A stretch of 64,000 nt of DNA from Duncaniella muris (GTDB lineage: Bacteria; Bacteroidota; Bacteroidia; Bacteroidales; Muribaculaceae). This document shows, in pieces, positions 1 to 64,000 of this stretch. Under the pieces are notes generated by a model. That model saw nothing but the letters and a program-made list of their open reading frames with translations. It was not told where the DNA came from and did no database searches. How positions within the stretch are numbered: position 1 is the stretch's first letter; every line of letters starts with the position of its first letter. The translations under genes were made by a program, and so were the position numbers. Where the stretch lies: assembly GCF_003024805.1 (NCBI RefSeq), contig NZ_PUEC01000018.1, positions 1 to 64,000 of the forward strand, read 5' to 3'.

Positions 1-1
1 T

Positions 2-136
2 TTCAATGATTTCACTGACCTATACATCAAGAATGTCGCAAAGAAACTAAACCTCAGACCACGGAAAAAACTCGGTTTTTCAAACCCGAAAACCGAGTTC
101 TTCAAACAAATCGCTAATTTTGCACTTGCCAGTTGA
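2..136 (+). CDS. IS30-family transposase, C-terminal end (cut by window edge)
   Basis: The first 44 codons are open from the left edge and end at TGA 134-136. They contain the motif LNLRPRKKLGF followed by a NP.TEFF segment, which is the typical C-terminus of IS30-family DDE transposases (NNRPRKRLGF-TP). The catalytic core would lie left of the window. The protein is known to cut and join the IS ends. The right IS end should lie within about 50 nt after the stop, but without the left end I cannot define the inverted repeat. Assignment rests on this short tail only. Confidence 0.65.
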   Translation, partial: FNDFTDLYIKNVAKKLNLRPRKKLGFSNPKTEFFKQIANFALAS

Positions 137-179
137 ACCTGCGGTGGGTTCATTCCCAACAAAAAAATAATAAAAAAAG

Positions 180-210
180 TTTGGTATGTAAATAAAATGT
201 CTTACCTTTG
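180..210 (+). promoter_or_regulatory. Bacteroidetes-type promoter for the small lipoprotein gene
   Basis: TTTG at 180-183 and TACCTTTG at 203-210 are 19 nt apart, matching the Bacteroidetes primary sigma consensus (TTTG, 19-21 nt, TAnnTTTG). It lies about 50 nt upstream of the ATG at 259. Confidence 0.75.
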
Positions 211-258
211 CGGTGTTTTTGAAGCTTAAAATTGTTTTATAATTTAATCAAAAAGAAA

Positions 259-459
259 ATGAAAAAGTTAGTTTTATTACTCGCTGTAGTTTTCAGCGCA
301 TCTCTTTTCTCTTGCGGTTCTTCTGACAAGAAGGCTGAAGCTGCTGACTCTGCAGTTGTAGAAGAAGTTGCTGTAGAAGAAGTTGTTGTAGCTGATTCTG
401 TAGCTCCTGCTGACAGCGCTGCTGCTGTTGTTGATTCTGCTGCTGTTGTTGCTGAATAA
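259..459 (+). CDS. Small low-complexity lipoprotein
   Basis: This encodes 66 residues starting MKKLVLLLAVVFSASLFSCG, a classic type II signal peptide with lipobox SLFSC, so the mature protein is probably only about 48 residues anchored at Cys19. The rest is strongly biased to Val, Ala, Glu, Asp and Ser (repeated VEEV, VADS, VVDSAA) with no recognisable fold. I chose the ATG at 259 over an in-frame ATG at 232 because it gives the standard n-h-c signal peptide and leaves a normal leader after the promoter. A strong hairpin terminator follows, so it is monocistronic. Function unknown; short Ala/Val/Asp-rich lipoproteins of this kind are common and abundant in Bacteroidales. Confidence 0.75.
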   Translation: MKKLVLLLAVVFSASLFSCGSSDKKAEAADSAVVEEVAVEEVVVADSVAPADSAAAVVDSAAVVAE

Positions 460-503
460 TTCAGGCAAACAGACACAGACGCAACTTTCACACGAAAGAA
501 ATC

Positions 504-541
504 AAGCTGATTGCTCCAAGAGCGACCAGCTTCTTTTTTTA
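504..541 (+). terminator. Rho-independent terminator after the lipoprotein
   Basis: Arms AAGCTGATTGCTC and GAGCGACCAGCTT (one mismatch and one wobble) are followed by a T-run at 533-541. Confidence 0.8.
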
Positions 542-659
542 TATATTTGTGTCAATAGCCGGAACGTGGGGCTGCGTCAGATTGTCCTTGGGATTGGTGG
601 ATAAGAAGAATATCTTATGCTTTTGGACGCTTATATTTTATATTTGAGAGAAAAATTGC

Positions 660-667
660 TAATTTTG
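660..667 (+). promoter_or_regulatory. Possible -7 box for dus
   Basis: TAATTTTG fits TAnnTTTG and sits 17 nt before the dus ATG, implying a very short leader. The -33 box is weak (TTTA at 637-640, 19 nt upstream), so this is tentative. Confidence 0.35.
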
Positions 668-684
668 TTTTAGAATTAGCACTT

Positions 685-1689
685 ATGCAGATATGTAACA
701 TAGATTTGGGCGAGCGTCCGGTGATGCTTGCCCCGATGGAAGACGTGACAGACCGCTCTTTCCGCCTGATGTGCAAGGAGCAAGGAGCCTCGATGGTCTA
801 TACTGAGTTTGTCAGTGCGGATGCGCTCATACGTGACATTCCGGCTACTACCCGCAAACTTGCTATAGATCCGGCCGAACGTCCTACCGCAATCCAGATA
901 TATGGTCGTGAAATCGAGCCTATGGTAGAGGCTGCAAAAATAGTCGAAGCAGCCGGCCCTGACATCATAGACATAAATTTCGGGTGCCCAGTTAAAAAGG
1001 TGGCCGGCAAGGGTGCGGGGGCAGGAATGTTGCGCGATATTCCGAAAATGCTCTCGATCACACGTGCTGTGGTTGATGCTGTCAAACTACCTGTCACGGT
1101 AAAGACCCGTTTGGGCTGGGATCATAATTCCAAGATAATAGTCGAGCTGGCTGAGCAACTTCAGGACTGCGGTATAAAGGCTTTGACTGTGCATGGCCGT
1201 ACACGCTCTCAGATGTACACCGGATCGGCTGACTGGGAAATGATAGCTAAAGTCAAAGAAAACCCGCGTCTGACCATTCCGCTGATTGGCAATGGCGATA
1301 TCACTGCTCCGGAACAGGCCCGTGATGCTTTTGATCGTTACGGTGTTGACGGGGTGATGGTAGGGCGCGCTTCAATCGGTGCTCCCTGGATTTTTCATGA
1401 AATCAGAAGCCTGATTGACGGAAGTGGGGCTGAGCCTTTGAGTGTGGGGGAAAAATTCGCCCTGATACGCCGTCAGATTAGAGAGAGTGTCAGTCGGATA
1501 GATGAATACAGAGGCATTTTGCATATACGTCGCCATCTTGCGGCTTCGCCTCTTTTCAAGGGGATATCGCATTTCCGCGATACTCGCATTGAAATGCTTA
1601 GAGCATCGACTGTCGATGATCTGTTCGGTGTCCTTGACCGAGTAGAAGAAATTGTAAAAGAAAACCAATCAAAAGAAAACGAGATATGA
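685..1689 (+). CDS. dusB: tRNA-dihydrouridine synthase (DusB type)
   Basis: 334 residues. This is an FMN-dependent TIM-barrel enzyme that reduces specific uridines in the tRNA D-loop to dihydrouridine with NAD(P)H. The sequence shows the family N-terminus MLAPMEDVTD (FMN site), the active-site loop INFGCP with the catalytic Cys at about residue 101, KTRLGW, VHGRTRSQMYTG and GNGDI, then the phosphate-binding segment DGVMVGRAS; the C-terminal helical domain is present. Length is normal for DusB. The stop overlaps the next ATG by 4 nt (ATGA), so the GIN-domain gene is translationally coupled. The Dus subfamily is assigned by overall resemblance. Confidence 0.92.
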   Translation: MQICNIDLGERPVMLAPMEDVTDRSFRLMCKEQGASMVYTEFVSADALIRDIPATTRKLAIDPAERPTAIQIYGREIEPMVEAAKIVEAAGPDIIDINFGCPVKKVAGKGAGAGMLRDIPKMLSITRAVVDAVKLPVTVKTRLGWDHNSKIIVELAEQLQDCGIKALTVHGRTRSQMYTGSADWEMIAKVKENPRLTIPLIGNGDITAPEQARDAFDRYGVDGVMVGRASIGAPWIFHEIRSLIDGSGAEPLSVGEKFALIRRQIRESVSRIDEYRGILHIRRHLAASPLFKGISHFRDTRIEMLRASTVDDLFGVLDRVEEIVKENQSKENEI

Positions 1690-2381
1690 AAACACTGACC
1701 ACCTTACTTATGTCGCTTTGCTTCCTTGGAGCATCGGCCTCCGGGCTTGTGAAATATGAATTGAAAGTCAACGAATTTCATGAGCTGAAAGTGGTTGATG
1801 CAATTAGAGTTGTCTATTCAAGTAGTACGGATTCGGCCGGCATGGCTGTTTTTACGTGTCCTTCTGAACAGGCTTCAGCTCTGATTTTCAATAATAAAGG
1901 CGGAAAGCTTTCCATGCAGATTTCTACTGAAAGTGTAGGGTCTAAAGATCTGCCTGTTGTTTATGTCTATTCTTCTTATCTTAACAAGATTGAAAATTCG
2001 GGAGATTCCCTTGTTAAGGCTGTGAGGATTACAGAATGTCCGAAATTCACTGCGACTCTGATCGGTAATGGCCGTCTTTCAGTTCCTTACGTGAAGGCAA
2101 CTGAGGTCAATGCCGCTATTCAGACCGGTAATGGGACTTTGGTTGTCGGTGGTGAATGTCAGCGGGCTAATGTCAAATTCATGGGAACCGGCGTTATTCA
2201 GGCTGATGAGCTGAAGGCTGTTGATGTCAAAGTCAAGGCTGGAGGTACCGGGTCAATAGGAGTATGGCCTCAGGAGTCTCTTGCTGTTTCCGGCGTGGGC
2301 AGCACTAAGGTCTACTATAAAGGCAATCCCGAAATCAAGAACCGCACTGTCGGAGTCAAGACCCTTCCGATGCAGCAGTAA
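1686..2381 (+). CDS. Secreted GIN-domain (DUF2807) protein
   Basis: 231 residues with an N-terminal signal peptide (MKTLTTLLMSLCFLGASASG). The rest matches the head GIN domain (DUF2807) pattern: an opening strand of the type 'F..LKVVDAIRVVY', then short repeated strands with Gly-Asn/Gly-Thr turns (IGNGRLSV, QTGNGTLVV, MGTGVIQA, GGTGSIGV) that would form a parallel beta solenoid. The family is extracytoplasmic and has no established enzymatic role. Coupled to dusB through an ATGA overlap and closed by a strong terminator. A second GIN protein lies convergently just downstream. Confidence 0.8.
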   Translation: MKTLTTLLMSLCFLGASASGLVKYELKVNEFHELKVVDAIRVVYSSSTDSAGMAVFTCPSEQASALIFNNKGGKLSMQISTESVGSKDLPVVYVYSSYLNKIENSGDSLVKAVRITECPKFTATLIGNGRLSVPYVKATEVNAAIQTGNGTLVVGGECQRANVKFMGTGVIQADELKAVDVKVKAGGTGSIGVWPQESLAVSGVGSTKVYYKGNPEIKNRTVGVKTLPMQQ

Positions 2382-2405
2382 GAGGTTGTTTATGGAGATA
2401 TAGAA

Positions 2406-2444
2406 ATCCCGCGGTCCGATATGCCGGAGCCGCGGGATTTTTTT
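2406..2444. terminator. Strong hairpin between convergent GIN-domain genes
   Basis: Perfect 9-bp arms ATCCCGCGG and CCGCGGGAT are followed by seven T's on the plus strand. It terminates the dusB operon. Confidence 0.85.
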
Positions 2445-2470
2445 CTGTCGGTATTGTCAGACTTGTAGGA

Positions 2471-3196
2471 TCAGTTTGCGACTTTGATTGATCCGGCTGA
2501 TGATTTTTCGACTGTCGAGCGGTTGACTTTGAGGGCGGGGGCTTTTATCGAACCTGCGCTGGATGCTTCGAAATCGCCTCTGTCTGCCTGTCCGGAAGTA
2601 ATGGAAATCGAGCCTGCGGATGATGCCTCGCAACTGATATGCTCCGCTTTTATGGCTGCTGTTTTTACGCTTGCTCCGGATGATGCTTCGAGTTCTATAT
2701 GTGAAGCATTGAGATTCCCGGTTATGACAGAGGCTCCGGAGGATGCTTCAATGTCAAGTTTGGCGGCAGTCAGTGATGCGAAGACGATTCTGCCGGCAGA
2801 AGAGGCTTCGAGGCTGATTTTCTTTTTGGATGATGAAATCGGATTTGTGCACTTTACGGTAGCTCCTGAAGATGCTTCTACAGAGCAGACAATCGGAGTT
2901 GACACTGTGACGGTGACGCCGTTGATTTTCTTATTGGAGCTTTTCCAATTGTGCTTTGGCTGGATTTCAAGTGTTTTGCCGCTGACTTTTACATCAATAA
3001 ATTCAATCCGTTTTGCATCGCCGGATATAGTTACGTTGGTGTTTTCCCCGGTTGTGGGTTTGTAGATCACGTTGACTCCGGCGCTTGCTTCTATGGCCTC
3101 GATTTGTTTGGTGATTTTCAGAACTTTTGATTCGGCAAAGGCGATCAGGCTGACGGTTAGGCACAAAGTGCTCAGAATGGATTTTTTCAGTGTCAT
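2471..3196 (-). CDS. Secreted GIN-domain (DUF2807) protein with EASSGA repeats
   Basis: 241 residues with a signal peptide (about residues 1-21, ending near AFAE). From residue about 33 the sequence is a run of about eight 15-25-residue units each beginning with a variant of EASSGA/EASSAG (for example VEASSGATV, LEASSAGRI, IEASSGASV, FEASSAGSI). That is the repeat pattern of DUF2807 beta-solenoids, with Ser/Ala-rich turns stacked on one face. It is a divergent cousin of the protein at 1686-2381, encoded tail-to-tail with it. Role unknown; cell-surface or periplasmic location is inferred from the signal peptide. Confidence 0.8.
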   Translation of the reverse strand: MTLKKSILSTLCLTVSLIAFAESKVLKITKQIEAIEASAGVNVIYKPTTGENTNVTISGDAKRIEFIDVKVSGKTLEIQPKHNWKSSNKKINGVTVTVSTPIVCSVEASSGATVKCTNPISSSKKKISLEASSAGRIVFASLTAAKLDIEASSGASVITGNLNASHIELEASSGASVKTAAIKAEHISCEASSAGSISITSGQADRGDFEASSAGSIKAPALKVNRSTVEKSSAGSIKVAN

Positions 3197-3280
3197 AATA
3201 ATAATAATTGTTGAAACAGTTTTTTATAATATGACGCGAGAAATTCGGAAAAGTTACATTCAGCCTTTTACAAATTTCTG

Positions 3281-4444
3281 TTATTGTTTGCTCGCCTCCG
3301 GAGGAAAGATGCGGTTGATGATGGCTGCTATCGCGCCGTCGCCGGTTACGTTGCAGGCTGTGCCGAAGCTGTCCATTGCTATGTAAAGGGCTATCATGAG
3401 GGCTACCATCTGTTCGTCGAAGCCGAGTATCGACTGCAGCAGCCCAATGGATGCCATTATGGCGCCGCCTGGAATTCCCGGAGCTGCTATGATTGTGATG
3501 CCGAGCATGCCGATGAAGTGGCAGAACAGGCCAAGGTCATGTGGCTGATTGTGCATGATCATCAAAGCCAAGGCGCAGGCTACAATTTTCAGGGTGCTGC
3601 CACTCATGTGGATTGTGGCGCATAGTGGGATGACAAAGCCTGCGATGTCCTCGCGGACGCCCATTTTTATTGCCTGGCGGAGCGTCACAGGTATTGTGGC
3701 GGCTGAAGATTGTGTGCCGAGGGCTGTAAAATAGGCAGGGAGCATGGTTTGCAGCATCCGTAACGGGTTTTTGCTGGCAAACGGGGCGGCTATGCAATAC
3801 TGGAGAACCAGAATGAAGACATGGAGAATGAATATTATGACTATGATCTTCATGAAGCATTTGAGGATCATTCCGACCTGTCCTTCAATGGTCATGTTGA
3901 GGAAAATGCCGAAGATGTAGATGGGCAGAAGCGGCAGAATGGCTGCGTCGATGGTCTTGGAAACAATGTCGCGGAATTCTGAAAAACCATTTTTAAGGGA
4001 CTTCCCGTTGAGAAACGCCATGCCGAGGCCGAGCATGAATGCAAGGACAAGAGCGGTCATTACTGTCATAAGAGGGGGCATTTCAATTGTGAAATACGGC
4101 AGCAGCTGCGAGGCGTTTTCGCTTATAGCGATACTCTCTTCGCCTCCAATCAGAGACGGGAAGGTCAATGTGCCGGTGAAGTAGGAGAGGATTCCGGCCA
4201 TGAAGGTGGCTATGTATGCGATGGCTGCGGTTACAACAAGCAGTTTGCCGGCGCGGCCTCCGATATCGGCTATGGCCGGCGCTACAAAACCGACTATGAT
4301 CATCGGAATCATGAAGCCGAGGAACTGGGAGAAAATGGCATTGAAAGTAGCCATGATTCTGCCGCACCATGCAGGAGCTATCAGACCAAGCAGTGTGCCG
4401 ATCACAATGGCGATGAGGATGCGTGGAAGGAGGCTTAATTTCAT
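3281..4444 (-). CDS. Sodium:dicarboxylate/amino-acid symporter (DAACS family)
   Basis: 387 residues with about eight hydrophobic segments. It carries the family's serine-rich hairpin signature as GTQSSAATIPVT and a following segment IPLCATIHMSGST, matching the position of the N-M-D-G-T cation/substrate site of the glutamate/dicarboxylate transporters but with MSGST in place of MDGTA. The family couples Na+ or H+ to import of dicarboxylates or small neutral amino acids; the altered motif makes the substrate uncertain (a Ser/Thr or other neutral substrate is possible). Monocistronic on the minus strand, at the left of nadE. Confidence 0.85.
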   Translation of the reverse strand: MKLSLLPRILIAIVIGTLLGLIAPAWCGRIMATFNAIFSQFLGFMIPMIIVGFVAPAIADIGGRAGKLLVVTAAIAYIATFMAGILSYFTGTLTFPSLIGGEESIAISENASQLLPYFTIEMPPLMTVMTALVLAFMLGLGMAFLNGKSLKNGFSEFRDIVSKTIDAAILPLLPIYIFGIFLNMTIEGQVGMILKCFMKIIVIIFILHVFILVLQYCIAAPFASKNPLRMLQTMLPAYFTALGTQSSAATIPVTLRQAIKMGVREDIAGFVIPLCATIHMSGSTLKIVACALALMIMHNQPHDLGLFCHFIGMLGITIIAAPGIPGGAIMASIGLLQSILGFDEQMVALMIALYIAMDSFGTACNVTGDGAIAAIINRIFPPEASKQ

Positions 4445-4491
4445 GAAATTACAGATTTAAGAGGTTGTTGTGATGAATGATCGGCATTGTA

Positions 4492-6447
4492 TCAGCGGTT
4501 CTGGCGCCAAAGCGTGGATGACGCATCGGATGGCATGCGCCAGTCACCTCGTGGCGATAGGCAGACAGAGCCGACTTTTGGTCCGTCAGGCAGGCAAGAT
4601 CGCTTGAACTGCTGGTTGAAGAATCTGCACATAAACACCGAAAGCCAGTGAGTTATGGTTTCGTCGGAGTATTCGTCTGCTGTAAAGGCGTTGCGGGCAA
4701 GGAGGTAGATTCTTTCAGGGGTAAAGCCGTAGCGCAACATATAGTAAAGGAAGAAGTCGTGAAGTTCATAGGGGCCTACGAGGTCTTCTGTCTTCTGTCG
4801 GATGTTGCCGTCGCTGTCGGCTGGAATAAGTTCGGGGCTGATGGGTGTGTCTATGATGTCGAGCAGGCATCTGCGGACTTCGGATTTTTCCGGGGCTTCA
4901 GATGCAAAATAGTTGACAAGGTATTTGACCAGAGTTTTGGGGACTCCTGCGTTTACTCCGTACATAGACATGTGGTCTCCGTTGTAGGTTGCCCAGCCCA
5001 AGGCAAGTTCCGAAAGGTCGCCTGTGCCAAGCACTATGCCTCCGGTCTGATTGGCAATGTCCATCAGAAGCATTGTGCGTTGGCGAGCCTGTGAATTCTC
5101 ATATGTAACATCGTGATTTTCCGGGTTGTGTCCAATGTCTTTAAAGTGTTGCTTTACTGCGGCGCCGATGCTTATTTCTCGTGATGTCACGCCCAGATGG
5201 CTCATCAGGTCTACTGCGTTTGAATGAGTTCTGTCTGTTGTTCCAAAGCCGGGCATCGTGACGCCGATTATTCCTTTGCGGTCAAGGCCCAGGCGGTCAA
5301 ATGTTCTGACGGCGATCAGGAGTGCGAGCGTGGAATCGAGACCGCCGGAGATGCCTACGGTTAGAGTGTGGCAACAGATTGCGTCAAGCCTTTTGGCCAG
5401 AGCGGCAACTTGGATGTTTATGATTTCTTCGCAGCGTTCGTGGATCGCTTCAGAGCCTGCGGGGACAAAGGGGTGAGGATCTATGTTGCGGAGTAATGCC
5501 TGAGCCAGGGTGTCCGATCCGGAGTTTTGGCAAGTGATGCAGATACTTGAATCAGAGCTTGAGTCTTCGATTGTAATTCCCTTGCACTCAGTTGAGGAGC
5601 AATCCGCAAATGTGGTCATGTGTATGCGGTCTCGTTCAAGCGCCTGGATATCGACGTCGGCAATCGATGTGTTGTCTGACGGATCCCAGCGTCGGTTAGC
5701 TTGGAGTGTTGCGCCGTTTTCGCAGATAATAGCTTTTCCGTCAAAAGTAAGGTCGGTGGATGATTCTCCCCATCCGGCTCCGGCGTATGCATAGGCGCAG
5801 AGGCAGCGGGCAGACTGCTGTTGCAGCAGGGATGTGAGATATTTATATTTGCCGATAAGGTCGTCGGATGCAGACAGATTCAGAATGATCTGTGCACCGG
5901 CCATTGCGAGTCGGCATGAAGGTGGAATCGGCACCCAGAGATCTTCGCAGATTTCTATTCCGACCAAAGTTCCGTGGGAGCGGAAGATGCGGCCTGAGGA
6001 CATTTCGAAAGTTTCGCCGCAGATTTCCACAGTCTCGCATGAGCCGGGTGGCAGCGGGCGCCACCAGCGCCGTTCGTAAAACTCGTTGTAATTCGGAATG
6101 TAGGATTTTGAGACAAGGTCAACTTTGCCGTTGCGTATAAAGGCTGCGCAGTTGTAGAGCGCGCCGGCATGACGCACCGGCAATCCGACTGCAAAATGCA
6201 CGTTAAGGTTCTTTGAATAGTCTCGAAGGTCGATAAGGGCCTTTGCGGCCGCATCAAGAAGTGTGGCATTGTGGAAAAGATCCCCGCAGGTGTAAGCCGT
6301 AAGGCTCATTTCCGGGAATACGGCCAGTTCGACCCGACTTGATTCAAGTTCCATCAGTTTTGACTTTATGCCGTCGAGATTGAACCCTACATCGGCCACC
6401 TTTACGGTCGGGGCTGCGGCTGCTATGCGAATAAAACCGTTGTGCAT
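4492..6447 (-). CDS. nadE: Glutamine-dependent NAD+ synthetase
   Basis: 651 residues in two domains. Residues about 5-285 form a nitrilase-type glutaminase with the Glu in VFPEMSLTAYT, the Lys region near SKSYIPNYNEFYE, and the nucleophile Cys in GIEICEDLW. Residues about 320-640 form the ATP-dependent amidase with P-loop GISGGLDSTLAL, TMPGFGTTDRT, and the GTGDLSELALGW region. It converts deamido-NAD, ATP and glutamine to NAD+, the last step of NAD synthesis, with ammonia channelled between domains. Length is normal for the two-domain type. ATG chosen at 6447. Confidence 0.95.
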   Translation of the reverse strand: MHNGFIRIAAAAPTVKVADVGFNLDGIKSKLMELESSRVELAVFPEMSLTAYTCGDLFHNATLLDAAAKALIDLRDYSKNLNVHFAVGLPVRHAGALYNCAAFIRNGKVDLVSKSYIPNYNEFYERRWWRPLPPGSCETVEICGETFEMSSGRIFRSHGTLVGIEICEDLWVPIPPSCRLAMAGAQIILNLSASDDLIGKYKYLTSLLQQQSARCLCAYAYAGAGWGESSTDLTFDGKAIICENGATLQANRRWDPSDNTSIADVDIQALERDRIHMTTFADCSSTECKGITIEDSSSDSSICITCQNSGSDTLAQALLRNIDPHPFVPAGSEAIHERCEEIINIQVAALAKRLDAICCHTLTVGISGGLDSTLALLIAVRTFDRLGLDRKGIIGVTMPGFGTTDRTHSNAVDLMSHLGVTSREISIGAAVKQHFKDIGHNPENHDVTYENSQARQRTMLLMDIANQTGGIVLGTGDLSELALGWATYNGDHMSMYGVNAGVPKTLVKYLVNYFASEAPEKSEVRRCLLDIIDTPISPELIPADSDGNIRQKTEDLVGPYELHDFFLYYMLRYGFTPERIYLLARNAFTADEYSDETITHWLSVFMCRFFNQQFKRSCLPDGPKVGSVCLSPRGDWRMPSDASSTLWRQNR

Positions 6448-6518
6448 GGGATGATATATGTAAAATACGTGATTTGGAGCACGAAATTAGAAATAAATCC
6501 GCTATTTTTATAGTATAA

Positions 6519-6550
6519 GTTGATAAATTTTAAAAATAGGTTTAACTTTG
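6519..6550 (+). promoter_or_regulatory. Promoter for cls
   Basis: GTTG (6519-6522) and TAACTTTG (6543-6550) are 20 nt apart, and lie 22 nt before the cls ATG. Confidence 0.6.
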
Positions 6551-6572
6551 TGCTTGCTGACATTGGTATATT

Positions 6573-8027
6573 ATGCAGTTTGACTATATCACTTTAGACT
6601 GGGAGAGCATCTGGTGGAGCCTGATGATGGCCTACGGGGTGTTGATCTTGTGTGTTATCGGGATTGTCATAAGCGAGAACCGTAATCCGCTCAAGGCATT
6701 GGGGTGGATCATGGCGTTGCTGCTGTTTCCGGTAGGAGGGATTATTCTGTATTTCATATTCGGACGCAGCATACGTAATGTGCGTATGATCTCGCGGCGT
6801 AACCGCAGGCGTTTGCTCAAACTGGAAAATACATTGCCGCTGCCGAAGCTTGACAAGGGGCTTTCAGCGGAAAACCGCCAGCGTATACGTCTGGCATATA
6901 ATATAGGGGGGGCTAACCTTTACACTGGAAATCAGATAAAGATTTTCAATAACGGAGAACGTCATTTTGAAGAATTGTTTGATGACCTCCGTCATGCAAG
7001 GTCTTATATAAATCTTCAGTTTTATATCATAGCTAACGATTCGCTCGGCCGTCGGTTGCGCGACATTCTTGTCGAACGGGCTCAGGCCGGAGTCAAGGTC
7101 CGTGTCATCTATGACTACATCGGTTCTTTTGATGCGAGGCGACTGGATTTCTTCCGTCGCATGAAGGAGAACGGGGTGGAGGTTCATTCGTTTTTTCGCC
7201 TGTCGTTTCCGAGTCATGTCAACAGAGTGAACTGGCGCAATCACCGTAAGGTTGTTGTGATTGACGGTAATGTCGGTTATATCGGGGGCATGAATGTGGC
7301 TGACCGTTATGTCAGAGGGACCGGCCGGGGAAAATGGCGTGATACTGCGGCAAGGATATCTGGGCCGGGTGTGGCGGCTTTGCAGTATAATTTTGCTGTC
7401 GATTGGAAGTTTATGGGCCAGCCATTGCTGTGTGATCCGGTGTCGGGAATACCTGACGGAGTCAAAGACTGCATGCGGGGAGTCACGTTGCAGATGCTTG
7501 CTTCCGGTCCGAATGATCGTTGGGGCAATATGACGTTGCTGTTCTATAAGGCCATATCCACTGCCCGGCGCAGAATATGGCTTCAAACACCGTATTTCCT
7601 GCCGAGCGACGGGCTTCTGAAGGCTCTGGAGTCGGTGTCTTTGGCCGGAGTGGATGTGAGGGTGATGATGCCGATGTCAGCTGACTCGAAAATTCTGACA
7701 TACGCGTCTCACAGCTATATAGAAGAATGCTTGCTTGCAGGAGTGAAAATATATCTCTATGAGGCTGGTATGCTTCATTCGAAAGTTATGATTGTGGATG
7801 ACGATTTCTCCACATTAGGCTCTACTAATTTTGATTTCAGAAGCATGGAGCATAATTTTGAAGAAAACGTGCTTCTTTATTCTGCTGAGGCAAATGAAGC
7901 GTTGACTCGCGGATTTGAAGCGGACGCTTCTGAATGCAAGCGTCTTAAACTTGCTGACTGGAATCGTCGCAGTCGTGCCACTCGTGCGTTTGAATCGCTC
8001 TGCAGATTGCTTAGTCCGATACTTTGA
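6573..8027 (+). CDS. cls: Cardiolipin synthase (phospholipase D superfamily)
   Basis: 484 residues. Two N-terminal membrane segments (about residues 13-33 and 42-64) are followed by two PLD domains with HKD motifs NHRKVVVIDG (about residue 225) and LHSKVMIVDDD (about residue 405). Each contributes one His to the covalent phosphatidyl intermediate. The enzyme condenses phosphatidylglycerol to cardiolipin at the inner membrane. Length and layout are those of bacterial ClsA. Single gene with its own promoter. The hairpin downstream has its T-run on the other strand, so the transcript end for cls itself is not obvious. Confidence 0.93.
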   Translation: MQFDYITLDWESIWWSLMMAYGVLILCVIGIVISENRNPLKALGWIMALLLFPVGGIILYFIFGRSIRNVRMISRRNRRRLLKLENTLPLPKLDKGLSAENRQRIRLAYNIGGANLYTGNQIKIFNNGERHFEELFDDLRHARSYINLQFYIIANDSLGRRLRDILVERAQAGVKVRVIYDYIGSFDARRLDFFRRMKENGVEVHSFFRLSFPSHVNRVNWRNHRKVVVIDGNVGYIGGMNVADRYVRGTGRGKWRDTAARISGPGVAALQYNFAVDWKFMGQPLLCDPVSGIPDGVKDCMRGVTLQMLASGPNDRWGNMTLLFYKAISTARRRIWLQTPYFLPSDGLLKALESVSLAGVDVRVMMPMSADSKILTYASHSYIEECLLAGVKIYLYEAGMLHSKVMIVDDDFSTLGSTNFDFRSMEHNFEENVLLYSAEANEALTRGFEADASECKRLKLADWNRRSRATRAFESLCRLLSPIL

Positions 8028-8052
8028 TTGAATTCCGGATCGGGGTATATAT

Positions 8053-8086
8053 AAAAAACGAAGGCTGGCCTCACGGTCATCCTTCG
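8053..8086 (-). terminator. Minus-strand hairpin terminator in the cls-lon gap
   Basis: Arms CGAAGG (8059-8064) and CCTTCG (8081-8086) with further inner pairing and a GTGA loop. Read on the minus strand it is followed by six T's (8058-8053). No minus-strand gene here needs it, which is why a short RNA is proposed upstream. Confidence 0.6.
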
Positions 8087-8230
8087 CTGCTTACACATAG
8101 TACTTAACGTCAGTGGATTTATAAATGTCTAATAATGCAAATGTCTCTATTATAAGAAGTAGAGTTTTTGGGGTAACGCCACGGATTCAAAATTGTTTTA
8201 AGAATGTTTTTGAGCATTGCTCCCGTGATG
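8053..8230 (-). ncRNA. Candidate small RNA, minus strand
   Basis: The 438-nt gap between cls and lon has no credible ORF. On the minus strand it has a -7 box TAACTTTG (8244-8237) and, about 180 nt further, the terminator at 8086-8053. The interval contains GAGCAATGCTC and paired CACGG/CCGTG blocks. The -33 box is poor. I do not recognise a known RNA family; the transcript is inferred only from promoter-like and terminator-like signals. Confidence 0.3.
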
Positions 8231-8478
8231 TTGTTGCAAAGTTATAGTATTATTTTGTTAATTCCTAATATTAATTTGCGCTATTGCGTGGCGCCGAGGT
8301 GCGGAATTATCCGGAATCGTGCTTCAAAGTTTGAATTTATAAAGGAGTGCTTGCAGATGTCTGAAATCTGTTTTTGGGAGCGGGGAGAAAGTAATAAAAT
8401 GTAATTCGGTTAAAATGTGTTAAAGTGTAATTTTGGAAATACTGCACAATATATAGGAGGTAATTGTGGATTTTTTTG

Positions 8479-8486
8479 TAACTTTG
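8479..8486 (+). promoter_or_regulatory. -7 box of lon
   Basis: TAACTTTG matches the consensus, 49 nt before the ATG at 8535. It lies inside the longer open frame beginning at GTG 8466, which argues that 8466 is not the start. The -33 region is not clear. Confidence 0.45.
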
Positions 8487-8534
8487 AGGCCTTGTTTTGC
8501 ATTGTGCTTACTGACGTTGCAAAACCGGCTAATC

Positions 8535-10934
8535 ATGGATAAGAGTATGAAAGAAGATACAACAAAGATAGTTTCAGTAGGACAGATAGATATAGGAGTC
8601 CCCTCCGAGCGGCCTAAGCCAAATTTCTCAGATCTCCCGATCATAGCCATGCGGGACCTCGTTCTGTTCCCGGGTGTTACTTTCCCGATTACATTGGGGC
8701 GTGAAGCCTCTGTTCGGACAGCATCGGCTGCTGCTGAACACAGCATTCCGGTTGGAATATTCTGTCAGAAAGTAGCATCAGTTGAAACTCCTGTACTTGA
8801 CGATCTGTATGAATATGGCGTAGTGGCCGATGTCCTGAAGACATTTGATTTGCCTGACGGCACACATACGGCCATAATAGCAGCCCGCGAAAAAATCAAG
8901 ATAGAAGGTCTTTCTGCCGGAAGCCATATCCCCGGTGTTCTGTCTGCCCAGGTCAAACCAGTTCATGACAGTGTGTCGCGGTCATCCGACAAAGAGTTTG
9001 TGGCTATCGTCGATGACATCCGGCAGACCACTCTCAATATACTCCAGAGCGGAAATGAAAAGATGAGCGATCTGGCCTTCAATATAGAAAATATCCCAGG
9101 TCCCCAGTTGCTGATCAATATGATCTGTACCCACTCGCCTTTTACTCCGGAGGTCAAGATCGAATTGCTGAAAAAGAACCGTCTGAAAGATCGCGGACAG
9201 CTTCTTCTCAGCCATCTTGCTCATAGCGAGGAGATGGCCGAGATCCGAGCGGAAGTCCACCGCAAAGCTCGGCGTAACATTGACGAGCAGCAGCGCAACG
9301 CATTCCTCCAGCATCAGTTTGAGGTTTTGCGCGAGGAGCTGTATGGCGATGATGATGACTGTGCCACACTTGAAGCGAAAGCCAAGGATATCGACTTTCC
9401 CCAGCCCGTGCGCCGCACATTCGCAAAAGAACTCGAAAAGCTCAGACGTCTGAACCCCCAGAGCCCCGATTATAGTGTGCAGTATTCCTATCTGCAATTG
9501 CTGACAGATCTTCCTTGGGGAAAATCGACCCCTCTGAACGCTGATTTTGCTTCTGCCGAAAGAGTTCTTGATGAAGACCATTACGGTCTGGAAAAAGTCA
9601 AGGAGAGAATCCTTGAACAGCTTGCGGTGATGATGAACACACCTGAAGGCCGTTCGCCAATCATTTGTCTTGTCGGTGCGCCTGGAGTCGGAAAGACCTC
9701 TTTGGGACAGTCTATAGCCAAAGCGCTTGGACGTAACTATCAGCGAGTTTCACTCGGCGGCCTGCATGACGAAGCGGAGATCCGCGGACACCGTCGCACA
9801 TATATCGGAGCGATGCCAGGCCGTATAATTGATGCTGTCAAGAGAGCCGGTTCGTCAAATCCGGTGCTTCTCCTTGATGAAATAGACAAAACCGGCAGTG
9901 ACTTCAAGGGCGATCCGTCATCGGCTCTGCTTGAAGTGCTTGACCCTGAACAGAACAGTCATTTCCATGACAACTATGTTGATGTGGACTATGATTTGTC
10001 ACATGTGCTCTTTATCGCCACAGCCAATACTCTTTCTACTATTCCCCGCCCATTGCTCGACCGAATGGAGGTTATCGATATCTCAGGTTATCTTCCTGAA
10101 GAAAAGATAGAAATCGCGCGCAAGCATCTGATTCCGCGTATTTCCGAAGAAAATGGATTCGGGAAAGACGAAATCGCGTTTACAACCGATGCTCTTTCGA
10201 AAATTATAGAAAGCTACACCGGAGAAAGCGGTGTGCGCATGCTTGAAAAGGAACTTGCCAAAGTGATCAGAAAGATCGTGCTTAACAAAATGCGCGGTAA
10301 GGACTATAAACTCACCGTTGAAGCCGGTGATCTGGTAGACTACCTCGGAGTAGAGGCTTACACGCCTGAACGTTATGAAGTGTCGGATACCCCAGGTGTT
10401 GCCACCGGACTGGCATGGACTGCGGTAGGAGGTGAGATTCTTTTTATTGAGACATCTGTCACCCAAGGGAAAGGTGAGAAGCTGACCATCACCGGAAATC
10501 TCGGCGATGTGATGAAAGAGTCGGCAGTCATAGCCACTCAGGTGGTAAAGGCGCGATCTGCGGCAAATGGCATTGATCCTGACAGTTTCGAGAACCGCCA
10601 GCTGCACATTCATGTGCCTGAAGGAGCCATTCCGAAGGACGGCCCTTCGGCCGGTATCACCATGTGTGTGTCTATCCTTTCTGCTTTGACCGGGCGCCCT
10701 GTGAAACCACGTCTTGCAATGACCGGCGAGATCACCCTGCGTGGCAAAGTGTTGCCGGTCGGCGGAATCAAAGAAAAGATGCTTGCGGCGAAGCGGGCGG
10801 GAATCACTGACATAATACTCTGTACCGATAACCGGAAAAATATCGAAGACATCAAGCCTATCTATATCGCAGGACTGACATTTCATTATGTCAGGACAAT
10901 TGACGAAGTATTTGCGGTGGCGTTTGGCGACTGA
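8535..10934 (+). CDS. lon: ATP-dependent protease Lon
   Basis: 799 residues from the ATG at 8535. Order: N-terminal substrate-binding LAN domain (from [14 protein letters not shown]), coiled-coil linker, AAA+ domain with Walker [12 protein letters not shown] (about residue 380) and Walker [10 protein letters not shown], then the protease domain with Ser in PKDGPSAG (about 704) and Lys in [14 protein letters not shown] (about 746), the Ser-Lys dyad. It is a cytoplasmic hexameric protease that degrades damaged and regulatory proteins. The upstream frame extension to 8466 carries the promoter -7 box and was rejected as coding. Confidence 0.96.
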
Positions 10935-10980
10935 GTCGTAAAGAATCCTCTCGATCACTCAACTATACATTTTAAAAGAC

Positions 10981-11571
10981 ATGAAGAAAGTTTTTCTCCA
11001 TATCGGGATCATGATAATAGTGGCTGTAGCTATCGGATGGCTGGCCATGCTTTGGCTCGACGTCTGGACACGCCATGACGATACAATAACAGTGCCTCCG
11101 GTCAAGACTCTTTCTTATGGCGAAGCTGCCGCCAGGCTTGATCAGCATGGATTGGTCGCCGTGTTGAGCGACTCCGTCTATGACAAGTCTACTCGTCCGG
11201 GCACAGTGATTGATCAGAATCCCAAGGTTGGAACCATCGTTAAGGAAGGACGAGAAATATATTTGACAATCAACGCATTTTCCCCAAAAATGGTTTCGTT
11301 GCCTACTCTTACCGACATATCCTTGCGCCAGGCCAAATCAATTCTTGAAGGTCTGGAGATAAAGAAGGTGGTTGAAAAACGGGTTCCGAGCGACTTTAAA
11401 GATCTTGTGTTGGCTGTCCGTTATAAAGGCACACGGCTTTCTCCCGGTGCACGTGTTCCGGTCAATGCTACAATCGAACTTGAAGTTGGCGAGGGCAAAG
11501 CCGAGGAACTCATTGATACGGTCGGCGAAGATTCGGTCGAATCGGCCGGCGAACAACTGAATCTGTTCTGA
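10981..11571 (+). CDS. Membrane-anchored PASTA-domain protein
   Basis: 196 residues: one N-terminal membrane anchor (about residues 5-28), then tandem PASTA modules. The clearest are at about 38-98 (Y-GEAAARL..GL, ending G-IVKEGREIYLTIN) and 103-175 (VSLPTLTDISLRQAKSILEGL). PASTA modules bind peptidoglycan precursors or act as spacers. In Bacteroidetes this stand-alone anchored form, without a kinase domain, commonly precedes an rluD-type gene, as here, only 2 nt upstream. Confidence 0.85.
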   Translation: MKKVFLHIGIMIIVAVAIGWLAMLWLDVWTRHDDTITVPPVKTLSYGEAAARLDQHGLVAVLSDSVYDKSTRPGTVIDQNPKVGTIVKEGREIYLTINAFSPKMVSLPTLTDISLRQAKSILEGLEIKKVVEKRVPSDFKDLVLAVRYKGTRLSPGARVPVNATIELEVGEGKAEELIDTVGEDSVESAGEQLNLF

Positions 11572-11573
11572 TC

Positions 11574-12644
11574 ATGACAGTCGAGGATTTTGATGAAGAA
11601 CTTGGCGGAGCTCTTGACTGCGAGATTTCTGCTTCGGGTGGCGAAGGCGAGCTCTATGAGCATTTCCGTTTCATTGTCGACAAGGGGCAGCAACTGCTGC
11701 GTGTAGACAAATATCTTGTCACAAAGCTTGAAAAGTCATCGCGCAACCGTATCCAGCAGGCTGCTGACGCAGGTTGCATTCTGGTCAACGGCAAGGCTGT
11801 CAAGTCAAACTACCGGGTCAAACCGCTGGATGTCATCCAGATCGTGATGGACCGTCCGCGATATGAACTTGAGATCATTGCAGAGGATATTCCGCTTGAG
11901 ATCGTTTATGAGGACGATCAGCTCCTGGTGGTCAATAAGCCTGCCGGACTTGTGGTGCATCCCGGTCACGGAAACTATTCCGGGACTTTGGTCAACGCTC
12001 TGGCATGGCATTTCAGGGACAATCCGGATTACGATGTGAGTGATCCGCGGCTTGGGCTTGTACATAGAATTGACAAAGATACCTCCGGCCTTCTTGTCGT
12101 AGCCAAGACGCCTGATGCCAAAACCCATCTTGGCCGTCAATTCTTTAATAAGACCACAAAACGTGAATACAATGCCTTGGTGTGGGGAGTTCCATCGCCG
12201 TTAAGCGGGCGCATCGAAGGCAATATAGGCCGGAATCCGAAAGATCGCCTGCAGATGACAGTGCTTCCGCCCGATGATCCGACAGGAAAGCATGCTGTCA
12301 CTCACTATGAGGTGCTTGAAGATTTCGGACATGTGGCGTTGGTGAAATGTGTGCTTGAAACCGGACGCACCCATCAGATCAGAGTCCATATGCGCCATAT
12401 CGGCCATCCGCTGTTTTCTGATGCCCGCTATGGCGGCGATGTGGTGCTGCGTGGCGAACGAAGCGGATCATATCAGAAATTTGTAGCCAACTGCTTTGAA
12501 TTGTGCCCTCGTCAGGCACTCCATGCCAGGACTTTGGGCTTTGTCCATCCGGTGACCGGAGAAGAAATGTTTTTCAGCGCTCCGATTCCGGCTGACATGC
12601 AGGCTCTGATTGAGAAATGGCGCTCTTACGCCTCGCAGCGATAG
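11574..12644 (+). CDS. rluD: RluD-type 23S rRNA pseudouridine synthase
   Basis: 356 residues. An S4 RNA-binding domain (about 38-95, LRVDKYLVTKL..SRNRIQQ..) precedes the RluA-family catalytic domain with the signature HRIDKDTSGLLVVAKT, whose Asp (about residue 167) is the catalytic residue, and later GRTHQIRVHM. It isomerises uridines in helix 69 of 23S rRNA if truly RluD. The N-terminal 35 residues are an acidic extension. Starts 2 nt after the PASTA gene, so co-transcribed. Confidence 0.9.
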   Translation: MTVEDFDEELGGALDCEISASGGEGELYEHFRFIVDKGQQLLRVDKYLVTKLEKSSRNRIQQAADAGCILVNGKAVKSNYRVKPLDVIQIVMDRPRYELEIIAEDIPLEIVYEDDQLLVVNKPAGLVVHPGHGNYSGTLVNALAWHFRDNPDYDVSDPRLGLVHRIDKDTSGLLVVAKTPDAKTHLGRQFFNKTTKREYNALVWGVPSPLSGRIEGNIGRNPKDRLQMTVLPPDDPTGKHAVTHYEVLEDFGHVALVKCVLETGRTHQIRVHMRHIGHPLFSDARYGGDVVLRGERSGSYQKFVANCFELCPRQALHARTLGFVHPVTGEEMFFSAPIPADMQALIEKWRSYASQR

Positions 12645-12702
12645 AGAGTGGCATTGAATGAGGCCCGATATTGATCTGATGTGTTAAAATTAGGTTAAAT
12701 TA

Positions 12703-12734
12703 CTTGACAAGGGCTTAATAAGATTGTATTTTTG
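12703..12734 (+). promoter_or_regulatory. Promoter for ftsX
   Basis: CTTG (12703-12706) and TATTTTTG (12727-12734) are spaced 20 nt. The position shows that the true start is the ATG at 12751. Confidence 0.6.
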
Positions 12735-12750
12735 TGTTCTATTATCTATT

Positions 12751-13629
12751 ATGGCAAGAAGGCGTCATCACATAATACCCTTGTTTACTACCCGTGCCAC
12801 GGCGACAGTCTCGGTTGCTTTGGTTCTTTTCATCCTTGGAATGGCAGCCCTGATCGGGATTGCCACACGTGTTGTCACCGACAATATACGTGAGAATATG
12901 GGGTTTGTTGTTTTGTTCAACGAAGATGTGACAGCTTCTGATATAGATGCTGTCAAAAAAATGTTTGATAAGGCATCGGGGGTGTCATCTACGGTTTATT
13001 CTTCTCCGGATGTTGTTCTTGAACGCTGGCAGTCGATGGTCGGAGAGGACGAGGATATTGTAAAGCTTTCAGGGATAAATCCTTTTGTAGGCGAACTTGA
13101 AGTGCATGTTACTTCGGAATACGCATCGTCTGACAGTCTTGACCGGATGATCGCTCCTCTGATGCTCATGCCGCAAGTCAGCGAAGTCAAAGTCCATACA
13201 GAACTTGTGGATAAGGTGAACGCCACCCTTCGCAGCGTCGGGCTGGGGCTTCTTATTGTTGCCGTAGCCCTTTTGATCGTGTCATTCGTGCTGATTTTCA
13301 ACACTGTCAGACTTTCGGTCTATGCACGGCGTTTTACAATCTATACAATGAAACTTGTCGGTGCGACAGGCAGTTTTATACGCCGTCCGTTCCTTGTCGA
13401 TAATATTGTCAATGGACTTGTGGCGGGACTTATAGCTTCCATTGCCTTGGCTCTGGTTGTGCTTTACTGCCGTTCGCTTGACCTTCCGGTAGCGGAGATG
13501 TTCACTCTCCGGACGGTGCTCCCGGTTGTGGGCGCTTTGCTTGTGACCGGAGTGTTGATCTGCCTGATTGCGGCATTGTTTGCGACCAATAGATACTTGC
13601 GCCTGTCATATGATGAAATGTTTAAATAA
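12751..13629 (+). CDS. ftsX: Cell-division protein FtsX
   Basis: 292 residues from ATG 12751 (the frame is open from 12724, but that part overlaps the promoter). One N-terminal membrane segment, a periplasmic loop of about 130 residues, then three C-terminal membrane segments, the topology of FtsX. With FtsE it forms an ABC-type complex at the septum that activates peptidoglycan hydrolases. ftsE is not adjacent. The cluster ftsX - DUF3098 - uppP - truB - queA is a recurrent Bacteroidales gene order. Confidence 0.9.
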   Translation: MARRRHHIIPLFTTRATATVSVALVLFILGMAALIGIATRVVTDNIRENMGFVVLFNEDVTASDIDAVKKMFDKASGVSSTVYSSPDVVLERWQSMVGEDEDIVKLSGINPFVGELEVHVTSEYASSDSLDRMIAPLMLMPQVSEVKVHTELVDKVNATLRSVGLGLLIVAVALLIVSFVLIFNTVRLSVYARRFTIYTMKLVGATGSFIRRPFLVDNIVNGLVAGLIASIALALVVLYCRSLDLPVAEMFTLRTVLPVVGALLVTGVLICLIAALFATNRYLRLSYDEMFK

Positions 13630-13646
13630 CTACATATATTAATATA

Positions 13647-13934
13647 ATGGCATACAAACAGACAACAAAGCCATCTGCTCCCCAAGGTTCTCAGCTCGAT
13701 CCTGAGAGCCGCAGTCAGCTTCCTTTTTTGAAAATGAATTTCATACTCATGGCTATTGCCGGAGTTATGATCGTGCTTGGTTTCTGCCTCATGGCTGGTG
13801 GGGCTACCGATTGGGATGCCTTTAATGCTGATATTTTTTCAGTCCGCCGCGTGGTTGTAGGCCCGACTATAGCATTTCTCGGTTTTATCTTTATGGGATT
13901 TGCTATAATGTATAGCCCTAAACGGAAAGTGTGA
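13647..13934 (+). CDS. DUF3098 small membrane protein
   Basis: 95 residues with a polar N-terminus and two membrane segments (about 32-50 and 71-90). The length and the GWDAFNADIFSVRR-like loop between the helices fit DUF3098, a Bacteroidetes family lying between ftsX and uppP. No known function; the linkage suggests an envelope role. Confidence 0.8.
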   Translation: MAYKQTTKPSAPQGSQLDPESRSQLPFLKMNFILMAIAGVMIVLGFCLMAGGATDWDAFNADIFSVRRVVVGPTIAFLGFIFMGFAIMYSPKRKV

Positions 13935-13966
13935 ATAAGAAAATCAACTAAAAGGAATTAAAAGAA

Positions 13967-14785
13967 ATGGATTGTATTGATGCCCTTGTCCTTGGCATAG
14001 TGCAGGGCTTGGCCGAATATCTCCCTATAAGCAGCAGCGGCCATCTTGAAATCTGCCGCGAGATTCTTGGCCTTAGGCTTGCCGGTGCTGACGCTCTTGA
14101 ATTTGATATTGTACTGCATGTGGCTACCGTCTTGAGTACCATCGTAGTCCTTTGGAGCGAATTTGTGCCGCTGTGCAAGTCGTTTTTCACAATAGCGAGA
14201 GATGATAAGTTTTTCTATGTCTGCAAGATTCTTCTGTCTTGTATTCCTGTAGCGGTTGTCGGCTTGCTGTTTAAAGATTTTGTAGAACAGTTTTTCGGAG
14301 GCGGACTGCTTGTGGTCGGTATTTGCCTCCTTGTGACCGCATGTCTGCTGTCATTTGCTTTCTTTTTCCGTAATCCTGACCGGGAGAAGAGAGAGGGCAT
14401 CAGAGGTCATGAGATTTCATGGACCGATGCTTTTATCATCGGTTGTGCTCAGGCAGTGGCGGTGCTACCCGGTTTGAGCCGTTCAGGTACTACGATTGCC
14501 ACCGGTCTGCTTCTTGGCGACAAGCGTGACAAGATAGCCCAGTTCTCATTCTTTATGGTCATCATCCCTATACTCGGTGAAGCGTTGCTTAGCGCTAAGG
14601 ATCTTATTGCAGGAGAAGGTGTCGGTGAGGCCATCGGTATGTGGCCGCTGCTTGTAGGTTTCATCGCTTCGTTTGTGGTCGGCTGTGCGGCTTGCAAGTG
14701 GATGATAAGCATTGTCAAGAAAGGCAAACTGGTATGGTTTGCAGTCTACTGTCTCATAGTCGGTGTGCTCTGCATCGTGTGGTAA
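13967..14785 (+). CDS. uppP: Undecaprenyl-diphosphatase
   Basis: 272 residues, about eight membrane segments. It has the BacA/UppP signatures: GLAEYLPISSSGHLEI near the N-terminus (catalytic Glu and Ser region) and LPGLSRSGTTIATGLL (catalytic Arg region). It dephosphorylates undecaprenyl-PP to recycle the carrier lipid for peptidoglycan and O-antigen synthesis. Overexpression of the family gives bacitracin tolerance. Confidence 0.95.
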   Translation: MDCIDALVLGIVQGLAEYLPISSSGHLEICREILGLRLAGADALEFDIVLHVATVLSTIVVLWSEFVPLCKSFFTIARDDKFFYVCKILLSCIPVAVVGLLFKDFVEQFFGGGLLVVGICLLVTACLLSFAFFFRNPDREKREGIRGHEISWTDAFIIGCAQAVAVLPGLSRSGTTIATGLLLGDKRDKIAQFSFFMVIIPILGEALLSAKDLIAGEGVGEAIGMWPLLVGFIASFVVGCAACKWMISIVKKGKLVWFAVYCLIVGVLCIVW

Positions 14786-14807
14786 ATACAATTTCCCCTT
14801 TTTAAGT

Positions 14808-15533
14808 ATGGATTTCGTAACCGGAGAAATTTTATATATTGACAAGCCTCTTGAATGGACTTCGTTTGATGTGGTAAAGCGTCTGCGAGGTGTTATCCTC
14901 CACAAGATTCATAGAAAAAAATTCAAGGTGGGACATGCCGGAACGCTTGACCCCCTTGCTACGGGAGTTATGGTTGTGGTGACCGGTCGTGCGACCAAAC
15001 TGATAGAATCGCTGCAGGCTGGAGTGAAAGAGTATGTCGCCACTCTGCAACTCGGAGCAACAACCCCTTCTTTTGACCTTGAAACGGAAGTCGATGACAC
15101 ATATCCGACTGAACATATAACTCTTGAGTCGATACAGGAGATTTTACCTCGTTTTATAGGTCGCATAGAGCAGGTCCCACCCGCATTTTCAGCATGTAAG
15201 GTCGATGGCAAACGGGCCTATAAGATGGCACGCAAAGGTCACGATGTAGAACTTAAGCCCAAAGTGCTGGTCATTGACACCATTGAGATCACAGACTTTG
15301 ATCAGGCTTCGATGGTCTTGACGCTCAGAATTGTTTGCAGCAAAGGAACTTATATCCGGGCTCTTGCGCGTGACATCGGTGAGGCTCTTGGCTCCGGAGC
15401 GCATCTGATCGGCTTGCGCCGCACAAGAGTGGGCGAGGCTACCATAGAGCGCTGTCTTAGTGTCGACGCTGCTGTAGAGATGATCAGAAATGCAGAAGTG
15501 ACTTTCCCTGAAGGAGAGGAATCTCAAAGTTGA
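14808..15533 (+). CDS. truB: tRNA pseudouridine(55) synthase
   Basis: 241 residues from ATG 14808. The frame is open from 14763, but that extension overlaps the end of uppP and lacks family similarity. Catalytic motif GHAGTLDPLATGVM with Asp48, then the conserved PPAFSACKVDGKRAYKMARKG and CSKGTYIRALARDIG segments. It makes pseudouridine 55 in the T-loop of tRNAs. It begins 22 nt after uppP. Confidence 0.95.
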   Translation: MDFVTGEILYIDKPLEWTSFDVVKRLRGVILHKIHRKKFKVGHAGTLDPLATGVMVVVTGRATKLIESLQAGVKEYVATLQLGATTPSFDLETEVDDTYPTEHITLESIQEILPRFIGRIEQVPPAFSACKVDGKRAYKMARKGHDVELKPKVLVIDTIEITDFDQASMVLTLRIVCSKGTYIRALARDIGEALGSGAHLIGLRRTRVGEATIERCLSVDAAVEMIRNAEVTFPEGEESQS

Positions 15534-15600
15534 TCACTCCGGAATTATTCACGTTTAATTATTCAGAAATCAGTTCTAAAAGTTTATCAGATATTTAAGG

Positions 15601-16653
15601 ATGAAATTATCGCAATTTAAATTCCGCCTTCCGGAAGAGCTTATCGCCCAGCGTCCGGCTCCTGAACGGGACCAGTCAAGAATGATGGTTGTAAACCGTC
15701 GTACCGGAGAAATAGAACACAAAATTTTCAAGGATATCATTGACTATTTCGATGACGGAGACCTGTTTGTCTATAACGACACGATGGTATTCCCGGCCCG
15801 CCTTTATGGCAACAAGGAGAAGACCGGCGCTCGTATCGAGGTTTTCCTGTTGCGTGAACTCAGTGCTGAAAATAAACTTTGGGACGTTCTTGTGGAACCG
15901 GCTCGCAAGATCCGCATCGGCAACAAGCTTTATTTCGGTGACGATGAGTCGATGGTGGCGGAAGTGATTGACAATACAACATCACGCGGCCGTACACTCC
16001 GTTTCCTCTATGACGGCCCGCATGAAGAATTCAAGAAGGAACTGTATAAACTCGGCACCACACCTCTGCCTTACTACATAAACCGCGAGCCGGACGAAGA
16101 GGATGCCGAACGCTATCAGACCATCTTTGCCCGTAAGGAAGGAGCGGTGATTGTGCCCGGTGCCGCGCTCCATTTCTCGCGTGAACTCCTCAAGCGTCTT
16201 GAAATCAAAGGTGTGAACCAGGGCTTTATCACAATCCACAGCGGCCTCGGCAACTACCGTGACATTGATGTCGAGGATCTGACAAAGCATCGCATGGATT
16301 CTGAAGAGATGGAGGCCGATGAAGAACTTGTAAAGCTTGTCAATGCCACTAAAGACGGCGGCCATCGTGTCTGTGCGGTCGGCACCTCGGTGCTCCGTGC
16401 GGTTGCAAGTTCTGTCAGCATGGGCGACCACATGAAGACTTACTCAGGATGGACCAACAAGTTCATATTCCCGCCTTATGATTTCTCGGTTACAGATGCG
16501 CTTGTGTCGAATTTCCATCTGCCGTATTCCACAATGCTCATGATGGTAGCTGCTTTCGGAGGCTATGATCTTGTCATGGACGCTTATAAGAAAGCTGTTA
16601 AGGAAGGTTACAAGTTCGGAGTATATGGTGATGCCATGCTCATTGTATCATAA
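15601..16653 (+). CDS. queA: S-adenosylmethionine:tRNA ribosyltransferase-isomerase
   Basis: 350 residues. Starts [29 protein letters not shown], the canonical QueA opening, and has [20 protein letters not shown] and [11 protein letters not shown] blocks. It transfers and isomerises the ribosyl part of SAM onto 7-aminomethyl-deazaguanine at tRNA position 34 to give epoxyqueuosine. Full length. It may be co-transcribed with truB (67-nt gap). Confidence 0.95.
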
Positions 16654-16710
16654 CTTTGGGAGATCAATTAATACCCTCTCTTACTGATATTCTCTGACTA
16701 TAATCAATAT

Positions 16711-17343
16711 ATGGCCAATTATCTGACCATTGCGAATCAAAGTGAAGCGGCTTTTCGTGAAAAGATGAGCCGCTTCATCTCTTTTGCCATTCCGGTCACC
16801 ACGGCTGCGGAGGCTAAAGAGTATGTGGCGCTGTATACAAATGAGTATCACGATGCGCGCCATGTGTGCTGGGCCTATATGCTTGGATCAGACAGGAAGG
16901 AGTTTCTTTCGTCAGACAACGGAGAACCTTCCGGCACTGCCGGCAAGCCCATACTCGGCCAGATCAACTCATTCGGGCTGACCAATGTGCTGATAATCGT
17001 TGTCAGATACTTCGGAGGGATCAAACTTGGCACATCCGGCCTTATTGCAGCTTATCGTGAAGCGGCCCGGCTGGCGATTGAAGCGGCCGAAATCATAGAA
17101 GGCCGCGATATGACAACTCTCAGCCTGACTTTTCCGTATCTGGCCATGAACGATGTCATGAAACTTGTGAAAGCTCAGAATCCTGCCAATGGCCGTGAAT
17201 GTGTGAAAATAATTTCGCAGGATTTCGATAACACCTGCTCCATGACGTTGTCTTTGCCTCTTGATCTTCTACCGGAATTATCCGGCCGTCTTGAAGCGAT
17301 ATCCGGCACATCTGTCATCGCCCCTGAGGATTCTGAAAATTAA
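16711..17343 (+). CDS. YigZ/IMPACT-family protein (UPF0029)
   Basis: 210 residues. The N-terminal domain has the IMPACT signature (AYMLGSD..EFLSSDNGEPSGTAGKPILGQI) followed by the conserved VVRYFGGIKLGTSGLIAAYREAA, and the C-terminal UPF0029-associated domain is present. Family members bind nucleic acid or ribosomes; a cellular role in bacteria is not settled. Confidence 0.88.
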   Translation: MANYLTIANQSEAAFREKMSRFISFAIPVTTAAEAKEYVALYTNEYHDARHVCWAYMLGSDRKEFLSSDNGEPSGTAGKPILGQINSFGLTNVLIIVVRYFGGIKLGTSGLIAAYREAARLAIEAAEIIEGRDMTTLSLTFPYLAMNDVMKLVKAQNPANGRECVKIISQDFDNTCSMTLSLPLDLLPELSGRLEAISGTSVIAPEDSEN

Positions 17344-17441
17344 GAGCCGGTTAGACAATAAATGTTAAATTTATACAACCCCACATAGTGGCATTGCAGA
17401 TTCCCGTGTCAGGTCTTGTCTTACAGTCATAGAGGCGCAGA

Positions 17442-18389
17442 TCAGTAGCCTTTGCGGTATTTGTCTTCTTCGGAATCTTCAAGTATCGACAGGTATGATG
17501 CGTAGCGTGACTCTGATATCCGGTGATCGTCTACTGCCTCTCTGACGGCACATCCCGGTTCGTGAGTGTGTGTGCAGTCGCTGTAGCGGCATTCCGCTCC
17601 GGTTTTGAATATCTCAGGGAAAAAGTGGCTTACCTCATGGCGGTCAAATTCGAGTGTCCCGAATCCCTTTACGCCCGGAGTGTCAATGATTGCAGACGGC
17701 TCGTCCATATCCGGCAGATCAAACATTTCTGAAAAGGTAGTGGTATGCATGCCGGTGTCATGAGTCGATGAGATCGAGGCGGTGGCAAGTTGCAGTCCGG
17801 GAATAAGATCGTTGATCAGAGTGGATTTGCCAACTCCGGAATTGCCGGAAAACAATGTCGTTTTTCCTCTGAGATTTTCACGTAGAGTCTCCAGCCCTTC
17901 ACCGGTTTTGGCCGATACTTTCACCACTGGATAGCCGATGGATTCATACAGATAGCTTGCGGCGTTGAGATATTCCATTGCGTCAGGATCATCTTCAAGC
18001 AGGTCTATTTTGTTTATGACTATAACAGCCGGCACACGATAGGCTTCGGCTGTAGCCAGAAAACGGTCAATAAATGTGGTGGAGGTTGTTGGATGGAAGA
18101 GTGTCACCACAAGACATACCTGATCAAGATTTGCCGCCAATATGTGGGCCTGCTTGGAAAGGTTGCTTGCTTTGCGGATTATATAGTTGCGCCGGGGTGC
18201 AATCGCGGTGATATAGCCCGTGTCACCGTCAGGCAGACTTACGGTCACGTGATCTCCGACAGCCACTGGATTGGTAGTACGGATTCCTTTCAGCCTGAAA
18301 TTTCCTTTTATCTTGCAGTTAAGGTCTTCGCCGCTTTCGGTGCGCACGAGATAGCTGCTTCCGGTATTTTTGATTACAGTTCCGGTCAT
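17442..18389 (-). CDS. rsgA: Ribosome small-subunit GTPase RsgA
   Basis: 315 residues: N-terminal OB fold (about 1-70), a circularly permuted GTPase in which the G4 motif VINKIDL precedes the P-loop [10 protein letters not shown], then G3 DTPGVKGFG, and the C-terminal zinc region C-(YSD)C-THTHEPGC. It checks maturation of the 30S subunit decoding site. Its ATG overlaps the stop of the TPR gene by 4 nt (ATGA), so it is coupled to it. Confidence 0.95.
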
Positions 18390-19264
18390 TTCGATTTACT
18401 GTTTGATTGTTTGTCTAAAAATTGCGCCGCTCTTTTCTTGTCCACGCCGAGTTCGATTGCCTTTAGTGCATCGGCCTTGGCGTCGTCGGGCCGATAGCGC
18501 ATTTTATTTAACGCTGCACGGTAGAGATAGAGTTCACCATCATCTGGGGTCATTGATAATGCTGCGTTGATATCATCCGAAGCATCCTGTAGATTTCCGC
18601 AGAGCATGTGGCAATAACCGCGACCACTGTAGAATTCGGCATCCTTGTGCTCTTCAAGAACTTTGTTGTAATAGGGGATGGCTGCTGCAAATTCTCCGGT
18701 CCCGCTCAGTACAGAGGCACCGGCTATGTTGGTCTCGGTCTCGGAGGGGAAATTACGCTCCATGAATTCGAAATCAGCTTTCGCGGTCTTGAATTTATGA
18801 GCTCTTAAGGCGAGCAGACAGTGATGAAAACGAGGGCTGATAACCGTCGAGTCAAGTTGCAGGATCAGATCATAGTCCTTGTATGCCTCTTCTTCCATTC
18901 CGAGTGCAGAGAGAACGCGGGCGCGGTTGCTGAGTATGGTGACTGATGCCGGAGCCATCACATGTGCGTCAGTCAGTATGGCCAGAGCCAAAGAGTCCTG
19001 ACCCATATTGAATCTGATTATTCCGAGATTCGACATGAGAAGAATGTTTGATGGGTTGCCGGGCTCTAACTTCAGAGCTGCTGTCAGAGCCTCGGCTGCT
19101 TCTTTCCATTTCCCTTCGTTGCAGGCCTTGTCGGCTTCATCTACTTTTTGCATGTAAGGGCTGTCCTCTTCCGGTTTGGCCGTTGAGGCCGTGGCGGTGA
19201 AACAGGGTGTCAGTATGGATAATATCAGTATACTTGTGCGGAATATATTCAGAAGTATTTTCAT
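18386..19264 (-). CDS. Periplasmic tetratricopeptide-repeat protein
   Basis: 292 residues from ATG 19264, which gives a clean signal peptide ([27 protein letters not shown]). The frame upstream to 19351 adds an atypical N-terminus and was not used. The body is a series of about six TPR-like helix pairs (for example [71 protein letters not shown]). Probable periplasmic scaffold; partner unknown. It ends inside the rsgA start codon. Confidence 0.8.
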
Positions 19265-19319
19265 TTTGGAAACTATGGTGGTGAAAGAGAGGGCGCCGAC
19301 CGTGAATGGTGGCTTGAAA

Positions 19320-20165
19320 TCAATTTTCAGACAGCTTGTTGCGGTAGTCACGAGGCGACATGCCGGTAAGATGCTTGAAGTATTTCCCGAAAAACGACTG
19401 GTTGGAGAAGTTCAGCGCCAGACTTATTTCCTGGATGTTCATGCCAGTGCTTCGGAGCATGAGTTTTGCTTCGAGGATCACACGGTGATCAATCCATTCT
19501 CCTGCGGTCTTTCCGCTGATATCTTTAAGTACAGCAGAAAGATGCTTTGGAGTTACAAAAAGTTTGTCGGCGTAGAAATTGACCGCGCGTTCTGATTTGA
19601 AGTGGGTTTCAATCAGGTCAATGAAATTGGCCAGTAGTTCTTCGCGCCTGGAATGGTGACTGTGGTCTTCCGATCTTGAGGCATAGATGCTGAGGGTGTT
19701 GTAGAACAGGAGTTCGCAGCTGGCGCCGAGAGTCAGTTTGTTGAACGGGCGGCCTTCAAGCCTGATCTGCTTCTGGAGCATCTCATAGATCAGATACTGG
19801 CTTTCAAGTTCCTCTGCAGTCATCTCGATGATCGGGTTGGAGTTGTAGTGGAGAGTGTAGGGGGCTACGAAATGGAGCGATGGCAGAATTTCGTTCAGCT
19901 TGTCTTCATGAACCACAATGAAAAAGCCTTCGAAGTCGTGACTTTCTTTGCACTGGCTGATGATATGGCCGGGTTTGAGGACCATAAGAGAATTAGGCCC
20001 CATATACCTGGGGGCGACATCAACGGTCGCTGAAATCTCGCCCTGTCTGCACACGGCTAAAAGCATGTGGGCAAGACGTGAGGGAAATTTGACGTTGCTG
20101 ATTTCAGAAAGTGAGCGAAACACTCTTATTGTTTCATACGGACGGTCGTGTAGAGCTGAGATCAT
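19320..20165 (-). CDS. AraC-family transcriptional regulator
   Basis: 281 residues from ATG 20165. The frame runs on to a TTG at 20195, but the sequence TACCTTTG (20200-20193, minus strand) there is a -7 promoter box, so the ATG is preferred. The N-terminal about 150 residues form a cupin-like sensing domain. The C-terminus has the two HTH units of AraC regulators (YADKLFVTPKHLSAVLKDISGKTAGEWI and IQEISLALNFSNQSFFGKYFKHLTGMSPRDYR). It is a DNA-binding activator or repressor; target not evident from the neighbours. Confidence 0.88.
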   Translation of the reverse strand: MISALHDRPYETIRVFRSLSEISNVKFPSRLAHMLLAVCRQGEISATVDVAPRYMGPNSLMVLKPGHIISQCKESHDFEGFFIVVHEDKLNEILPSLHFVAPYTLHYNSNPIIEMTAEELESQYLIYEMLQKQIRLEGRPFNKLTLGASCELLFYNTLSIYASRSEDHSHHSRREELLANFIDLIETHFKSERAVNFYADKLFVTPKHLSAVLKDISGKTAGEWIDHRVILEAKLMLRSTGMNIQEISLALNFSNQSFFGKYFKHLTGMSPRDYRNKLSEN

Positions 20166-20287
20166 CGGAATCAATTGATGTTTGTTTCGCTGCAAAGGTA
20201 GGAATTATTTCAATAGAAAGTGGTCAGTTTCTCGCTTTTTTGAGTTTAAAGTTGTTTCGGGTGGTTAAATTTTGTCCAGTTTGGCGG

Positions 20288-21415
20288 TCAGCGTATTCCA
20301 CGTCGGTTAAGTTCGGCCTGATAGCGCCGGGCATTGGCCATGTGTGTTGCATAGTCAGAGGCAAAGTTGTGGTAGCCTGAAAAGTCTTCTTTCGCACACA
20401 TGTATATGTAGTCGTGTTTCGGAGCATTCAGCACCGCGTCAATTGTTGCAGCTGCCGGTATTCTGATAGGTCCGGGTGGGAGTCCGTTGACTTTATATGT
20501 ATTGTATGGCGATTCGATAGCAAGGTGCTTACCGGTGATTCTGCGCAGGGTGAAGTCACCTGTTGCAAACTTGACTGTTGGGTCGGCCTGCAGTTTTATC
20601 CCTTTTTTGAGACGGTTGAGATACAGACGCGCCACTTTCGGCTTTTCATCGGCTTTTGCTGTCTCTTCCTCAACAATGGATGCAATTGTCGCTACCTGAG
20701 AGGGTGTAAGTCCAAGGCTTGCGGCTTTGGACCGGCGCTCTTTGCTCCAAAATCGGTTGCGGTAGTCAAGCAGGCGTCTGACCACATTGGCCGGAGAGGC
20801 GCTCCAGTAAAACTCATAGCTGTCAGGAATAAATGCGGCCGGGAAGTTCGGCCGTGAAAAACCGCTGTCAGGCAGGACTTCTTCACATGCACGCTGGAAT
20901 TCATCAGGAGTGCATTGAAGCTGTGAGGCTATACGCTCAGACAGCTGTTTCATGGTTCTTGTGCCGTTGAACCGGACATCGACAGGTGTCTGGCGTCCGC
21001 GTGCTATGCGTTTGCTGATATTCAGTGCGCTTTGGCCTCCACTCACTTTATAGGCTCCCTGCGAAACATCAGAATTTCCTCCGAACAGTTTCCAGATTAT
21101 ATAGACGCGGGTACCCATTGATGATCCCAGCGAATGTTTCATCGAGTCTTTGACTGCATTTGTTGAGATGCCCTTCGGAATATAGATCCACTCGCTTTTG
21201 CCGTCTTTGGCGGAGTAGGGGATAAATACGAATCCTATGGCCGAGCATACCGCTACGAAGATAGCGATTGCTCCGATGAGCAGTCCGAGGCTGTGTCTCT
21301 GTCCCCATGACTGTTTCTTCTTTTTCTTCCGTTTAGTTTGTGTTGCCAGGGCTGTGAATTTTAAGGGGTTATTCTGTCTGAAACCGTGTTTAGCGAAGAT
21401 GGTGGAGCGAATCAA
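20288..21415 (-). CDS. mltG: Endolytic murein transglycosylase MltG
   Basis: Up to 375 residues. A basic N-terminus (KRKKKKK) and one membrane helix (about 48-70) precede a LysM-like/YceG domain with the active-site segment ATIASIVEEETA (catalytic Glu) and NTYKVNGLPPGPI. MltG cuts nascent glycan strands at the inner membrane and sets their length. No ATG lies upstream of the membrane helix: the frame begins with TTG at 21415, overlapping the end of merR by 26 nt, so the exact start is uncertain. It is translated with the merR gene. Confidence 0.9.
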   Translation of the reverse strand: MIRSTIFAKHGFRQNNPLKFTALATQTKRKKKKKQSWGQRHSLGLLIGAIAIFVAVCSAIGFVFIPYSAKDGKSEWIYIPKGISTNAVKDSMKHSLGSSMGTRVYIIWKLFGGNSDVSQGAYKVSGGQSALNISKRIARGRQTPVDVRFNGTRTMKQLSERIASQLQCTPDEFQRACEEVLPDSGFSRPNFPAAFIPDSYEFYWSASPANVVRRLLDYRNRFWSKERRSKAASLGLTPSQVATIASIVEEETAKADEKPKVARLYLNRLKKGIKLQADPTVKFATGDFTLRRITGKHLAIESPYNTYKVNGLPPGPIRIPAAATIDAVLNAPKHDYIYMCAKEDFSGYHNFASDYATHMANARRYQAELNRRGIR

Positions 21416-21731
21416 GCATTTCCTGCAGACGGTCGCGGACCTGCCTTAGCCGCTGCACGGTCTCGAATTTTTTTGTAATGCCGTCGCGATTGCGTTTGAG
21501 TTCTTCTTGAGCCGCTTCAAGTTTCATGCCTTTGTCCTTGACGAGGTAGCTGATCATGCGTATCGCTTCGATGTCACGAGGAGTATAAAATCGTGTGCCA
21601 CGGTCGTTTCTGCGTGGATTGATTGTCGGGAAGATGTTCTCCCAGAAACGCAGTGTTGACATTGGCAGTCCTACCATTTCGGCTACTTCGCTGATTTTAT
21701 AATATTTTTTGCTCGTGCTGTCCATTGGCAA
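21390..21731 (-). CDS. MerR-family regulator
   Basis: 113 residues: winged HTH of the MerR type (YYKISEVAEMVGLPMSTLRFWENIF, then RGTRFYTPRDIEAIRMISYLVKDKGMKLEAAQEEL) and a C-terminal coiled coil. There is no effector domain. In Bacteroidetes this short MerR commonly precedes mltG, as here with an overlapping frame. DNA target and signal unknown. Confidence 0.85.
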   Translation of the reverse strand: MPMDSTSKKYYKISEVAEMVGLPMSTLRFWENIFPTINPRRNDRGTRFYTPRDIEAIRMISYLVKDKGMKLEAAQEELKRNRDGITKKFETVQRLRQVRDRLQEMLDSLHHLR

Positions 21732-21889
21732 TCGGAGGCTGTTAGCTCAAATTGCAGGCAAAATTAGCCATAAAATCCGAATCTGACAATACTTTCTACG
21801 AATAGAGCAGAGCCTTGTGCGGAGGGGTGTCTAAAAATGTTGCCAGATACTCTCCGGGGACAAGGCTCTGCCGGTATGGCCTGCTGTTT

Positions 21890-23971
21890 CTACAGGCGTT
21901 TAAGTTCTGCTTCGGAAGCCGGAACTCCTTTATATGCGCTCTTGCGGGGCTGAAATCTGTAGATCAGGCTAAGAGCGATGCCTCTGCGGTCATAGCTCTG
22001 CTTTTTGTCGACAAAGACACCACAGGTGTTCATTGTCCAATCGTTGTTCGCGGTGTTGAATATGTCAGTTGCCGAGAGTCTGACGGTCAGAGATCTGTTC
22101 AGAAATGTTTTTACGACGGAAGCGTCAATTGACATCCATGTCGCACCGAATCGGTTTGTGTGCATGTCTCCCTCTGTCTGTCCGTTCATATTGGCTGTTA
22201 TCGACCATCCGTGAGGCAGTGAGAACGTATTGTCAAAGTAGTATGAAAATATAGGCTTATTGTGGCTTGTATTGTCGAGAGTCAGCCATTGTCGATACAA
22301 TCCGGCTGTGACATTCGGTGTCCAGCAACCGACGGGCTTGCTCCATACAAGGTATAAGCTGAGTGCGGTAACGTCAATGTTGACCGGGTGCATGAGCAGT
22401 TGCAGGCTGTTTGCTGGATATAGTTCCTTGATGTAAGCGTATGTGTCAAGGCTACGTGTCAGATCGCCCTGTAGTATAAAATCTTTCCACATCCCGAAAA
22501 GCCTGATGTCATGCATTCTTTCATCACGCAGACTTGGATTGCCACCCTCTATTTCGTGTTGCCCGACATAGTTTAACGATCCTGTAAGGCGGGAATATGG
22601 AGGTTTCACCGTGGACATTTTATAGCTCAGGCTGATCTGAGCGTCATTATTGAATGTGTAGCCGAGCGAAATGTCTGGTGTAAGCATATGGTCGCGGCGG
22701 CTTACGTCTTTATCGCGCTTTCCATCGGTCTTGAAGTCATAGTCAACATACTCGTATCTTGCTCCGGCAGAAAGAGAAAACTTCCCGAACATGCGTGACC
22801 ATGACGCGAAAAGCGCGGCTGAAGTCTGCTTTGTGTCGGTCAGAGAGGATGGAATGTATTCTCCTATCAGGTTGTTGAGCATGTGGTAGTCAAGTCTGGT
22901 ATGTGTGTAGCTGTCCTGTGTGCCTATGGTGAAATTCCCGTTCCAGATAGGGTAATCCAGGTAGAGTTTGGCAGCCCAGAGAGAGGATTTGCGCTTATCC
23001 GTAGAGTTGACATCCGGATCTGCTGATTCAGGATATGTCGTTGCCACGCTGCTGTTGCCTTCCGAGATACGGAAGTCTCCGTCAAAATGGATTCTGTATT
23101 TGTTTGCAAATGTGTTCTCATAGTACACTGATGCGAGGTGGCTGTGGGCACGGATGTGCTTGTCGATATCACGCCTAAGTGCAGGATTGTTGTCAATCCA
23201 TTCGGTTCCGGAATTTTTAAAGTCGCCGTGTTCAGGATTGTAGCGATAATATGCTCCTGCTGATTGGGTGCCTTTGGCATAGTTGAAACCAGCTTTGACA
23301 ACTCCTGTTGCTGTAGGGTAGGAATTGTTCTGGCTGCTACCTACCACTGTTTTTGTCCCCTCATATGTGAGCGCGTTTGTGGTGGAGCCTTTAGCAAGTG
23401 AATTATTGTAATTTACTGAACTGTTGACAAACAGATCCCAATTAGCGGCCCGGTAGCTGAGATCAAGATCATCCATGACCGACCATTTGCGTCGTCGCTG
23501 AACCCGAAGCTGGTTGGTGGCCGAGAGGCCATCAATGAAATTGCGCCTGGTCGTGATTTTCAGCACTGCGTCTGTCGTACTTGCGTAGGCTGCGCCCGGA
23601 GCCATCAATAGTTCTACTTTTTTCAGATTTGAGGACAGTATCTGTCGCAGTTCCTGCTCATCGCGCATCTCTCGCCCGTTGATATAGATTTCAAGGTTGT
23701 TTTTGCCTATGACACAGACGGCATCGTCCTGTACCTTTATCATAGGAAGTTGGGCGAGGACATCGAGAGCATTGCCGAGTGTGGCAAGCTTCGAGCCTGG
23801 AATGGTAGATACAAGAGTTGAGCCAACGAGTTTTGTGGCAGGTTGTTTTGCCGTGACAATGATCTCCTGCAGCTCATGTGTGAGGCTGTCAGGCACTGCT
23901 TGATGTTGAGCTTTCGCCGTAATGAAGGCAAAAAGAATGGTGAGACCTGTGATGAATGTTTTTGTGTTCAT
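21890..23971 (-). CDS. Outer-membrane beta-barrel protein (TonB-receptor-like)
   Basis: 693 residues with a signal peptide (MNTKTFITGLTILFAFITAKAQ). Residues about 30-150 form a plug-like region (LQEIIVTAKQPATKL.., LAQLPMIKVQDDAVCVIGKNNLEIYINGREM, SSNLKKVELLMAPGAAY), then a long aromatic-rich barrel typical of outer membrane protein beta-barrel family 3. No carboxypeptidase-like domain precedes the plug, and there is no SusD partner, so it is not a Sus-type glycan system. A -33/-7 promoter lies 20-52 nt upstream. Substrate unknown. Confidence 0.82.
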   Translation of the reverse strand: MNTKTFITGLTILFAFITAKAQHQAVPDSLTHELQEIIVTAKQPATKLVGSTLVSTIPGSKLATLGNALDVLAQLPMIKVQDDAVCVIGKNNLEIYINGREMRDEQELRQILSSNLKKVELLMAPGAAYASTTDAVLKITTRRNFIDGLSATNQLRVQRRRKWSVMDDLDLSYRAANWDLFVNSSVNYNNSLAKGSTTNALTYEGTKTVVGSSQNNSYPTATGVVKAGFNYAKGTQSAGAYYRYNPEHGDFKNSGTEWIDNNPALRRDIDKHIRAHSHLASVYYENTFANKYRIHFDGDFRISEGNSSVATTYPESADPDVNSTDKRKSSLWAAKLYLDYPIWNGNFTIGTQDSYTHTRLDYHMLNNLIGEYIPSSLTDTKQTSAALFASWSRMFGKFSLSAGARYEYVDYDFKTDGKRDKDVSRRDHMLTPDISLGYTFNNDAQISLSYKMSTVKPPYSRLTGSLNYVGQHEIEGGNPSLRDERMHDIRLFGMWKDFILQGDLTRSLDTYAYIKELYPANSLQLLMHPVNIDVTALSLYLVWSKPVGCWTPNVTAGLYRQWLTLDNTSHNKPIFSYYFDNTFSLPHGWSITANMNGQTEGDMHTNRFGATWMSIDASVVKTFLNRSLTVRLSATDIFNTANNDWTMNTCGVFVDKKQSYDRRGIALSLIYRFQPRKSAYKGVPASEAELKRL

Positions 23972-23990
23972 GCGAGTAAGATTTATGCTG

Positions 23991-24023
23991 CAAAATTACT
24001 CACATAACCTCTGTCAATCCAAA
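23991..24023 (-). promoter_or_regulatory. Promoter for the outer-membrane barrel gene
   Basis: On the minus strand, TTTG (24023-24020) and TAATTTTG (23998-23991) are 21 nt apart, and lie 20 nt before the ATG. Confidence 0.75.
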
Positions 24024-24115
24024 ATAATAATCTGACCGGGCTGATTGTAATCGATTGATAATAAGGGGTGTGTTTTATCGGCTTTCGGAAAAGTCTGACC
24101 GCTGTTGAAAATGAC

Positions 24116-25099
24116 TTAAAAAACAGGCATAATGTCTGGGCAGCCAGACGCTGCGTTCTCTTTGAGGCGCGCTTTCAGTCGTGATTTACGTTTGTATATC
24201 ACATCGACGGATTCGCCAAGGAGCAGACTTGCTGTGCGAGTCGAAAGTCCGCTTGCGAGATAAACCAAAAGTTGATAGTCTTCCGGCTTAATGGCTGGGT
24301 AATACTCACGGACTTTGATGAGAAGATTGTCGCGGCAGTCGTTTACGGCCTGCTCCATGTCAGGGAAAGAATCGGTGCGAACAGACTCGATTTCAGCTTT
24401 TACTTTGTCGATTATCGCCTTTCGTTCAGTTTTTGTGCCTTGCGACTCATAATATGTCTGGCAGAGGGAGTCAATTAATGTAAAACGGCTTTCAAGCAGG
24501 CCGTGGAGCTTTGATTCGAGGCGCCCGATGTCATCACGGTTGGCATCAATCTGAATTTTAAGCCCGGAGGCCTCAGACATCAGTGCATCGTTGCGGGCTG
24601 ACTGTAATCTGATGCGTTGTCGCATCCAGACGATTGTCATGGTGGCAAAAAGGAGAATGACAAGGCCGATTATCAACTGCATCTCACGTTTGGCCCTTTC
24701 TTTATACAGAAGGAACTCCTTTTCTTTCTGTAGGTAGAGCGCTGTGGCAAGAGCATCGGATCCACCGGTTGACTGTATCAAGGCTTTAAGCCGTGAAGCT
24801 TTTTTGTGTTCATCAGTCTGGTTGTGCCTGTTGTAGTAGTCTACGGCTATATTTATTATAGTATCTGTGGGTGCTGAGAGTCGGTTGATAACCATCGCCT
24901 CGCTGTAAAGAAGCGCCCAACGAGCCATCGTGGCTGAGTCGCGGAATTCGGACACATCAATGCTGTTGAGCCGAGACATAGCTGCGGATGGATCACTCTG
25001 CATGAGGCGTTCGGCCTCATCAAGCACTACCGGATGCGAACTTGAATAACTGCATCCGGTGACAATGACCATAATGACTATGTAAAGCAGACTACGCAT
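24116..25099 (-). CDS. Membrane-tethered lipoprotein with C-terminal HTH
   Basis: 327 residues. The N-terminus MRSLLYIVIMVIVTGCS is a lipobox signal. A helical, TPR-like periplasmic part (about 20-135) is followed by one membrane helix (about 143-162), a coiled coil (about 165-215), and a C-terminal HTH of the LuxR/FixJ-like type (PEDYQLLVYLASGLSTRTASLLLG..VDVIYKRKSRLKARL). This layout, a periplasmic sensor joined to a cytosolic DNA-binding or protein-binding tail, recurs in Bacteroidales. It is divergent from the TonB-domain gene and next to the barrel gene, so it may regulate one of them; that is inference. Confidence 0.78.
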   Translation of the reverse strand: MRSLLYIVIMVIVTGCSYSSSHPVVLDEAERLMQSDPSAAMSRLNSIDVSEFRDSATMARWALLYSEAMVINRLSAPTDTIINIAVDYYNRHNQTDEHKKASRLKALIQSTGGSDALATALYLQKEKEFLLYKERAKREMQLIIGLVILLFATMTIVWMRQRIRLQSARNDALMSEASGLKIQIDANRDDIGRLESKLHGLLESRFTLIDSLCQTYYESQGTKTERKAIIDKVKAEIESVRTDSFPDMEQAVNDCRDNLLIKVREYYPAIKPEDYQLLVYLASGLSTRTASLLLGESVDVIYKRKSRLKARLKENAASGCPDIMPVF

Positions 25100-25103
25100 G
25101 ATG

Positions 25104-25136
25104 CAAAATTAAGCAAAAAATTCTGTACCATACAAT
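25104..25136 (-). promoter_or_regulatory. Promoter for the HTH lipoprotein gene
   Basis: Minus strand ATTG (25136-25133) and TAATTTTG (25111-25104), spacing 21 nt. The -7 box ends 5 nt before the ATG at 25099, so the transcript is near leaderless. Confidence 0.5.
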
Positions 25137-25394
25137 ATCGGCTTGTCTTTATTGTCAATCGGCCGCTATTTTCAGAATGACGAATGGTGATTTTTCAGAT
25201 TATGATGCTGTTATACATTGTTATATGGGTTAAGTTAAATTGTTTTAAAAGCGAGTGCGGAGAGTGGTGAATTATCTGAAATTCTGTGATTTTAAGCCGG
25301 ATTTAATTATGCCTGATAGCATCTTTTCTCTGCCTTTGATCTGCAATTAGCCGATAAACTCAGAAGAATTTTTTAACTCTCCAAATAAAAAATT

Positions 25395-26033
25395 ATGAAA
25401 AAACTATTGCTTGTCTCTGTTGTGTTGATCCAGTCATGTATAGCGCTATTCGCCCAACAATTATATAATGACAGTACTTATAGTTATAGGGAGATACGAT
25501 TCCCTCTGACAGAGAGTGACACGAATACTGTTTTCTACTATTTCAATGATGAATGGATTCCGGGGCTCATGCTGGAAATGGTCGAGCCACAATCAATAGA
25601 GAAGATTGAAATTAAAAATGACAATTTTGGGAATCAGGCAGTTTTCTTTACGTTGCCTTCAAAAACTCTGTCTCAACTGAAAACGAAAGCCGATGAAATC
25701 AGAAAGCATCTGTTTGAAAATTATGATCCTATATGTGAATTTCCGGGAGGTAACGGTCTGTTGAAGGAATGGTTGAGCGCCAACAACAGAATTCCGGAAG
25801 GATATAAGGGACATGAAAGGGTAGTGGTTTTGTTTAAGGTTCAGCCTGACGGTGAAATCACAGATGCTAAAATGTTGAAACAGAGCAAAAACGAGGCTGT
25901 CAATGAAGGGGCTTTGAGGCTGGTTGGTGAAATGCCTAAGTTTCGGGTCAAATACTATACTCCAAAGAAGATGCCGGTCGGAATGGCTCTCCCGATTGTG
26001 TTCAAAGATCCGAATGCAATTTATATCAGATAA
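25395..26033 (+). CDS. Secreted protein with TonB C-terminal domain
   Basis: 212 residues with a signal peptide (MKKLLLVSVVLIQSCIALFAQQ). The C-terminal about 85 residues match the TonB C-terminal fold (RVVVLFKVQPDGEITDAKMLKQSKNEAVNEGALRLVGEMPKF). The N-terminal half is not recognised. It lacks the cytoplasmic/transmembrane energy-transducer helix and proline-rich spacer of TonB, so it is probably a free periplasmic or surface relative rather than the motor. Preceded by a 295-nt AT-rich gap in which I see no gene. Confidence 0.75.
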   Translation: MKKLLLVSVVLIQSCIALFAQQLYNDSTYSYREIRFPLTESDTNTVFYYFNDEWIPGLMLEMVEPQSIEKIEIKNDNFGNQAVFFTLPSKTLSQLKTKADEIRKHLFENYDPICEFPGGNGLLKEWLSANNRIPEGYKGHERVVVLFKVQPDGEITDAKMLKQSKNEAVNEGALRLVGEMPKFRVKYYTPKKMPVGMALPIVFKDPNAIYIR

Positions 26034-26045
26034 AAAGGAGTCGGT

Positions 26046-26336
26046 TTACCAGTCATCATCGTCAAGATCATGGTATAGATCAAGAGTATCTTCTACATCA
26101 TCGTATATGTCATGATCGTATTCGATTTCGTCAAGGCGGTCTTGCAGTCTGTCTATTTCATCTTGAATACGGTCATAGCGCTCTGACATGATGTCGCAAT
26201 CGTCAAGCTGGCATTCAAGTCTGTCTATACGGTCTTGCAGAGCGTCAGTGTCATTATCGCTTATATCGTCGGCGTAGCGGGAATGTTTGATGTATGGCTG
26301 AATTGGCTTCGACGGCAGTTTTGGAGTTATAAACAA
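26046..26336 (-). CDS. Small acidic coiled-coil protein, start uncertain
   Basis: 96 residues with a very acidic, heptad-rich C-terminus (repeated DRIDRLECQLDD, DRIQDEIDRLQDRLDEIEYD) ending in DDDDW. The frame begins with TTG at 26336 and no ATG exists before residue about 54. Upstream, the frame continues open through a hydrophobic stretch to a stop near 26385, so the real start may be missing, giving a decayed gene or one with a non-ATG start. Function unknown. Confidence 0.45.
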   Translation of the reverse strand: MFITPKLPSKPIQPYIKHSRYADDISDNDTDALQDRIDRLECQLDDCDIMSERYDRIQDEIDRLQDRLDEIEYDHDIYDDVEDTLDLYHDLDDDDW

Positions 26337-26389
26337 AAAAATACCGACAAGACTTTCGACGGCAAAGTGATATGAATTTTAAGCAGTTT

Positions 26390-26902
26390 CTAAGATGATG
26401 CGTTGTCATTAGAAGTTAGCAGTTTGTCTATAACGTATTTATCAGCTTGTGCTCTGGAGGTGAATTTGATCACGTTTCCGCTGAAATTGTCTAAGAGTAG
26501 ATTTATGACCGGCAATTGATCGGATGAAAAATTCAGGATCCATTGCCGGAATTCTTCGTCAAGGACGAACTCGGTCCAGGGTATATCTTCTCTCGGTCTG
26601 CCAAGCCTGCTGATGGCTCCGTCAATGCAGGCTTCTGATGGAAGATCGAAAAGAAACACAGTGTCGGCTTTCTGAAGCCTCATCGGGAGTGTGCGGAGGT
26701 AGTTGCCGTCAATGATCCAGTCTTCATAATTGAGTATTTCAGAGAGCCTTGTGTCAAATTCATCGTGAGTCACTGTCGTTCTGTCTGGCTTGTGCCAGAT
26801 CATGTCGAGATAGTACAATGGCAGACCGGTCTTAGCGGCAAGTTTACGTGCAAAAGTGCTTTTCCCGGCTCCGGGGCAGCCGATGATCAGGATGTGTTTC
26901 AT
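26390..26902 (-). CDS. P-loop nucleoside kinase / DNA topology modulation-like protein
   Basis: 170 residues from the ATG at 26902 (ORF open to 26926). Walker A GCPGAGKSTFARKL at residues about 7-20, then LPLYYLDMIWHKPDRT, IIDGNYLRTLPMRL and a DTVFLFDLP strand. This is the adenylate-kinase-like family often annotated FlaR or topology modulation protein, whose substrate is not established. No partner gene. Confidence 0.8.
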   Translation of the reverse strand: MKHILIIGCPGAGKSTFARKLAAKTGLPLYYLDMIWHKPDRTTVTHDEFDTRLSEILNYEDWIIDGNYLRTLPMRLQKADTVFLFDLPSEACIDGAISRLGRPREDIPWTEFVLDEEFRQWILNFSSDQLPVINLLLDNFSGNVIKFTSRAQADKYVIDKLLTSNDNASS

Positions 26903-26936
26903 GATTCTGTGGTTCATATTTTGCACATAGAGTTAC

Positions 26937-27168
26937 CTTTAATAACAAGTATAAAGCCGGTATGGAGTCAAAAAGATATAGCGCATCTTTTGTCAAATAT
27001 AATGATGGTGATATCCCCTCGAAAAATCAATTGCAAAGATATGATTGTTTATGAATCGAGTCAATAGATTGTGCGGAAAATGGCGGCTCCCGATATGTCG
27101 ATAGAGTTGGCAGACCGAGCTCTGACCCATGATGAACTGTGGGCAAGGCAGAATGTGGCAATAAAGAG
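26937..27168. other. Gene-free stretch
   Basis: About 230 nt between the kinase gene and the hairpin. A 36-codon plus-strand frame (from ATG about 27084, beginning MAAPDMSIELADRAL) ends inside the hairpin; it has no promoter and no known relative, and could be a relic of a lost gene. I see nothing else. Confidence 0.4.
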
Positions 27169-27204
27169 AAACAGCCTTGATTTTATTTGAGATCAAGACT
27201 GTTT
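27169..27204. terminator. Hairpin downstream of rubredoxin
   Basis: AAACAG-C-CTTGAT and ATCAAG-A-CTGTTT pair with one internal mismatch. It lies 70 nt beyond the rubredoxin stop (minus strand) and is followed there by a T-rich run. Confidence 0.55.
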
Positions 27205-27273
27205 CCTATTTGTCAAAAAGCACCGACGGATTAATAATGTTAATTCCGTTTAATAAAGAGGAGTTGGAGACAC

Positions 27274-27435
27274 CTAAGATTCAGGTTCAAACATATCCTT
27301 CCCAACTCCGCATTCAGGGCAGAGCCAGTCTTCGGGGAGGTCAGCAAATGATGTACCGGGCGCAATGCCATTTTCAGGGTCTCCGACAGCAGGATCATAG
27401 ATCCAGCCGCAGACAGTGCAAACGTATTTGTCCAT
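27274..27435 (-). CDS. Rubredoxin
   Basis: 53 residues starting [20 protein letters not shown]. It has the two iron-binding knuckles CTVCG (Cys6, Cys9) and CPECG (about Cys39, Cys42), the aromatic core Trp/Tyr/Phe residues, and exact rubredoxin length. It is a one-electron carrier with a single Fe(Cys)4 centre, commonly used in anaerobes for oxygen and peroxide detoxification. A short hypothetical gene ends 15 nt upstream and may share its transcript. Confidence 0.93.
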
Positions 27436-27450
27436 AAATCAAATGTATGT

Positions 27451-27705
27451 TTAAAATAGTTGAATTAATTTGTCAATGGCTATAACACCGGAGATGTCTG
27501 ATTTGTTTATTGATGCTGATGGAAAAAATCCTTGATCTTTTAGTCCTCTGAATAGATCGAATTTCCATGCCTTGTTGATAGACCGGTATACCGGTAGCTT
27601 GTTTTTTGCAAATGGGGGAGGGAGAAGTTGTTGATCTATAACGAAACAAACTTCTTGGTAAGGTGCATACCTGTCGGTAAGTTGTTGGTTTATTTTGGGT
27701 TCCAT
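27451..27705 (-). CDS. Short hypothetical protein
   Basis: 84 residues from an ATG, basic with scattered aromatics, no recognised domain, signal or membrane segment. It lies directly upstream of rubredoxin on the same strand, the only support for it being real. A competing frame (27473-27808) overlaps it and looks less like a protein. Confidence 0.3.
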   Translation of the reverse strand: MEPKINQQLTDRYAPYQEVCFVIDQQLLPPPFAKNKLPVYRSINKAWKFDLFRGLKDQGFFPSASINKSDISGVIAIDKLIQLF

Positions 27706-27757
27706 GTAATTTCGCAGTGTGAAAATAATAGGAACAAGATTGAAAATTAGTTAGACA

Positions 27758-28412
27758 ATGAAAAAAAGTAATAGTAATCAATGGCAGCCCCAGGCGTAAT
27801 GGAAACACTCTTCGTATGGCTGATTCAGTGGTTGCCGGTATTCAAACTGTGCTTTCGGAAGTAGAGGTGAAGTGGTATGATCTTTATGAATTCAGGTATA
27901 GTGGATGTCGCAGTTGTTTTGCCTGTAAAGCGAAGGATGGTGGTAGCTATGGACGATGTGTGATTGACGATGATTTGTCAGCAGTGCTTGACCAGATCGC
28001 CGATGCAGATTGCCTGATAGTTGCATCGCCAGTATATCTTATGGATGTAAGCGGTCAGACGCGGAGCTTTGCCGAGCGGTTGTGTTTCTCGTTGGGCTCA
28101 TATGAAAAGGGCTACCGGTTGCTTGCGAAGAAAAATATGCCTGTCGTAACGGTCTACACCATGAATGCACTACCAGAAATGGCCTCCTACAGGGCATTTG
28201 ATAATATAGAATACTTCCTTGGACATATATTTTCACTACCACGGCGCCTGTGTGCACTCAATATTTATCAATTTCAGGATTATACCAAATATGTAGTCGA
28301 GACATTCTCCGAGCTGGAAAAGGCATACTGGCGTGACGTGCATTTTAAGGATGATTTGCAAGCAGCTTTTGATGCGGGCAAAGATATCGCCGGACAATTG
28401 CATGAAGGGTAG
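27758..28412 (+). pseudogene. Flavodoxin-like NAD(P)H-dependent FMN reductase, frameshifted at a start-proximal A7 run
   Basis: The body (27816-28412, 198 codons) is a flavodoxin-fold FMN reductase: CRSCFACK, ADCLIVASPVYLMDVSGQ, and a C-terminal helix region. It starts too late. In the same frame upstream, codons from 27768 read VIVINGSPRRNGNTLRMADS, the N-terminal strand and FMN phosphate loop every member needs. An ATG at 27758 is joined to it by seven A's (27761-27767), where six would put ATG AAA AAA in frame; with seven, the ATG frame stops after 13 codons. So the intact protein needs a -1 change at the run. Possibilities are phase variation, transcript or ribosome slippage, a fixed mutation, or a sequencing error. 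Confidence 0.7.
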
Positions 28413-28737
28413 GGGACGGCGAAAGTCAGTTTCGGGCTTGTTCTTTTATATTGTTGTCATCGACATACGGCCCGGATGTCAAAAAAACAGAAATAATGAC
28501 TCCCAAAAAATCGCATATGAAATAAGTTTGCAATTGTGACAGATAAAAATGAATGTTTTTGTCTGGAAGAATCAGTTTGTGCGGTTGATGATGCTGGTCT
28601 TACTGGCAATCATCTGATGTATAATGTGTTGCTGCTCATATGAACGGTGCAGAATGATCTTGAACACTGAGTTGAGAAGATAAATGCGAAAAGAAAAACG
28701 AAAAAAATCATTTTTTTTGAAAAAATATTCAAAAATA

Positions 28738-28769
28738 TTTGCATGATTAAAAAAAACTCTCTACCTTTG
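28738..28769 (+). promoter_or_regulatory. Promoter of tRNA-Lys
   Basis: TTTG (28738-28741), 20 nt, TACCTTTG (28762-28769): close to a perfect Bacteroidetes consensus, in an A/T-rich stretch about 58 nt before the tRNA. Confidence 0.85.
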
Positions 28770-28826
28770 CATCGCTTTTAAGGAAAAGCCCACTTGAAAA
28801 CTCAAGCGGTCACCGACCAAAGCATT

Positions 28827-28899
28827 GATTCGCTAGCTCAGCTGGTAGAGCACAACACTTTTAATGTTGGGGTCCTGGGTTCGAGCCCCAGGCGGATCA
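28827..28899 (+). tRNA. tRNA-Lys (anticodon TTT)
   Basis: 73 nt with full cloverleaf: acceptor GATTCGC/GCGGATC (one G-T pair), D-arm AGCTCAGCTGGTAGAGC, anticodon stem CAACA/TGTTG with loop CTTTTAA, T-arm CTGGG-TTCGAGC-CCCAG, discriminator A. The CCA tail is not encoded. It is the junction between chromosome and the conjugative element: everything rightward is element. Confidence 0.95.
28876..28899 (+). other. Probable attachment site of the element (tRNA 3' end)
   Basis: Tyrosine integrases that use tRNA genes normally cross over within the T-arm/acceptor 3' segment and restore it. The integrase gene begins 500 nt further right. The matching copy at the other end of the element would be outside the window, so the core cannot be delimited. 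Confidence 0.45.
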
Positions 28900-28923
28900 C
28901 GAAAGGGTTCGGAAGAACACCGC

Positions 28924-28956
28924 AAAGCACTGAAATCAGTTGATTTTCAGTGCTTT
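28924..28956 (+). terminator. Terminator of tRNA-Lys
   Basis: AAAGCACTGAAA and TTTTCAGTGCTTT form a 12-bp stem followed by a T-run (TTTTTCTTTTT). Confidence 0.8.
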
Positions 28957-29003
28957 TTCTTTTTGGTGAAATTGCAGGATAACGCAGAATATTACCTACA
29001 GGC

Positions 29004-29305
29004 GTGTACAAAACGTGTACATCGTGTTTCGTGTACAAAAATGTACACGGTTACACGGAAAGGCCCGCAACAGGTTGAGGACTGCACATTTGCAGAAATT
29101 CAACTTTGAAAAAGTGGGGTTCTGCGGGCGGGAACGCGACCCTCGACCCACAATTCGGGTGTGATACGGCTAATTTTAACTTTATTTAAGATTTGGCCTT
29201 GTCCGATGATTTTGTCAGTCGTCCCTGCTGTGGTCTTCCCCATTCTGCCGTGTGAAATTCGTGTACAATGTTAAATCTCGCTGAAAAATCGGCCGGATGT
29301 ACACG
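29004..29305. repeat. Six GTGTACA/TGTACAC repeats beside the att site
   Basis: Copies at 29004-29010, 29015-29021, 29031-29037 and 29261-29267 (GTGTACA), and 29042-29048 and 29299-29305 (TGTACAC). The last two extend to the shared TGTACACGGTTAC. They sit between the attachment site and the integrase gene, where arm-type integrase and excisionase sites lie in lambda-like and CTnDOT-like elements. The 500-nt stretch has no credible gene. Confidence 0.7.
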
Positions 29306-29342
29306 GTTACGCCACCGCCGGAGTATCATGTTCCGAAGCGCA

Positions 29343-29391
29343 TTTGGAATCCGGGTTAAAAATGAGTATCTTTAAGTAACCATTAAACCCG
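29343..29391 (+). promoter_or_regulatory. Integrase promoter with flanking inverted repeat
   Basis: TTTG (29343-29346), 20 nt, TATCTTTA (29367-29374). CGGGTT (29352-29357) and AACCCG (29386-29391) form an inverted repeat straddling the -7 box, a plausible operator for an element-encoded repressor or the integrase itself. Confidence 0.6.
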
Positions 29392-29399
29392 TAAGTAAC

Positions 29400-30638
29400 A
29401 TGACAAACAACCCTTATTTCACCCTGACCTTCTTCACAAGGAAGCCAAGGTCGGAAGGCTACACCGACCACAAGGTGTATGTCAGAATTTCAGTGGCAGG
29501 TCAGCAGACTGACCTCGCCATAGGCCGCTCGGTCAATCCTGAAAACTGGGACCAGAAACGCAAACTATCAAAAGGTCGCTCCCGGCGCGATCTGGAGCTG
29601 AACAAGTACCTCGATGAGATACGGGCCAGATTCTGCGAGATACATACCAATCTCGTGCGTGAGAAGAAACTCGTCAACCCTATTGTTATGCGCGACCTGT
29701 TTCTCGGCAAAGTTGAGAAGCCTAAGATGCTATGTGAGATTTTCACTGAATCCAACGCAAAGAGAAAAGAGGAAATGGAGCGTGGCGATATGGTCAATGC
29801 CACCTATCTTCGTTGGGAGCGGTGTGTGACCTACCTCGGCGAGTTCCTGCGTCTGACTATGAATGTCGATGATATTCCAGTCAGGGATGTCACGGCAGGA
29901 ATGATAGATGATTTCGAGCATTTCCTGCGTGTCAGCAAGAACTGCGCCAACAACACGGCTGTGAAGTACCTCCGCTATCTCAAGAACACTATCCAGTATG
30001 CCATCGCGCATAAGTGGATAACTGAAGACCCGTTCATCGGCAGAAAGTTCCACCGTACTCAGGCGAAACGCCAATTTCTGACTGAGGCTGAGATTATGGA
30101 GATTCTCAAACTCGACTTCTCCATGATGCCGCGTCTGGAACTTGTCAGGGATACATTCGTGTTCTGCTGCTTCACCGGACTTGCATTCTGCGATATAAAA
30201 TCGCTTCAATGGAGCGACATCGAAAAAGACCGCGACGGCAATATGTGGATACGCAAATCCCGCGAGAAAACCGGCGAGTTGAGTATCATACCGATGTTGG
30301 AGGTGCCGCGTCAGATAGCCGACAAATATGTCAACCACCCCGTTGCAGTATCTACCGGAGTCGTGCTGCCCGTTTGCTCCAATCAGAAAATGAACGCTTA
30401 TCTCAAAGAGATTGCGGATCTCGCAAAGATAACCAAGCCTCTTACCACACACATCGCGCGACACACTTTCGCGTCTCTGTCGCTCAACAACCATGTCCCT
30501 CTCGAATCAATCCAGAAGATGCTCGGACACAGCGACATCAAAACAACGCAGATCTACGCGAAGATTCAAGACCAGACCGTCTATGAGGATATGCAGACCA
30601 TGCGCAACCGATTTGACAGACTGAGCATCAACAGATGA
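29400..30638 (+). CDS. int: Tyrosine integrase of the conjugative element
   Basis: 412 residues: an N-terminal arm-binding domain (about 1-100), a SAM-like core-binding domain (about 105-205), and a catalytic domain. HIARHTFASLSL carries the conserved H/R pair and LGHSDIKTTQIYAKI the His and nucleophile Tyr. At the position of the first catalytic Arg the sequence is CFTGLAFCDI, without Arg, as in IntDOT and many Bacteroidetes integrases. It integrates and, with accessory HTH proteins, excises the element at the tRNA-Lys site. Followed by a bidirectional terminator. Confidence 0.93.
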   Translation: MTNNPYFTLTFFTRKPRSEGYTDHKVYVRISVAGQQTDLAIGRSVNPENWDQKRKLSKGRSRRDLELNKYLDEIRARFCEIHTNLVREKKLVNPIVMRDLFLGKVEKPKMLCEIFTESNAKRKEEMERGDMVNATYLRWERCVTYLGEFLRLTMNVDDIPVRDVTAGMIDDFEHFLRVSKNCANNTAVKYLRYLKNTIQYAIAHKWITEDPFIGRKFHRTQAKRQFLTEAEIMEILKLDFSMMPRLELVRDTFVFCCFTGLAFCDIKSLQWSDIEKDRDGNMWIRKSREKTGELSIIPMLEVPRQIADKYVNHPVAVSTGVVLPVCSNQKMNAYLKEIADLAKITKPLTTHIARHTFASLSLNNHVPLESIQKMLGHSDIKTTQIYAKIQDQTVYEDMQTMRNRFDRLSINR

Positions 30639-30657
30639 CATCAACATCAGACAACTG

Positions 30658-30698
30658 AAAAGGGAGAGCTACCGGTCGATTCGGTAACTCTCCCTTTT
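30658..30698. terminator. Bidirectional terminator between int and the HTH genes
   Basis: GGGAGAGCTACCG and CGGTAACTCTCCC pair, flanked by AAAA and TTTT, so it can stop transcription from both sides. Confidence 0.85.
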
Positions 30699-30987
30699 AA
30701 TATTTGGGTATGTAGATTGAGGACAGGTATTCCTCTATATCCGTTTCTTCATAAAGTATCTTTCCGTCAAGACGATAGAACGGAATAATGCCTCTGTCGC
30801 GGAAGTCCTGCAATGTTCGGCGCGAAATACCGAGTCTTTCAGATAACTGGGCATCAGTAATAAAGCGTTTACCCATCAGGAAAGGTTTATATTCCAACGC
30901 TATTTCCTCCAGCATCTCAATATTCCGCCTTCCCATCGAGAGGAATTTTCTTATAACGTCATGTTCTTTGTCATATATTTCTTTCAC
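30697..30987 (-). CDS. HTH_17 excisionase-like protein
   Basis: 96 residues starting at GTG. The central MerR/excisionase HTH reads FITDAQLSERLGISRRTLQDFRDRGIIPFYRLDGKILYEETDIEEYL, the winged-helix DNA-binding module of Bacteroides Xis2-like proteins. Start overlaps the end of the next upstream HTH gene by 17 nt, so the two are coupled. Likely directs excision, or represses int; inferred from position and family. Confidence 0.8.
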   Translation of the reverse strand: MKEIYDKEHDVIRKFLSMGRRNIEMLEEIALEYKPFLMGKRFITDAQLSERLGISRRTLQDFRDRGIIPFYRLDGKILYEETDIEEYLSSIYIPKY

Positions 30988-31258
30988 TCTTGCCTTTGTT
31001 TATTTTTGAATATACGTCCTCTGACTTGTAAAAACATTTCCGTCCATGTTTTACATAGCCGATTTGTCCGAGCGTTTTCATAGTTCTCACTTTCCGGGTT
31101 GAAACACATAGCAGTTCCGCGACGGTCTCAGTTGGAATCCATTTGCCGGATTGGATTGAGCGGCACTTCTCATACATCGCCGCAATCAAAAGGGACTGAT
31201 ACTCCATTATCTCGAACATTGCATCCAGTGCCTCTTTGTCGATTCTTACGTATTCCAA
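30971..31258 (-). CDS. HTH_17 excisionase-like protein
   Basis: 95 residues. Helical N-terminus, then HTH SGKWIPTETVAELLCVSTRKVRTMKTLGQIGYVKHGRKCFYKSEDV. The frame opens at TTG 31258; an ATG at 31231 would shorten it by 9 residues, so the start is open. It is the first gene of a two-gene HTH operon resembling the xis2c/xis2d pair of CTnDOT in size and order. Confidence 0.78.
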   Translation of the reverse strand: MEYVRIDKEALDAMFEIMEYQSLLIAAMYEKCRSIQSGKWIPTETVAELLCVSTRKVRTMKTLGQIGYVKHGRKCFYKSEDVYSKINKGKSERNI

Positions 31259-31284
31259 TGTTTAGCGGTTTCAAATGTGACCGA

Positions 31285-31316
31285 GTGAAAAAAGAAGGCG
31301 GAGTCCCCTCCGCCTT
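31285..31316 (-). terminator. Terminator of the topoisomerase-like operon
   Basis: AAGGCGGAG / CTCCGCCTT, a 9-bp perfect stem, followed on the minus strand by CTTTTTT. Confidence 0.8.
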
Positions 31317-31401
31317 CAACCACTAAATCCGCAAGTCGTATGTTACATAGACTGCGATTCGATTGCGAATTTAGTGAATTATTTTCAAACGGCGGTTATT
31401 T

Positions 31402-33360
31402 TCAGTATAATTTGGCTTCAATCGGGGCGAATGACAGCCCTTTGCCCTTGCCGCGCACAACGATGTCGTAGAACTCATGGCCGTGACGGTTGGTGAACAT
31501 TATCTGCGATGTGTAGCCGTGGGTCAGAAGGCTGGCGACCTCCTTGTCGGTGAACTTGTGGCCCATGAACTGCAAAGGCATGGTGAATCCGCAAACGTGG
31601 CATTTCGCAACGCGGGGATAGCGGATAACCGAGTGTCGGCCGCATATCGGGCAGACATGGGTATCTGCCTTAGCCGGGAACAGACGGTGGTCGGTGATGA
31701 GCTGTTCGGTCTTGTCATAGATCCATTTGCCATACTCATTCATGAGCTGCGCTCCGCCGACACTGTTCTTGCGGTCGCCGTAGAGCCGTTCAACCTCTAC
31801 CTGATATGCCATAAGGTGACCGAGGGCATAAGTTGCGTTGAAGGTTTCAAGCAGGAGATTTCCCTCGCCGGTGATTGCAGGTTCACCGCATACGTCCAGA
31901 AGAAGGCGGTTGTCGCGGAGACGGTCGAATGCGTCCGCCACATCATGGTGTGCCAATGTGAAAGGCATACCGGGATTGTATTTGTCCGACAGTGAACGGA
32001 GCAACATTGATATTGCGCAGAGAAGATCGTTCATTTTGGGCGCTGTGGGAGCCACTGAGGTGCGGGAGAATTGGGATTTACCGGTGAGTTTCACTTCCAC
32101 GGCCTTAGGCACCTTGATGTCGGGGGTGTAAGGGATAGTTCCATAGAACGGTTCGCCGTTGATTTCCACCTCGATAACCAGCTCGTTCACTGCGGTAGGG
32201 CCGGCAAGGTTGGCATAGAAGCGAGAACGGATAAGGTCATATACACGCTGTTCATCACTGTCGAGGAACAGAGGCTTGTTGCCTGAGATGATGATGCCGT
32301 GATTGCCGGAGATTGTCCCGTCGGCGGCAAAAGGATACTTCCTGCACCATTTGTAGCGGCGGAGTTCATCGCGCAACGATTCGGGCAGTTTTGCGCATGA
32401 TGTCAGGGGCGACGAGATAAAACCACGCTCATAGAGGCTGACGGTGATGTCGCGGGTTGTGGAGAAATTAAGATTGAGTTTTTCCCATGCCTCGCTCTGG
32501 AGTGTGGCGAGAGTGAAGAGTGCCGGAGCCGGACTCATCTCAGTGTCGAGCATAACATCGGAAGCCTCGACTGTCGCCGGAACACACAGAGTCTTGTATG
32601 CCTGCGCCGCCTCATCTTTGGTGGAGTATGTCGAACAGGGATAGAACTTGATGTCCTTGCCGAGTGCCACGCCGCTCACCATGACGGAATGGGTGGTGAC
32701 GGGAACGTGTTGGCCACGGGCTTCTGCGTCGGATTCAAGATAGTTCTTGACGGCGGCAAGTACAAGCACGTCCTGACGGCAGATAGGCGACTTCATTTCC
32801 TTGAACAGTGAACGGTATGCTTCCGAAACATTGTACTTGAAAGCCTCGTCCATCGCCATGCCCACAAGTCCTGTTTGGGCGAGATTATGGAACTTACGTC
32901 CCCACTGACGGGTCTTGAACGCCGACTTGATTGCCTTGCGCTCCAGACGGGTCAGGAACATACGGCTTGTGGGTGCGCCGACTTTGAAGAAACGGCAGAT
33001 GTTGGCGAAACGTCCCTGAGCGTCGGCTCCGCCGTCGGACGCGAAGATTACCTCATCGCCGCCACGGATAAGTTTGCCAATATAGTCGGCATAGGTCTTG
33101 TCCTCGGTCGAGATTCCGTAACGGCCGTTTTCATCAGGAGTATGTCGGATACCGTAGGTGTAGCGTTCCGGCACGATGGGGAGAGCGTCCTTGCCGGGAA
33201 GCACTCCGAGTCCGAAGGGACGGATGAAGTCAGGAGTGACGGTGATGACTGCGATGTCATTGTTATAGATTACGCCGGGAACGGCTACATTGGTGGTTAC
33301 GTTAAGGGCGCGGGCGATGGCTGAAGCCACGGGAACGGCCTCGGTGATTATGACTTTCAT
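31402..33360 (-). CDS. Type IA topoisomerase-like protein with degenerate active site (Exc/TopB-like)
   Basis: 652 residues. The layout follows topoisomerase III: Toprim-like N-terminus (MKVIITEAVPVASAIARAL parallels AEKPSVAREIA), helical core (RLERKAIKSAFKTRQWGRKFHNLAQTGLVGMAMDEAF), and a C-terminal zinc ribbon CPICG..CHVCG. Key residues are gone: the Toprim acidic motif is FASDGGADAQG instead of DxDxEG, the N-terminal Lys is Ala, and where topoisomerases have ITYPRTDS with the nucleophile Tyr this has ISSPLTSC. It therefore should not cleave DNA. In CTnDOT the equivalent Exc protein is needed for excision, with reports that its topoisomerase activity is dispensable, so a structural role in excision is plausible. 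Confidence 0.75.
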   Translation of the reverse strand: MKVIITEAVPVASAIARALNVTTNVAVPGVIYNNDIAVITVTPDFIRPFGLGVLPGKDALPIVPERYTYGIRHTPDENGRYGISTEDKTYADYIGKLIRGGDEVIFASDGGADAQGRFANICRFFKVGAPTSRMFLTRLERKAIKSAFKTRQWGRKFHNLAQTGLVGMAMDEAFKYNVSEAYRSLFKEMKSPICRQDVLVLAAVKNYLESDAEARGQHVPVTTHSVMVSGVALGKDIKFYPCSTYSTKDEAAQAYKTLCVPATVEASDVMLDTEMSPAPALFTLATLQSEAWEKLNLNFSTTRDITVSLYERGFISSPLTSCAKLPESLRDELRRYKWCRKYPFAADGTISGNHGIIISGNKPLFLDSDEQRVYDLIRSRFYANLAGPTAVNELVIEVEINGEPFYGTIPYTPDIKVPKAVEVKLTGKSQFSRTSVAPTAPKMNDLLCAISMLLRSLSDKYNPGMPFTLAHHDVADAFDRLRDNRLLLDVCGEPAITGEGNLLLETFNATYALGHLMAYQVEVERLYGDRKNSVGGAQLMNEYGKWIYDKTEQLITDHRLFPAKADTHVCPICGRHSVIRYPRVAKCHVCGFTMPLQFMGHKFTDKEVASLLTHGYTSQIMFTNRHGHEFYDIVVRGKGKGLSFAPIEAKLY

Positions 33361-33549
33361 GTCTGTTTTTTAGAGTTTGTAAATTGGGGTTGTTGGCGGC
33401 TGACACTCTCAGCCGGGAGGTTTGGAGAGAATGACACGGGGAGTTCGCGACCTCCCCATGTCGGCGGGAGGATTGCCATATCATCGCTTGCGCACGCGAG
33501 GGAATGGCGGTCTGCTCAATTCAGAGCTTGCGGATAAAGTGGATGAAGG

Positions 33550-35019
33550 TCAGAGTTTGGGGCCTTTCGGCTTTTGCTGTTTCTTCTGCTCTTCGTTTTT
33601 GGGTTCGGTCTGCCCCCTCTGGAGAGGTTCCTTAACCACTTTTGTAGGTTCGTTGGTCTTACCCTCATTGTTGACGGCATATTGCGTCTTGCTCTCGCTG
33701 TCTATACCGACAACCTTTTCTTTGTCGGGATAGACATAGGTCTGCTTCGGACGCTGCTTCTCAGGGTCAAACTGGATATAGACCGTGCAGGGATTCCCGT
33801 TTCGATCAGGGATTTCACCTACCATAATCTGTTTGCCTGCACGATAGTCTGCTTGGGCAGTTTCGGAGAGCGGCACACCTTTCCATTTGGTGAGGTTCTT
33901 GATGTTGCCCTCCTTGTCGAGCCATGAGTTGTACTGCTGTCCACCCTGTTCCTGAGATTGTTCCCGCTTCTGGCGGTATTGTTCCGAGTTGACGAAAACC
34001 ACATCACGCTTGTCGGCATTGTACTGGAGGTCGGCGGTAAACTTCCGTCCGTTGGGCAGCTCGATATGCTGCTCTCTGATTATGCCTCCGTCTTTAAGGA
34101 TGCCTATCTGCTTCATGTCAAGTTCGATGTTGGCGACCTTGTTCTTGATGTAGATTTTATCCACGGGGATACTTTCAATCTCATTGGTGAGACGGTCGAT
34201 GCTGACGAGCGACTTCTTGACCACCCCTGTTTTCGGGTCGGTAAGGTCAACAGGTCTGCCCAGATTTCCTGTCTTGCGGAGCTGAGTCTTGTCCTCGTCC
34301 GTGAAGGTATAGCCTTTATAGGTTTTGTCGAGCTGAGGCTCGTGCTTCACGAAATGAGGCGTGAGGGTAAAACTGCCGTCAGGATTGGACTTGAACGATA
34401 GCCGGGCCTGTGCCTCGAATTTCTCGCCGCCGATTTCCGGTCTCAGGGTGAAAAGCTGCGGAGACTTGTGGTTATAGACCATCTGCTGCAATGCTCCGGA
34501 CTTTTCGAGGTCATCTCTCTTGATGCCCCATTGTTTTTCGATGGTGTCCCAGTCAACTTTGTCGGGGTTGACAGGTGCCATCTTGATTGCGGTCGAAGTC
34601 TCCTTGGCCGGAGTCTGGTCATGCTGTTCAGTAACCGTCTGTTCCTTTGCCATTGATTTGACGTCAACCTCAAAAGGTTTAAGGAGGTCGGCGTTAGCCA
34701 CAGGGTCTTGGAGCATATCGGACATCGCCGGACCGATTTTGTCGAACTCAGTTTCAGGAATCTTGAAGAAACCGAATAGCGAAGGGTTCTTTGCCTGTCG
34801 GATGAAGTTCGACATGAAGGCTTCGAGGGGATTCTGACCTTTAGAGAATTTCACAAGGTCACTGAGCTTCGCGGATTTTACATCCGCCATTTTCGGGGTG
34901 CCGTCGGGATTCTGTCCCACGACTGCGCCGACCTGCCCTGTTTCGTTGTTGCGGGCAATCAGCACTTCAGGTTGTTGCTGTTCTTTGTTTTGTTCCATTA
35001 AAATTATTTGGTTAAACAT
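33550..35019 (-). CDS. DUF3945/DUF4099 protein of Bacteroides ICEs
   Basis: 489 residues, hydrophilic. Residues about 60-270 look like DUF4099 (VDWDTIEKQWGIKRDDLEKSGALQQMVYNHKSPQLFTL), and about 275-420 hold DUF3945-type repeats (RPVDLTDPKTGVVKKSLVSIDRLTNEI, WLDKEGNIKNLTKWKGVPLSETAQADYRAGKQI). The tail is Lys/Gln-rich. These domains travel with conjugative-element topoisomerase genes; function unknown. Start codon overlaps the stop of the upstream HTH gene (TAATG), so translation is coupled. A 189-nt gap with only a small GC-rich hairpin separates it from the topoisomerase-like gene. Confidence 0.8.
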   Translation of the reverse strand: MFNQIILMEQNKEQQQPEVLIARNNETGQVGAVVGQNPDGTPKMADVKSAKLSDLVKFSKGQNPLEAFMSNFIRQAKNPSLFGFFKIPETEFDKIGPAMSDMLQDPVANADLLKPFEVDVKSMAKEQTVTEQHDQTPAKETSTAIKMAPVNPDKVDWDTIEKQWGIKRDDLEKSGALQQMVYNHKSPQLFTLRPEIGGEKFEAQARLSFKSNPDGSFTLTPHFVKHEPQLDKTYKGYTFTDEDKTQLRKTGNLGRPVDLTDPKTGVVKKSLVSIDRLTNEIESIPVDKIYIKNKVANIELDMKQIGILKDGGIIREQHIELPNGRKFTADLQYNADKRDVVFVNSEQYRQKREQSQEQGGQQYNSWLDKEGNIKNLTKWKGVPLSETAQADYRAGKQIMVGEIPDRNGNPCTVYIQFDPEKQRPKQTYVYPDKEKVVGIDSESKTQYAVNNEGKTNEPTKVVKEPLQRGQTEPKNEEQKKQQKPKGPKL

Positions 35020-35390
35020 TACGCCGGACTTGCGGCGCGATAATTATCTCTGGTGACGTTGACGAAGTTTTGTAGAACGTAATCGTCAAACTGGTCTTGG
35101 GTCATGAATATGGTGCGTCCATCATTGCTGATATAGTATTCCATTTTCCCCTCGGCTCGCATTTTTCTGATTGTTCGGGTCGTTTTGTTAAGACCTATTG
35201 CAAGATCCTCAAGCATTATTATAGTACTACCTTTGTAGGAAAGCTGAGGCTTGTCAGATTTCTTTACGAGCTTTATCATTGAGTTGGCAATGGAGTTCAG
35301 CAAATAGACCACAATGGTCATGGTGTCCATCATCCACTTGGATAAAGGGGTTGTGTCCCTCGGTTGATCTGGTGGTTTTGTATTCATCAT
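35019..35390 (-). CDS. Small HTH protein of the excision/regulation module
   Basis: 123 residues. A hydrophobic helix at about 22-40, then an excisionase-type HTH (IIMLEDLAIGLNKTTRTIRKMRAEGKMEYYISNDGRTIFMTQDQFDDYV). Third such HTH in the element. Coupled to the DUF3945 gene. DNA-binding role inferred from the fold only. Confidence 0.72.
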   Translation of the reverse strand: MMNTKPPDQPRDTTPLSKWMMDTMTIVVYLLNSIANSMIKLVKKSDKPQLSYKGSTIIMLEDLAIGLNKTTRTIRKMRAEGKMEYYISNDGRTIFMTQDQFDDYVLQNFVNVTRDNYRAASPA

Positions 35391-35569
35391 ATTTGTCGTT
35401 GTTTAAGTTTTACGATGCAAAGTTACTGCGGCTTTTTCCGGGCATTGTAAGCACCGGATAAGTGCTGATGTTTTATTGCGTCAAATATTCTTCGATTGAT
35501 GATTTTCAAGCAGTTACTCTTTAGCTATCATCTGGATTCATAAGTGAGTATCAGCATTTGAGTGTGTTA

Positions 35570-36166
35570 TCATGCTGCAAGTTCGGCATTTACGACATCC
35601 ACCATATTGTCGAGGAAGTATGTCACCCGGCTACCCTTTGCGGGACAGCGGCGTTTTATGCCGTCTCTTGCGTTCTGATATTTCTTCGGGTCGAAGTCAA
35701 GACCGAAAAGTGCATGAAGCCCTTTCTTGATATGGAGCTGGTACGCCTTATTCCCTCCATTTATGAATTTGCAGGCTATTATAAGGTGGATAAGTTCACA
35801 GAAGTCGGCATAATTACCGGTGAAAGTCACATCTGATGTTGTATCAGTCACTTTATTATTCTCAGCCACTGTATCCAGTGCGATTTTCGCTGAAACAGCC
35901 ATCTCTATCTGGTTTAGCAGACATTTGGCTATTTCAAGGATACGCTTTGCATATCGGCTCAACAAGCCATTGGCATAACCGAGGATTTCGGCCACCTCGG
36001 AAATAAATATCGACAGGCCGGTGTGTATCACTCGCCATTGGCTGTTGCCGTGGGCATATTCCACGATTGTGGCTCTCATATCGGCGTAGAGTGCCTTGAT
36101 GTTGCTTTCATCGCCTTCTTCCAACTGGTGAAAGAACTGGCTGTTCAGGAGGGTTAATATTTCCAT
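35570..36166 (-). CDS. rteC: RteC-like regulator
   Basis: 198 residues. N-terminal helical half, C-terminal segment with the RteC winged-helix pattern FTGNYADFCELIHLIIACKFINGG.., ending RVTYFLDNMV. In CTnDOT, RteC activates the excision operon by binding an inverted repeat in its promoter region. Here it is divergent from an RteB-like gene, with a palindrome-rich region between. Sequence is distant from the family reference, so the assignment rests on pattern and context. Confidence 0.68.
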   Translation of the reverse strand: MEILTLLNSQFFHQLEEGDESNIKALYADMRATIVEYAHGNSQWRVIHTGLSIFISEVAEILGYANGLLSRYAKRILEIAKCLLNQIEMAVSAKIALDTVAENNKVTDTTSDVTFTGNYADFCELIHLIIACKFINGGNKAYQLHIKKGLHALFGLDFDPKKYQNARDGIKRRCPAKGSRVTYFLDNMVDVVNAELAA

Positions 36167-36314
36167 TTCAATATCGTTTTTGAGTTATGCCCTTCTCAAT
36201 ATATTTAATTTCAACAAAGTTCAATATCCGATGTAAAATATTTGTAACACTCTATAAACCTGCAATATAAATCTAATATAACTCCGTGCGTTTGAATTGT
36301 CGAGTGTGTTAAAA

Positions 36315-36344
36315 GTGTTGGATTAACACAACACTATGTTGTGT
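36315..36344. promoter_or_regulatory. Palindromic operator candidates between rteC- and rteB-like genes
   Basis: ACACAACA-CTA-TGTTGTGT (36326-36344) is a perfect 8-bp palindrome, and GTGTT (36315-36319) pairs with AACAC (36325-36329) partly overlapping it. It lies about 50 nt upstream of the rteB-like -33 region, in a 300-nt AT-rich divergent intergenic region with no gene. Confidence 0.5.
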
Positions 36345-36392
36345 ATGCTACATAAATTCACGCAATATCAGCCATATTTAATTGTGCAACAG

Positions 36393-36424
36393 TATGTCAT
36401 TCTAAAATAAAAATTGTATCTTTG
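36393..36424 (+). promoter_or_regulatory. Promoter of the rteB-like gene
   Basis: TATG (36393-36396), 20 nt, TATCTTTG (36417-36424). It overlaps the upstream end of the open frame and supports the start at 36468. Confidence 0.55.
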
Positions 36425-36467
36425 TACTCAGTTTTGGCGAACAAATACCCTATACACATTTGTTATA

Positions 36468-37805
36468 ATGGCAAAATCATTTTTAACACTCCCCGAAAGT
36501 CTTATGAATATAGACAATGATCCACCGAGTAATCGGAGCCTCCTTATCTACAGTTCCCAGATAGAGGATGGTAAAAAAATGGAAGAGGTATTTTCCAAAC
36601 CGGGACGAAAAATACAGACCACCAACAGCATCAGCACTGCAAAGAAAATTCTTGAACGAAGTGATTGCACTATGCTGATAGTGGCAGTCTCAGGTAAAGA
36701 CTGTGATGGTATAAAACTGCTTGAATGGACAAATGACACCATTTTAGGAATTAAAAAAGTTGGTGTGGCCATGACAGAGTCGCCGGATATATATAATAAG
36801 GTGTATAAGTTAGGTGCTGACCATTGCTTCTATTTTGATTCACTTGTTGTTGACAGACTTACAATTGCAATAGAAAAGTGCCATAAAGAAGACCAAAGAT
36901 GGTTTCAACGGAATAGCAATGCTTTTCAGGGATGTTCGAGAAGGATAAATATTGAGAGCAACTCAAATTCCACGCTTCTCCTTTCAGGACCCCAAGGTGT
37001 AGGAAAAAGTGCGATAGCGCGAGTGATTCATGACAGCAGCCCTCGCCGCTCCGGACCATTCGTTGTGGCTGAGTGCGCACATTATCTGAGCGCGACTGAA
37101 AGTATGGATATATTCCGTGGCAAGGAAACAGGTGTGAAACATCCTTTGTATCGCAACCAGCAAGGCCTGTTGGCTCAAGCCAATGGAGGCACTCTTTACA
37201 TTCATGAAGTTTGTATGCTGCCGTTGCACGTTCAGGAAGTGCTTGCCACTGTAATTCAACGCGGAGTGTTCACTCCTCAGAATCTTACAAAGGAAATCAA
37301 GTTTACCGGACGCATAATCCTATCGACAAAAGTAAATCTCGCTGAAAAAGTACGGGACGGTGATTTTTCCGAAGCCTTGTTTCATTGCATACACAGCAAT
37401 GTTGTGATTGTTCCACCTCTTTCAGATTGTCAGGACGATATTATTCCTTTGGCGGAGTGCTTTATTAAGCAGATCTGCGCTGAGTCGGGTATCAAATCCC
37501 CTCGCCTTACAAAAGGTGCTATCAACAAATTGACCAACCATATCTGGACCGGCAATGTGCGGGAATTGTTCAGCACAATATCACGCGCTTGTTATGAGTT
37601 TCGTGGTGAAACATTAGGGAAAGATGATATAGTCCTGAATGAGATTCCCAAGAACAGAGAATCCCATACCCGTCATTATCGTGTGCAGCGGGCATTGAGG
37701 CAGACTAAAGGCAACAAGGCTCAGGCCGCAATGTTGCTCGGCATAAACCGCTCGACTCTCTATGCTTGGATTAAGGCAGAGGGTATTCCAAAGGATTATA
37801 GATAA
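36468..37805 (+). CDS. RteB-like AAA+ regulator with degenerate receiver
   Basis: 445 residues from ATG 36468. Residues about 20-140 have a response-regulator fold but lack the acidic pocket (LLIYSSQ instead of LIVDDD) and the phospho-Asp (MLIVAVSG). The AAA+ domain (about 155-385) has Walker A SGPQGVGKSA, a Walker B-like GGTLYIHEV with His for Asp, and no GAFTGA loop (FRGKETGVKHPLY at that place). The C-terminus is a Fis-type HTH (ALRQTKGNKAQAAMLLGINRSTLYAWI). By analogy to RteB it would activate rteC and transfer functions, but phosphorylation and sigma-54 contact look impossible. No sensor kinase is adjacent. Confidence 0.78.
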   Translation: MAKSFLTLPESLMNIDNDPPSNRSLLIYSSQIEDGKKMEEVFSKPGRKIQTTNSISTAKKILERSDCTMLIVAVSGKDCDGIKLLEWTNDTILGIKKVGVAMTESPDIYNKVYKLGADHCFYFDSLVVDRLTIAIEKCHKEDQRWFQRNSNAFQGCSRRINIESNSNSTLLLSGPQGVGKSAIARVIHDSSPRRSGPFVVAECAHYLSATESMDIFRGKETGVKHPLYRNQQGLLAQANGGTLYIHEVCMLPLHVQEVLATVIQRGVFTPQNLTKEIKFTGRIILSTKVNLAEKVRDGDFSEALFHCIHSNVVIVPPLSDCQDDIIPLAECFIKQICAESGIKSPRLTKGAINKLTNHIWTGNVRELFSTISRACYEFRGETLGKDDIVLNEIPKNRESHTRHYRVQRALRQTKGNKAQAAMLLGINRSTLYAWIKAEGIPKDYR

Positions 37806-37809
37806 GGAT

Positions 37810-37851
37810 TTGAATGGCGACGCTCTACATATCAAGAGTGTCGCCATTCAA
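37810..37851. terminator. Convergent terminator after the rteB-like gene and the helicase
   Basis: TTGAATGGCGACGCTCT and AGAGTGTCGCCATTCAA form a 17-bp stem with one wobble pair, positioned between the two convergent stops. Confidence 0.85.
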
Positions 37852-37856
37852 TTTAT

Positions 37857-40800
37857 CTACAATTTGGGACCGGCAGCTCGGAAACCTCCGGGGGGAGTTA
37901 CGCCACAACCACCGATAATGATGCGGGAACTTAACGGTTCCCGTTCTTTGTATGTGGTGGTTGGCTCCGCGACCATTGACTTTTTATTGTCTGTGTCCGG
38001 TGTCGGAGCATCAATTGTCTGGACAGTGTGAGGAGAATCCTCTCGCTTTACCTCCTCGCCGTCCTCCTTGTTCTCATGCTTAGGTGCTAATTCAGCGGCG
38101 ATTTTGCGGTCGAGAGCAGCAAGTTCGGATTTGAGCTGTTTTAACTCATCCTCTTTGCCCCACGTCTTAGCCATAATGCCTTCAATTATGGGAACATCGG
38201 CTTTGAGTTTGGCGGTGCGTTCCTCATACTGGGCGATTATGCCGGGGATTTTCTCCAAAGCATTGACAAAGTTCATACAGGCGGCGTGGGTGTCAGCCAT
38301 TGCCAACTGACCGTTGTTATACTTGTATTTGTAGTTGCCCTCGACAACAAAGCGGTTCTGCACTTTCTCAACACCGTCAGCCAATACTCTTTCAGAGATA
38401 ATGCTGATTGGGAAGCCATAGACCTCGCCCACACGCTGATATTGTCCGTGAGTGTCAGTTCGTTGAGCCAAACCTTGCAGGTGGATACCCATATTCTTCT
38501 CATCGGATAGGTTACAGGTGTCAATGGTGAGATTGTTGATGGGGTTGCCATCCTTGTCACGCTGCACCACTTTGTCGTACCGCTCCCAGTCTGCCTTCAT
38601 CCGCTCTATTGCCGCCTCGTTGTTGGCAATGTCATGGGTTATGGTCTGGAGCCGGAACTCGGAATCGCCACGTCCCTTGTTGAACGACTTTCGTTCACTC
38701 TCCAACGCCGCTATCCGTTTTTCAAGTTTTGCCTTATCGAGCAGGTCGGTGTTGCCGGATAAGATAGCCATGTACTCAGAGAAATTCATGCCATTCTTCT
38801 CGTCCATAGAACCCTCGTCGATTGTTCGCGCTCCCAATGCACCACTTTTAAGTTGGTTTATGAACGTAGCCTTGCAATGAAGAAGATTGAACTTGTAGGA
38901 GTCCAAAGACTTCTCAACCGCGTAGATAATCACATCCACCTTATTATCAGCATACAGTTTGGCAATCTCGTTGCCGGCACGGATAGCGCGACCCTCGCGT
39001 TGTTCGAGGTCGCTCGGACGCCACGGGCATTCCAATTCATGGACAGCGACAGCTCTCCTTTGGGCGTTTACGCCAGTTCCCAACATGGAGGTTGAGCCGA
39101 AAAGCACCCGCACATCGCCGTCATTCATAGCCTGAATGACAGCCTTTCGTGACCGCTCAGTCTTGCACTCTTGGATAAACCTTATCTCATGCGGAGGAAT
39201 ACCATAATCCTCAACCAATTTTCGCTTGATTTCAGAATAGATATTCCATTCACCCGGCTTGTAAGTTCCTAAATCGCTGAATACAAACTGTGTGCCTTTC
39301 TGAGCGTCATACTTATGGTAGTATTGGGCAATCATCTTGGCACAGTGGCTCGCCTTATTGTTCGGGTCATCAGAATAATTGGGGTCAATCATTCTCATGT
39401 CAAGAGCCATCTTCCTTGCATAATCTGTGGCGATGAGCATCTTCGCCTTCTCCTCAGTGTCAGACAATGGCGCACGACCCAATATTGTGGCATCACCGCT
39501 TTTGGCAAACTCCATTAGTTTCTGGATAAACTCCTCCTGTTGAGGCGTGGGTGGGATATTGTGAAGAATCTCGTTCTTATCCGGTCGGTCAACACCAACA
39601 TCCTGTGCGGTTCTATAATCCGTTATCTCATTATAAAAAGCCGCCAACTCCGGAACCTTGATGAAGTAGCGGAAACGCTCCTTAGCGACAATGCTGTTGG
39701 TGACATTGAACTCATAGTCGGTTGTCTTCTTGGCGAAGATTGCCGCCCACGCGTCGAAACACCTTATCTCCTGCCTTTCAAGCTCTTTCGGTCGGAGATA
39801 CTTGAACAAGAGATACAACTCCGTCAGTGAGTTGGAGATTGTAGTGCCGCTGAGGAATGTCGCGCCCAAATCGCGCCCGGTCCTCTCTTGGATGGTACGG
39901 ATGGCATAGAGAAGATTCAGTGAGCGTTGGCTTCCTTCGGAGTTGCCAAGTCCAGCCACACGGTCATGTCTGGTATTGAACATCAGATTCTTGAAACACT
40001 GGCTCTCGTCAACGAAAATATGGTCGATGCCCATCTGTTTGAAGTCAACCACACTGTCCTTGGACTGTTCCATCTGATACTGTATGGTGGTTATCTTGGC
40101 GGTGAGGTTCTCCTTACGCTTCAACAGCCCCTTCAGCATACCACGCGAAATGTCGTGTCCCTGCTGCTTGATGACTTCAAGATTCTCCTCAACCGTATCA
40201 AGTTCGGCTTGCAGGATCTGCTGCTGCATCTCCGGCGACTGCGGTATCTTGCCGAACTGGTCGTGCGACATTATGATACAGTCATAGTCGTTATTCTTGA
40301 TCTGGTTGAAGAAGTTCACGCGGTTTGCCGCCGTGAAACTCTTGGCATCGGCATAGAGGATACGGGCATTGGGATAGGCAGTCTGATAAGTCATGGCAAT
40401 TTCCGCGACATTGGCTTTCATTCCGATAATCATCGGTTTATTCACCAATCCGAGACGTTTCATCTCATGCGCCGCCATACACATTATAAGTGTCTTTCCC
40501 GTACCAACCTGATGGTCGCATATTCCTCCACCGTTCTGAATCAGCATCCATACGCAATCCTTCTGTGACTGATATACGGAATTGATATGGTAGCGGTCGC
40601 CCAACAGTTTCATGTTGAGGTCGGGAAACTTCTGATGTGAGCCGTCATAATGAGGTCTGACGTAGCAGTTGAACTTGCTGTTATACAAATCAACAAGTCT
40701 ATCCTTGAACTCCGGCGATTGAGCCTCCAGCCAGTCCGAGAATCCATTACGGATTTCATCAATCTTGGTGTTGGCTAACTGAATCGCCTCCGAGTCCGGC

Positions 40801-43800
40801 ACCTTGATGTCGTGACCGTTATCATCCTTGCCGATGGACTTCTTGATGTCCGGCACTGTGTTGTGCAGGGCGTGTTTGAGAAGGCTCATGCCGTCATATA
40901 CACGATAATAACCTCTGACACAGAACTCTTCCCAAATCTTCATATTCTTGCGACGGACATCACAGGAATATTCGTCCATTGATGAAGAATAGGCTATATT
41001 AACTTCAGTGCCATATAGGTGACTCATATATGCTGAGTATATTCCGGTCGGGATCCACCTCTCTCCGAAATTGAAGTCCAGTTCATCGAAAGTAATCTTT
41101 CGGGGAATAGCTTCCTCCAATGCTTTCAATGACTCTTTCGACAAGTCGATGAACGGCTCAACGCCGTCAAAGCCGGGAAAATTCTTGGTGCGTTCTTCCT
41201 CGCGGTTGACCCATGCCTTGATGTCCTCTGCTTTCTGCACTACATTACCGGCGATGAAGCGGTCGGTAATCTCAAAGTTTGACACGAGCGGATTATAATA
41301 TATGTGTCCGGCAAGGCTGTCAATCATCGCATCCTGCTCCATATCGACAATACTTCCCATATATTCGAGGTTGACTTCTCCAAATTTATTGAGTGAAGCT
41401 GTCAATGCTTCCATCGGGGTATCAACTGATGTAACCTCGTCAACGGCGAATGATACCGGATGGTCAAAGATGTCGGCTTTGACAAAGCAACCATTCTCGC
41501 CACGCTCCAGAGCCAACGAATCACGCCCGTTGGCATCCATGAGGATGAACTTGACATTCTGTTTCTCATTGAGGTTGCCGTATCTGTCCACGAACTCATC
41601 GTAATACTGATTGAGGTGTTCGCGCATATCGGCATCTTCTTCATGCGTCTCAGCCTCAAAATGGTATAGTTGCTGATAAGTTTCCGACAGGGTGATATAG
41701 AGCATGGCTCGTTTCTCCTGTTCCGGTTTGAGCGTGAGCGGCGAGAATGTTGCTCCATTCTTGCGAACCTCCGAGAGAAACCCTACCTGACCCTTGTCCA
41801 CGACCATGCTGCCATTGTGGTGGAAGAACTGAATATCCTCCGAGAAAGGACGGGGCGACATATCACGATCCGCAGCCTTGGGTGCTTCCGCAGCCACTCT
41901 TGGCTTCGGAACAAAATCACCTTTTGAAACTTCGATGATAGTGCCGTCTTCGGTGATTGTCTCTTTCTTGGCCGCTTCCATTGCCTGACGTTCAGCCTCC
42001 ATTTCCGCGAGTTGACGATGGGCAATCGACATCATTGTTTCGTAGAATCCATTGATGGGCGGATTGGTTTCCCAATCAAGAGAACCGTAAAATTCCAGCT
42101 CCTTTTCAGAGAGCGGACGGAATTTCTTCGCCTGAGTATCGGTTACTGTTATGGTAGGCTTTGGCTTTTCTTCCGGTTGCTGAGGTTGTTTTGGTTGTCG
42201 CTGAGGTTTGCCGATAGGCTCCAGTTCTCCGAAAAGATTATAGGCGAACAAACGAGGGTCAGGGTTATCGTTATAATCCGGGCCATCAGATGTTTCTATC
42301 TCCTTATTGGTTTGAGGTGGTGGCGGAGTTGTAGCCTCCGGTGTTTGAGGCACTGGCTCATCCTCCATTGGAGCCGGAGAAGGTGATGCCGGTTCCGGTT
42401 TTGGAGGCTCTGGCTTTGGCTTATCCTCCGGCTTAGGATTATTGCGTTTCACCGTCTTCTTCTGCTTTGGGTCTTCCAACTGCTCACAGATAGCCACTCT
42501 GTTTCCGGCTCTTACCAATTTGGGCAGATAGACATCCAGTGCATGATGTGGGAATCCTGCAAGTTCAATACTACTCTTGTCGCCGTTCATTCGGCGGGTA
42601 AGGGTGATCCCCAAGACCCCCGACGCTTTGACCGCATCCACGCCCATACACTCGTAGAAGTCCCCAACACGGAAAAGAAGAATCGCATCGGGATGTTTCT
42701 TCTTCATCTCCCGATATTGCTGCATCAACGGGGTATCCGCTATGCGCTTCGGCTTTTCGACCTTGTTTTCGGTGGAACGCTTAACAGGCTCAGGTGTTGG
42801 CGGTTCAGGTGTCGGAGGTGTGAGACTCCTATCATTATAGAAGTCCAGATTGAGGCGCAGTTTCAGTGACTCATCAAGAGCCTTTCGCATATCGGCTGCA
42901 ATACCATCGACACCCTCCTCATGCTTGTAGATGATAGCCGGTTTGCCGAACTGGTCAGTGCCAACCTTTGCTTCCGTGCAGATAATATTTTGCGGAAAGG
43001 CAGCAAAATATTTGTTATTCGGAGCCTTGGTTTCACGGTCAACAATGGATTGGATGAAAAATTCCTCATCAGCTGACAACGCTTTCTTGTTGGTGTGCTT
43101 CTGGAGAATAATCAGGTCAGACCCGGCATCTGTTCCGGCATTGTCGGAAAATGTATTGTTCGGCAGACGGAAAGCGCCCACCAAATCCGCACGGCGCATC
43201 ATCTCCATTCTGACAAATGGACTGGCAGCATTCATCACCCCTTGCGAGGCGATGAATGCCACTATACCACCTTCATGCACGGAGTCAAGGGACTTCAGAA
43301 AGAAGTAATTGTGTATAGTCTTTGTTGACTGACGGTAGGCAATCTCCCTGCTCGTGGCATATCGAGGGTCTGCAACCGCAAAATCTCCGAAAGGAATATT
43401 GGACGCAGCCACATCGAAATACCCCTCAAAATCAGGGTCAATCTTCTCAAAACCCTTTATTTCGGTGGAGATGGACGGATGCAACGCAGATAGAATTTTA
43501 CCTGTCAGCAAATCCTTCTCAAATGCCAACGTCTCGGCACCGGGATAATTCTCATTTTTCAGAAATGAGTCAATGAAAGCGCCTTGCCCGGCGGACGGTT
43601 CAAGAAAACTCTTTACTACAACACCGTTAGCCTTTAACGAGCTGGCGATGGCATCAATTACAGGTGCCGGAGTATAGAATGCAGTCAGCACAGACGCTTT
43701 CAGCGAGTCCATGTAGGCGGCAAACTCCTTGTCATTCTTGGAATAGTCATGGATAAGGCGGCGAAGTTCAACGGTTGGCGCAAACAATTCAATGTCAGAT

Positions 43801-43991
43801 TTGCTCCATTTGGCTGCATCGGCAAGTTCATTTGCATCGTTGAGTATGCACTTCAACCCACCGAATCCGGCATATCTGCCCAGCGCCTCACGTTCATCTG
43901 CGGTAGGCGGTCGCTTCTCAACACCGAGGCGAAACGCGACGCGAATCGCCTCAATGTTGTCGCGCATAGTCTGTAAACGATTATAAGCCAT
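37857..43991 (-). CDS. Giant methyltransferase / MutS-I / SNF2-like helicase fusion
   Basis: 2,044 residues from ATG 43991 ([17 protein letters not shown]); the frame is open 10 codons further, overlapping DUF1896. Domains in order (numbered from the open frame): N6-adenine methyltransferase-like with [11 protein letters not shown] (about 139) and SNIPFGD (about 207); a MutS domain-I module at about 428-528 ([28 protein letters not shown]); Pro-rich linkers; a middle region of about 500 residues I do not recognise; a SNF2-type helicase with Walker A HQVGTGKT (about 1172), FVDESQ and [10 protein letters not shown] (about 1677); a C-terminal coiled coil. Similar large fusions occur in Bacteroides ICEs and resemble phage DarB-like antirestriction proteins, so protecting transferred DNA is a reasonable inference. 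Confidence 0.85.
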
Positions 43992-44439
43992 ACTCCTCAA
44001 AGAATAAGGTAATACGGCCAATAACCGTCAGTCGGAATACTTCTCCTTCGGTAGTGTTGAAGAACTCTTCGCCAAGAGTAGTTCCTTTGAACTCCTCTTT
44101 CAATTCTTCAATAAATGTGTAAGTCCAGAACTCAATGGATTCATCTTCAAGTGAGATGTTGTCTTGAAACTCATCAAGCAACAGACCGCTGATGAAATCG
44201 TAAGGTGACATTTCAAATCCGGCATAAAGTGCCGCCATTGCTTTTTCATTGGAAATATACCACTCGTCACCGGCAAGGCGGGATTCAACGAAAACATCGT
44301 ATGCGTGTTCCGTGCGTGTGGCAATAAACAGATCATCCTCTGCTTCCGGAAATCTATGCTCTGAAAGGTATCGGCGGAGAAAAAGGTTGTAGTAGTCAAG
44401 GTCATACCCCCGGCTGTCAAAATGGTTATTTGCCATCAA
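43981..44439 (-). CDS. DUF1896 protein
   Basis: 152 residues, acidic. Matches the DUF1896 pattern of Bacteroides conjugative elements: [42 protein letters not shown], then [16 protein letters not shown]. Its end overlaps the helicase start by 11 nt, so the two are coupled. Function unknown. Two consecutive ATGs (44439, 44436) make the start ambiguous by one codon. Confidence 0.85.
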
Positions 44440-44458
44440 TAAACTTTGATTGATGTTT

Positions 44459-45768
44459 TCAACCCTTCTGTTGGAGAAGGTGTCGCAATTTCGGGTCTGC
44501 GGCTATGCGGGCAATCTCATTGTCAACTATATCCCGCACGTCCTGCTTGATTTGGTCGTAGTTCGCCTGAATGTCGGCTTTCATCTTGTGCTTATCCTCC
44601 GAGGCATCTTTGAAATCGGTAAGGATTGGAATCGGCACATATTTTTTCATTTCGGCATCGACTTTTTTACTGTCCACGACAATCTCTGCGTGAAAAATCT
44701 TCTGGTCAATGCGTTGGTCGATGTTGTCGGAAACCGCTCCGACGAATATTCCTTGTGTCAATGTGGAAATCTTGCTCGGTGGAATAAGCGAGTCCATCTG
44801 AGTGTTGAATGAGTGGCTTACATCCTGACGGTTGATTGATATTGACTGCCGCTTCTGCAACACCTTACCAAAGCGTTCAGACAAAGTTTTGGCGGTCGAA
44901 CCTACCACCTGCCCGGAGAAGATATTGCCAACGGTATTCATAACGACCGCCGCCTCCGGCTTTCCATAGTCACGTTCCAACTGTGAGAAATCCTGAAAAC
45001 CGAGACACACGGCAACCTTATTGCTTCGGGCCGTGGCAATTAGGTTATCCAAGCCCTTAAAGTATATCGTGGGAAGCTCATCTATTATGACACCGGACTT
45101 CAACATCCCTTTCTTATTGATTAGTTTCACGATTCTCGAATTGTAAAGTCCGAGGGCCGCGCCATAGATATTCTGACGGTCAGGATTGTTGCCAACGCAT
45201 AGAATCTTCGGCTCTTTTGGGTTGTTGATGTCAAGAGTGAAGTCATTGCCGGTCATTACCCAATAGAGCTGTGGCGAAATCATACGCGAGAGGGGTATTT
45301 TTGCTGAGGCAATCTGACCTGCAAGCTGCTCCGCCGCCCCTCCAAGCCAAGCATCCATGAATGGCGATAGGTAATTTTCCAAGTCCGGATAACTGGTGAG
45401 TATCGGAAAAATATCCTCATACCTGCGGCAAAGAAACTCGATGGCATGGGGAAATGTGCAATACCGTCCACCCTTATAGATTCGCAGAAACCAGATGATA
45501 GCCGCAAACAATACAATCGGAGATTCAACAAAGAAGTCACCCTGCTTTTGCACCCACGACTTATTAAGGTTGAGCATTATGGTATATGCGCTCTCATAGG
45601 CATCGGCAATATCCGACATGAAATCAGGGTGAATGGGGTTACAACGGTGGCTGCGCTCCGGATCATCGAAATTTATCATATAGAATTTCGGTTCCACATC
45701 TACGTATTTGTCAAGGTGGTTCAACAGATGGTTAAATGCAATGGTACTGAGGTCGGGACTCTTGAAAT
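44459..45768 (-). CDS. mobC: mobC exon 2: VirD4-type coupling protein, C-terminal part
   Basis: This is the 3' exon of the coupling-protein gene, joined to exon 1 (48257-48947) after intron removal. Joining gives codons ...TAT-GAT-TTC-AAG (Y-D-F-K), the G coming from exon 1, and a 666-residue protein. Exon 2 holds the Walker B strand KSGVIIDELPTIYF, the RecA-like segment GLDNLIATARSNKVAVCLGFQD, and a charged tail. The protein is the hexameric inner-membrane ATPase that docks the relaxosome to the secretion channel. The frame appears open up to 45952, but that extra sequence is intron domains V and VI. DUF1896 follows 20 nt downstream. Confidence 0.92.
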
Positions 45769-48256
45769 GTAGGCTAAGCACCCAGCGCCGTGCCATGCAA
45801 TCATGACCGGTTTCCAAATACTCGCCTCCGAACCGGACGTACACCTTCCAGCGTATCCGGCTCTCCGTTTTGATATTCAGTCTATGCCTTGCCATTGTGA
45901 ACTTTCTTATGACAACTACTGCACAGTGCAATCGTTTTTCTTCTACGTGCAATCATCATTCTTTCCCAAGGCTCTTTTCCTTTGAGTCCTTTGAGTTTTC
46001 TTACATGATGCATTTCGAGTCTGTCGGTTGCCCCGCATAATTCACACTTTTGTGCTTTAAGCCTGTCCATCAGGCTTGTGGTGCTTGTGTGCATTATGAA
46101 GTTCGGCAGAGTTGAAATTCTACTGTCCTTTGATGGCTTTAGCCTTTTGAAGCCACCATTATAGAATTTAGCTTCGATAGTATTTCCTTTCTTGCCTTGG
46201 TAGCTCACGGTGAAAATGCCGTCTTTCTTGTATTTGCGACATATCTTTGTAACCTTGCTACGATATTTTGCGGCAAAAGTCTTATACATGCTGTATTCCA
46301 TAATGTATCCGAAATTGTTCATCTGCTTGGCGCAGTTGACACCAATTCCGAAATAGTTGTAGAAACCCCTTATTTCAGAATTGTATCTTTGAAGAATTTC
46401 AAGGTCATCGTTAAAGTTGAGTTCGGGTCTTGCTTTCGGCTTCCAGATTTCTTTACCGTTGTGTTTCTTTATTTCCACAACGTCATAATCGAGAAGCTTT
46501 TTCTTGACCGTATCTTTAGGGATACGAATCTCAACCGTTTTATTCCGAGACCTTTTCTTTCTACCGAGTGTGTCTCTGCGTGTTTCCGCACATTTTCTGT
46601 TTCGGATTTCAAAGCCGAGAAACTTCGCAGGATTATTTGAGTAGGTGACAAGGGTCTTCTCTTCGGATAATTCCAATCTTAATTTGGATTCAAGGTATTC
46701 TTTTATGTCCGCTTTAATCTTGATTGCATCCTCACGAGAGCCTATCACGCCACATAGGAAATCATCTGCGTATCTAACGTATTTCAATCGTTTGTAATTG
46801 GTGTCTCCCTCGTTTTTCGCAGGAGTCACCATCATGAGACTGTCATACATCTTGACGAGGCGAAGAGCCTCGTTTCGTTCCTCTGCGGTCTTGGCTTTCT
46901 TAAGAGCTACTTTTGCACGTCCTTTCTTACGTTGGTAGTGTCTGTATAGTTTGCTCACCTCCTTGCGTACACCTTTGTCGAATTTTGAGGCATACTCCTC
47001 CATATATTTGTCAAGCTGGTCAAGATATATGTTAGCAAGTATCGGGCTTATGATTCCACCCTGCGGTGTTCCGTCATAAGATTTGAAGTATTGCCAATCC
47101 TCAATGTAACCTGCGTTGAGAAATTTACGGATTAATCGGATGAAACGGCAGTCGCCAATGCGTTTTTCAAGGATTTTAATCATGACATCGTGATTAATGT
47201 TGTCAAAAAATCCTTTAATATCGCCCTCGATATACCATTTGGCTCCACAGAAAGACTTTGAAATCTGTTCCATTGCGGTATGGCAACTTCTTTGAGGTCT
47301 GAAGCCGTGGGAACAATCAGAAAACTGTCCCTCGTAGATTGCCTCAAGAATCATCCTCACCACTTCCTGCAACAGTTTGTCCTCTATAGATGGTATACCG
47401 AGTGGACGCATTTTACCGTTTTTCTTGGGAATATATTCCCTCCTTGACGGTTTTGGCTGATAGCTTTCATCTTTCAATGACTCTATCAGTCTGTCAATGC
47501 GCTCGATGCTCATTCCGTCAATGGTTTTGCCGTCAGTGCCTGCCGTCATATTACCCTGCTTAGGGGCAATACGTTGGTACGCGACAGCATACATATCCTT
47601 GTTGTAAAGAATACGATACAGACGCTCGTACTTGTAATCCAAGTCCTTGCAATGTTTGTATAGACTGTTTAATACGTTTGTTGAATTTCTCATAAAGTCT
47701 CACACTTCATTCATTAATTGTATTAAAAATCTCCACTGTCTCCCTTCGCCATGTACGAGGCTTTCCCTCGCTCGGACTACTGCGGAGACTCCGTTACCAT
47801 GCTGTCAGCGGATGCTGACAGTTTAGGCAATCCCAGTTTATAGTGCCTTAACTATTGGCTTGACAAGTTGTCGGGTATGACTTCCACCTGTTCCTGTATA
47901 TTACAGTTGCGCTGCACCAAGTTCCTGCTCTCCCTACGCTACGACTGCAAAGAGAGTGATGCAGTATGACGATTAGAAACTTCTTGTGGTTGTTTCCATA
48001 GTTACCTTACGTCATAGCCTACTACACGGACCGCTTAGATTATCATTCAACCAATTCGGGCTTTACCCTCATACTTGTCTTATCATCGCTATTCAGTCGC
48101 AGTTTGGTAACTAACTGACTTATAGTTGTACCGACGTGCTACACTCCCTGCCGTCTTTCGTTGGACAGATAAGTCGGTGATGATAGGTCATTTTCAAAGA
48201 ACACTTGCCTAATCCTTGCCAAAGGGACGATTAAGACACTACCTTGACTGGCGCAC
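45769..48256 (-). mobile_element. Group II intron 1, inserted in mobC
   Basis: 2,488 nt. The 5' end is GTGCGCCAGTC at 48256, the group II GTGYG consensus. A 34-nt domain V lies at 45863-45830, beginning GAGCCGGATACGC and ending GTCCGGTTC. Domain VI follows, and the 3' end is AGCCTAC at 45769. The reverse-transcriptase ORF (45882-47693) sits in domain IV, with 563 nt of structured RNA (domains I-III) upstream. Excision restores mobC in frame exactly. It is inserted just after the Walker A helix, in the same orientation as its host gene. Boundaries were read from the sequence; base pairing with the exons was not resolved. Confidence 0.9.
45882..47693 (-). CDS. ltrA: Group II intron reverse transcriptase/maturase 1
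   Basis: 603 residues. RT blocks: PKKNGKMRPLGIP (about 89-101), HGFRPQRSCHTA (about 129-140), IEGDIKGFFDNI, TPQGGIISPILANIYLDQ, active site YADD at 308-311. Then the maturase X domain, and a C-terminal HNH endonuclease (CELCGATDRLEMHHVRKL ... CSSCHKKVH) with its Cys pairs and histidines intact. The protein assists splicing, and with the lariat RNA performs target-primed retrohoming. Ends 19 nt before domain V. Confidence 0.95.
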   Translation of the reverse strand: MRNSTNVLNSLYKHCKDLDYKYERLYRILYNKDMYAVAYQRIAPKQGNMTAGTDGKTIDGMSIERIDRLIESLKDESYQPKPSRREYIPKKNGKMRPLGIPSIEDKLLQEVVRMILEAIYEGQFSDCSHGFRPQRSCHTAMEQISKSFCGAKWYIEGDIKGFFDNINHDVMIKILEKRIGDCRFIRLIRKFLNAGYIEDWQYFKSYDGTPQGGIISPILANIYLDQLDKYMEEYASKFDKGVRKEVSKLYRHYQRKKGRAKVALKKAKTAEERNEALRLVKMYDSLMMVTPAKNEGDTNYKRLKYVRYADDFLCGVIGSREDAIKIKADIKEYLESKLRLELSEEKTLVTYSNNPAKFLGFEIRNRKCAETRRDTLGRKKRSRNKTVEIRIPKDTVKKKLLDYDVVEIKKHNGKEIWKPKARPELNFNDDLEILQRYNSEIRGFYNYFGIGVNCAKQMNNFGYIMEYSMYKTFAAKYRSKVTKICRKYKKDGIFTVSYQGKKGNTIEAKFYNGGFKRLKPSKDSRISTLPNFIMHTSTTSLMDRLKAQKCELCGATDRLEMHHVRKLKGLKGKEPWERMMIARRRKTIALCSSCHKKVHNGKA

Positions 48257-48947
48257 CATAGACATAAAGCGAGTACCCTTTCTCGATCATCTGTTTGATG
48301 AAGTTGTTGACAACAGCGTATGACTTACCGGAACCGGGAGTGCCGAGAACGATTGTCGCTCTGAATGGATTGACAATGTTTATCCACCCCTCGTTCCACC
48401 GTTTTTTGTAGTAGAATTTTGTGGGAAGGTTGATGGAATAGTCATTCGTAAGCAGGCGTGTTTCCTGCTGGAATGATTCATTCTCATCGTTGAAACGGTC
48501 GTCCATCATGTTATTTTTGAGCATACGACTCATCCATATTCCTCCCAAAAGGAGGCAAACATAGCCGGCAACTGTGGTCACGATGTAAGTAATTTGCCAA
48601 CCTAAACTCATCATCCACCAGTTGAAAAGGAACAGGACACCGCCAATGCCAATGATTATCCAAATTTGCTTCCACTTGATTTTCTCATTCTTGACACCTT
48701 TTGTTCCGAAACAAGAGAGAGCCAACAATAGAAGGGCCCACCATTTGGCATTCCATAGGTTGTTGTATAGACCTCCGGCTTCATTAAGTCCATTAAGGAT
48801 TTTCATTGTCTGGGCATGGAATACCCAATCGCCGATAAGGTTATGGCAGTACCAGTAGATTTGTGTGACCACAACGAGGATGCTAAGACCACGGATTAAA
48901 TCCATAATTTTAGCTAATGCCCGCAGGTCGTCCTCTTGCTGAGACAT
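48257..48947 (-). CDS. mobC: mobC exon 1: coupling protein, N-terminal part
   Basis: 691 nt from ATG 48947 (a TTG at 48959 extends the frame by four codons) to the G at 48257 that begins the split Asp codon. It encodes an N-terminal membrane domain with several helices and the motif YWYCH (the YWFCY motif of Bacteroides MobC), then the Walker A GTPGSGKS at residues 202-209. Exon 1 ends 21 residues after Walker A, so the unspliced product would be an inactive stub of about 240 residues ending GAPVKVVS. It starts 15 nt after the mobB stop. Confidence 0.93.
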
Positions 48948-48962
48948 TTTTATATACAATAT

Positions 48963-50191
48963 TTAGAATTTCGGTCGTTGACCGCGCTTCTTCTTCCGCT
49001 TCATGCGGCGTTTGAAATCCTCCTCATCAGCGTCAACTGTCGGACTGAGCTGAAACAGATCCAGACCGGGGAGAGAGTAATCATAGTCGTTACCGCTATC
49101 CTGATGCTGTTGAGTAGGAGCCGTGTTGGTTGATGTCTGCTGCTCCTGTGATTGATTTGTGTCATTATCCGGATTTGTCGATTCAACAATATCAGGAGTC
49201 CGGCTGACCTCATTATCTCCGGAGAATCGTTCATTAAGAGCATTGGCGGCATATTCCCTGCCAAGGCGAGAGCCATTCAGTACGGGATGTGTATCATGGT
49301 CTATGAATGTTGCGCCATAGATTCGTCCATCTTCAGTGTATCTCAATACAAGGTCGATGTTACGCTCTTTCAGTGCAGCAATAAATTCTTCCTTACTGTG
49401 AGATTCATTCAGTGCCTGAGCAACTCGCCTTCTTGTCTTTGCCACTGTCTCAGGAGTTATCTTCTGCTCGGAACGGTTGATTTTCTCGTGGACAGCATTA
49501 AGGCTGGTGAACTTGCCGAGGCGTGAAGCCTTGAACGGGTTACCAATCTTTCTGCCGTTTTCATCCAGTACAGAATAAACGATGCCATGATACTCCCTGC
49601 CATTGACTCTGCCATTGGTTTCCTCGGAGGTCAAGCCATAGAGCGACAACACAGCGTTGTATTCTCCCATTGTCCGGAATGAGTAACGGCTCATTATGAG
49701 CTTGACATTATTGGCAACCTGTCGTTTGACATCACCTGCATTGTAGTCAACTCTCCTTAATGGAGTGTCCGGATCCAGACGCTGACGCTCTGCCTTATGG
49801 AGATTGTATTTCTCCTCAATTTCGGTAGTTGCCTTCTTGCTTCGCCGATGGATGAAATCCATATTGAGCCTTTTCCCCTGTTCATTGACATTGACCGTCA
49901 CTATATGGATATGGTGTCGTTCAATGTCGGTGTGCTTATAGATTATGTAGGGCTGCTCACCAAAGCCGAGTTTGTCGAGATACTCGCTGGCAATGTTGGC
50001 GAGGTCGGAATCCGACAGCACATCATCTGGATGTGGATTAAGGGAGATATGGAGAACCGGCTTCTTGGTGCGTCCGGTCTTCGGCATGTAGTTTTTGAAA
50101 TCCTCCACCATTTCCGGAATGCCGATTTTTCCGTCAGGTGGCACATAAATCTTGTTAGTAGAGAGTACACGACCCTCCTCTTTGTTGATTT
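48963..50191 (-). CDS. mobB: mobB exon 2: relaxase, main part
   Basis: 1,229 nt, joined to the 61-nt exon 1 (52747-52807) to give a 429-residue relaxase that reads ...SYNGE-K-INKEEGRVLST.... The exon holds the metal-binding histidine motif YKHTDIERHHIHIVTV (HxDx4HxH type) and a long C-terminal region ending RRMKRKKKRGQRPKF. The relaxase nicks oriT and stays covalently attached to the transferred strand. The frame seems open to 50222, but bases 50192-50222 are intron. Next gene is mobC, 15 nt away. Confidence 0.92.
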
Positions 50192-52746
50192 GTAGGCTCG
50201 ACACCGGGGCGCCTTGCCGCATTTCTGCGGTAGGTTTCCCCGAGTCTGCCCCCGAACCGGACTTACACCTTTCAGCGTATCCGGCTCTCCATTGGTATAT
50301 ACTCTAACGCTCACTTTCTTTGATTTTGGCATAACACTCCGCACATACGGCTACCGTTTTACGGTGCCGATACAGCATCTGTCGCCCCCAAGGGGTATCG
50401 CCATTAACTGTCTTTAATGTGCGAACATGGTGCATAATGAGAGGTCCCTTGGTCCCACAGACTTCACATATGCAAGACCTTAGCCTATCCGCAAGGGTGG
50501 CTTTTGGAAGATACATTGTGCATGGGAGACGGTCACAGAAATCGAATTCTGACGGTTTTCGTCTTTTGAAACCTCCGTTGTATAGTGTACGAGTTCGGTC
50601 TTTCCCTTTCTCGTCTTTATAAGACACTGTGAACACCTTGTCTTTTTTATATTTGGCAAGGATGCCCTGCACAGTACTGTTAAGTTTCTGAGCAAGTGTC
50701 TTGTAAAGGCTATACGACATTATGTAGCCAAAACCTGCGCAGGCTTCGGAGGAGTTGTTGGCAAAACCGTAATAGTTGTAGAAACCTCTGATTTCAAGGT
50801 CATATTGAGCGACCATTTCATGTGGTTTCATTCCTATCATCGGGGTTCTTGCTTTCGGTTTCCAAACTTCTTTGCCTTTTTCTTGGGTAAATTTTACCGC
50901 TCCGAGTTCAATCAGTTTCTTTCTGACAGTTTCGGACGATAGATTTACTTTGACTACACCTACAAACATACGTTGGATGACACCTCGCTTGTTTCTTTTT
51001 GTATCATCCAATGTTTGGACGGTGATGTCAAAGCCAAGAAATTTTGCGTTCTCTGACGCATGGGTTATCAAGGTCTTTTCAGCGGATAGTTCAAGGAGCA
51101 GTTTTTCACTCATATATTGTGTGATGTCTGCCTTTATACTTTCGCTGTCGGCTTTCGACCCGATGACCCCAATCAAGAAGTCATCCGCATATCTGACATA
51201 TTGAAGTCTGCGATAGTTCGCATCCATCTGTAGCCCTGCGGGTACTGAAAGACATTTTGCCTGCAATTCCTTAATCCGTTCAAACAAGCAGGCTTTCACC
51301 GTCTCATCTGTTTCGGATTTCCATTTCTTGCGCACTTTCGCGAGTTTCTTGTTAAGACTGTCGTATTCGGGATTTACCTTACGTTTATTCCCTTTCTTGA
51401 AATTTTCAGCGTATTCTGCCATGTATTTATCGAATTGGTCGAGGTAAATATTGGCGAGAATAGGGCTCACAATACCACCTTGCGGTGCTCCCGAATAGGT
51501 GTTGTGATAGTGCCAAATCTCAAGATAACCTGCACGGAGAAATTTCCATATCAGACGGATAAACCGCTCGTCGGCAATACGCTTACGGAGTATGTCCACA
51601 AGTACAGAGTGGTCAATGTTGTCGAAGAAGCCTTTTATGTCCCCTTCGATAAACCACCTGCTACCCGTGAACCGTTTCTGAAGACTGTTCAGTGCGGTGT
51701 GGCAGCTTCGGGATGGTCTGAAGCCATGTGAGGTATCCTCAAAGTATCCCTCATAGATAGCTTCCAAAATCATCCTTGCCACCTCTTGCACCAGTTTATC
51801 TTCGATTGTAGGTATGCCGAGAGGTCGGAGTTTTCCGTTTTTCTTAGGAATATAGACCCTCTTTGCAGGGTTAGGAATGTAACTCTCATCTTTTAGCGAA
51901 GAGATAAGAGCGTTGATTCTCTCCAGCGACATTCCATCTATGGTCTTTCCGTCCGAGCCGGGTGTCATGTTGCCAGGCTTGGATTTTATGCGCTCATACG
52001 CTACCATAAACAGTTCTTCGTTGAAGAACAATCGGTAAAGCCGCTCATACTTGTAGTCAGCATCGCTACTGTGTGAGCATAGAGTGTTCAATATTATCTC
52101 TGGATTTCTCATACGTCTCTCACGTTATCCGTTGATTACATTGAAGATACCAACTGCGTCCCTTTGCCATGTACAGGGCGTTACCCTGCTCGGACTACTA
52201 TGGACGCTCCGTTGCCATGTCGGATATTCAGAACCGAAGTCCATAGCCTTGCGGCATTCCGATTTAGGCAATCTCCGTTTAGCACGCATAACAACTATTG
52301 GCACGACTGACTGTCGGATGCGACTTTCACCTTTTTCTCCGCTTATTGCGGTCTCGCCGTGGTAAGTTCCAGCCGTGTCAACGCGAGAAGATAGACACGG
52401 TGCCACGGGATGGCGTAAATAGCTACCTTCCGCCACCGTCACAACTGATACCGATAGATTATCGTTCAACCATTCAGGCTTCATCCTTATGTCAGTCTTT
52501 TTCCCTTGCAGCTCAGTCGCAACATGGTAGTTAGTTGACTTGCCGCTTCTCCGAAGTGCTATGTTCCCCCTAAGGATTTCTCCGCAGGGTAAGTCGGATG
52601 GGAATAGATAATATAACATAGTTAAACTTTGTTATTTGGTTGTTAACAACTGTTTGTTGGGGTGATTTTACCCCAATATGTTATTTGGAACACTTATCTA
52701 ACCTCTTGCCAAAGAGGTATTTGTTATGCGACCATTACGGACGCAC
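50192..52746 (-). mobile_element. Group II intron 2, inserted in mobB
   Basis: 2,555 nt. The 5' end is GTGCGTCCG at 52746; 34-nt domain V at 50287-50254 (GAGCCGGATACGC ... GTCCGGTTC), nearly the same as in intron 1; 3' end AGCCTAC at 50192. The ORF (50304-52112) is in domain IV after 634 nt of RNA. Splicing joins GGA-GAG-A to AA-ATC and restores the relaxase. It is the same lineage as intron 1: same ends, nearly identical domain V, colinear ORF with YADD at the same residue, but clearly diverged in sequence. The exon junction differs (GGAGAGA versus TCTATG), so the two recognise different target sites. Confidence 0.9.
50304..52112 (-). CDS. ltrA: Group II intron reverse transcriptase/maturase 2
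   Basis: 602 residues, colinear with maturase 1 and by eye about two-thirds identical in the RT region: PKKNGKLRPLGIP, HGFRPSRSCHTA, IEGDIKGFFDNID, APQGGIVSPILANIYLDQ, YADD at 308-311. The X domain follows. The C-terminal HNH region keeps CEVCG and MHHVRTL, but its last part is CAECYAKIKESER, lacking the CxxCH..H of maturase 1, so DNA cleavage may be impaired. Splicing and RT activity should not be affected. Confidence 0.95.
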   Translation of the reverse strand: MRNPEIILNTLCSHSSDADYKYERLYRLFFNEELFMVAYERIKSKPGNMTPGSDGKTIDGMSLERINALISSLKDESYIPNPAKRVYIPKKNGKLRPLGIPTIEDKLVQEVARMILEAIYEGYFEDTSHGFRPSRSCHTALNSLQKRFTGSRWFIEGDIKGFFDNIDHSVLVDILRKRIADERFIRLIWKFLRAGYLEIWHYHNTYSGAPQGGIVSPILANIYLDQFDKYMAEYAENFKKGNKRKVNPEYDSLNKKLAKVRKKWKSETDETVKACLFERIKELQAKCLSVPAGLQMDANYRRLQYVRYADDFLIGVIGSKADSESIKADITQYMSEKLLLELSAEKTLITHASENAKFLGFDITVQTLDDTKRNKRGVIQRMFVGVVKVNLSSETVRKKLIELGAVKFTQEKGKEVWKPKARTPMIGMKPHEMVAQYDLEIRGFYNYYGFANNSSEACAGFGYIMSYSLYKTLAQKLNSTVQGILAKYKKDKVFTVSYKDEKGKDRTRTLYNGGFKRRKPSEFDFCDRLPCTMYLPKATLADRLRSCICEVCGTKGPLIMHHVRTLKTVNGDTPWGRQMLYRHRKTVAVCAECYAKIKESER

Positions 52747-52807
52747 TCTCTCCGTTGTATGAGAGTGCGCCGTACAGACTGCTGCCTACTGAGATTTTTG
52801 CGACCAT
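52747..52807 (-). CDS. mobB: mobB exon 1: first 20 codons of the relaxase
   Basis: 61 nt reading MVAKISVGSSLYGALSYNGE plus one base. This is the conserved N-terminus of Bacteroides relaxases, containing the Tyr residues of motif I (SSLYGALSYN). It begins at ATG 52807 and is too short to appear as an ORF. It overlaps the end of mobA by 22 nt in another frame, so translation is coupled. Immediately after the last base the intron begins with GTGCG. Without splicing the relaxase would lose this motif. Confidence 0.9.
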
Positions 52808-53211
52808 TGGTTGCGCATATCCTCAGTAAGTGCAAGGACTTTGGCGGTGACAGCCGCCAGTTCCTTCGTTTCTTTTTCAAGACGGTAGAGCAATGTCATT
52901 GCCTTTTTCTCGGAGAATCCTGCTTTGAGTTCCCTCACCACAATGTTGTAGTTGACGCCGATATTGCGGTATTCGGCAAACAGGGCTGAAAGTTTGGTGA
53001 GATAATCGAGCATTGTCTTGTCAATTTTATGCACCTTGAAAGTCTTTCCAAAGACCAGTCCCTTGATGAAAGTAGCCTTGACGCTTTCCCCGGCAAGCTC
53101 CATCATGCGGATAAGTTTGTCATATTCGAGGTCATCAAAACGGACTTTAACGCAGTTGCAGCACTTGTTGGCGACCGGAGGTCGGCCACCTTTATTGAAA
53201 TTTTCTGCCAT
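52786..53211 (-). CDS. mobA: Relaxosome accessory protein MobA
   Basis: 141 residues. Starts MAENFNKGGRPPVANKC, the GGRP opening and CVKVRFDDLEYDKLIRMMELAG ribbon-helix-helix-like segment of Bacteroides MobA/MobC-type accessory proteins, followed by YRNIGVNYN and a coiled coil. It binds oriT and helps the relaxase open it. First gene of mobA-mobB-mobC, downstream of the hairpin cluster. It overlaps mobB exon 1 by 22 nt. Confidence 0.88.
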   Translation of the reverse strand: MAENFNKGGRPPVANKCCNCVKVRFDDLEYDKLIRMMELAGESVKATFIKGLVFGKTFKVHKIDKTMLDYLTKLSALFAEYRNIGVNYNIVVRELKAGFSEKKAMTLLYRLEKETKELAAVTAKVLALTEDMRNQWSQKSQ

Positions 53212-53264
53212 AACAGAACGGGGTTGAAAGTGACGTATGGCGTTTTTTGTAGCCGACGGCAGGT

Positions 53265-53387
53265 CTATTCAAGGTAAATGCGACTTCGGAGCATTTACCT
53301 TGAATAGCAAGGTCGTTTTGTGGGTACCCGGTTCCCCAAAACCTTTACAGACCCTGTAAAGACACCTTGCTATGTTCTTGTGAACAT
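53265..53387. other. Hairpin cluster, probable oriT
   Basis: 54 nt upstream of mobA are three inverted repeats in a row: a perfect 17-bp one (53265-53281 with 53291-53307, 9-nt loop), TTTACAG-ACC-CTGTAAA (53344-53360), and ATGTTC-TTGT-GAACAT (53372-53387), plus the palindrome GGGTACCC near 53320. This is the composition and location of a Bacteroides oriT. The nic site was not identified. Confidence 0.6.
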
Positions 53388-53492
53388 CCGATATAATATA
53401 AGGAAGTGGATTTTGGATTGATGTATATCAGAATCCGTGTTTTTCATTCGCTCCTGCCTGATTTTCGGCTGCGTCATGCGCTATTGCTCTTA

Positions 53493-53525
53493 CAAAGATA
53501 CGACATGGAGACCCCCAAATGCAAA
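53493..53525 (-). promoter_or_regulatory. Promoter of the mob operon
   Basis: On the minus strand TTTG (53525-53522), 21 nt, TATCTTTG (53500-53493). The transcript would read through the hairpin cluster into mobA. Confidence 0.65.
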
Positions 53526-53654
53526 TTTTAGACCCTCTTGGAAGCACTTTTTTGAAAACAGAGATCAATCAAGTTGTTGCCACCTCACCAAAACCTTCAA
53601 ATATGCAATGAATCCGAGGCTTCCTCATAGGCGGAAATAAGCGGAAATAAGGGT

Positions 53655-53714
53655 ACTTTATGCGGTCGAGCTATGCAAATATTTGGAAATCCAATAACTC
53701 AGGCAGTAACTTTG
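53655..53714 (+). promoter_or_regulatory. Promoter module A with conserved upstream element
   Basis: Element ACTTTATGCGGTCGAGCTAT (53655-53674), 7 nt, TTTG (53682-53685), 21 nt, TAACTTTG (53707-53714). Upstream lies a tandem GCGGAAATAA x2 (53631-53650). It points right toward a 460-nt AT-rich stretch with no gene, then module B. Confidence 0.7.
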
Positions 53715-54175
53715 CAACGTGTTCGATTGACAGACCGACTTCCAAGACGTTCAATATACTAATCTTCGGAACGATTCTTCGACCGTCAGTTATATCTTTT
53801 GAATAATTTATCCGACAATCGCCTGACCATATATAAAACGGATAGTTCAACAATTAGATTATTTTGCCGACTACCATACAGTTCATACTATCTACCTTTG
53901 GAACTGCTTATTGTTAAGTCAATAGAATATTTAATCGTTAGATCTAACTAATTAAATATCGGTCAATCGAAAATTCGGAATGTAGATTGATACATTGATT
54001 TGTCCTCCGATAAATCTATTTATTGAACTATATATTACTAAGTTCCTCGGGTACACAATTCCTCAATTCCCAATGGGCAGATGTCCATCGTGAGCAATTA
54101 AAGGAATACCCAAAACTATTTTCAGCCGCTCATCAGCGGAGTCAACAACAAGCGGAAAAACGCGACCAAAACATG
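53715..54175 (+). other. AT-rich gene-free stretch between promoter modules A and B
   Basis: About 460 nt with stops in all plus-strand frames. I see no coding potential, no strong hairpin, and no known RNA. If module A is active, this is leader RNA or a small non-coding transcript. Confidence 0.4.
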
Positions 54176-54235
54176 ACTTTATGCGGTTGAGCTATCTGAA
54201 AATTTGGAATACGGAACTTGTGGGTTGTAATTTTG
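54176..54235 (+). promoter_or_regulatory. Promoter module B with conserved upstream element (tra operon)
   Basis: Element ACTTTATGCGGTTGAGCTAT (54176-54195), identical to module A at 19 of 20 bases, 7 nt, TTTG (54203-54206), 21 nt, TAATTTTG (54228-54235). It leads into traA after a leader of about 320 nt. Confidence 0.72.
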
Positions 54236-54361
54236 CAGAGCATTCCAGCCGATGGAAACATCCGTGCGTTCAAGAGAATGGATATAGGAACAGCGACGGC
54301 CCGCTCCTGAATCTGAAATGCGAACAAAAAAACAACTCACAGCTGACACGATGACGACAAA

Positions 54362-54433
54362 ATGGTAACCGCAGAGTTCAAAACAGTTACCAAGCGGGAC
54401 TGCACGTCAGGGGCCATTGAAAGTCAGAAGTAA
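54362..54433 (+). CDS. Possible 23-residue leader peptide upstream of traA
   Basis: ATG to TAA, peptide starting MVTAEFKTVTKRDCTSG. GGGGCC in its end can pair with GGCATCCCC just after its stop, directly followed by ACTTTTTATTA, which resembles an attenuator. There is no evidence it is translated; the frame may be chance. Confidence 0.25.
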   Translation: MVTAEFKTVTKRDCTSGAIESQK

Positions 54434-54558
54434 GGCATCCCCACTTTTTATTATCAACTGAGACACAGACGAAAGGGACGGTTAACAATTACCCGGATTG
54501 ATAATCGGAACTTGCGCCTCAGGCTCGCTTTGTGTCTGAACATCAACAAAAAACATGA

Positions 54559-55314
54559 ATGAAAGAACCCAAATTCGTGGCTTTCTCCACTCAGAAAGGT
54601 GGAGCGGGCAAAACAACCCTTACAGTAACGATGGCAAGTTACCTTTACTACTGCATGGGCTTGAAAATTATCGTGGTTGACTGCGACTATCCGCAGTACA
54701 GCATAAACGATATGCGTGAAAGGGAGAAGATGTTGCTGGAATTAAGTCCGGCATTCAAAAAGACCTTCTCCGACACCCTGCTCCGTACAAAGCTCAAGCC
54801 TTTCCCTGTTCTTGTATGTCCTCCTGAAGAGGCTATGAAGAAAGTCAGGGAATTGATCGAGGAAGGCGAAGATGTTGACATCGTATTCTTCGACTTGCCC
54901 GGAACGGTCAACAACCGTGGCGTAGTGAATGTGGTGAACTGCATGGATATGGTGGTCGTTCCCATCGCCGCCGACAATGTTGTCCTTGAAAGCTCGCTCG
55001 CCTTCGCTCTCAAATTACAGGAATGGCTCACGACAGGCCGCTCTCAGATTAAAGGGCTTTATATGCTCTGGAATATGATGGATGCCCGTGAGAAAACTGA
55101 CTTATACGACCGCTATGAGAAGTTATTTGAAGAGTTGGGACTGGCAACACTTCGGACAAAAGTACCGGATACAAAAAAGTATCGCCGTGAGGGTTCAGAA
55201 ACCCTTGAAAGGGCGGTTTTTCGCTCCACGGTCATGCCTCCGGACAAGACGCTGCTTAAAGGCACACGTCTCACTGAACTTGCGGATGAGATTCTCAAAA
55301 TCCTCAAAGACTAA
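54559..55314 (+). CDS. traA: ParA-family ATPase TraA
   Basis: 251 residues. Deviant Walker A at the N-terminus (STQKGGAGKTTLTVTMASYL), the DCDYPQYS switch, and Walker B-like IVFFDLPGT. It is the first gene of the tra operon in CTnDOT-type elements. ParA ATPases position DNA or protein complexes; the role in transfer is not known. Ten nt separate it from traB. Confidence 0.88.
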   Translation: MKEPKFVAFSTQKGGAGKTTLTVTMASYLYYCMGLKIIVVDCDYPQYSINDMREREKMLLELSPAFKKTFSDTLLRTKLKPFPVLVCPPEEAMKKVRELIEEGEDVDIVFFDLPGTVNNRGVVNVVNCMDMVVVPIAADNVVLESSLAFALKLQEWLTTGRSQIKGLYMLWNMMDAREKTDLYDRYEKLFEELGLATLRTKVPDTKKYRREGSETLERAVFRSTVMPPDKTLLKGTRLTELADEILKILKD

Positions 55315-55323
55315 GCCTGAGCC

Positions 55324-55707
55324 ATGTCGAAGGTATATGAATCGGATGTAGATCCCGATGAGTTCATCCGCAGTTTCCGCGAGGAGTCCTCCCAGTCAAC
55401 CGTGAAGAAAGAGAATGAGAATAAAGCAGAAACACCGACCAGACCTTCGGACTCCAAACGTAGGAAAGTGCAATCGCAACCTTTACCGGAAGAAGATGAA
55501 TATCTGGATACTTTTGTAAGGAATATGGAACACATGCGCCCTTTATGCAAATATCTTATGGTTGACATCCATCCCGACTTTATCCGGAAAATCAAGCGTG
55601 TGCTGTCTTACGAAACAGGACCGGTATGTTCTACCAAAGCCTATATCAACAACGTGCTTGCCGAGCATTTTCGGCAGTATGAAAACTTCATAAATAAACG
55701 ACAATAG
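55324..55707 (+). CDS. traB: TraB, DUF3408 protein
   Basis: 127 residues: disordered charged N-terminal half (about 1-65), then a DUF3408 helical domain (MVDIHPDFIRKIKRVLSYETGPVCSTKAYINNVLAEHF) with ribbon-helix-helix character. Follows the ParA gene as in par-like operons, so it may be the DNA-binding partner of TraA; inference. Confidence 0.75.
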   Translation: MSKVYESDVDPDEFIRSFREESSQSTVKKENENKAETPTRPSDSKRRKVQSQPLPEEDEYLDTFVRNMEHMRPLCKYLMVDIHPDFIRKIKRVLSYETGPVCSTKAYINNVLAEHFRQYENFINKRQ

Positions 55708-55710
55708 AAT

Positions 55711-56013
55711 ATGTCACATAAAGTAACAATCAAAGTCTCGCCCGACATTGTCGAGGCGGAGTTAAAAACGGCAGACCCTGAACAGGTAGCATACGTTAGC
55801 AAATATCTTACCCGCTCAAACTGCCCGACCCATGTCAAAGTTCATGTCACGGCGGAGGTCCACAGAGTGCTTTCGCTGATGGTTGCAGCAAACGCTCAGA
55901 CAGGAGCGACAATCGGTGGGTATCTTACAGCCATCGTCCTCGACCACTTTGCAAAGAATGCGGATTTAATGAAGCGCATATTTGAAGATAGCCGTGAGGA
56001 GCTGTTCCTATGA
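55711..56013 (+). CDS. traC: TraC, DUF3408-like protein
   Basis: 100 residues. The C-terminal half resembles the fold of the preceding protein (HVKVHVTAEVHRVLSLMVAANAQTGATIGGYLTAIVLDHF). A second small DNA-binding-type protein in the operon. Its stop overlaps the traD start by 4 nt. Confidence 0.72.
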   Translation: MSHKVTIKVSPDIVEAELKTADPEQVAYVSKYLTRSNCPTHVKVHVTAEVHRVLSLMVAANAQTGATIGGYLTAIVLDHFAKNADLMKRIFEDSREELFL

Positions 56014-56774
56014 CAGTATTTTTAGTATTAGCTTTGCTGGCAAGCAATATCTTCCTTGCCAAAATGCTGTTGTCAAAGGACACAAAGAAGACAAGTGAAC
56101 CTTCGGACATAGCAGAGAATAATGTATCGGAGGAAACGGCTGAAAAAAAATACATACCCGATACGAATAATTCTCTTGATGAAAAAGTCGCCGCAGTTGT
56201 AGGAGAAAGCAAATATGACCCTGACACATATAAGAAGATTGTGGAAGAGGTTGTAAAGGAGGTCGTCCCCTTGATAATTGAGGAGTACGGCAGTTATGCC
56301 GATGCAGGATTGCCGGAACCTCCAATCAAGGAAAATACCGGCGTTGTTCCTGTTGAAAAACTGGATGAGGTTTTCTCAAACAAGACTGTTGCCGACATTA
56401 CGGGGGAAACTCCGGAACCGACAGAACCCCGTGCTGATGGAATAGACTTCAATGACATCAACACAACCATGAATGTCCTAAAAGAAAAGTCAGACAATCC
56501 GGAGGATTTGGTGATTGCCCAACGCACGCTTCAAGAATTGGAGGGCACTATCATTAAGGAGGAAATTTCTCTCGATCCCGTCATAAAAAAGCGGATTATG
56601 CTTATCGAACTTCATCTGCCAAAGAAAGATGAAGAATCAAATGAACAACCCACTACGTCAACAATGGATGAGGATGAAACAGTGGAACAGCAAACTAAAC
56701 CCAAAAAGATCCTTTTCCACGCTGACATCGACACCTCAGACATTGATGCAATTGATTTCAATGTCTATCATTGA
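56010..56774 (+). CDS. traD: TraD, anchored conjugation protein
   Basis: 254 residues: one N-terminal hydrophobic segment (MTVFLVLALLASNIFLAKMLL), then a very acidic, low-complexity region. Size, position and layout match TraD of Bacteroides conjugative elements. Function unknown. ATGA overlap with traC. Confidence 0.7.
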   Translation: MTVFLVLALLASNIFLAKMLLSKDTKKTSEPSDIAENNVSEETAEKKYIPDTNNSLDEKVAAVVGESKYDPDTYKKIVEEVVKEVVPLIIEEYGSYADAGLPEPPIKENTGVVPVEKLDEVFSNKTVADITGETPEPTEPRADGIDFNDINTTMNVLKEKSDNPEDLVIAQRTLQELEGTIIKEEISLDPVIKKRIMLIELHLPKKDEESNEQPTTSTMDEDETVEQQTKPKKILFHADIDTSDIDAIDFNVYH

Positions 56775-56812
56775 CACTTGGCCGCAAGGCAAACCTATCT
56801 ATAATTTAATTC

Positions 56813-57166
56813 ATGTCTAATTTTTTCAAGAAATTCTATGAAAGAACCGTCGCGTTTATGAACGCACCCCATCGCCGCCGTCCTATTGCCGCAATGCTTC
56901 TTCTGACGGCCGCAATCCAGATGTTCGCCGCCGGCAACGGTCTGAGTGGCATCAATGAAGCCACTTCAATGGTCACCTCCTATTTTGATCCGGGAACGAA
57001 ACTGGTGTACGCAATCGGTGCTGTTGTCGGTCTTATCGGTGGCATCAAGGTTTACTCCAAATGGTCGAGTGGCGACCCCGATACGAGCAAGACTGCCGCC
57101 TCATGGTTCGGGGCCTGTATCTTCCTGATTGTGGCCGCCACAATCCTCCGCTCATTCTTCCTCTAA
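56813..57166 (+). CDS. traE: TraE, DUF4134 (VirB2-like)
   Basis: 117 residues. An unusual basic N-terminus is followed by a hydrophobic segment with AIQMFAAGNGLSGINEATSMVTSYFDPGTKLVYAIGAVVGLIGGIKVY and a last helix. This is DUF4134, the TraE family proposed to be pilin-like. The rest of the operon supports a type IV secretion role. Confidence 0.85.
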   Translation: MSNFFKKFYERTVAFMNAPHRRRPIAAMLLLTAAIQMFAAGNGLSGINEATSMVTSYFDPGTKLVYAIGAVVGLIGGIKVYSKWSSGDPDTSKTAASWFGACIFLIVAATILRSFFL

Positions 57167-57169
57167 CCA

Positions 57170-57484
57170 ATGGAATACTCAATCAATAAGGGCATTGGTC
57201 GGTCGGTTGAGTACAAAGGTTTGAAAGCGCAATACCTATTCGTCTTCGCAGGAGGATTGCTTGCCATGTTCGTGGTATTCGTCATCATGTATATCGCCGG
57301 AATCTCCCAATGGGTCTGCATGGGCTTCGGTGCGACAGGTGCGTCCTTTCTTGTCTGGCTCACATTCCATCTCAATGCCAAATATGGCCAGTACGGTCTG
57401 ATGAAACTGACCTCGGTCAAGTATCGACCACGATATATCATCAACCGTCTGCGCATAACCCGATTGATAAAACATAAAACATGA
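57170..57484 (+). CDS. traF: TraF, DUF4133 (VirB3-like)
   Basis: 104 residues with two membrane helices (about 24-42 and 46-66), opening MEYSINKGIGRSVEYKGLKAQYL. The VirB3-like inner-membrane partner of the VirB4 ATPase, whose ATG overlaps its stop by 4 nt. Confidence 0.88.
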   Translation: MEYSINKGIGRSVEYKGLKAQYLFVFAGGLLAMFVVFVIMYIAGISQWVCMGFGATGASFLVWLTFHLNAKYGQYGLMKLTSVKYRPRYIINRLRITRLIKHKT

Positions 57485-59970
57485 GGAATATACTGAAAGC
57501 TACAACATTGGAGTCAAAGCTGCCGCTGTTGGCGGTCGAGCATGGCTGCATCATCTCAAAGGACGCGGATGTAACCGTGGCCTTTGAGGTGAGCCTCCCG
57601 GAACTTTTCACCGTAACCTCCGCTGAATACGAAGCGATGCACTCCGCTTGGTGCAAGGCAATCAAGGTGTTGCCACATTACACTGTCGTACATAAGCAGG
57701 ATTGGTTTGTCAGTGAGAAGTATAAGCCGGAACTTCAAAAAGAGGATTTGTCATTTCTTGACCGTTCATTTGAACGCCACTTCAATGAACGTCCATATCT
57801 CGCCCACAAATGCTACCTCTTCCTGACGAAGACTACAAAGGAGCGTATGCGCCAGCAGTCAAACTTCTCAACCCTCTGTCGTGGACGTATAATGCCAAAG
57901 GATTTGAATCACGAAATGGTTGTGAAATTTATGGAAAGCGTTGAGCAATTCGAGCGAATTATGAATGATACCGGCTATATCAAGCTCCATAGACTTAATG
58001 ATGAAGACCTTATCGGAACGGAAACATCATCGGGGCTGATTGAGAAATATATGTCGCTGTCGATGGACGATATAACGTGCTTGGAGGATATTGACCTATC
58101 TGCAAAGGAGATGAGAATCGGCGACAAGATGCTCTGCCTCCATACGCTCTCAGACACTGAGGACTTGCCCGCAAAGGTTAGCACCGACAACCGATATGAA
58201 CGACTCTCCACGGATAGATCCGATTGTCGTTTGAGTTTCGCTTCTCCGGTCGGATTATTGTTGCCATGCAACCATATCTACAACCAGTATCTGTTGATTG
58301 ATGATCCTGACGAGAACCTGACGCGGTTTGAAAAGACGGCACGCAACATGAACTCCCTGTCGAAGTACAGCCGAAGCAACGCCATCAACAAAGAATGGAT
58401 TGACCAGTATCTCAATGAGGCACACAGTTACGGACTGATTTCCGTGCGCTGCCATTGCAACATAATGGCTTGGAGCGATGATGCTGAGGAATTGAGGAGA
58501 GTCAAAAATGATGTTGGCGGTCAGTTGGCTACAATGGGTTGTATGCCCCGGCACAATACTATCGACTGCCCGACACTGTTCTGGGCGGCGATACCCGGCA
58601 ATGAGGCTGACTTCCCGGCGGAGGAGTCTTTTTACACGTTCATCGAACCTGCGGTGTGCTTCTTCACAGCCGAAACCAACTATCGTTCTTCTCTCTCCCC
58701 ATTCGGAATAAAGATGGTTGACCGACTCACGGGCAAACCTATCCATTTGGATATTTCCGACGAGCCTATGAAGCGTGGCATAACCACCAACCGTAACAAG
58801 TTCATACTTGGTCCATCCGGTAGTGGAAAGTCTTTCTTTACCAATCACTTTGTCAGGCAATATTACGAACAGGGCGCGCATATACTTCTGATTGATACGG
58901 GTAATTCCTACGAAGGTCTGAGCAACCTGATACGAAACAGGACTCACGGTGAAGATGGCGTATATTTCACATATACGGAGGATAACCCCATCTCTTTTAA
59001 TCCGTTTTATACCGACGACGGAGTGTTTGATGTGGAGAAGAAAGACTCTATCAAGACGCTGCTGCTGACGCTCTGGAAATCGGAGGATGACAGAGTGACA
59101 AAGACTGAATCCGGCGAGCTTGGCTCTGCATTGTCTATGTTCCTCGATAAGATGGCAAAAGACCGTGACATTGTTCCATGTTTCAACTCATTCTATGAGT
59201 TTATGCGTGATGACTATCGTGCGGAAATGGCTAATCGCCCGATACCCATCTACAAACAGGACTTCGACATTGACAACTTCCTGACCACGCTACGGCAGTA
59301 TTATCACGGTGGACGCTTCGACTTTCTGCTCAACTCCAAAGCCAATATAGACCTGCTCAACAAGCGGTTTGTTGTCTTCGAGATTGATTCGATCAAGGAT
59401 AATAGAGAATTGTTCCCGGTGGTGACAATCATCATCATGGAGGCTTTCATAAACAAGATGCGCCGCCTGAAGGGAGTACGCAAAGTCCTTATCTGCGAGG
59501 AGGCTTGGAAGGCTCTATCCTCGGCGAATATGGCTGAGTACATGAAGTACCTCTACAAGACCGTCCGTAAGTATTTTGGTGAGGCAGTGGTTGTCACACA
59601 GGAAGTTGACGACATCATTTCGTCGCCGATTGTCAAGGAAACCATCATCAACAACTCGGACTGTAAGATACTTCTTGACCAGCGTAAATATATGAACCGC
59701 TTCGACCAGATTCAGGAACTGTTAGGCCTGACGGATAAGGAGAAAGCCCAAATACTGAGTATCAACATGGCGAACAATCCAAACCGCCTATATAAAGAGG
59801 TGTGGATTGGACTTGGAGGAACCCAGTCAGCGGTTTATGCCACGGAGGTAAGCAAAGAGGAATATCTCTGCTATACCACTGAGGAAACGGAGAAGATAAG
59901 GGTGCTGGAAATGGCACAGAAACTCGGCGGCGATATAGAAGCCGCAATAAAAAGATTAGCTAACGAATAA
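57481..59970 (+). CDS. traG: TraG, VirB4-type conjugation ATPase
   Basis: 829 residues. N-terminal CagE/VirB4 domain (about 1-380), C-terminal RecA-like ATPase with Walker A KFILGPSGSGKSFFTNHF (about residue 440), Walker B KVLICEEAWKAL and the QEVDDI segment. It powers assembly and transfer at the inner face of the channel. Full length. It should not be confused with the coupling protein (mobC), which is also often called TraG outside Bacteroides. Confidence 0.94.
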   Translation: MRNILKATTLESKLPLLAVEHGCIISKDADVTVAFEVSLPELFTVTSAEYEAMHSAWCKAIKVLPHYTVVHKQDWFVSEKYKPELQKEDLSFLDRSFERHFNERPYLAHKCYLFLTKTTKERMRQQSNFSTLCRGRIMPKDLNHEMVVKFMESVEQFERIMNDTGYIKLHRLNDEDLIGTETSSGLIEKYMSLSMDDITCLEDIDLSAKEMRIGDKMLCLHTLSDTEDLPAKVSTDNRYERLSTDRSDCRLSFASPVGLLLPCNHIYNQYLLIDDPDENLTRFEKTARNMNSLSKYSRSNAINKEWIDQYLNEAHSYGLISVRCHCNIMAWSDDAEELRRVKNDVGGQLATMGCMPRHNTIDCPTLFWAAIPGNEADFPAEESFYTFIEPAVCFFTAETNYRSSLSPFGIKMVDRLTGKPIHLDISDEPMKRGITTNRNKFILGPSGSGKSFFTNHFVRQYYEQGAHILLIDTGNSYEGLSNLIRNRTHGEDGVYFTYTEDNPISFNPFYTDDGVFDVEKKDSIKTLLLTLWKSEDDRVTKTESGELGSALSMFLDKMAKDRDIVPCFNSFYEFMRDDYRAEMANRPIPIYKQDFDIDNFLTTLRQYYHGGRFDFLLNSKANIDLLNKRFVVFEIDSIKDNRELFPVVTIIIMEAFINKMRRLKGVRKVLICEEAWKALSSANMAEYMKYLYKTVRKYFGEAVVVTQEVDDIISSPIVKETIINNSDCKILLDQRKYMNRFDQIQELLGLTDKEKAQILSINMANNPNRLYKEVWIGLGGTQSAVYATEVSKEEYLCYTTEETEKIRVLEMAQKLGGDIEAAIKRLANE

Positions 59971-60683
59971 TGTTTACAGAACTTTTAGAATTATTTGAAC
60001 CACTTTTTTCCATACTCGCCACTTCAATTCTTTTTATAGGTGGCGTAACATTGGCAATTTACGGCCTTGTGCTGGTTTGCAAAGGCCTGAAACTACTTTT
60101 CAAGAAAACCATCAGTAATATGTCGCTCTGCGCCGATTGCATCAAAAACTGGATTGATTCCGGCTTTGAACGCCTTGAAAATACAATCGAGTCTGCAATC
60201 AAGAGTGCGAACCGAAGCCAGACAGAGGAGATTTTGAAGCTCGTTCAGCCTATGGTTGAAAAGATGGTAGAAGAGAATGTTAAAGAACAGCTTACCCCCG
60301 ATAACAGTCCTGTGATGGACATCGACAGAATTTCGGAATTGACAGGAATTTGGACAAATACGTCCCGCATAATTACAGTCGATATTTACTCAGATGGGGG
60401 AACCTACATAATGAGTGTGAATGGAGTCAACGACCATCTCATAGACGGTAAATACCTTTTGAGTGAGGAATCGGAACATAACCGCTTTTATGCCAATGGA
60501 AGTTTTGGGTTTATATTTCATTTTGACAGGAACACCAACCGTATCTTCATTCCCCGACTGGGTGTATGGCTTAAACGTGATAGCCACGATAATGTGTTTA
60601 AGAATGAGGCTTTTGTGAGTGTTGAGAGGCTTTCTCTCGATGATGACACTCGTGAAAGAATAAAAACTATAACTTCCGTCTGA
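59970..60683 (+). CDS. Membrane protein at the traH position (DUF3876-like)
   Basis: 237 residues: one membrane helix (about 13-40), a coiled coil (about 55-105), then a soluble beta-rich domain (ELTGIWTNTSRIITVDIYSDGGTYIMSVNG.., FGFIFHFDRNTNRIFIPRLG) resembling DUF3876. Larger than the short traH of CTnDOT. Function unknown. Its ATG shares the last A of the traG stop. Confidence 0.65.
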   Translation: MFTELLELFEPLFSILATSILFIGGVTLAIYGLVLVCKGLKLLFKKTISNMSLCADCIKNWIDSGFERLENTIESAIKSANRSQTEEILKLVQPMVEKMVEENVKEQLTPDNSPVMDIDRISELTGIWTNTSRIITVDIYSDGGTYIMSVNGVNDHLIDGKYLLSEESEHNRFYANGSFGFIFHFDRNTNRIFIPRLGVWLKRDSHDNVFKNEAFVSVERLSLDDDTRERIKTITSV

Positions 60684-60688
60684 AAGAA

Positions 60689-61327
60689 ATGCAAAATATC
60701 AAGATTATTATTTCATTGTTTGCTATCTGCATACTTTTCAGTACAAACAAGGCAAACGCTCAATGGACGGTCATTGACCCTTCCAACATCGCCCAAAGTA
60801 TCGTAAACAACTCCAAATCACTTGTTCAGGAGACCTCGACGGCGCAAAATATGGTTAAAAATTTTCAGGAAACCGTGAAAATTTATCAGCAGGCGAAGAA
60901 ATATTACGACGCTCTCCAGTCGGTCAACAATCTCGTCCGCGATGCCCGAAAGGTACAGCAGACAATCCTCATGCTCGGCAATATCTCCGGCTACTATGTC
61001 AATAATTTCCAGAAGATGCTGACGGATCCAAACTTCACATCATCGGAACTGTCTGCAATAGCCTCCGGCTACACCCGGATATTGGAAGAGGCCAATGGGG
61101 TGCTTGGAGATTTGAAACAGGTGGTCAACATTACCACTCTCTCAATGACCGACAAAGACCGTATGGATGTGGTGGATAACTGTTACAAGGAGATGAAGCG
61201 TTTGAAGAATCTGACCGCTTATTACACCAATAAGAACATCAGCGTCTCATATCTGAGGGCGAAAAAGAAAGCCGACACACAAAGGGTTGTAAGCCTCTAC
61301 GGCGACGGCAGTGAAAAATACTGGTAG
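60689..61327 (+). CDS. traI: TraI, DUF4141 periplasmic protein (VirB5-like)
   Basis: 212 residues with signal peptide (MQNIKIIISLFAICILFSTNKANAQ). Long helical body typical of DUF4141: WTVIDPSNIAQSIVNNSK.., KYYDALQSVNNLVRDARKVQQ. In these elements it is placed where VirB5-like proteins are. Adjacent to traJ (2-nt gap). Confidence 0.85.
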   Translation: MQNIKIIISLFAICILFSTNKANAQWTVIDPSNIAQSIVNNSKSLVQETSTAQNMVKNFQETVKIYQQAKKYYDALQSVNNLVRDARKVQQTILMLGNISGYYVNNFQKMLTDPNFTSSELSAIASGYTRILEEANGVLGDLKQVVNITTLSMTDKDRMDVVDNCYKEMKRLKNLTAYYTNKNISVSYLRAKKKADTQRVVSLYGDGSEKYW

Positions 61328-61329
61328 TC

Positions 61330-62340
61330 ATGCTGTGTGCGATAGATTTCAGCAACCTTCACACAATCCTCCGCTCGCTCTATGATGAGATGATGCCACT
61401 GTGTTCGGATATGGCGGGCGTGGCACAGGCAATCGCCGGATTAGGTGCATTGTTCTATGTTGCCTACCGTATCTGGCAATCGCTGGCGAGAGCAGAACCG
61501 ATTGATGTGTTCCCTTTGCTTCGCCCCTTTGTTATCGGCTTCTGCATAATGTTCTTCCCTACGGTGGTACTTGGGACAATCAATGCGGTGATGTCGCCAA
61601 TCGTTCAAGGAACATCCTCGATGCTGGAGGGGCAAACCCTCGATATGCAAAAGTACCGTGAAGAAAAAGACCGGTTGGAATATGAGCAGATGATGAATGA
61701 CCCGTCAACCGCGTACCTCGTTGATGATGCTGAGTTTGACCGTCAGATTGATGAGTTGGGCGTGACTGAAATAGGGACTGCCGCAGGAATGTATATCGAG
61801 CGAGGAATGTATAAGGTCAAGAAAGCCATTCAGAACTTTTTCAGGGAATTACTTGAAATGCTGTTTCAAGCAGCCTCCCTTACGATAGACACAATAAGGA
61901 CATTCTTTCTGATTGTGTTGGCAATACTCGGCCCGATAGCATTTGCCCTCTCAGTGTGGGACGGCTTCCAGTCAACACTGACCATGTGGATCCAGCGATA
62001 TATTCAGACTTATCTATGGTTGCCTGTGGCGGATTTGTTCAGTACCATTCTTGCCAAGATACAAGTCTTGATGCTTCAAAACGACATTTCAGAACTGACT
62101 AACAACCCCAATGCAGACCTCGACGGGACAAATACTGCGTATGTTATATTTATGATTATCGGCATTATAGGCTACTTTACAATACCCACTGTGGCGGGGT
62201 GGATTATTCAAGCCGGCGGTGCCGGAAACTACAATCGAGCTGTCAACAATACAGCAATGCAAGCAGGGTCTATGGCCGGAAGTGTCGGCGGTGCAGTTGC
62301 GGGCAACGTGGCCGGCAGAGCCGGAAAACTATTAAAATGA
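61330..62340 (+). CDS. traJ: TraJ, VirB6-like channel protein
   Basis: 336 residues, several membrane helices, in the TraJ pattern: N-terminal CAIDFSNLHTILRSLYDEMMPL, central AEFDRQIDELG loop, then IQNFFRELLEMLFQAASLTIDTIRTFFLIVLAILGPIAFALSVWDGF and a Gly/Ala-rich C-terminus. Polytopic inner-membrane part of the channel. Confidence 0.9.
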   Translation: MLCAIDFSNLHTILRSLYDEMMPLCSDMAGVAQAIAGLGALFYVAYRIWQSLARAEPIDVFPLLRPFVIGFCIMFFPTVVLGTINAVMSPIVQGTSSMLEGQTLDMQKYREEKDRLEYEQMMNDPSTAYLVDDAEFDRQIDELGVTEIGTAAGMYIERGMYKVKKAIQNFFRELLEMLFQAASLTIDTIRTFFLIVLAILGPIAFALSVWDGFQSTLTMWIQRYIQTYLWLPVADLFSTILAKIQVLMLQNDISELTNNPNADLDGTNTAYVIFMIIGIIGYFTIPTVAGWIIQAGGAGNYNRAVNNTAMQAGSMAGSVGGAVAGNVAGRAGKLLK

Positions 62341-62358
62341 TATTCAAACACCGATTAA

Positions 62359-62982
62359 ATGGAGTTCAAATCACTTAAAAACATAGAGTCATCTTTCCGT
62401 CAGATAAGGCTTTTCGGAATTGTATTTGTGGCTATGTGTGCGGTGGTTGTCTCGGTGGCTCTGGTTATGGTTTTCAACTTTGTCGAGAAGCAGCGTGAAA
62501 AAATCTATGTCCTTGACAATGGCAAGTCTTTGATGCTTGCCTTGTCACAGGACATGAGCCAGAACCGTCCGGCAGAGGCACGGGAGCATGTAAGACGTTT
62601 CCATGAATTGTTTTTCACTCTCTCGCCAGACAAGTCAGCCATTGAACACAATATCAACCGTGCATTGATTCTCTCTGACAACAGCGCATACAATTACTAC
62701 TCTGACTTCTCGGAAAAAGGTTACTATAACCGAATTATCTCAGGCAACATCAACCAGATATGTCAGGTGGACAGCGTTGTGTGCAACTTCACCAACTATC
62801 CATACACAGCAGTTACTTATGCGAAGCAGAAAATCATTCGTCAGAGCAACGTGACGGAGCGCAGCCTTATAACGACCTGCAAGCTGACCAATTCGTCAAG
62901 ATCTGACGACAATCCCAACGGCTTTATTATAGAGGGCTTCAACATCCTTGAAAATAAAGATATTTCCACAATCAAACGATAA
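62359..62982 (+). CDS. traK: TraK, VirB8-like protein
   Basis: 207 residues: one N-terminal helix (about 17-39), then a periplasmic domain (EKIYVLDNGKSLMLALSQDMSQNRPAEAREHVRRFHELFFTL.. YYNRIISGNINQICQVDSV) of the TraK/VirB8-like kind, a core-complex nucleator. The next gene starts immediately after its stop. Confidence 0.9.
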   Translation: MEFKSLKNIESSFRQIRLFGIVFVAMCAVVVSVALVMVFNFVEKQREKIYVLDNGKSLMLALSQDMSQNRPAEAREHVRRFHELFFTLSPDKSAIEHNINRALILSDNSAYNYYSDFSEKGYYNRIISGNINQICQVDSVVCNFTNYPYTAVTYAKQKIIRQSNVTERSLITTCKLTNSSRSDDNPNGFIIEGFNILENKDISTIKR

Positions 62983-63285
62983 GTGAGAGTTTTATCAAAA
63001 GTACGCGGCACCATATATAATAAGGTGTGGCACATACCCAAAGGGAAATTGAGAAATTTCCTCAGAAGCAAATGTGATGATATACCGCAGAAACGACGGT
63101 TGACAGTCGTGGGTATATTCTTCGGATTGTTTGTCCTGATCGCATTCCTATTGTTCGGCAACGCCTGTTACCATATCGGATTGGGGCAAGCCCGTCAGCA
63201 CATTGATGAGATAACGCATATAAAGGCAGTGGAGTTACCAGCTTCACCTGAAAAACAGTCACTACCAACATTTGATGACATTTGA
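62983..63285 (+). CDS. traL: TraL, DUF3989 membrane protein
   Basis: 100 residues starting with GTG directly after the traK stop. One membrane helix (about 42-62, VGIFFGLFVLIAFLLFGNACY). Size and place match traL. It overlaps the start of traM by 11 nt. Confidence 0.8.
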   Translation: MRVLSKVRGTIYNKVWHIPKGKLRNFLRSKCDDIPQKRRLTVVGIFFGLFVLIAFLLFGNACYHIGLGQARQHIDEITHIKAVELPASPEKQSLPTFDDI

Positions 63286-64000
63286 AGAACTGAAAACGAA
63301 AGTCAATGGCTGGTTTCAGCCGAAAAATGAGGCTGAGAGAGCCAAACTTAAAAAGTATGCCATTGTATTTCCGGCGATGTTCCTGACATTCATAGTTTCC
63401 CTTTGGTTAATTTTCGGCAGTGGATTCTCGTCAGACAAGACCGACACAAGCAACGCCAATATGGAATTGCCGGATGGTGACAATGCTGAAATAGAAGGGA
63501 ACAAACTAAAAGCAATGGAGGCTAAGGCACTTGAAGATGAAAAACACCGACAGGACAGCGTAGTCCAGACATTCACTGAAATGGCGGACACAATGCCGAC
63601 AAATATTTCAGAAGAGCCGACGGCAATCGAATCGTCCGCTCAGGCGTACCAGTCAGTACAAGCGTCACTTGAAGATTTCTATATTCCCGAAGATCAGTCG
63701 GCGGCACAGGTCGCGGAATTGCAAGCGAGGATTGATGAACTTGAAATGCAGAATGCCTACGCCCAACAGCAGACTCAGCAGCCCAATGAAGTGGAGCTGA
63801 TGGAGAAGTCTTATCAGTTGGCTGCGCAGTATCTCGGCACCGGAAATGGTAGCCAACAGGCGGTCATCGTCGATGAGCCGGAGAAGGAGCGTAAAGTTAT
63901 GCCCGTGAATCAGGTCAACCGCAATGTGGTTTCCTCTCTCAGTGTGGCAACATCTGAACGGTCATTCTCTACCGCTGTCGGCGGCAAACGTCAGAATTTC
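63275..64000 (+). CDS. traM: TraM, VirB10-like protein (partial, cut by window)
   Basis: Opens at ATG 63275, inside the end of traL, and stays open to the right edge (242 codons). N-terminal cytoplasmic segment, membrane helix at about 30-50 (AIVFPAMFLTFIVSLWLIFG), then a periplasmic Asp/Glu/Gln-rich linker with a coiled coil. The C-terminal barrel lies outside the window. TraM is the core-complex component linking inner and outer membranes. Confidence 0.85.
   Translation, partial: MTFEELKTKVNGWFQPKNEAERAKLKKYAIVFPAMFLTFIVSLWLIFGSGFSSDKTDTSNANMELPDGDNAEIEGNKLKAMEAKALEDEKHRQDSVVQTFTEMADTMPTNISEEPTAIESSAQAYQSVQASLEDFYIPEDQSAAQVAELQARIDELEMQNAYAQQQTQQPNEVELMEKSYQLAAQYLGTGNGSQQAVIVDEPEKERKVMPVNQVNRNVVSSLSVATSERSFSTAVGGKRQNF

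Follow-up and report, generated by a model that had tools for sequence, protein, structure and literature searches.

Why should two consecutive transfer genes of one mobile element, mobB (relaxase) and mobC (coupling protein), both be split by group II introns of the same kind? The initial annotation of this locus in Duncaniella muris considered chance, the retargeting of a duplicated intron, and a selected control in which conjugation is gated by double splicing. Here, we analysed the 64,000-nt stretch of DNA carrying both genes (the window) together with related elements. We consider it very probable that the two introns are independently homing, target-addressed retroelements of the LtrA type (group IIA), separately acquired, probably still mobile and likely to attenuate transfer passively.

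Anatomy of the interrupted genes

All parts of the two genes lie on the reverse strand. The mobA gene (52786..53211, reverse strand), encoding a MobC_2-like relaxosome accessory protein (PF19514, E 3.3e-41), overlaps the start of mobB. Exon 1 of mobB (52747..52807) comprises 61 nt, i.e. 20 codons plus 1 nt, and matches the uninterrupted beginning of MobB in locus L085 at 77.8%. It is followed by an intron of 2555 nt (50192..52746) with GTGCG...CCTAC ends and an RF00029 match at its 3' end (50192..50289, 55.3 bits), and then by exon 2 (48963..50191), which encodes the relaxase (MobB NF041325, 500.6 bits, profile positions 21-418). In-silico removal of the intron restores the frame, the joined exons reading ...YNGEKINKEEG.... 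In mobC, exon 1 (48257..48947; MobC NF041326, profile positions 2-234), whose translation contains the P-loop GTPGSGKS, is separated from exon 2 (44459..45768; coupling protein, profile positions 235-655, 745.9 bits) by an intron of 2488 nt (45769..48256) with the same terminal motifs and its own RF00029 match (45769..45865, 55.5 bits). This intron splits MobC at model positions 234/235 and its removal in silico again restores the reading frame. A precise empty site exists in genome G092, where mobC is intron-free at exactly the bases bounding the window's intron.

Both elements are complete group II introns of the LtrA/Ll.LtrB type (IIA). They have group II ends (GUGYG...AY) and a domain V; the RF00029 matches (gathering cut-off 40) end exactly at both 3' ends, and the domain V stems fold alike (-18.2 kcal/mol each). 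The intron-encoded proteins (IEPs) of mobB (50304..52112, reverse strand, 602 aa) and mobC (45882..47693, reverse strand, 603 aa) are uninterrupted for >600 aa. They carry reverse transcriptase, maturase and HNH domains (PF00078, PF01348 and PF21368 in each) and are colinear with LtrA (5g2x; E 1.3e-135 over residues 7-597 for mobB, E 2e-151 over residues 7-598 for mobC). The last HNH histidine is absent from 6 of 12 aligned IEPs, that of mobB included. The two genes are readable only after splicing, which both introns presumably undergo.

Compared with each other, the two IEPs are identical at 318 of 598 residues (53%) with one gap and have YADD at the same residue, and the whole introns share 1572 of 2397 aligned bases (65.6%). 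The initial description of two related introns, with the same ends, a near-identical domain V and colinear maturases, is borne out by the ends, frames, RF00029 and MobB/MobC profile matches. It was also correct in the geometry of a recombination that would remove mobB exon 2 and the mobC start, but the longest exact stretch common to both introns is only 18 nt, so that homologous deletion should be rare and of minor importance.

The probable ICE integrase is a tyrosine recombinase (29400..30638, forward strand; TIGR02225, E 5.2e-23, below its cut-off) adjoining a tRNA-Lys gene (28827-28900). When the 76.5-kb contig was searched for a second attachment site, as a repeat of at least 14 nt taken from around the tRNA-Lys gene (28827-28960), none was found.

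Distribution and movement of the introns

MobB and MobC copies were surveyed in 297 genomes of the family and counted when they exceeded the profile cut-off. By this count, 41 of 43 MobB copies are unbroken through the mobB intron site and 33 of 33 MobC copies through the mobC site; split MobC copies score below the cut-off, and two such copies were seen. The two introns assort independently. G092 has the mobB intron and an empty mobC site, and the mobC intron occurs without the mobB intron in IMSAGC_006 (G147, locus L104), Bacteroides muris and two others (loci L104, L105, L107 and L119). Both introns together were found only in the window among the 297 family genomes and the five other MobC231 loci (L106 excepted). 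About 0.1 joint occurrences would be expected by chance (2/43 mobB and 2/~39 mobC sites occupied) and one was seen, numbers too small to exclude an association. A search of 393 genomes of the order (E up to 1e-130) yielded four more introns, none at mobB-20 or MobC231. An artefact confined to a single assembly is unlikely for either intron: that of mobC was met again in genomes assembled independently, and that of mobB is present in G092, a single 3.3-Mb contig.

The mobC intron is identical to that of IMSAGC_006 at 2487 of 2488 positions (99.96%), as against 378/570 and 407/597 in the flanks (66-68%; Fisher p ~2e-209). Likewise, the mobB intron matches that of G092 at 2554 of 2555 positions, as against 465/500 and 914/1000 in the flanks (~8% different; ungapped windows ending where register is first lost; p ~2e-52). 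As intron identity lies far above flank identity, these comparisons indicate that each intron moved separately from its host gene.

Guides and target sites

The predicted EBS2 of the mobB intron (52440..52446) pairs with IBS2 at 52753-52759 (6/7, with one wobble) and its EBS1 (52383..52388) with IBS1 at 52747-52752 (5/6). For the mobC intron, the predicted EBS2 (48020..48026) pairs with 48263-48269 (5/7, including three wobbles) and EBS1 (47938..47943) with 48257-48262 (5/6, with one wobble); all four guides are on the reverse strand. The mobB and mobC introns thus pair 11 and 10 of 13 bases with their own sites, compared with 7 and 8 with the site of the other. Their EBS1/EBS2 sequences differ, in keeping with the earlier observation that the targets are unrelated.

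We extended this comparison to 71 introns with exact ends (L183 and L175 excluded), falling into 21 site labels. EBS1 pairs with its own IBS1 at 100 of 126 bases (shuffled mean 58.3, maximum 77) and EBS2 with its own IBS2 at 106 of 147 (shuffled mean 67.3, maximum 86), values reached in 0 of 10000 shuffles in both cases. The delta-delta' pairing, between the base beside EBS1 and the first 3' exon base, is the IIA form. It is present in both window introns and in 15 of 21 labels (7 of 10000 shuffles as high), being absent in TraE, SNF2_1674, CHAP, TraG797, MobB115 and TraJ163. Across these sites, EBS1/EBS2 co-vary with the target, although for six of the 21 labels, MobC231 included, the pairing with some other site equals or exceeds that with the intron's own, and the mobC guide pairs just 7-8 of 13 bases with the L104, L105 and L107 sites.

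Intron lineages

In the IEP trees, the mobB and mobC proteins fall in different supported groups and are not each other's closest relatives. The mobB IEP is nearest to that of an intron at another MobB site, MobB106 (66%), followed by TraE and TraN introns; the mobC IEP is nearest to those of other MobC231 introns (71-100%), followed by TraG640 (64%) and TraG/TraJ sites. The claim of related introns therefore holds at the level of one LtrA-type family, but not for a recent duplicate pair, since each nests with introns at other sites, and the trees reject a sister-pair origin. The maturases occupy distant clades within that family, an outcome that the initial annotation had itself named as speaking against its reading.

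More generally, lineages follow the insertion site: 24 site labels on 89 tree rows require 23 changes, the minimum, compared with 67.1 when shuffled. TraG797 and SNF2_1674 take two changes each and, when the tree is considered by itself, do not form single branches. In a 34-row tree, used to ask whether these introns share one clade with Ll.LtrB apart from other introns, the backbone forks are open. The count of label changes used corrected labels and left out two unknown and six off-site P. gordonii labels. L122 and L178, 'unknown' in an earlier tree, were relabelled from their flanks as MobA (tblastn 3.6e-6, break at 87/88) and MobB115 (weak alone, with a junction E of 2.6; further downstream, MobB continues in a different frame). 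L184 was assigned to TraG797 from its flanks (484-796, then 797-828) and has no IEP in the tree. Since each window intron belongs to a different target-specific lineage, one that moves among other conjugative elements at a constant position, they resemble parasites that act independently of each other, and not a double switch built for the control of transfer.

A guild of introns in conjugation genes

Among placed relatives, 87 of 97 occupy conjugation or ICE-core genes, spread over 22 sites; this is no unbiased rate, because the 80 named loci were those of 420 that most resembled the conjugation-borne queries. The tally omits L186, a duplicate of L179 that was kept in the trees, and the partial loci L010, L099 and L100. 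L099 and L100 carry TraE-site sequence ahead of GTGCG. Host genes were classified from sense-strand hits only; the TraE, DUF3852, M23, CHAP and P. gordonii labels are among those resting on a reading of flanking frames, and for TraE, DUF3852 and M23 one or two members apiece were checked by HMM. A third intron of the family in the D. muris genome lies inside TraE (DUF4134). The guild is not strictly confined, as P. gordonii has six copies that lie elsewhere than at the TraG site, including one that, from its flanks, seems to be inside a transporter-like gene. We also asked whether insertion sites fall in unusually conserved stretches of MobC; at three sites in 19 MobC copies, conservation percentiles were ordinary (0.26, 0.41 and 0.54), and a choice of the most conserved stretches was not supported. 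Within the same bacterial family, introns of a second class (RVT_N/GIIM) were located in MobC, TraE, TraI and SNF2 genes in 8 of 8 cases.

Origin and effect of the intron pair

The relaxase and the coupling protein are both obligatory for transfer, and an ICE keeping both introns as a regulated double gate would make transfer depend on two splicing events. Ll.LtrB is reported to reduce pRS01 transfer 3- to 4-fold (PMC6003770). However, the pair was seen once, with few numbers to judge an association by. Each intron is found alone in relatives, most copies are intron-free, and the introns switch hosts independently of the genes, so that the two are not kept together. Selected control, as raised by the initial annotation, is thus highly improbable, and the introns probably lower transfer passively, as measured for Ll.LtrB, rather than as a two-lock control. 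Duplication of one intron within the ICE, with retargeting of the copy to the neighbouring gene, would fit the shared class, the shared ends and the 53% identity of the proteins, but the different nearest relatives of the two IEPs make it extremely improbable.

The missing HNH histidine of the mobB IEP might suggest dead remains that simply disrupt a defunct ICE. Against this stand the open IEP frames, the intact domain V, the near-identical copies in other genomes and the exactly rejoining flanking frames, and we consider it very unlikely. It is also conceivable, if very unlikely, that intron RNPs, addressed to mobB and mobC across the wider ICE family, pair with the mobB/mobC mRNA and DNA of competing ICEs and damp the transfer of intron-free rivals; the RNPs would reopen the rivals' transfer mRNAs or invade their alleles, while the maturases of the intron-carrying ICE keep the genes of that ICE spliced.

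Under the favoured reading of two separately arrived, independently homing introns, EBS1/EBS2 would target the final 13 bases of mobB exon 1 in one case and of the MobC P-loop exon in the other. After transcription, the maturase of each intron would assist in its removal, allowing both MobB and MobC to be made. Where conjugative elements come together in a cell, the excised RNP may then invade uninterrupted copies of its host gene by reverse splicing. Each lineage of the guild would keep largely to a single site in a single conjugation or ICE-core gene, and the introns may persist in these genes because they are supplied with fresh empty alleles by conjugation.

That group II introns live on conjugative DNA is already known from a few worked examples; in the open-licence PMC literature, we found no survey of them across Bacteroidota conjugation genes. 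Here, one LtrA-type family has 22 separate addresses across the transfer and core genes of elements from Bacteroidota and Clostridia, its lineages follow the address and its guides match it, and an unrelated intron class of that bacterial family has the same habit. With many natural EBS/IBS pairs, why group II introns sit in mobile elements becomes a tractable comparison, and natural intron-plus and intron-minus alleles, along with multi-intron transfer operons, make the cost to conjugation measurable.

Comparison with known systems

The RVT_N/GIIM-class introns (L188-L195) resemble the present family in also occupying MobC, TraE, TraI and SNF2 genes. They differ in their IEP domains (PF13655 and PF08388 in the two members tested), and their MobC matches, with intron ends not delimited, lie near 238 and 306 rather than 231. 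The plasmid pAW63, from a host of another phylum, likewise has two group II introns, B.th.I1 and B.th.I2, within a single transfer region, where one interrupts a homologue of the coupling protein VirD4; the VirD4 intron is described as lacking an ORF, and its companion resides in a Tn916 ORF14-like gene, not a relaxase (PMC1196294).

Another close parallel is with Ll.LtrB and Ef.PcfG, both of group IIA, which interrupt the relaxase genes of conjugative elements from lactococci and enterococci. The IEP is homologous along its whole length (44.2% identity with a lactococcal plasmid copy), and EBS1/EBS2 and delta-type target pairing are shared, as is insertion into a relaxase gene. Splicing and mobility are proven for Ll.LtrB/Ef.PcfG and predicted for the window introns. 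Unlike in those systems, insertions are also found here in the gene of the coupling protein and in numerous further transfer genes. In both cases, near-identical introns sit in diverged genes: intron and flank identities are 99.96% and ~66% for the mobC intron, and 99.7% and 61% for Ll.LtrB/Ef.PcfG (PMC5072309).

Anatomy and probable mobility of the two introns

The interrupted genes form part of an ICE mobilisation module; the ICE appears to begin beside a tRNA-Lys gene, with a tyrosine recombinase at 29400, and mobA, mobB and mobC follow one another on the minus strand. The mobB gene consists of exons of 61 and 1229 nt separated by an intron of 2555 nt (52746-50192, minus strand), and mobC of exons of 691 and 1310 nt separated by an intron of 2488 nt (48256-45769, minus strand). 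Both introns start with GTGCG, end with CCTAC and give an Rfam group II match at their 3' end, and joining the exons in silico at these ends yields ...SYNGEKINKEEGRV... in mobB and ...LYVYDFKSPDLS... in mobC with the MobB and MobC frames intact. Each intron-encoded protein (IEP) is about 600 aa long, with reverse transcriptase, maturase and HNH domains; the two are 53% identical and colinear with LtrA, the protein of Ll.LtrB (E 2e-151 and 1.3e-135). In the HNH domain, the histidine after the final CxxC is missing in six of 12 aligned maturases, namely that of mobB (50304-52112), L003, L007, L045, L048 and L054, and is kept by the mobC maturase and the five others. In the giant SNF2/helicase protein of the ICE (37857-44021), residues 430-526 match MutS domain I (PF01624, E 3.6e-32).

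Both insertions are genuine: the mobB intron also occurs in G092, a single-contig Muribaculaceae genome, and the mobC intron in Muribaculaceae bacterium IMSAGC_006 (G147) and in Bacteroides muris. The ICE of G092 resembles that of the window at roughly 91-95% in the mob exons (96.1% over the stretch with the intron included). It has the mobB intron and lacks the mobC intron, and the two bases that meet at its empty mobC site, 9021 and 9022, correspond in the alignment to window 48257 and 45768, where the exons were predicted to end. Only one of 2555 positions of the mobB intron differs between G092 and the window, as against 121 of 1500 flanking bases. Similarly, the mobC intron of IMSAGC_006 shows one difference in 2488 within 600-base flanks that are only 66% and 68% identical, and that of B. 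muris 12 differences within flanks of 65.5% and 68.5%. The exon bases nearest the mobC intron are no more alike than the rest of the flanks (19/30 and 16/30), as expected if the intron homes through an RNA intermediate and not by a swap of flanking DNA. A comparable contrast between intron and gene, 99.7% against 61% identity, is described for Ll.LtrB and Ef.PcfG (PMC5072309). Judging from these alignments, an assembly artefact is unlikely and each intron is probably mobile on its own.

Intron lineages and target sites

In a maturase tree of 89 rows carrying 24 site labels (host protein and residue), 23 label changes were needed, the minimum possible, compared with 67.1 for shuffled labels, in a quick LG+G4 tree where near-copies inflate the agreement. 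Of the 14 listed labels that have at least two rows, 12 require a single change when each is considered alone; TraG797 and SNF2_1674 require two each, since TraJ163 and DUF3852 branch from within them, the arrangement that a later switch of target site would leave. The maturase of the window's mobB intron groups with a MobB106 intron (support 97; 100/99 in a second tree), then with TraE and TraN introns, and the mobC maturase groups with five other MobC231 introns (100), with TraG and TraJ sites placed next to them less firmly (81; 93/90).

Alignment of 71 introns with exact ends revealed one place, the predicted EBS1, with 80% pairing to exon positions -1 to -6, against a mean of 40% (sd 5.8) over every place in the alignment. 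A single place likewise stood out for EBS2. Counting one intron per site, 100 of 126 bases paired at EBS1 and 106 of 147 at EBS2, levels reached by none of 10000 shuffles in either case, and the base beside EBS1 paired with the first 3' exon base at 15 of 21 sites (7/10000). These places are the best of the alignment and the shuffles hold them fixed, so selection accounts for part of the pairing level but not for the site-by-site match. Over 13 bases, the predicted mobB guide pairs 11 with its own site and seven with the mobC site, and the predicted mobC guide 10 with its own and eight with the mobB site. However, the own site is equalled or beaten by another in six of 21 labels, and in three relatives the MobC site pairs with just 7-8 of the 13 bases of the mobC guide. 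On balance, tree and predicted pairing indicate that intron lineages follow their target site, with a matching guide.

Conjugation genes as hosts

In all, 97 distinct introns were assigned to a setting: the two of the window, another 12 found in family genomes and plasmids, and the 83 that wider searches left once a duplicate was dropped. The named sample consists of the 80 loci, out of 420, most similar to queries that were themselves conjugation-borne, so the tally describes the closest relatives. Conjugation or ICE-core genes host 87 of the 97, at 22 sites: TraG (33), an SNF2/methylase protein (14), MobC (8), a DUF3852 protein of clostridial elements (8), TraI (7), MobB (6), TraJ (5), TraE (2), TraF (2), MobA (1) and TraN (1). 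The SNF2 and DUF3852 proteins are so classed by their location within such elements, and DUF3852 was identified by an HMM check in one of eight cases and by eye in the other seven. The remaining 10 comprise an M23 peptidase gene in a plasmid transfer region of Alistipes (L008), a gene read as CHAP-like (L149), two unplaced introns (L121, L145) and six off-site copies in Parabacteroides gordonii. The latter genome holds at least eight copies with identical IEPs (L136, L137, L139-L144), of which two occupy the TraG site and the other six do not, and represents a site-specific lineage gone ectopic.

Another class of introns (RVT_N and GIIM) breaks MobC in two family genomes (L087 7226-8929; L088 6520-8172), in one near residue 238, not far from site 231 used in the window, and in the other near residue 306. 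With one such maturase as query (E up to 1e-60), we found eight introns, including two pairs of near-copies, in seven of 297 family genomes, all eight in MobC, TraI, TraE or SNF2, so that conjugation genes are a refuge common to both classes and not a peculiarity of one intron family. TraI is struck by two unrelated classes a few codons apart (L190 and L191 versus L007, L125 and L127-L129). MobC also harbours a further guest near residue 172 in L089 (G081:C348, about 1900-10400), an insert of roughly 8 kb with frames read as two tyrosine recombinases and a relaxase.

Eight distant LtrA-like plasmid introns, hand-picked from 60 listed of 585 records and assigned by annotation and reading, illustrate similar settings rather than give a count. 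A lactococcal one splits a relaxase and a Sulfobacillus one a coupling protein; others lie upstream of a TraM-recognition (coupling-type) protein in Klebsiella, downstream of type IV secretion genes in Priestia, after coupling- and VirB6-like frames (by reading) in Subdoligranulum, and just before M23 peptidase genes in Metabacillus and Paenibacillus (L198, L201), whereas the Alistipes intron L008 lies inside such a gene. In Enterococcus faecium, the intron lies between PcfB and Maff2, where the gene order would presumably place the coupling protein.

Co-occurrence and consequences for transfer

The two introns assort INDEPENDENTLY. Among 43 MobB copies above the family cut-off in the 297 genomes, the match starts at model position 1 or 2 in 41 and at 21, the intron site, in two (the window and G092). 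MobC is unbroken through 234/235 in all 33 copies above the cut-off, below which split copies score; a split there was seen only in the window and IMSAGC_006. The mobB start is unbroken in four of the five other MobC231 elements (L104 of IMSAGC_006, L105, L107, L119), the contig of the fifth (L106) being cut off before it. The mobB and mobC pair is thus known once among these elements. Nothing we found shows selected or regulated control, and the possibility, raised earlier, of a selected double-splicing gate on conjugation finds no support. Other combinations occur: TraG and TraN carry introns on G081 contig 80, and on contig 385 of that genome (43487-53658; L091, L190, L195) one transfer operon has TraE, TraG and TraI all interrupted, over about 10 kb, by three introns that belong to two classes. 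The window's own genome has a third LtrA-type intron in TraE (DUF4134) on another contig (contig 26, L101 6041-8574).

Most likely, conjugation brings together in a single cell alleles of one conserved gene with and without the intron, and a well-splicing intron, of little cost to its carrier, can then copy into the empty allele. In mobB, exon 1 holds a conserved N-terminal stretch and exon 2 a histidine motif; in mobC, exon 1 holds the P-loop and exon 2 a DELP motif. With these motifs parted, unspliced RNA should yield no working MobB or MobC. In Lactococcus, the intron reduces relaxase mRNA and lowers transfer 3- to 4-fold (PMC6003770). Two introns together would be expected to cause a further, passive drop.

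Relaxase introns are in print for Ll.LtrB and Ef.PcfG (PMC6003770, PMC5072309), and paired introns in a transfer region are likewise known. We found no description of the wider pattern across many conjugation genes in the open-licence PMC literature searched. The plasmid pAW63 resembles the window in that its transfer region also carries two introns, of which one interrupts a VirD4 homologue (PMC1196294).
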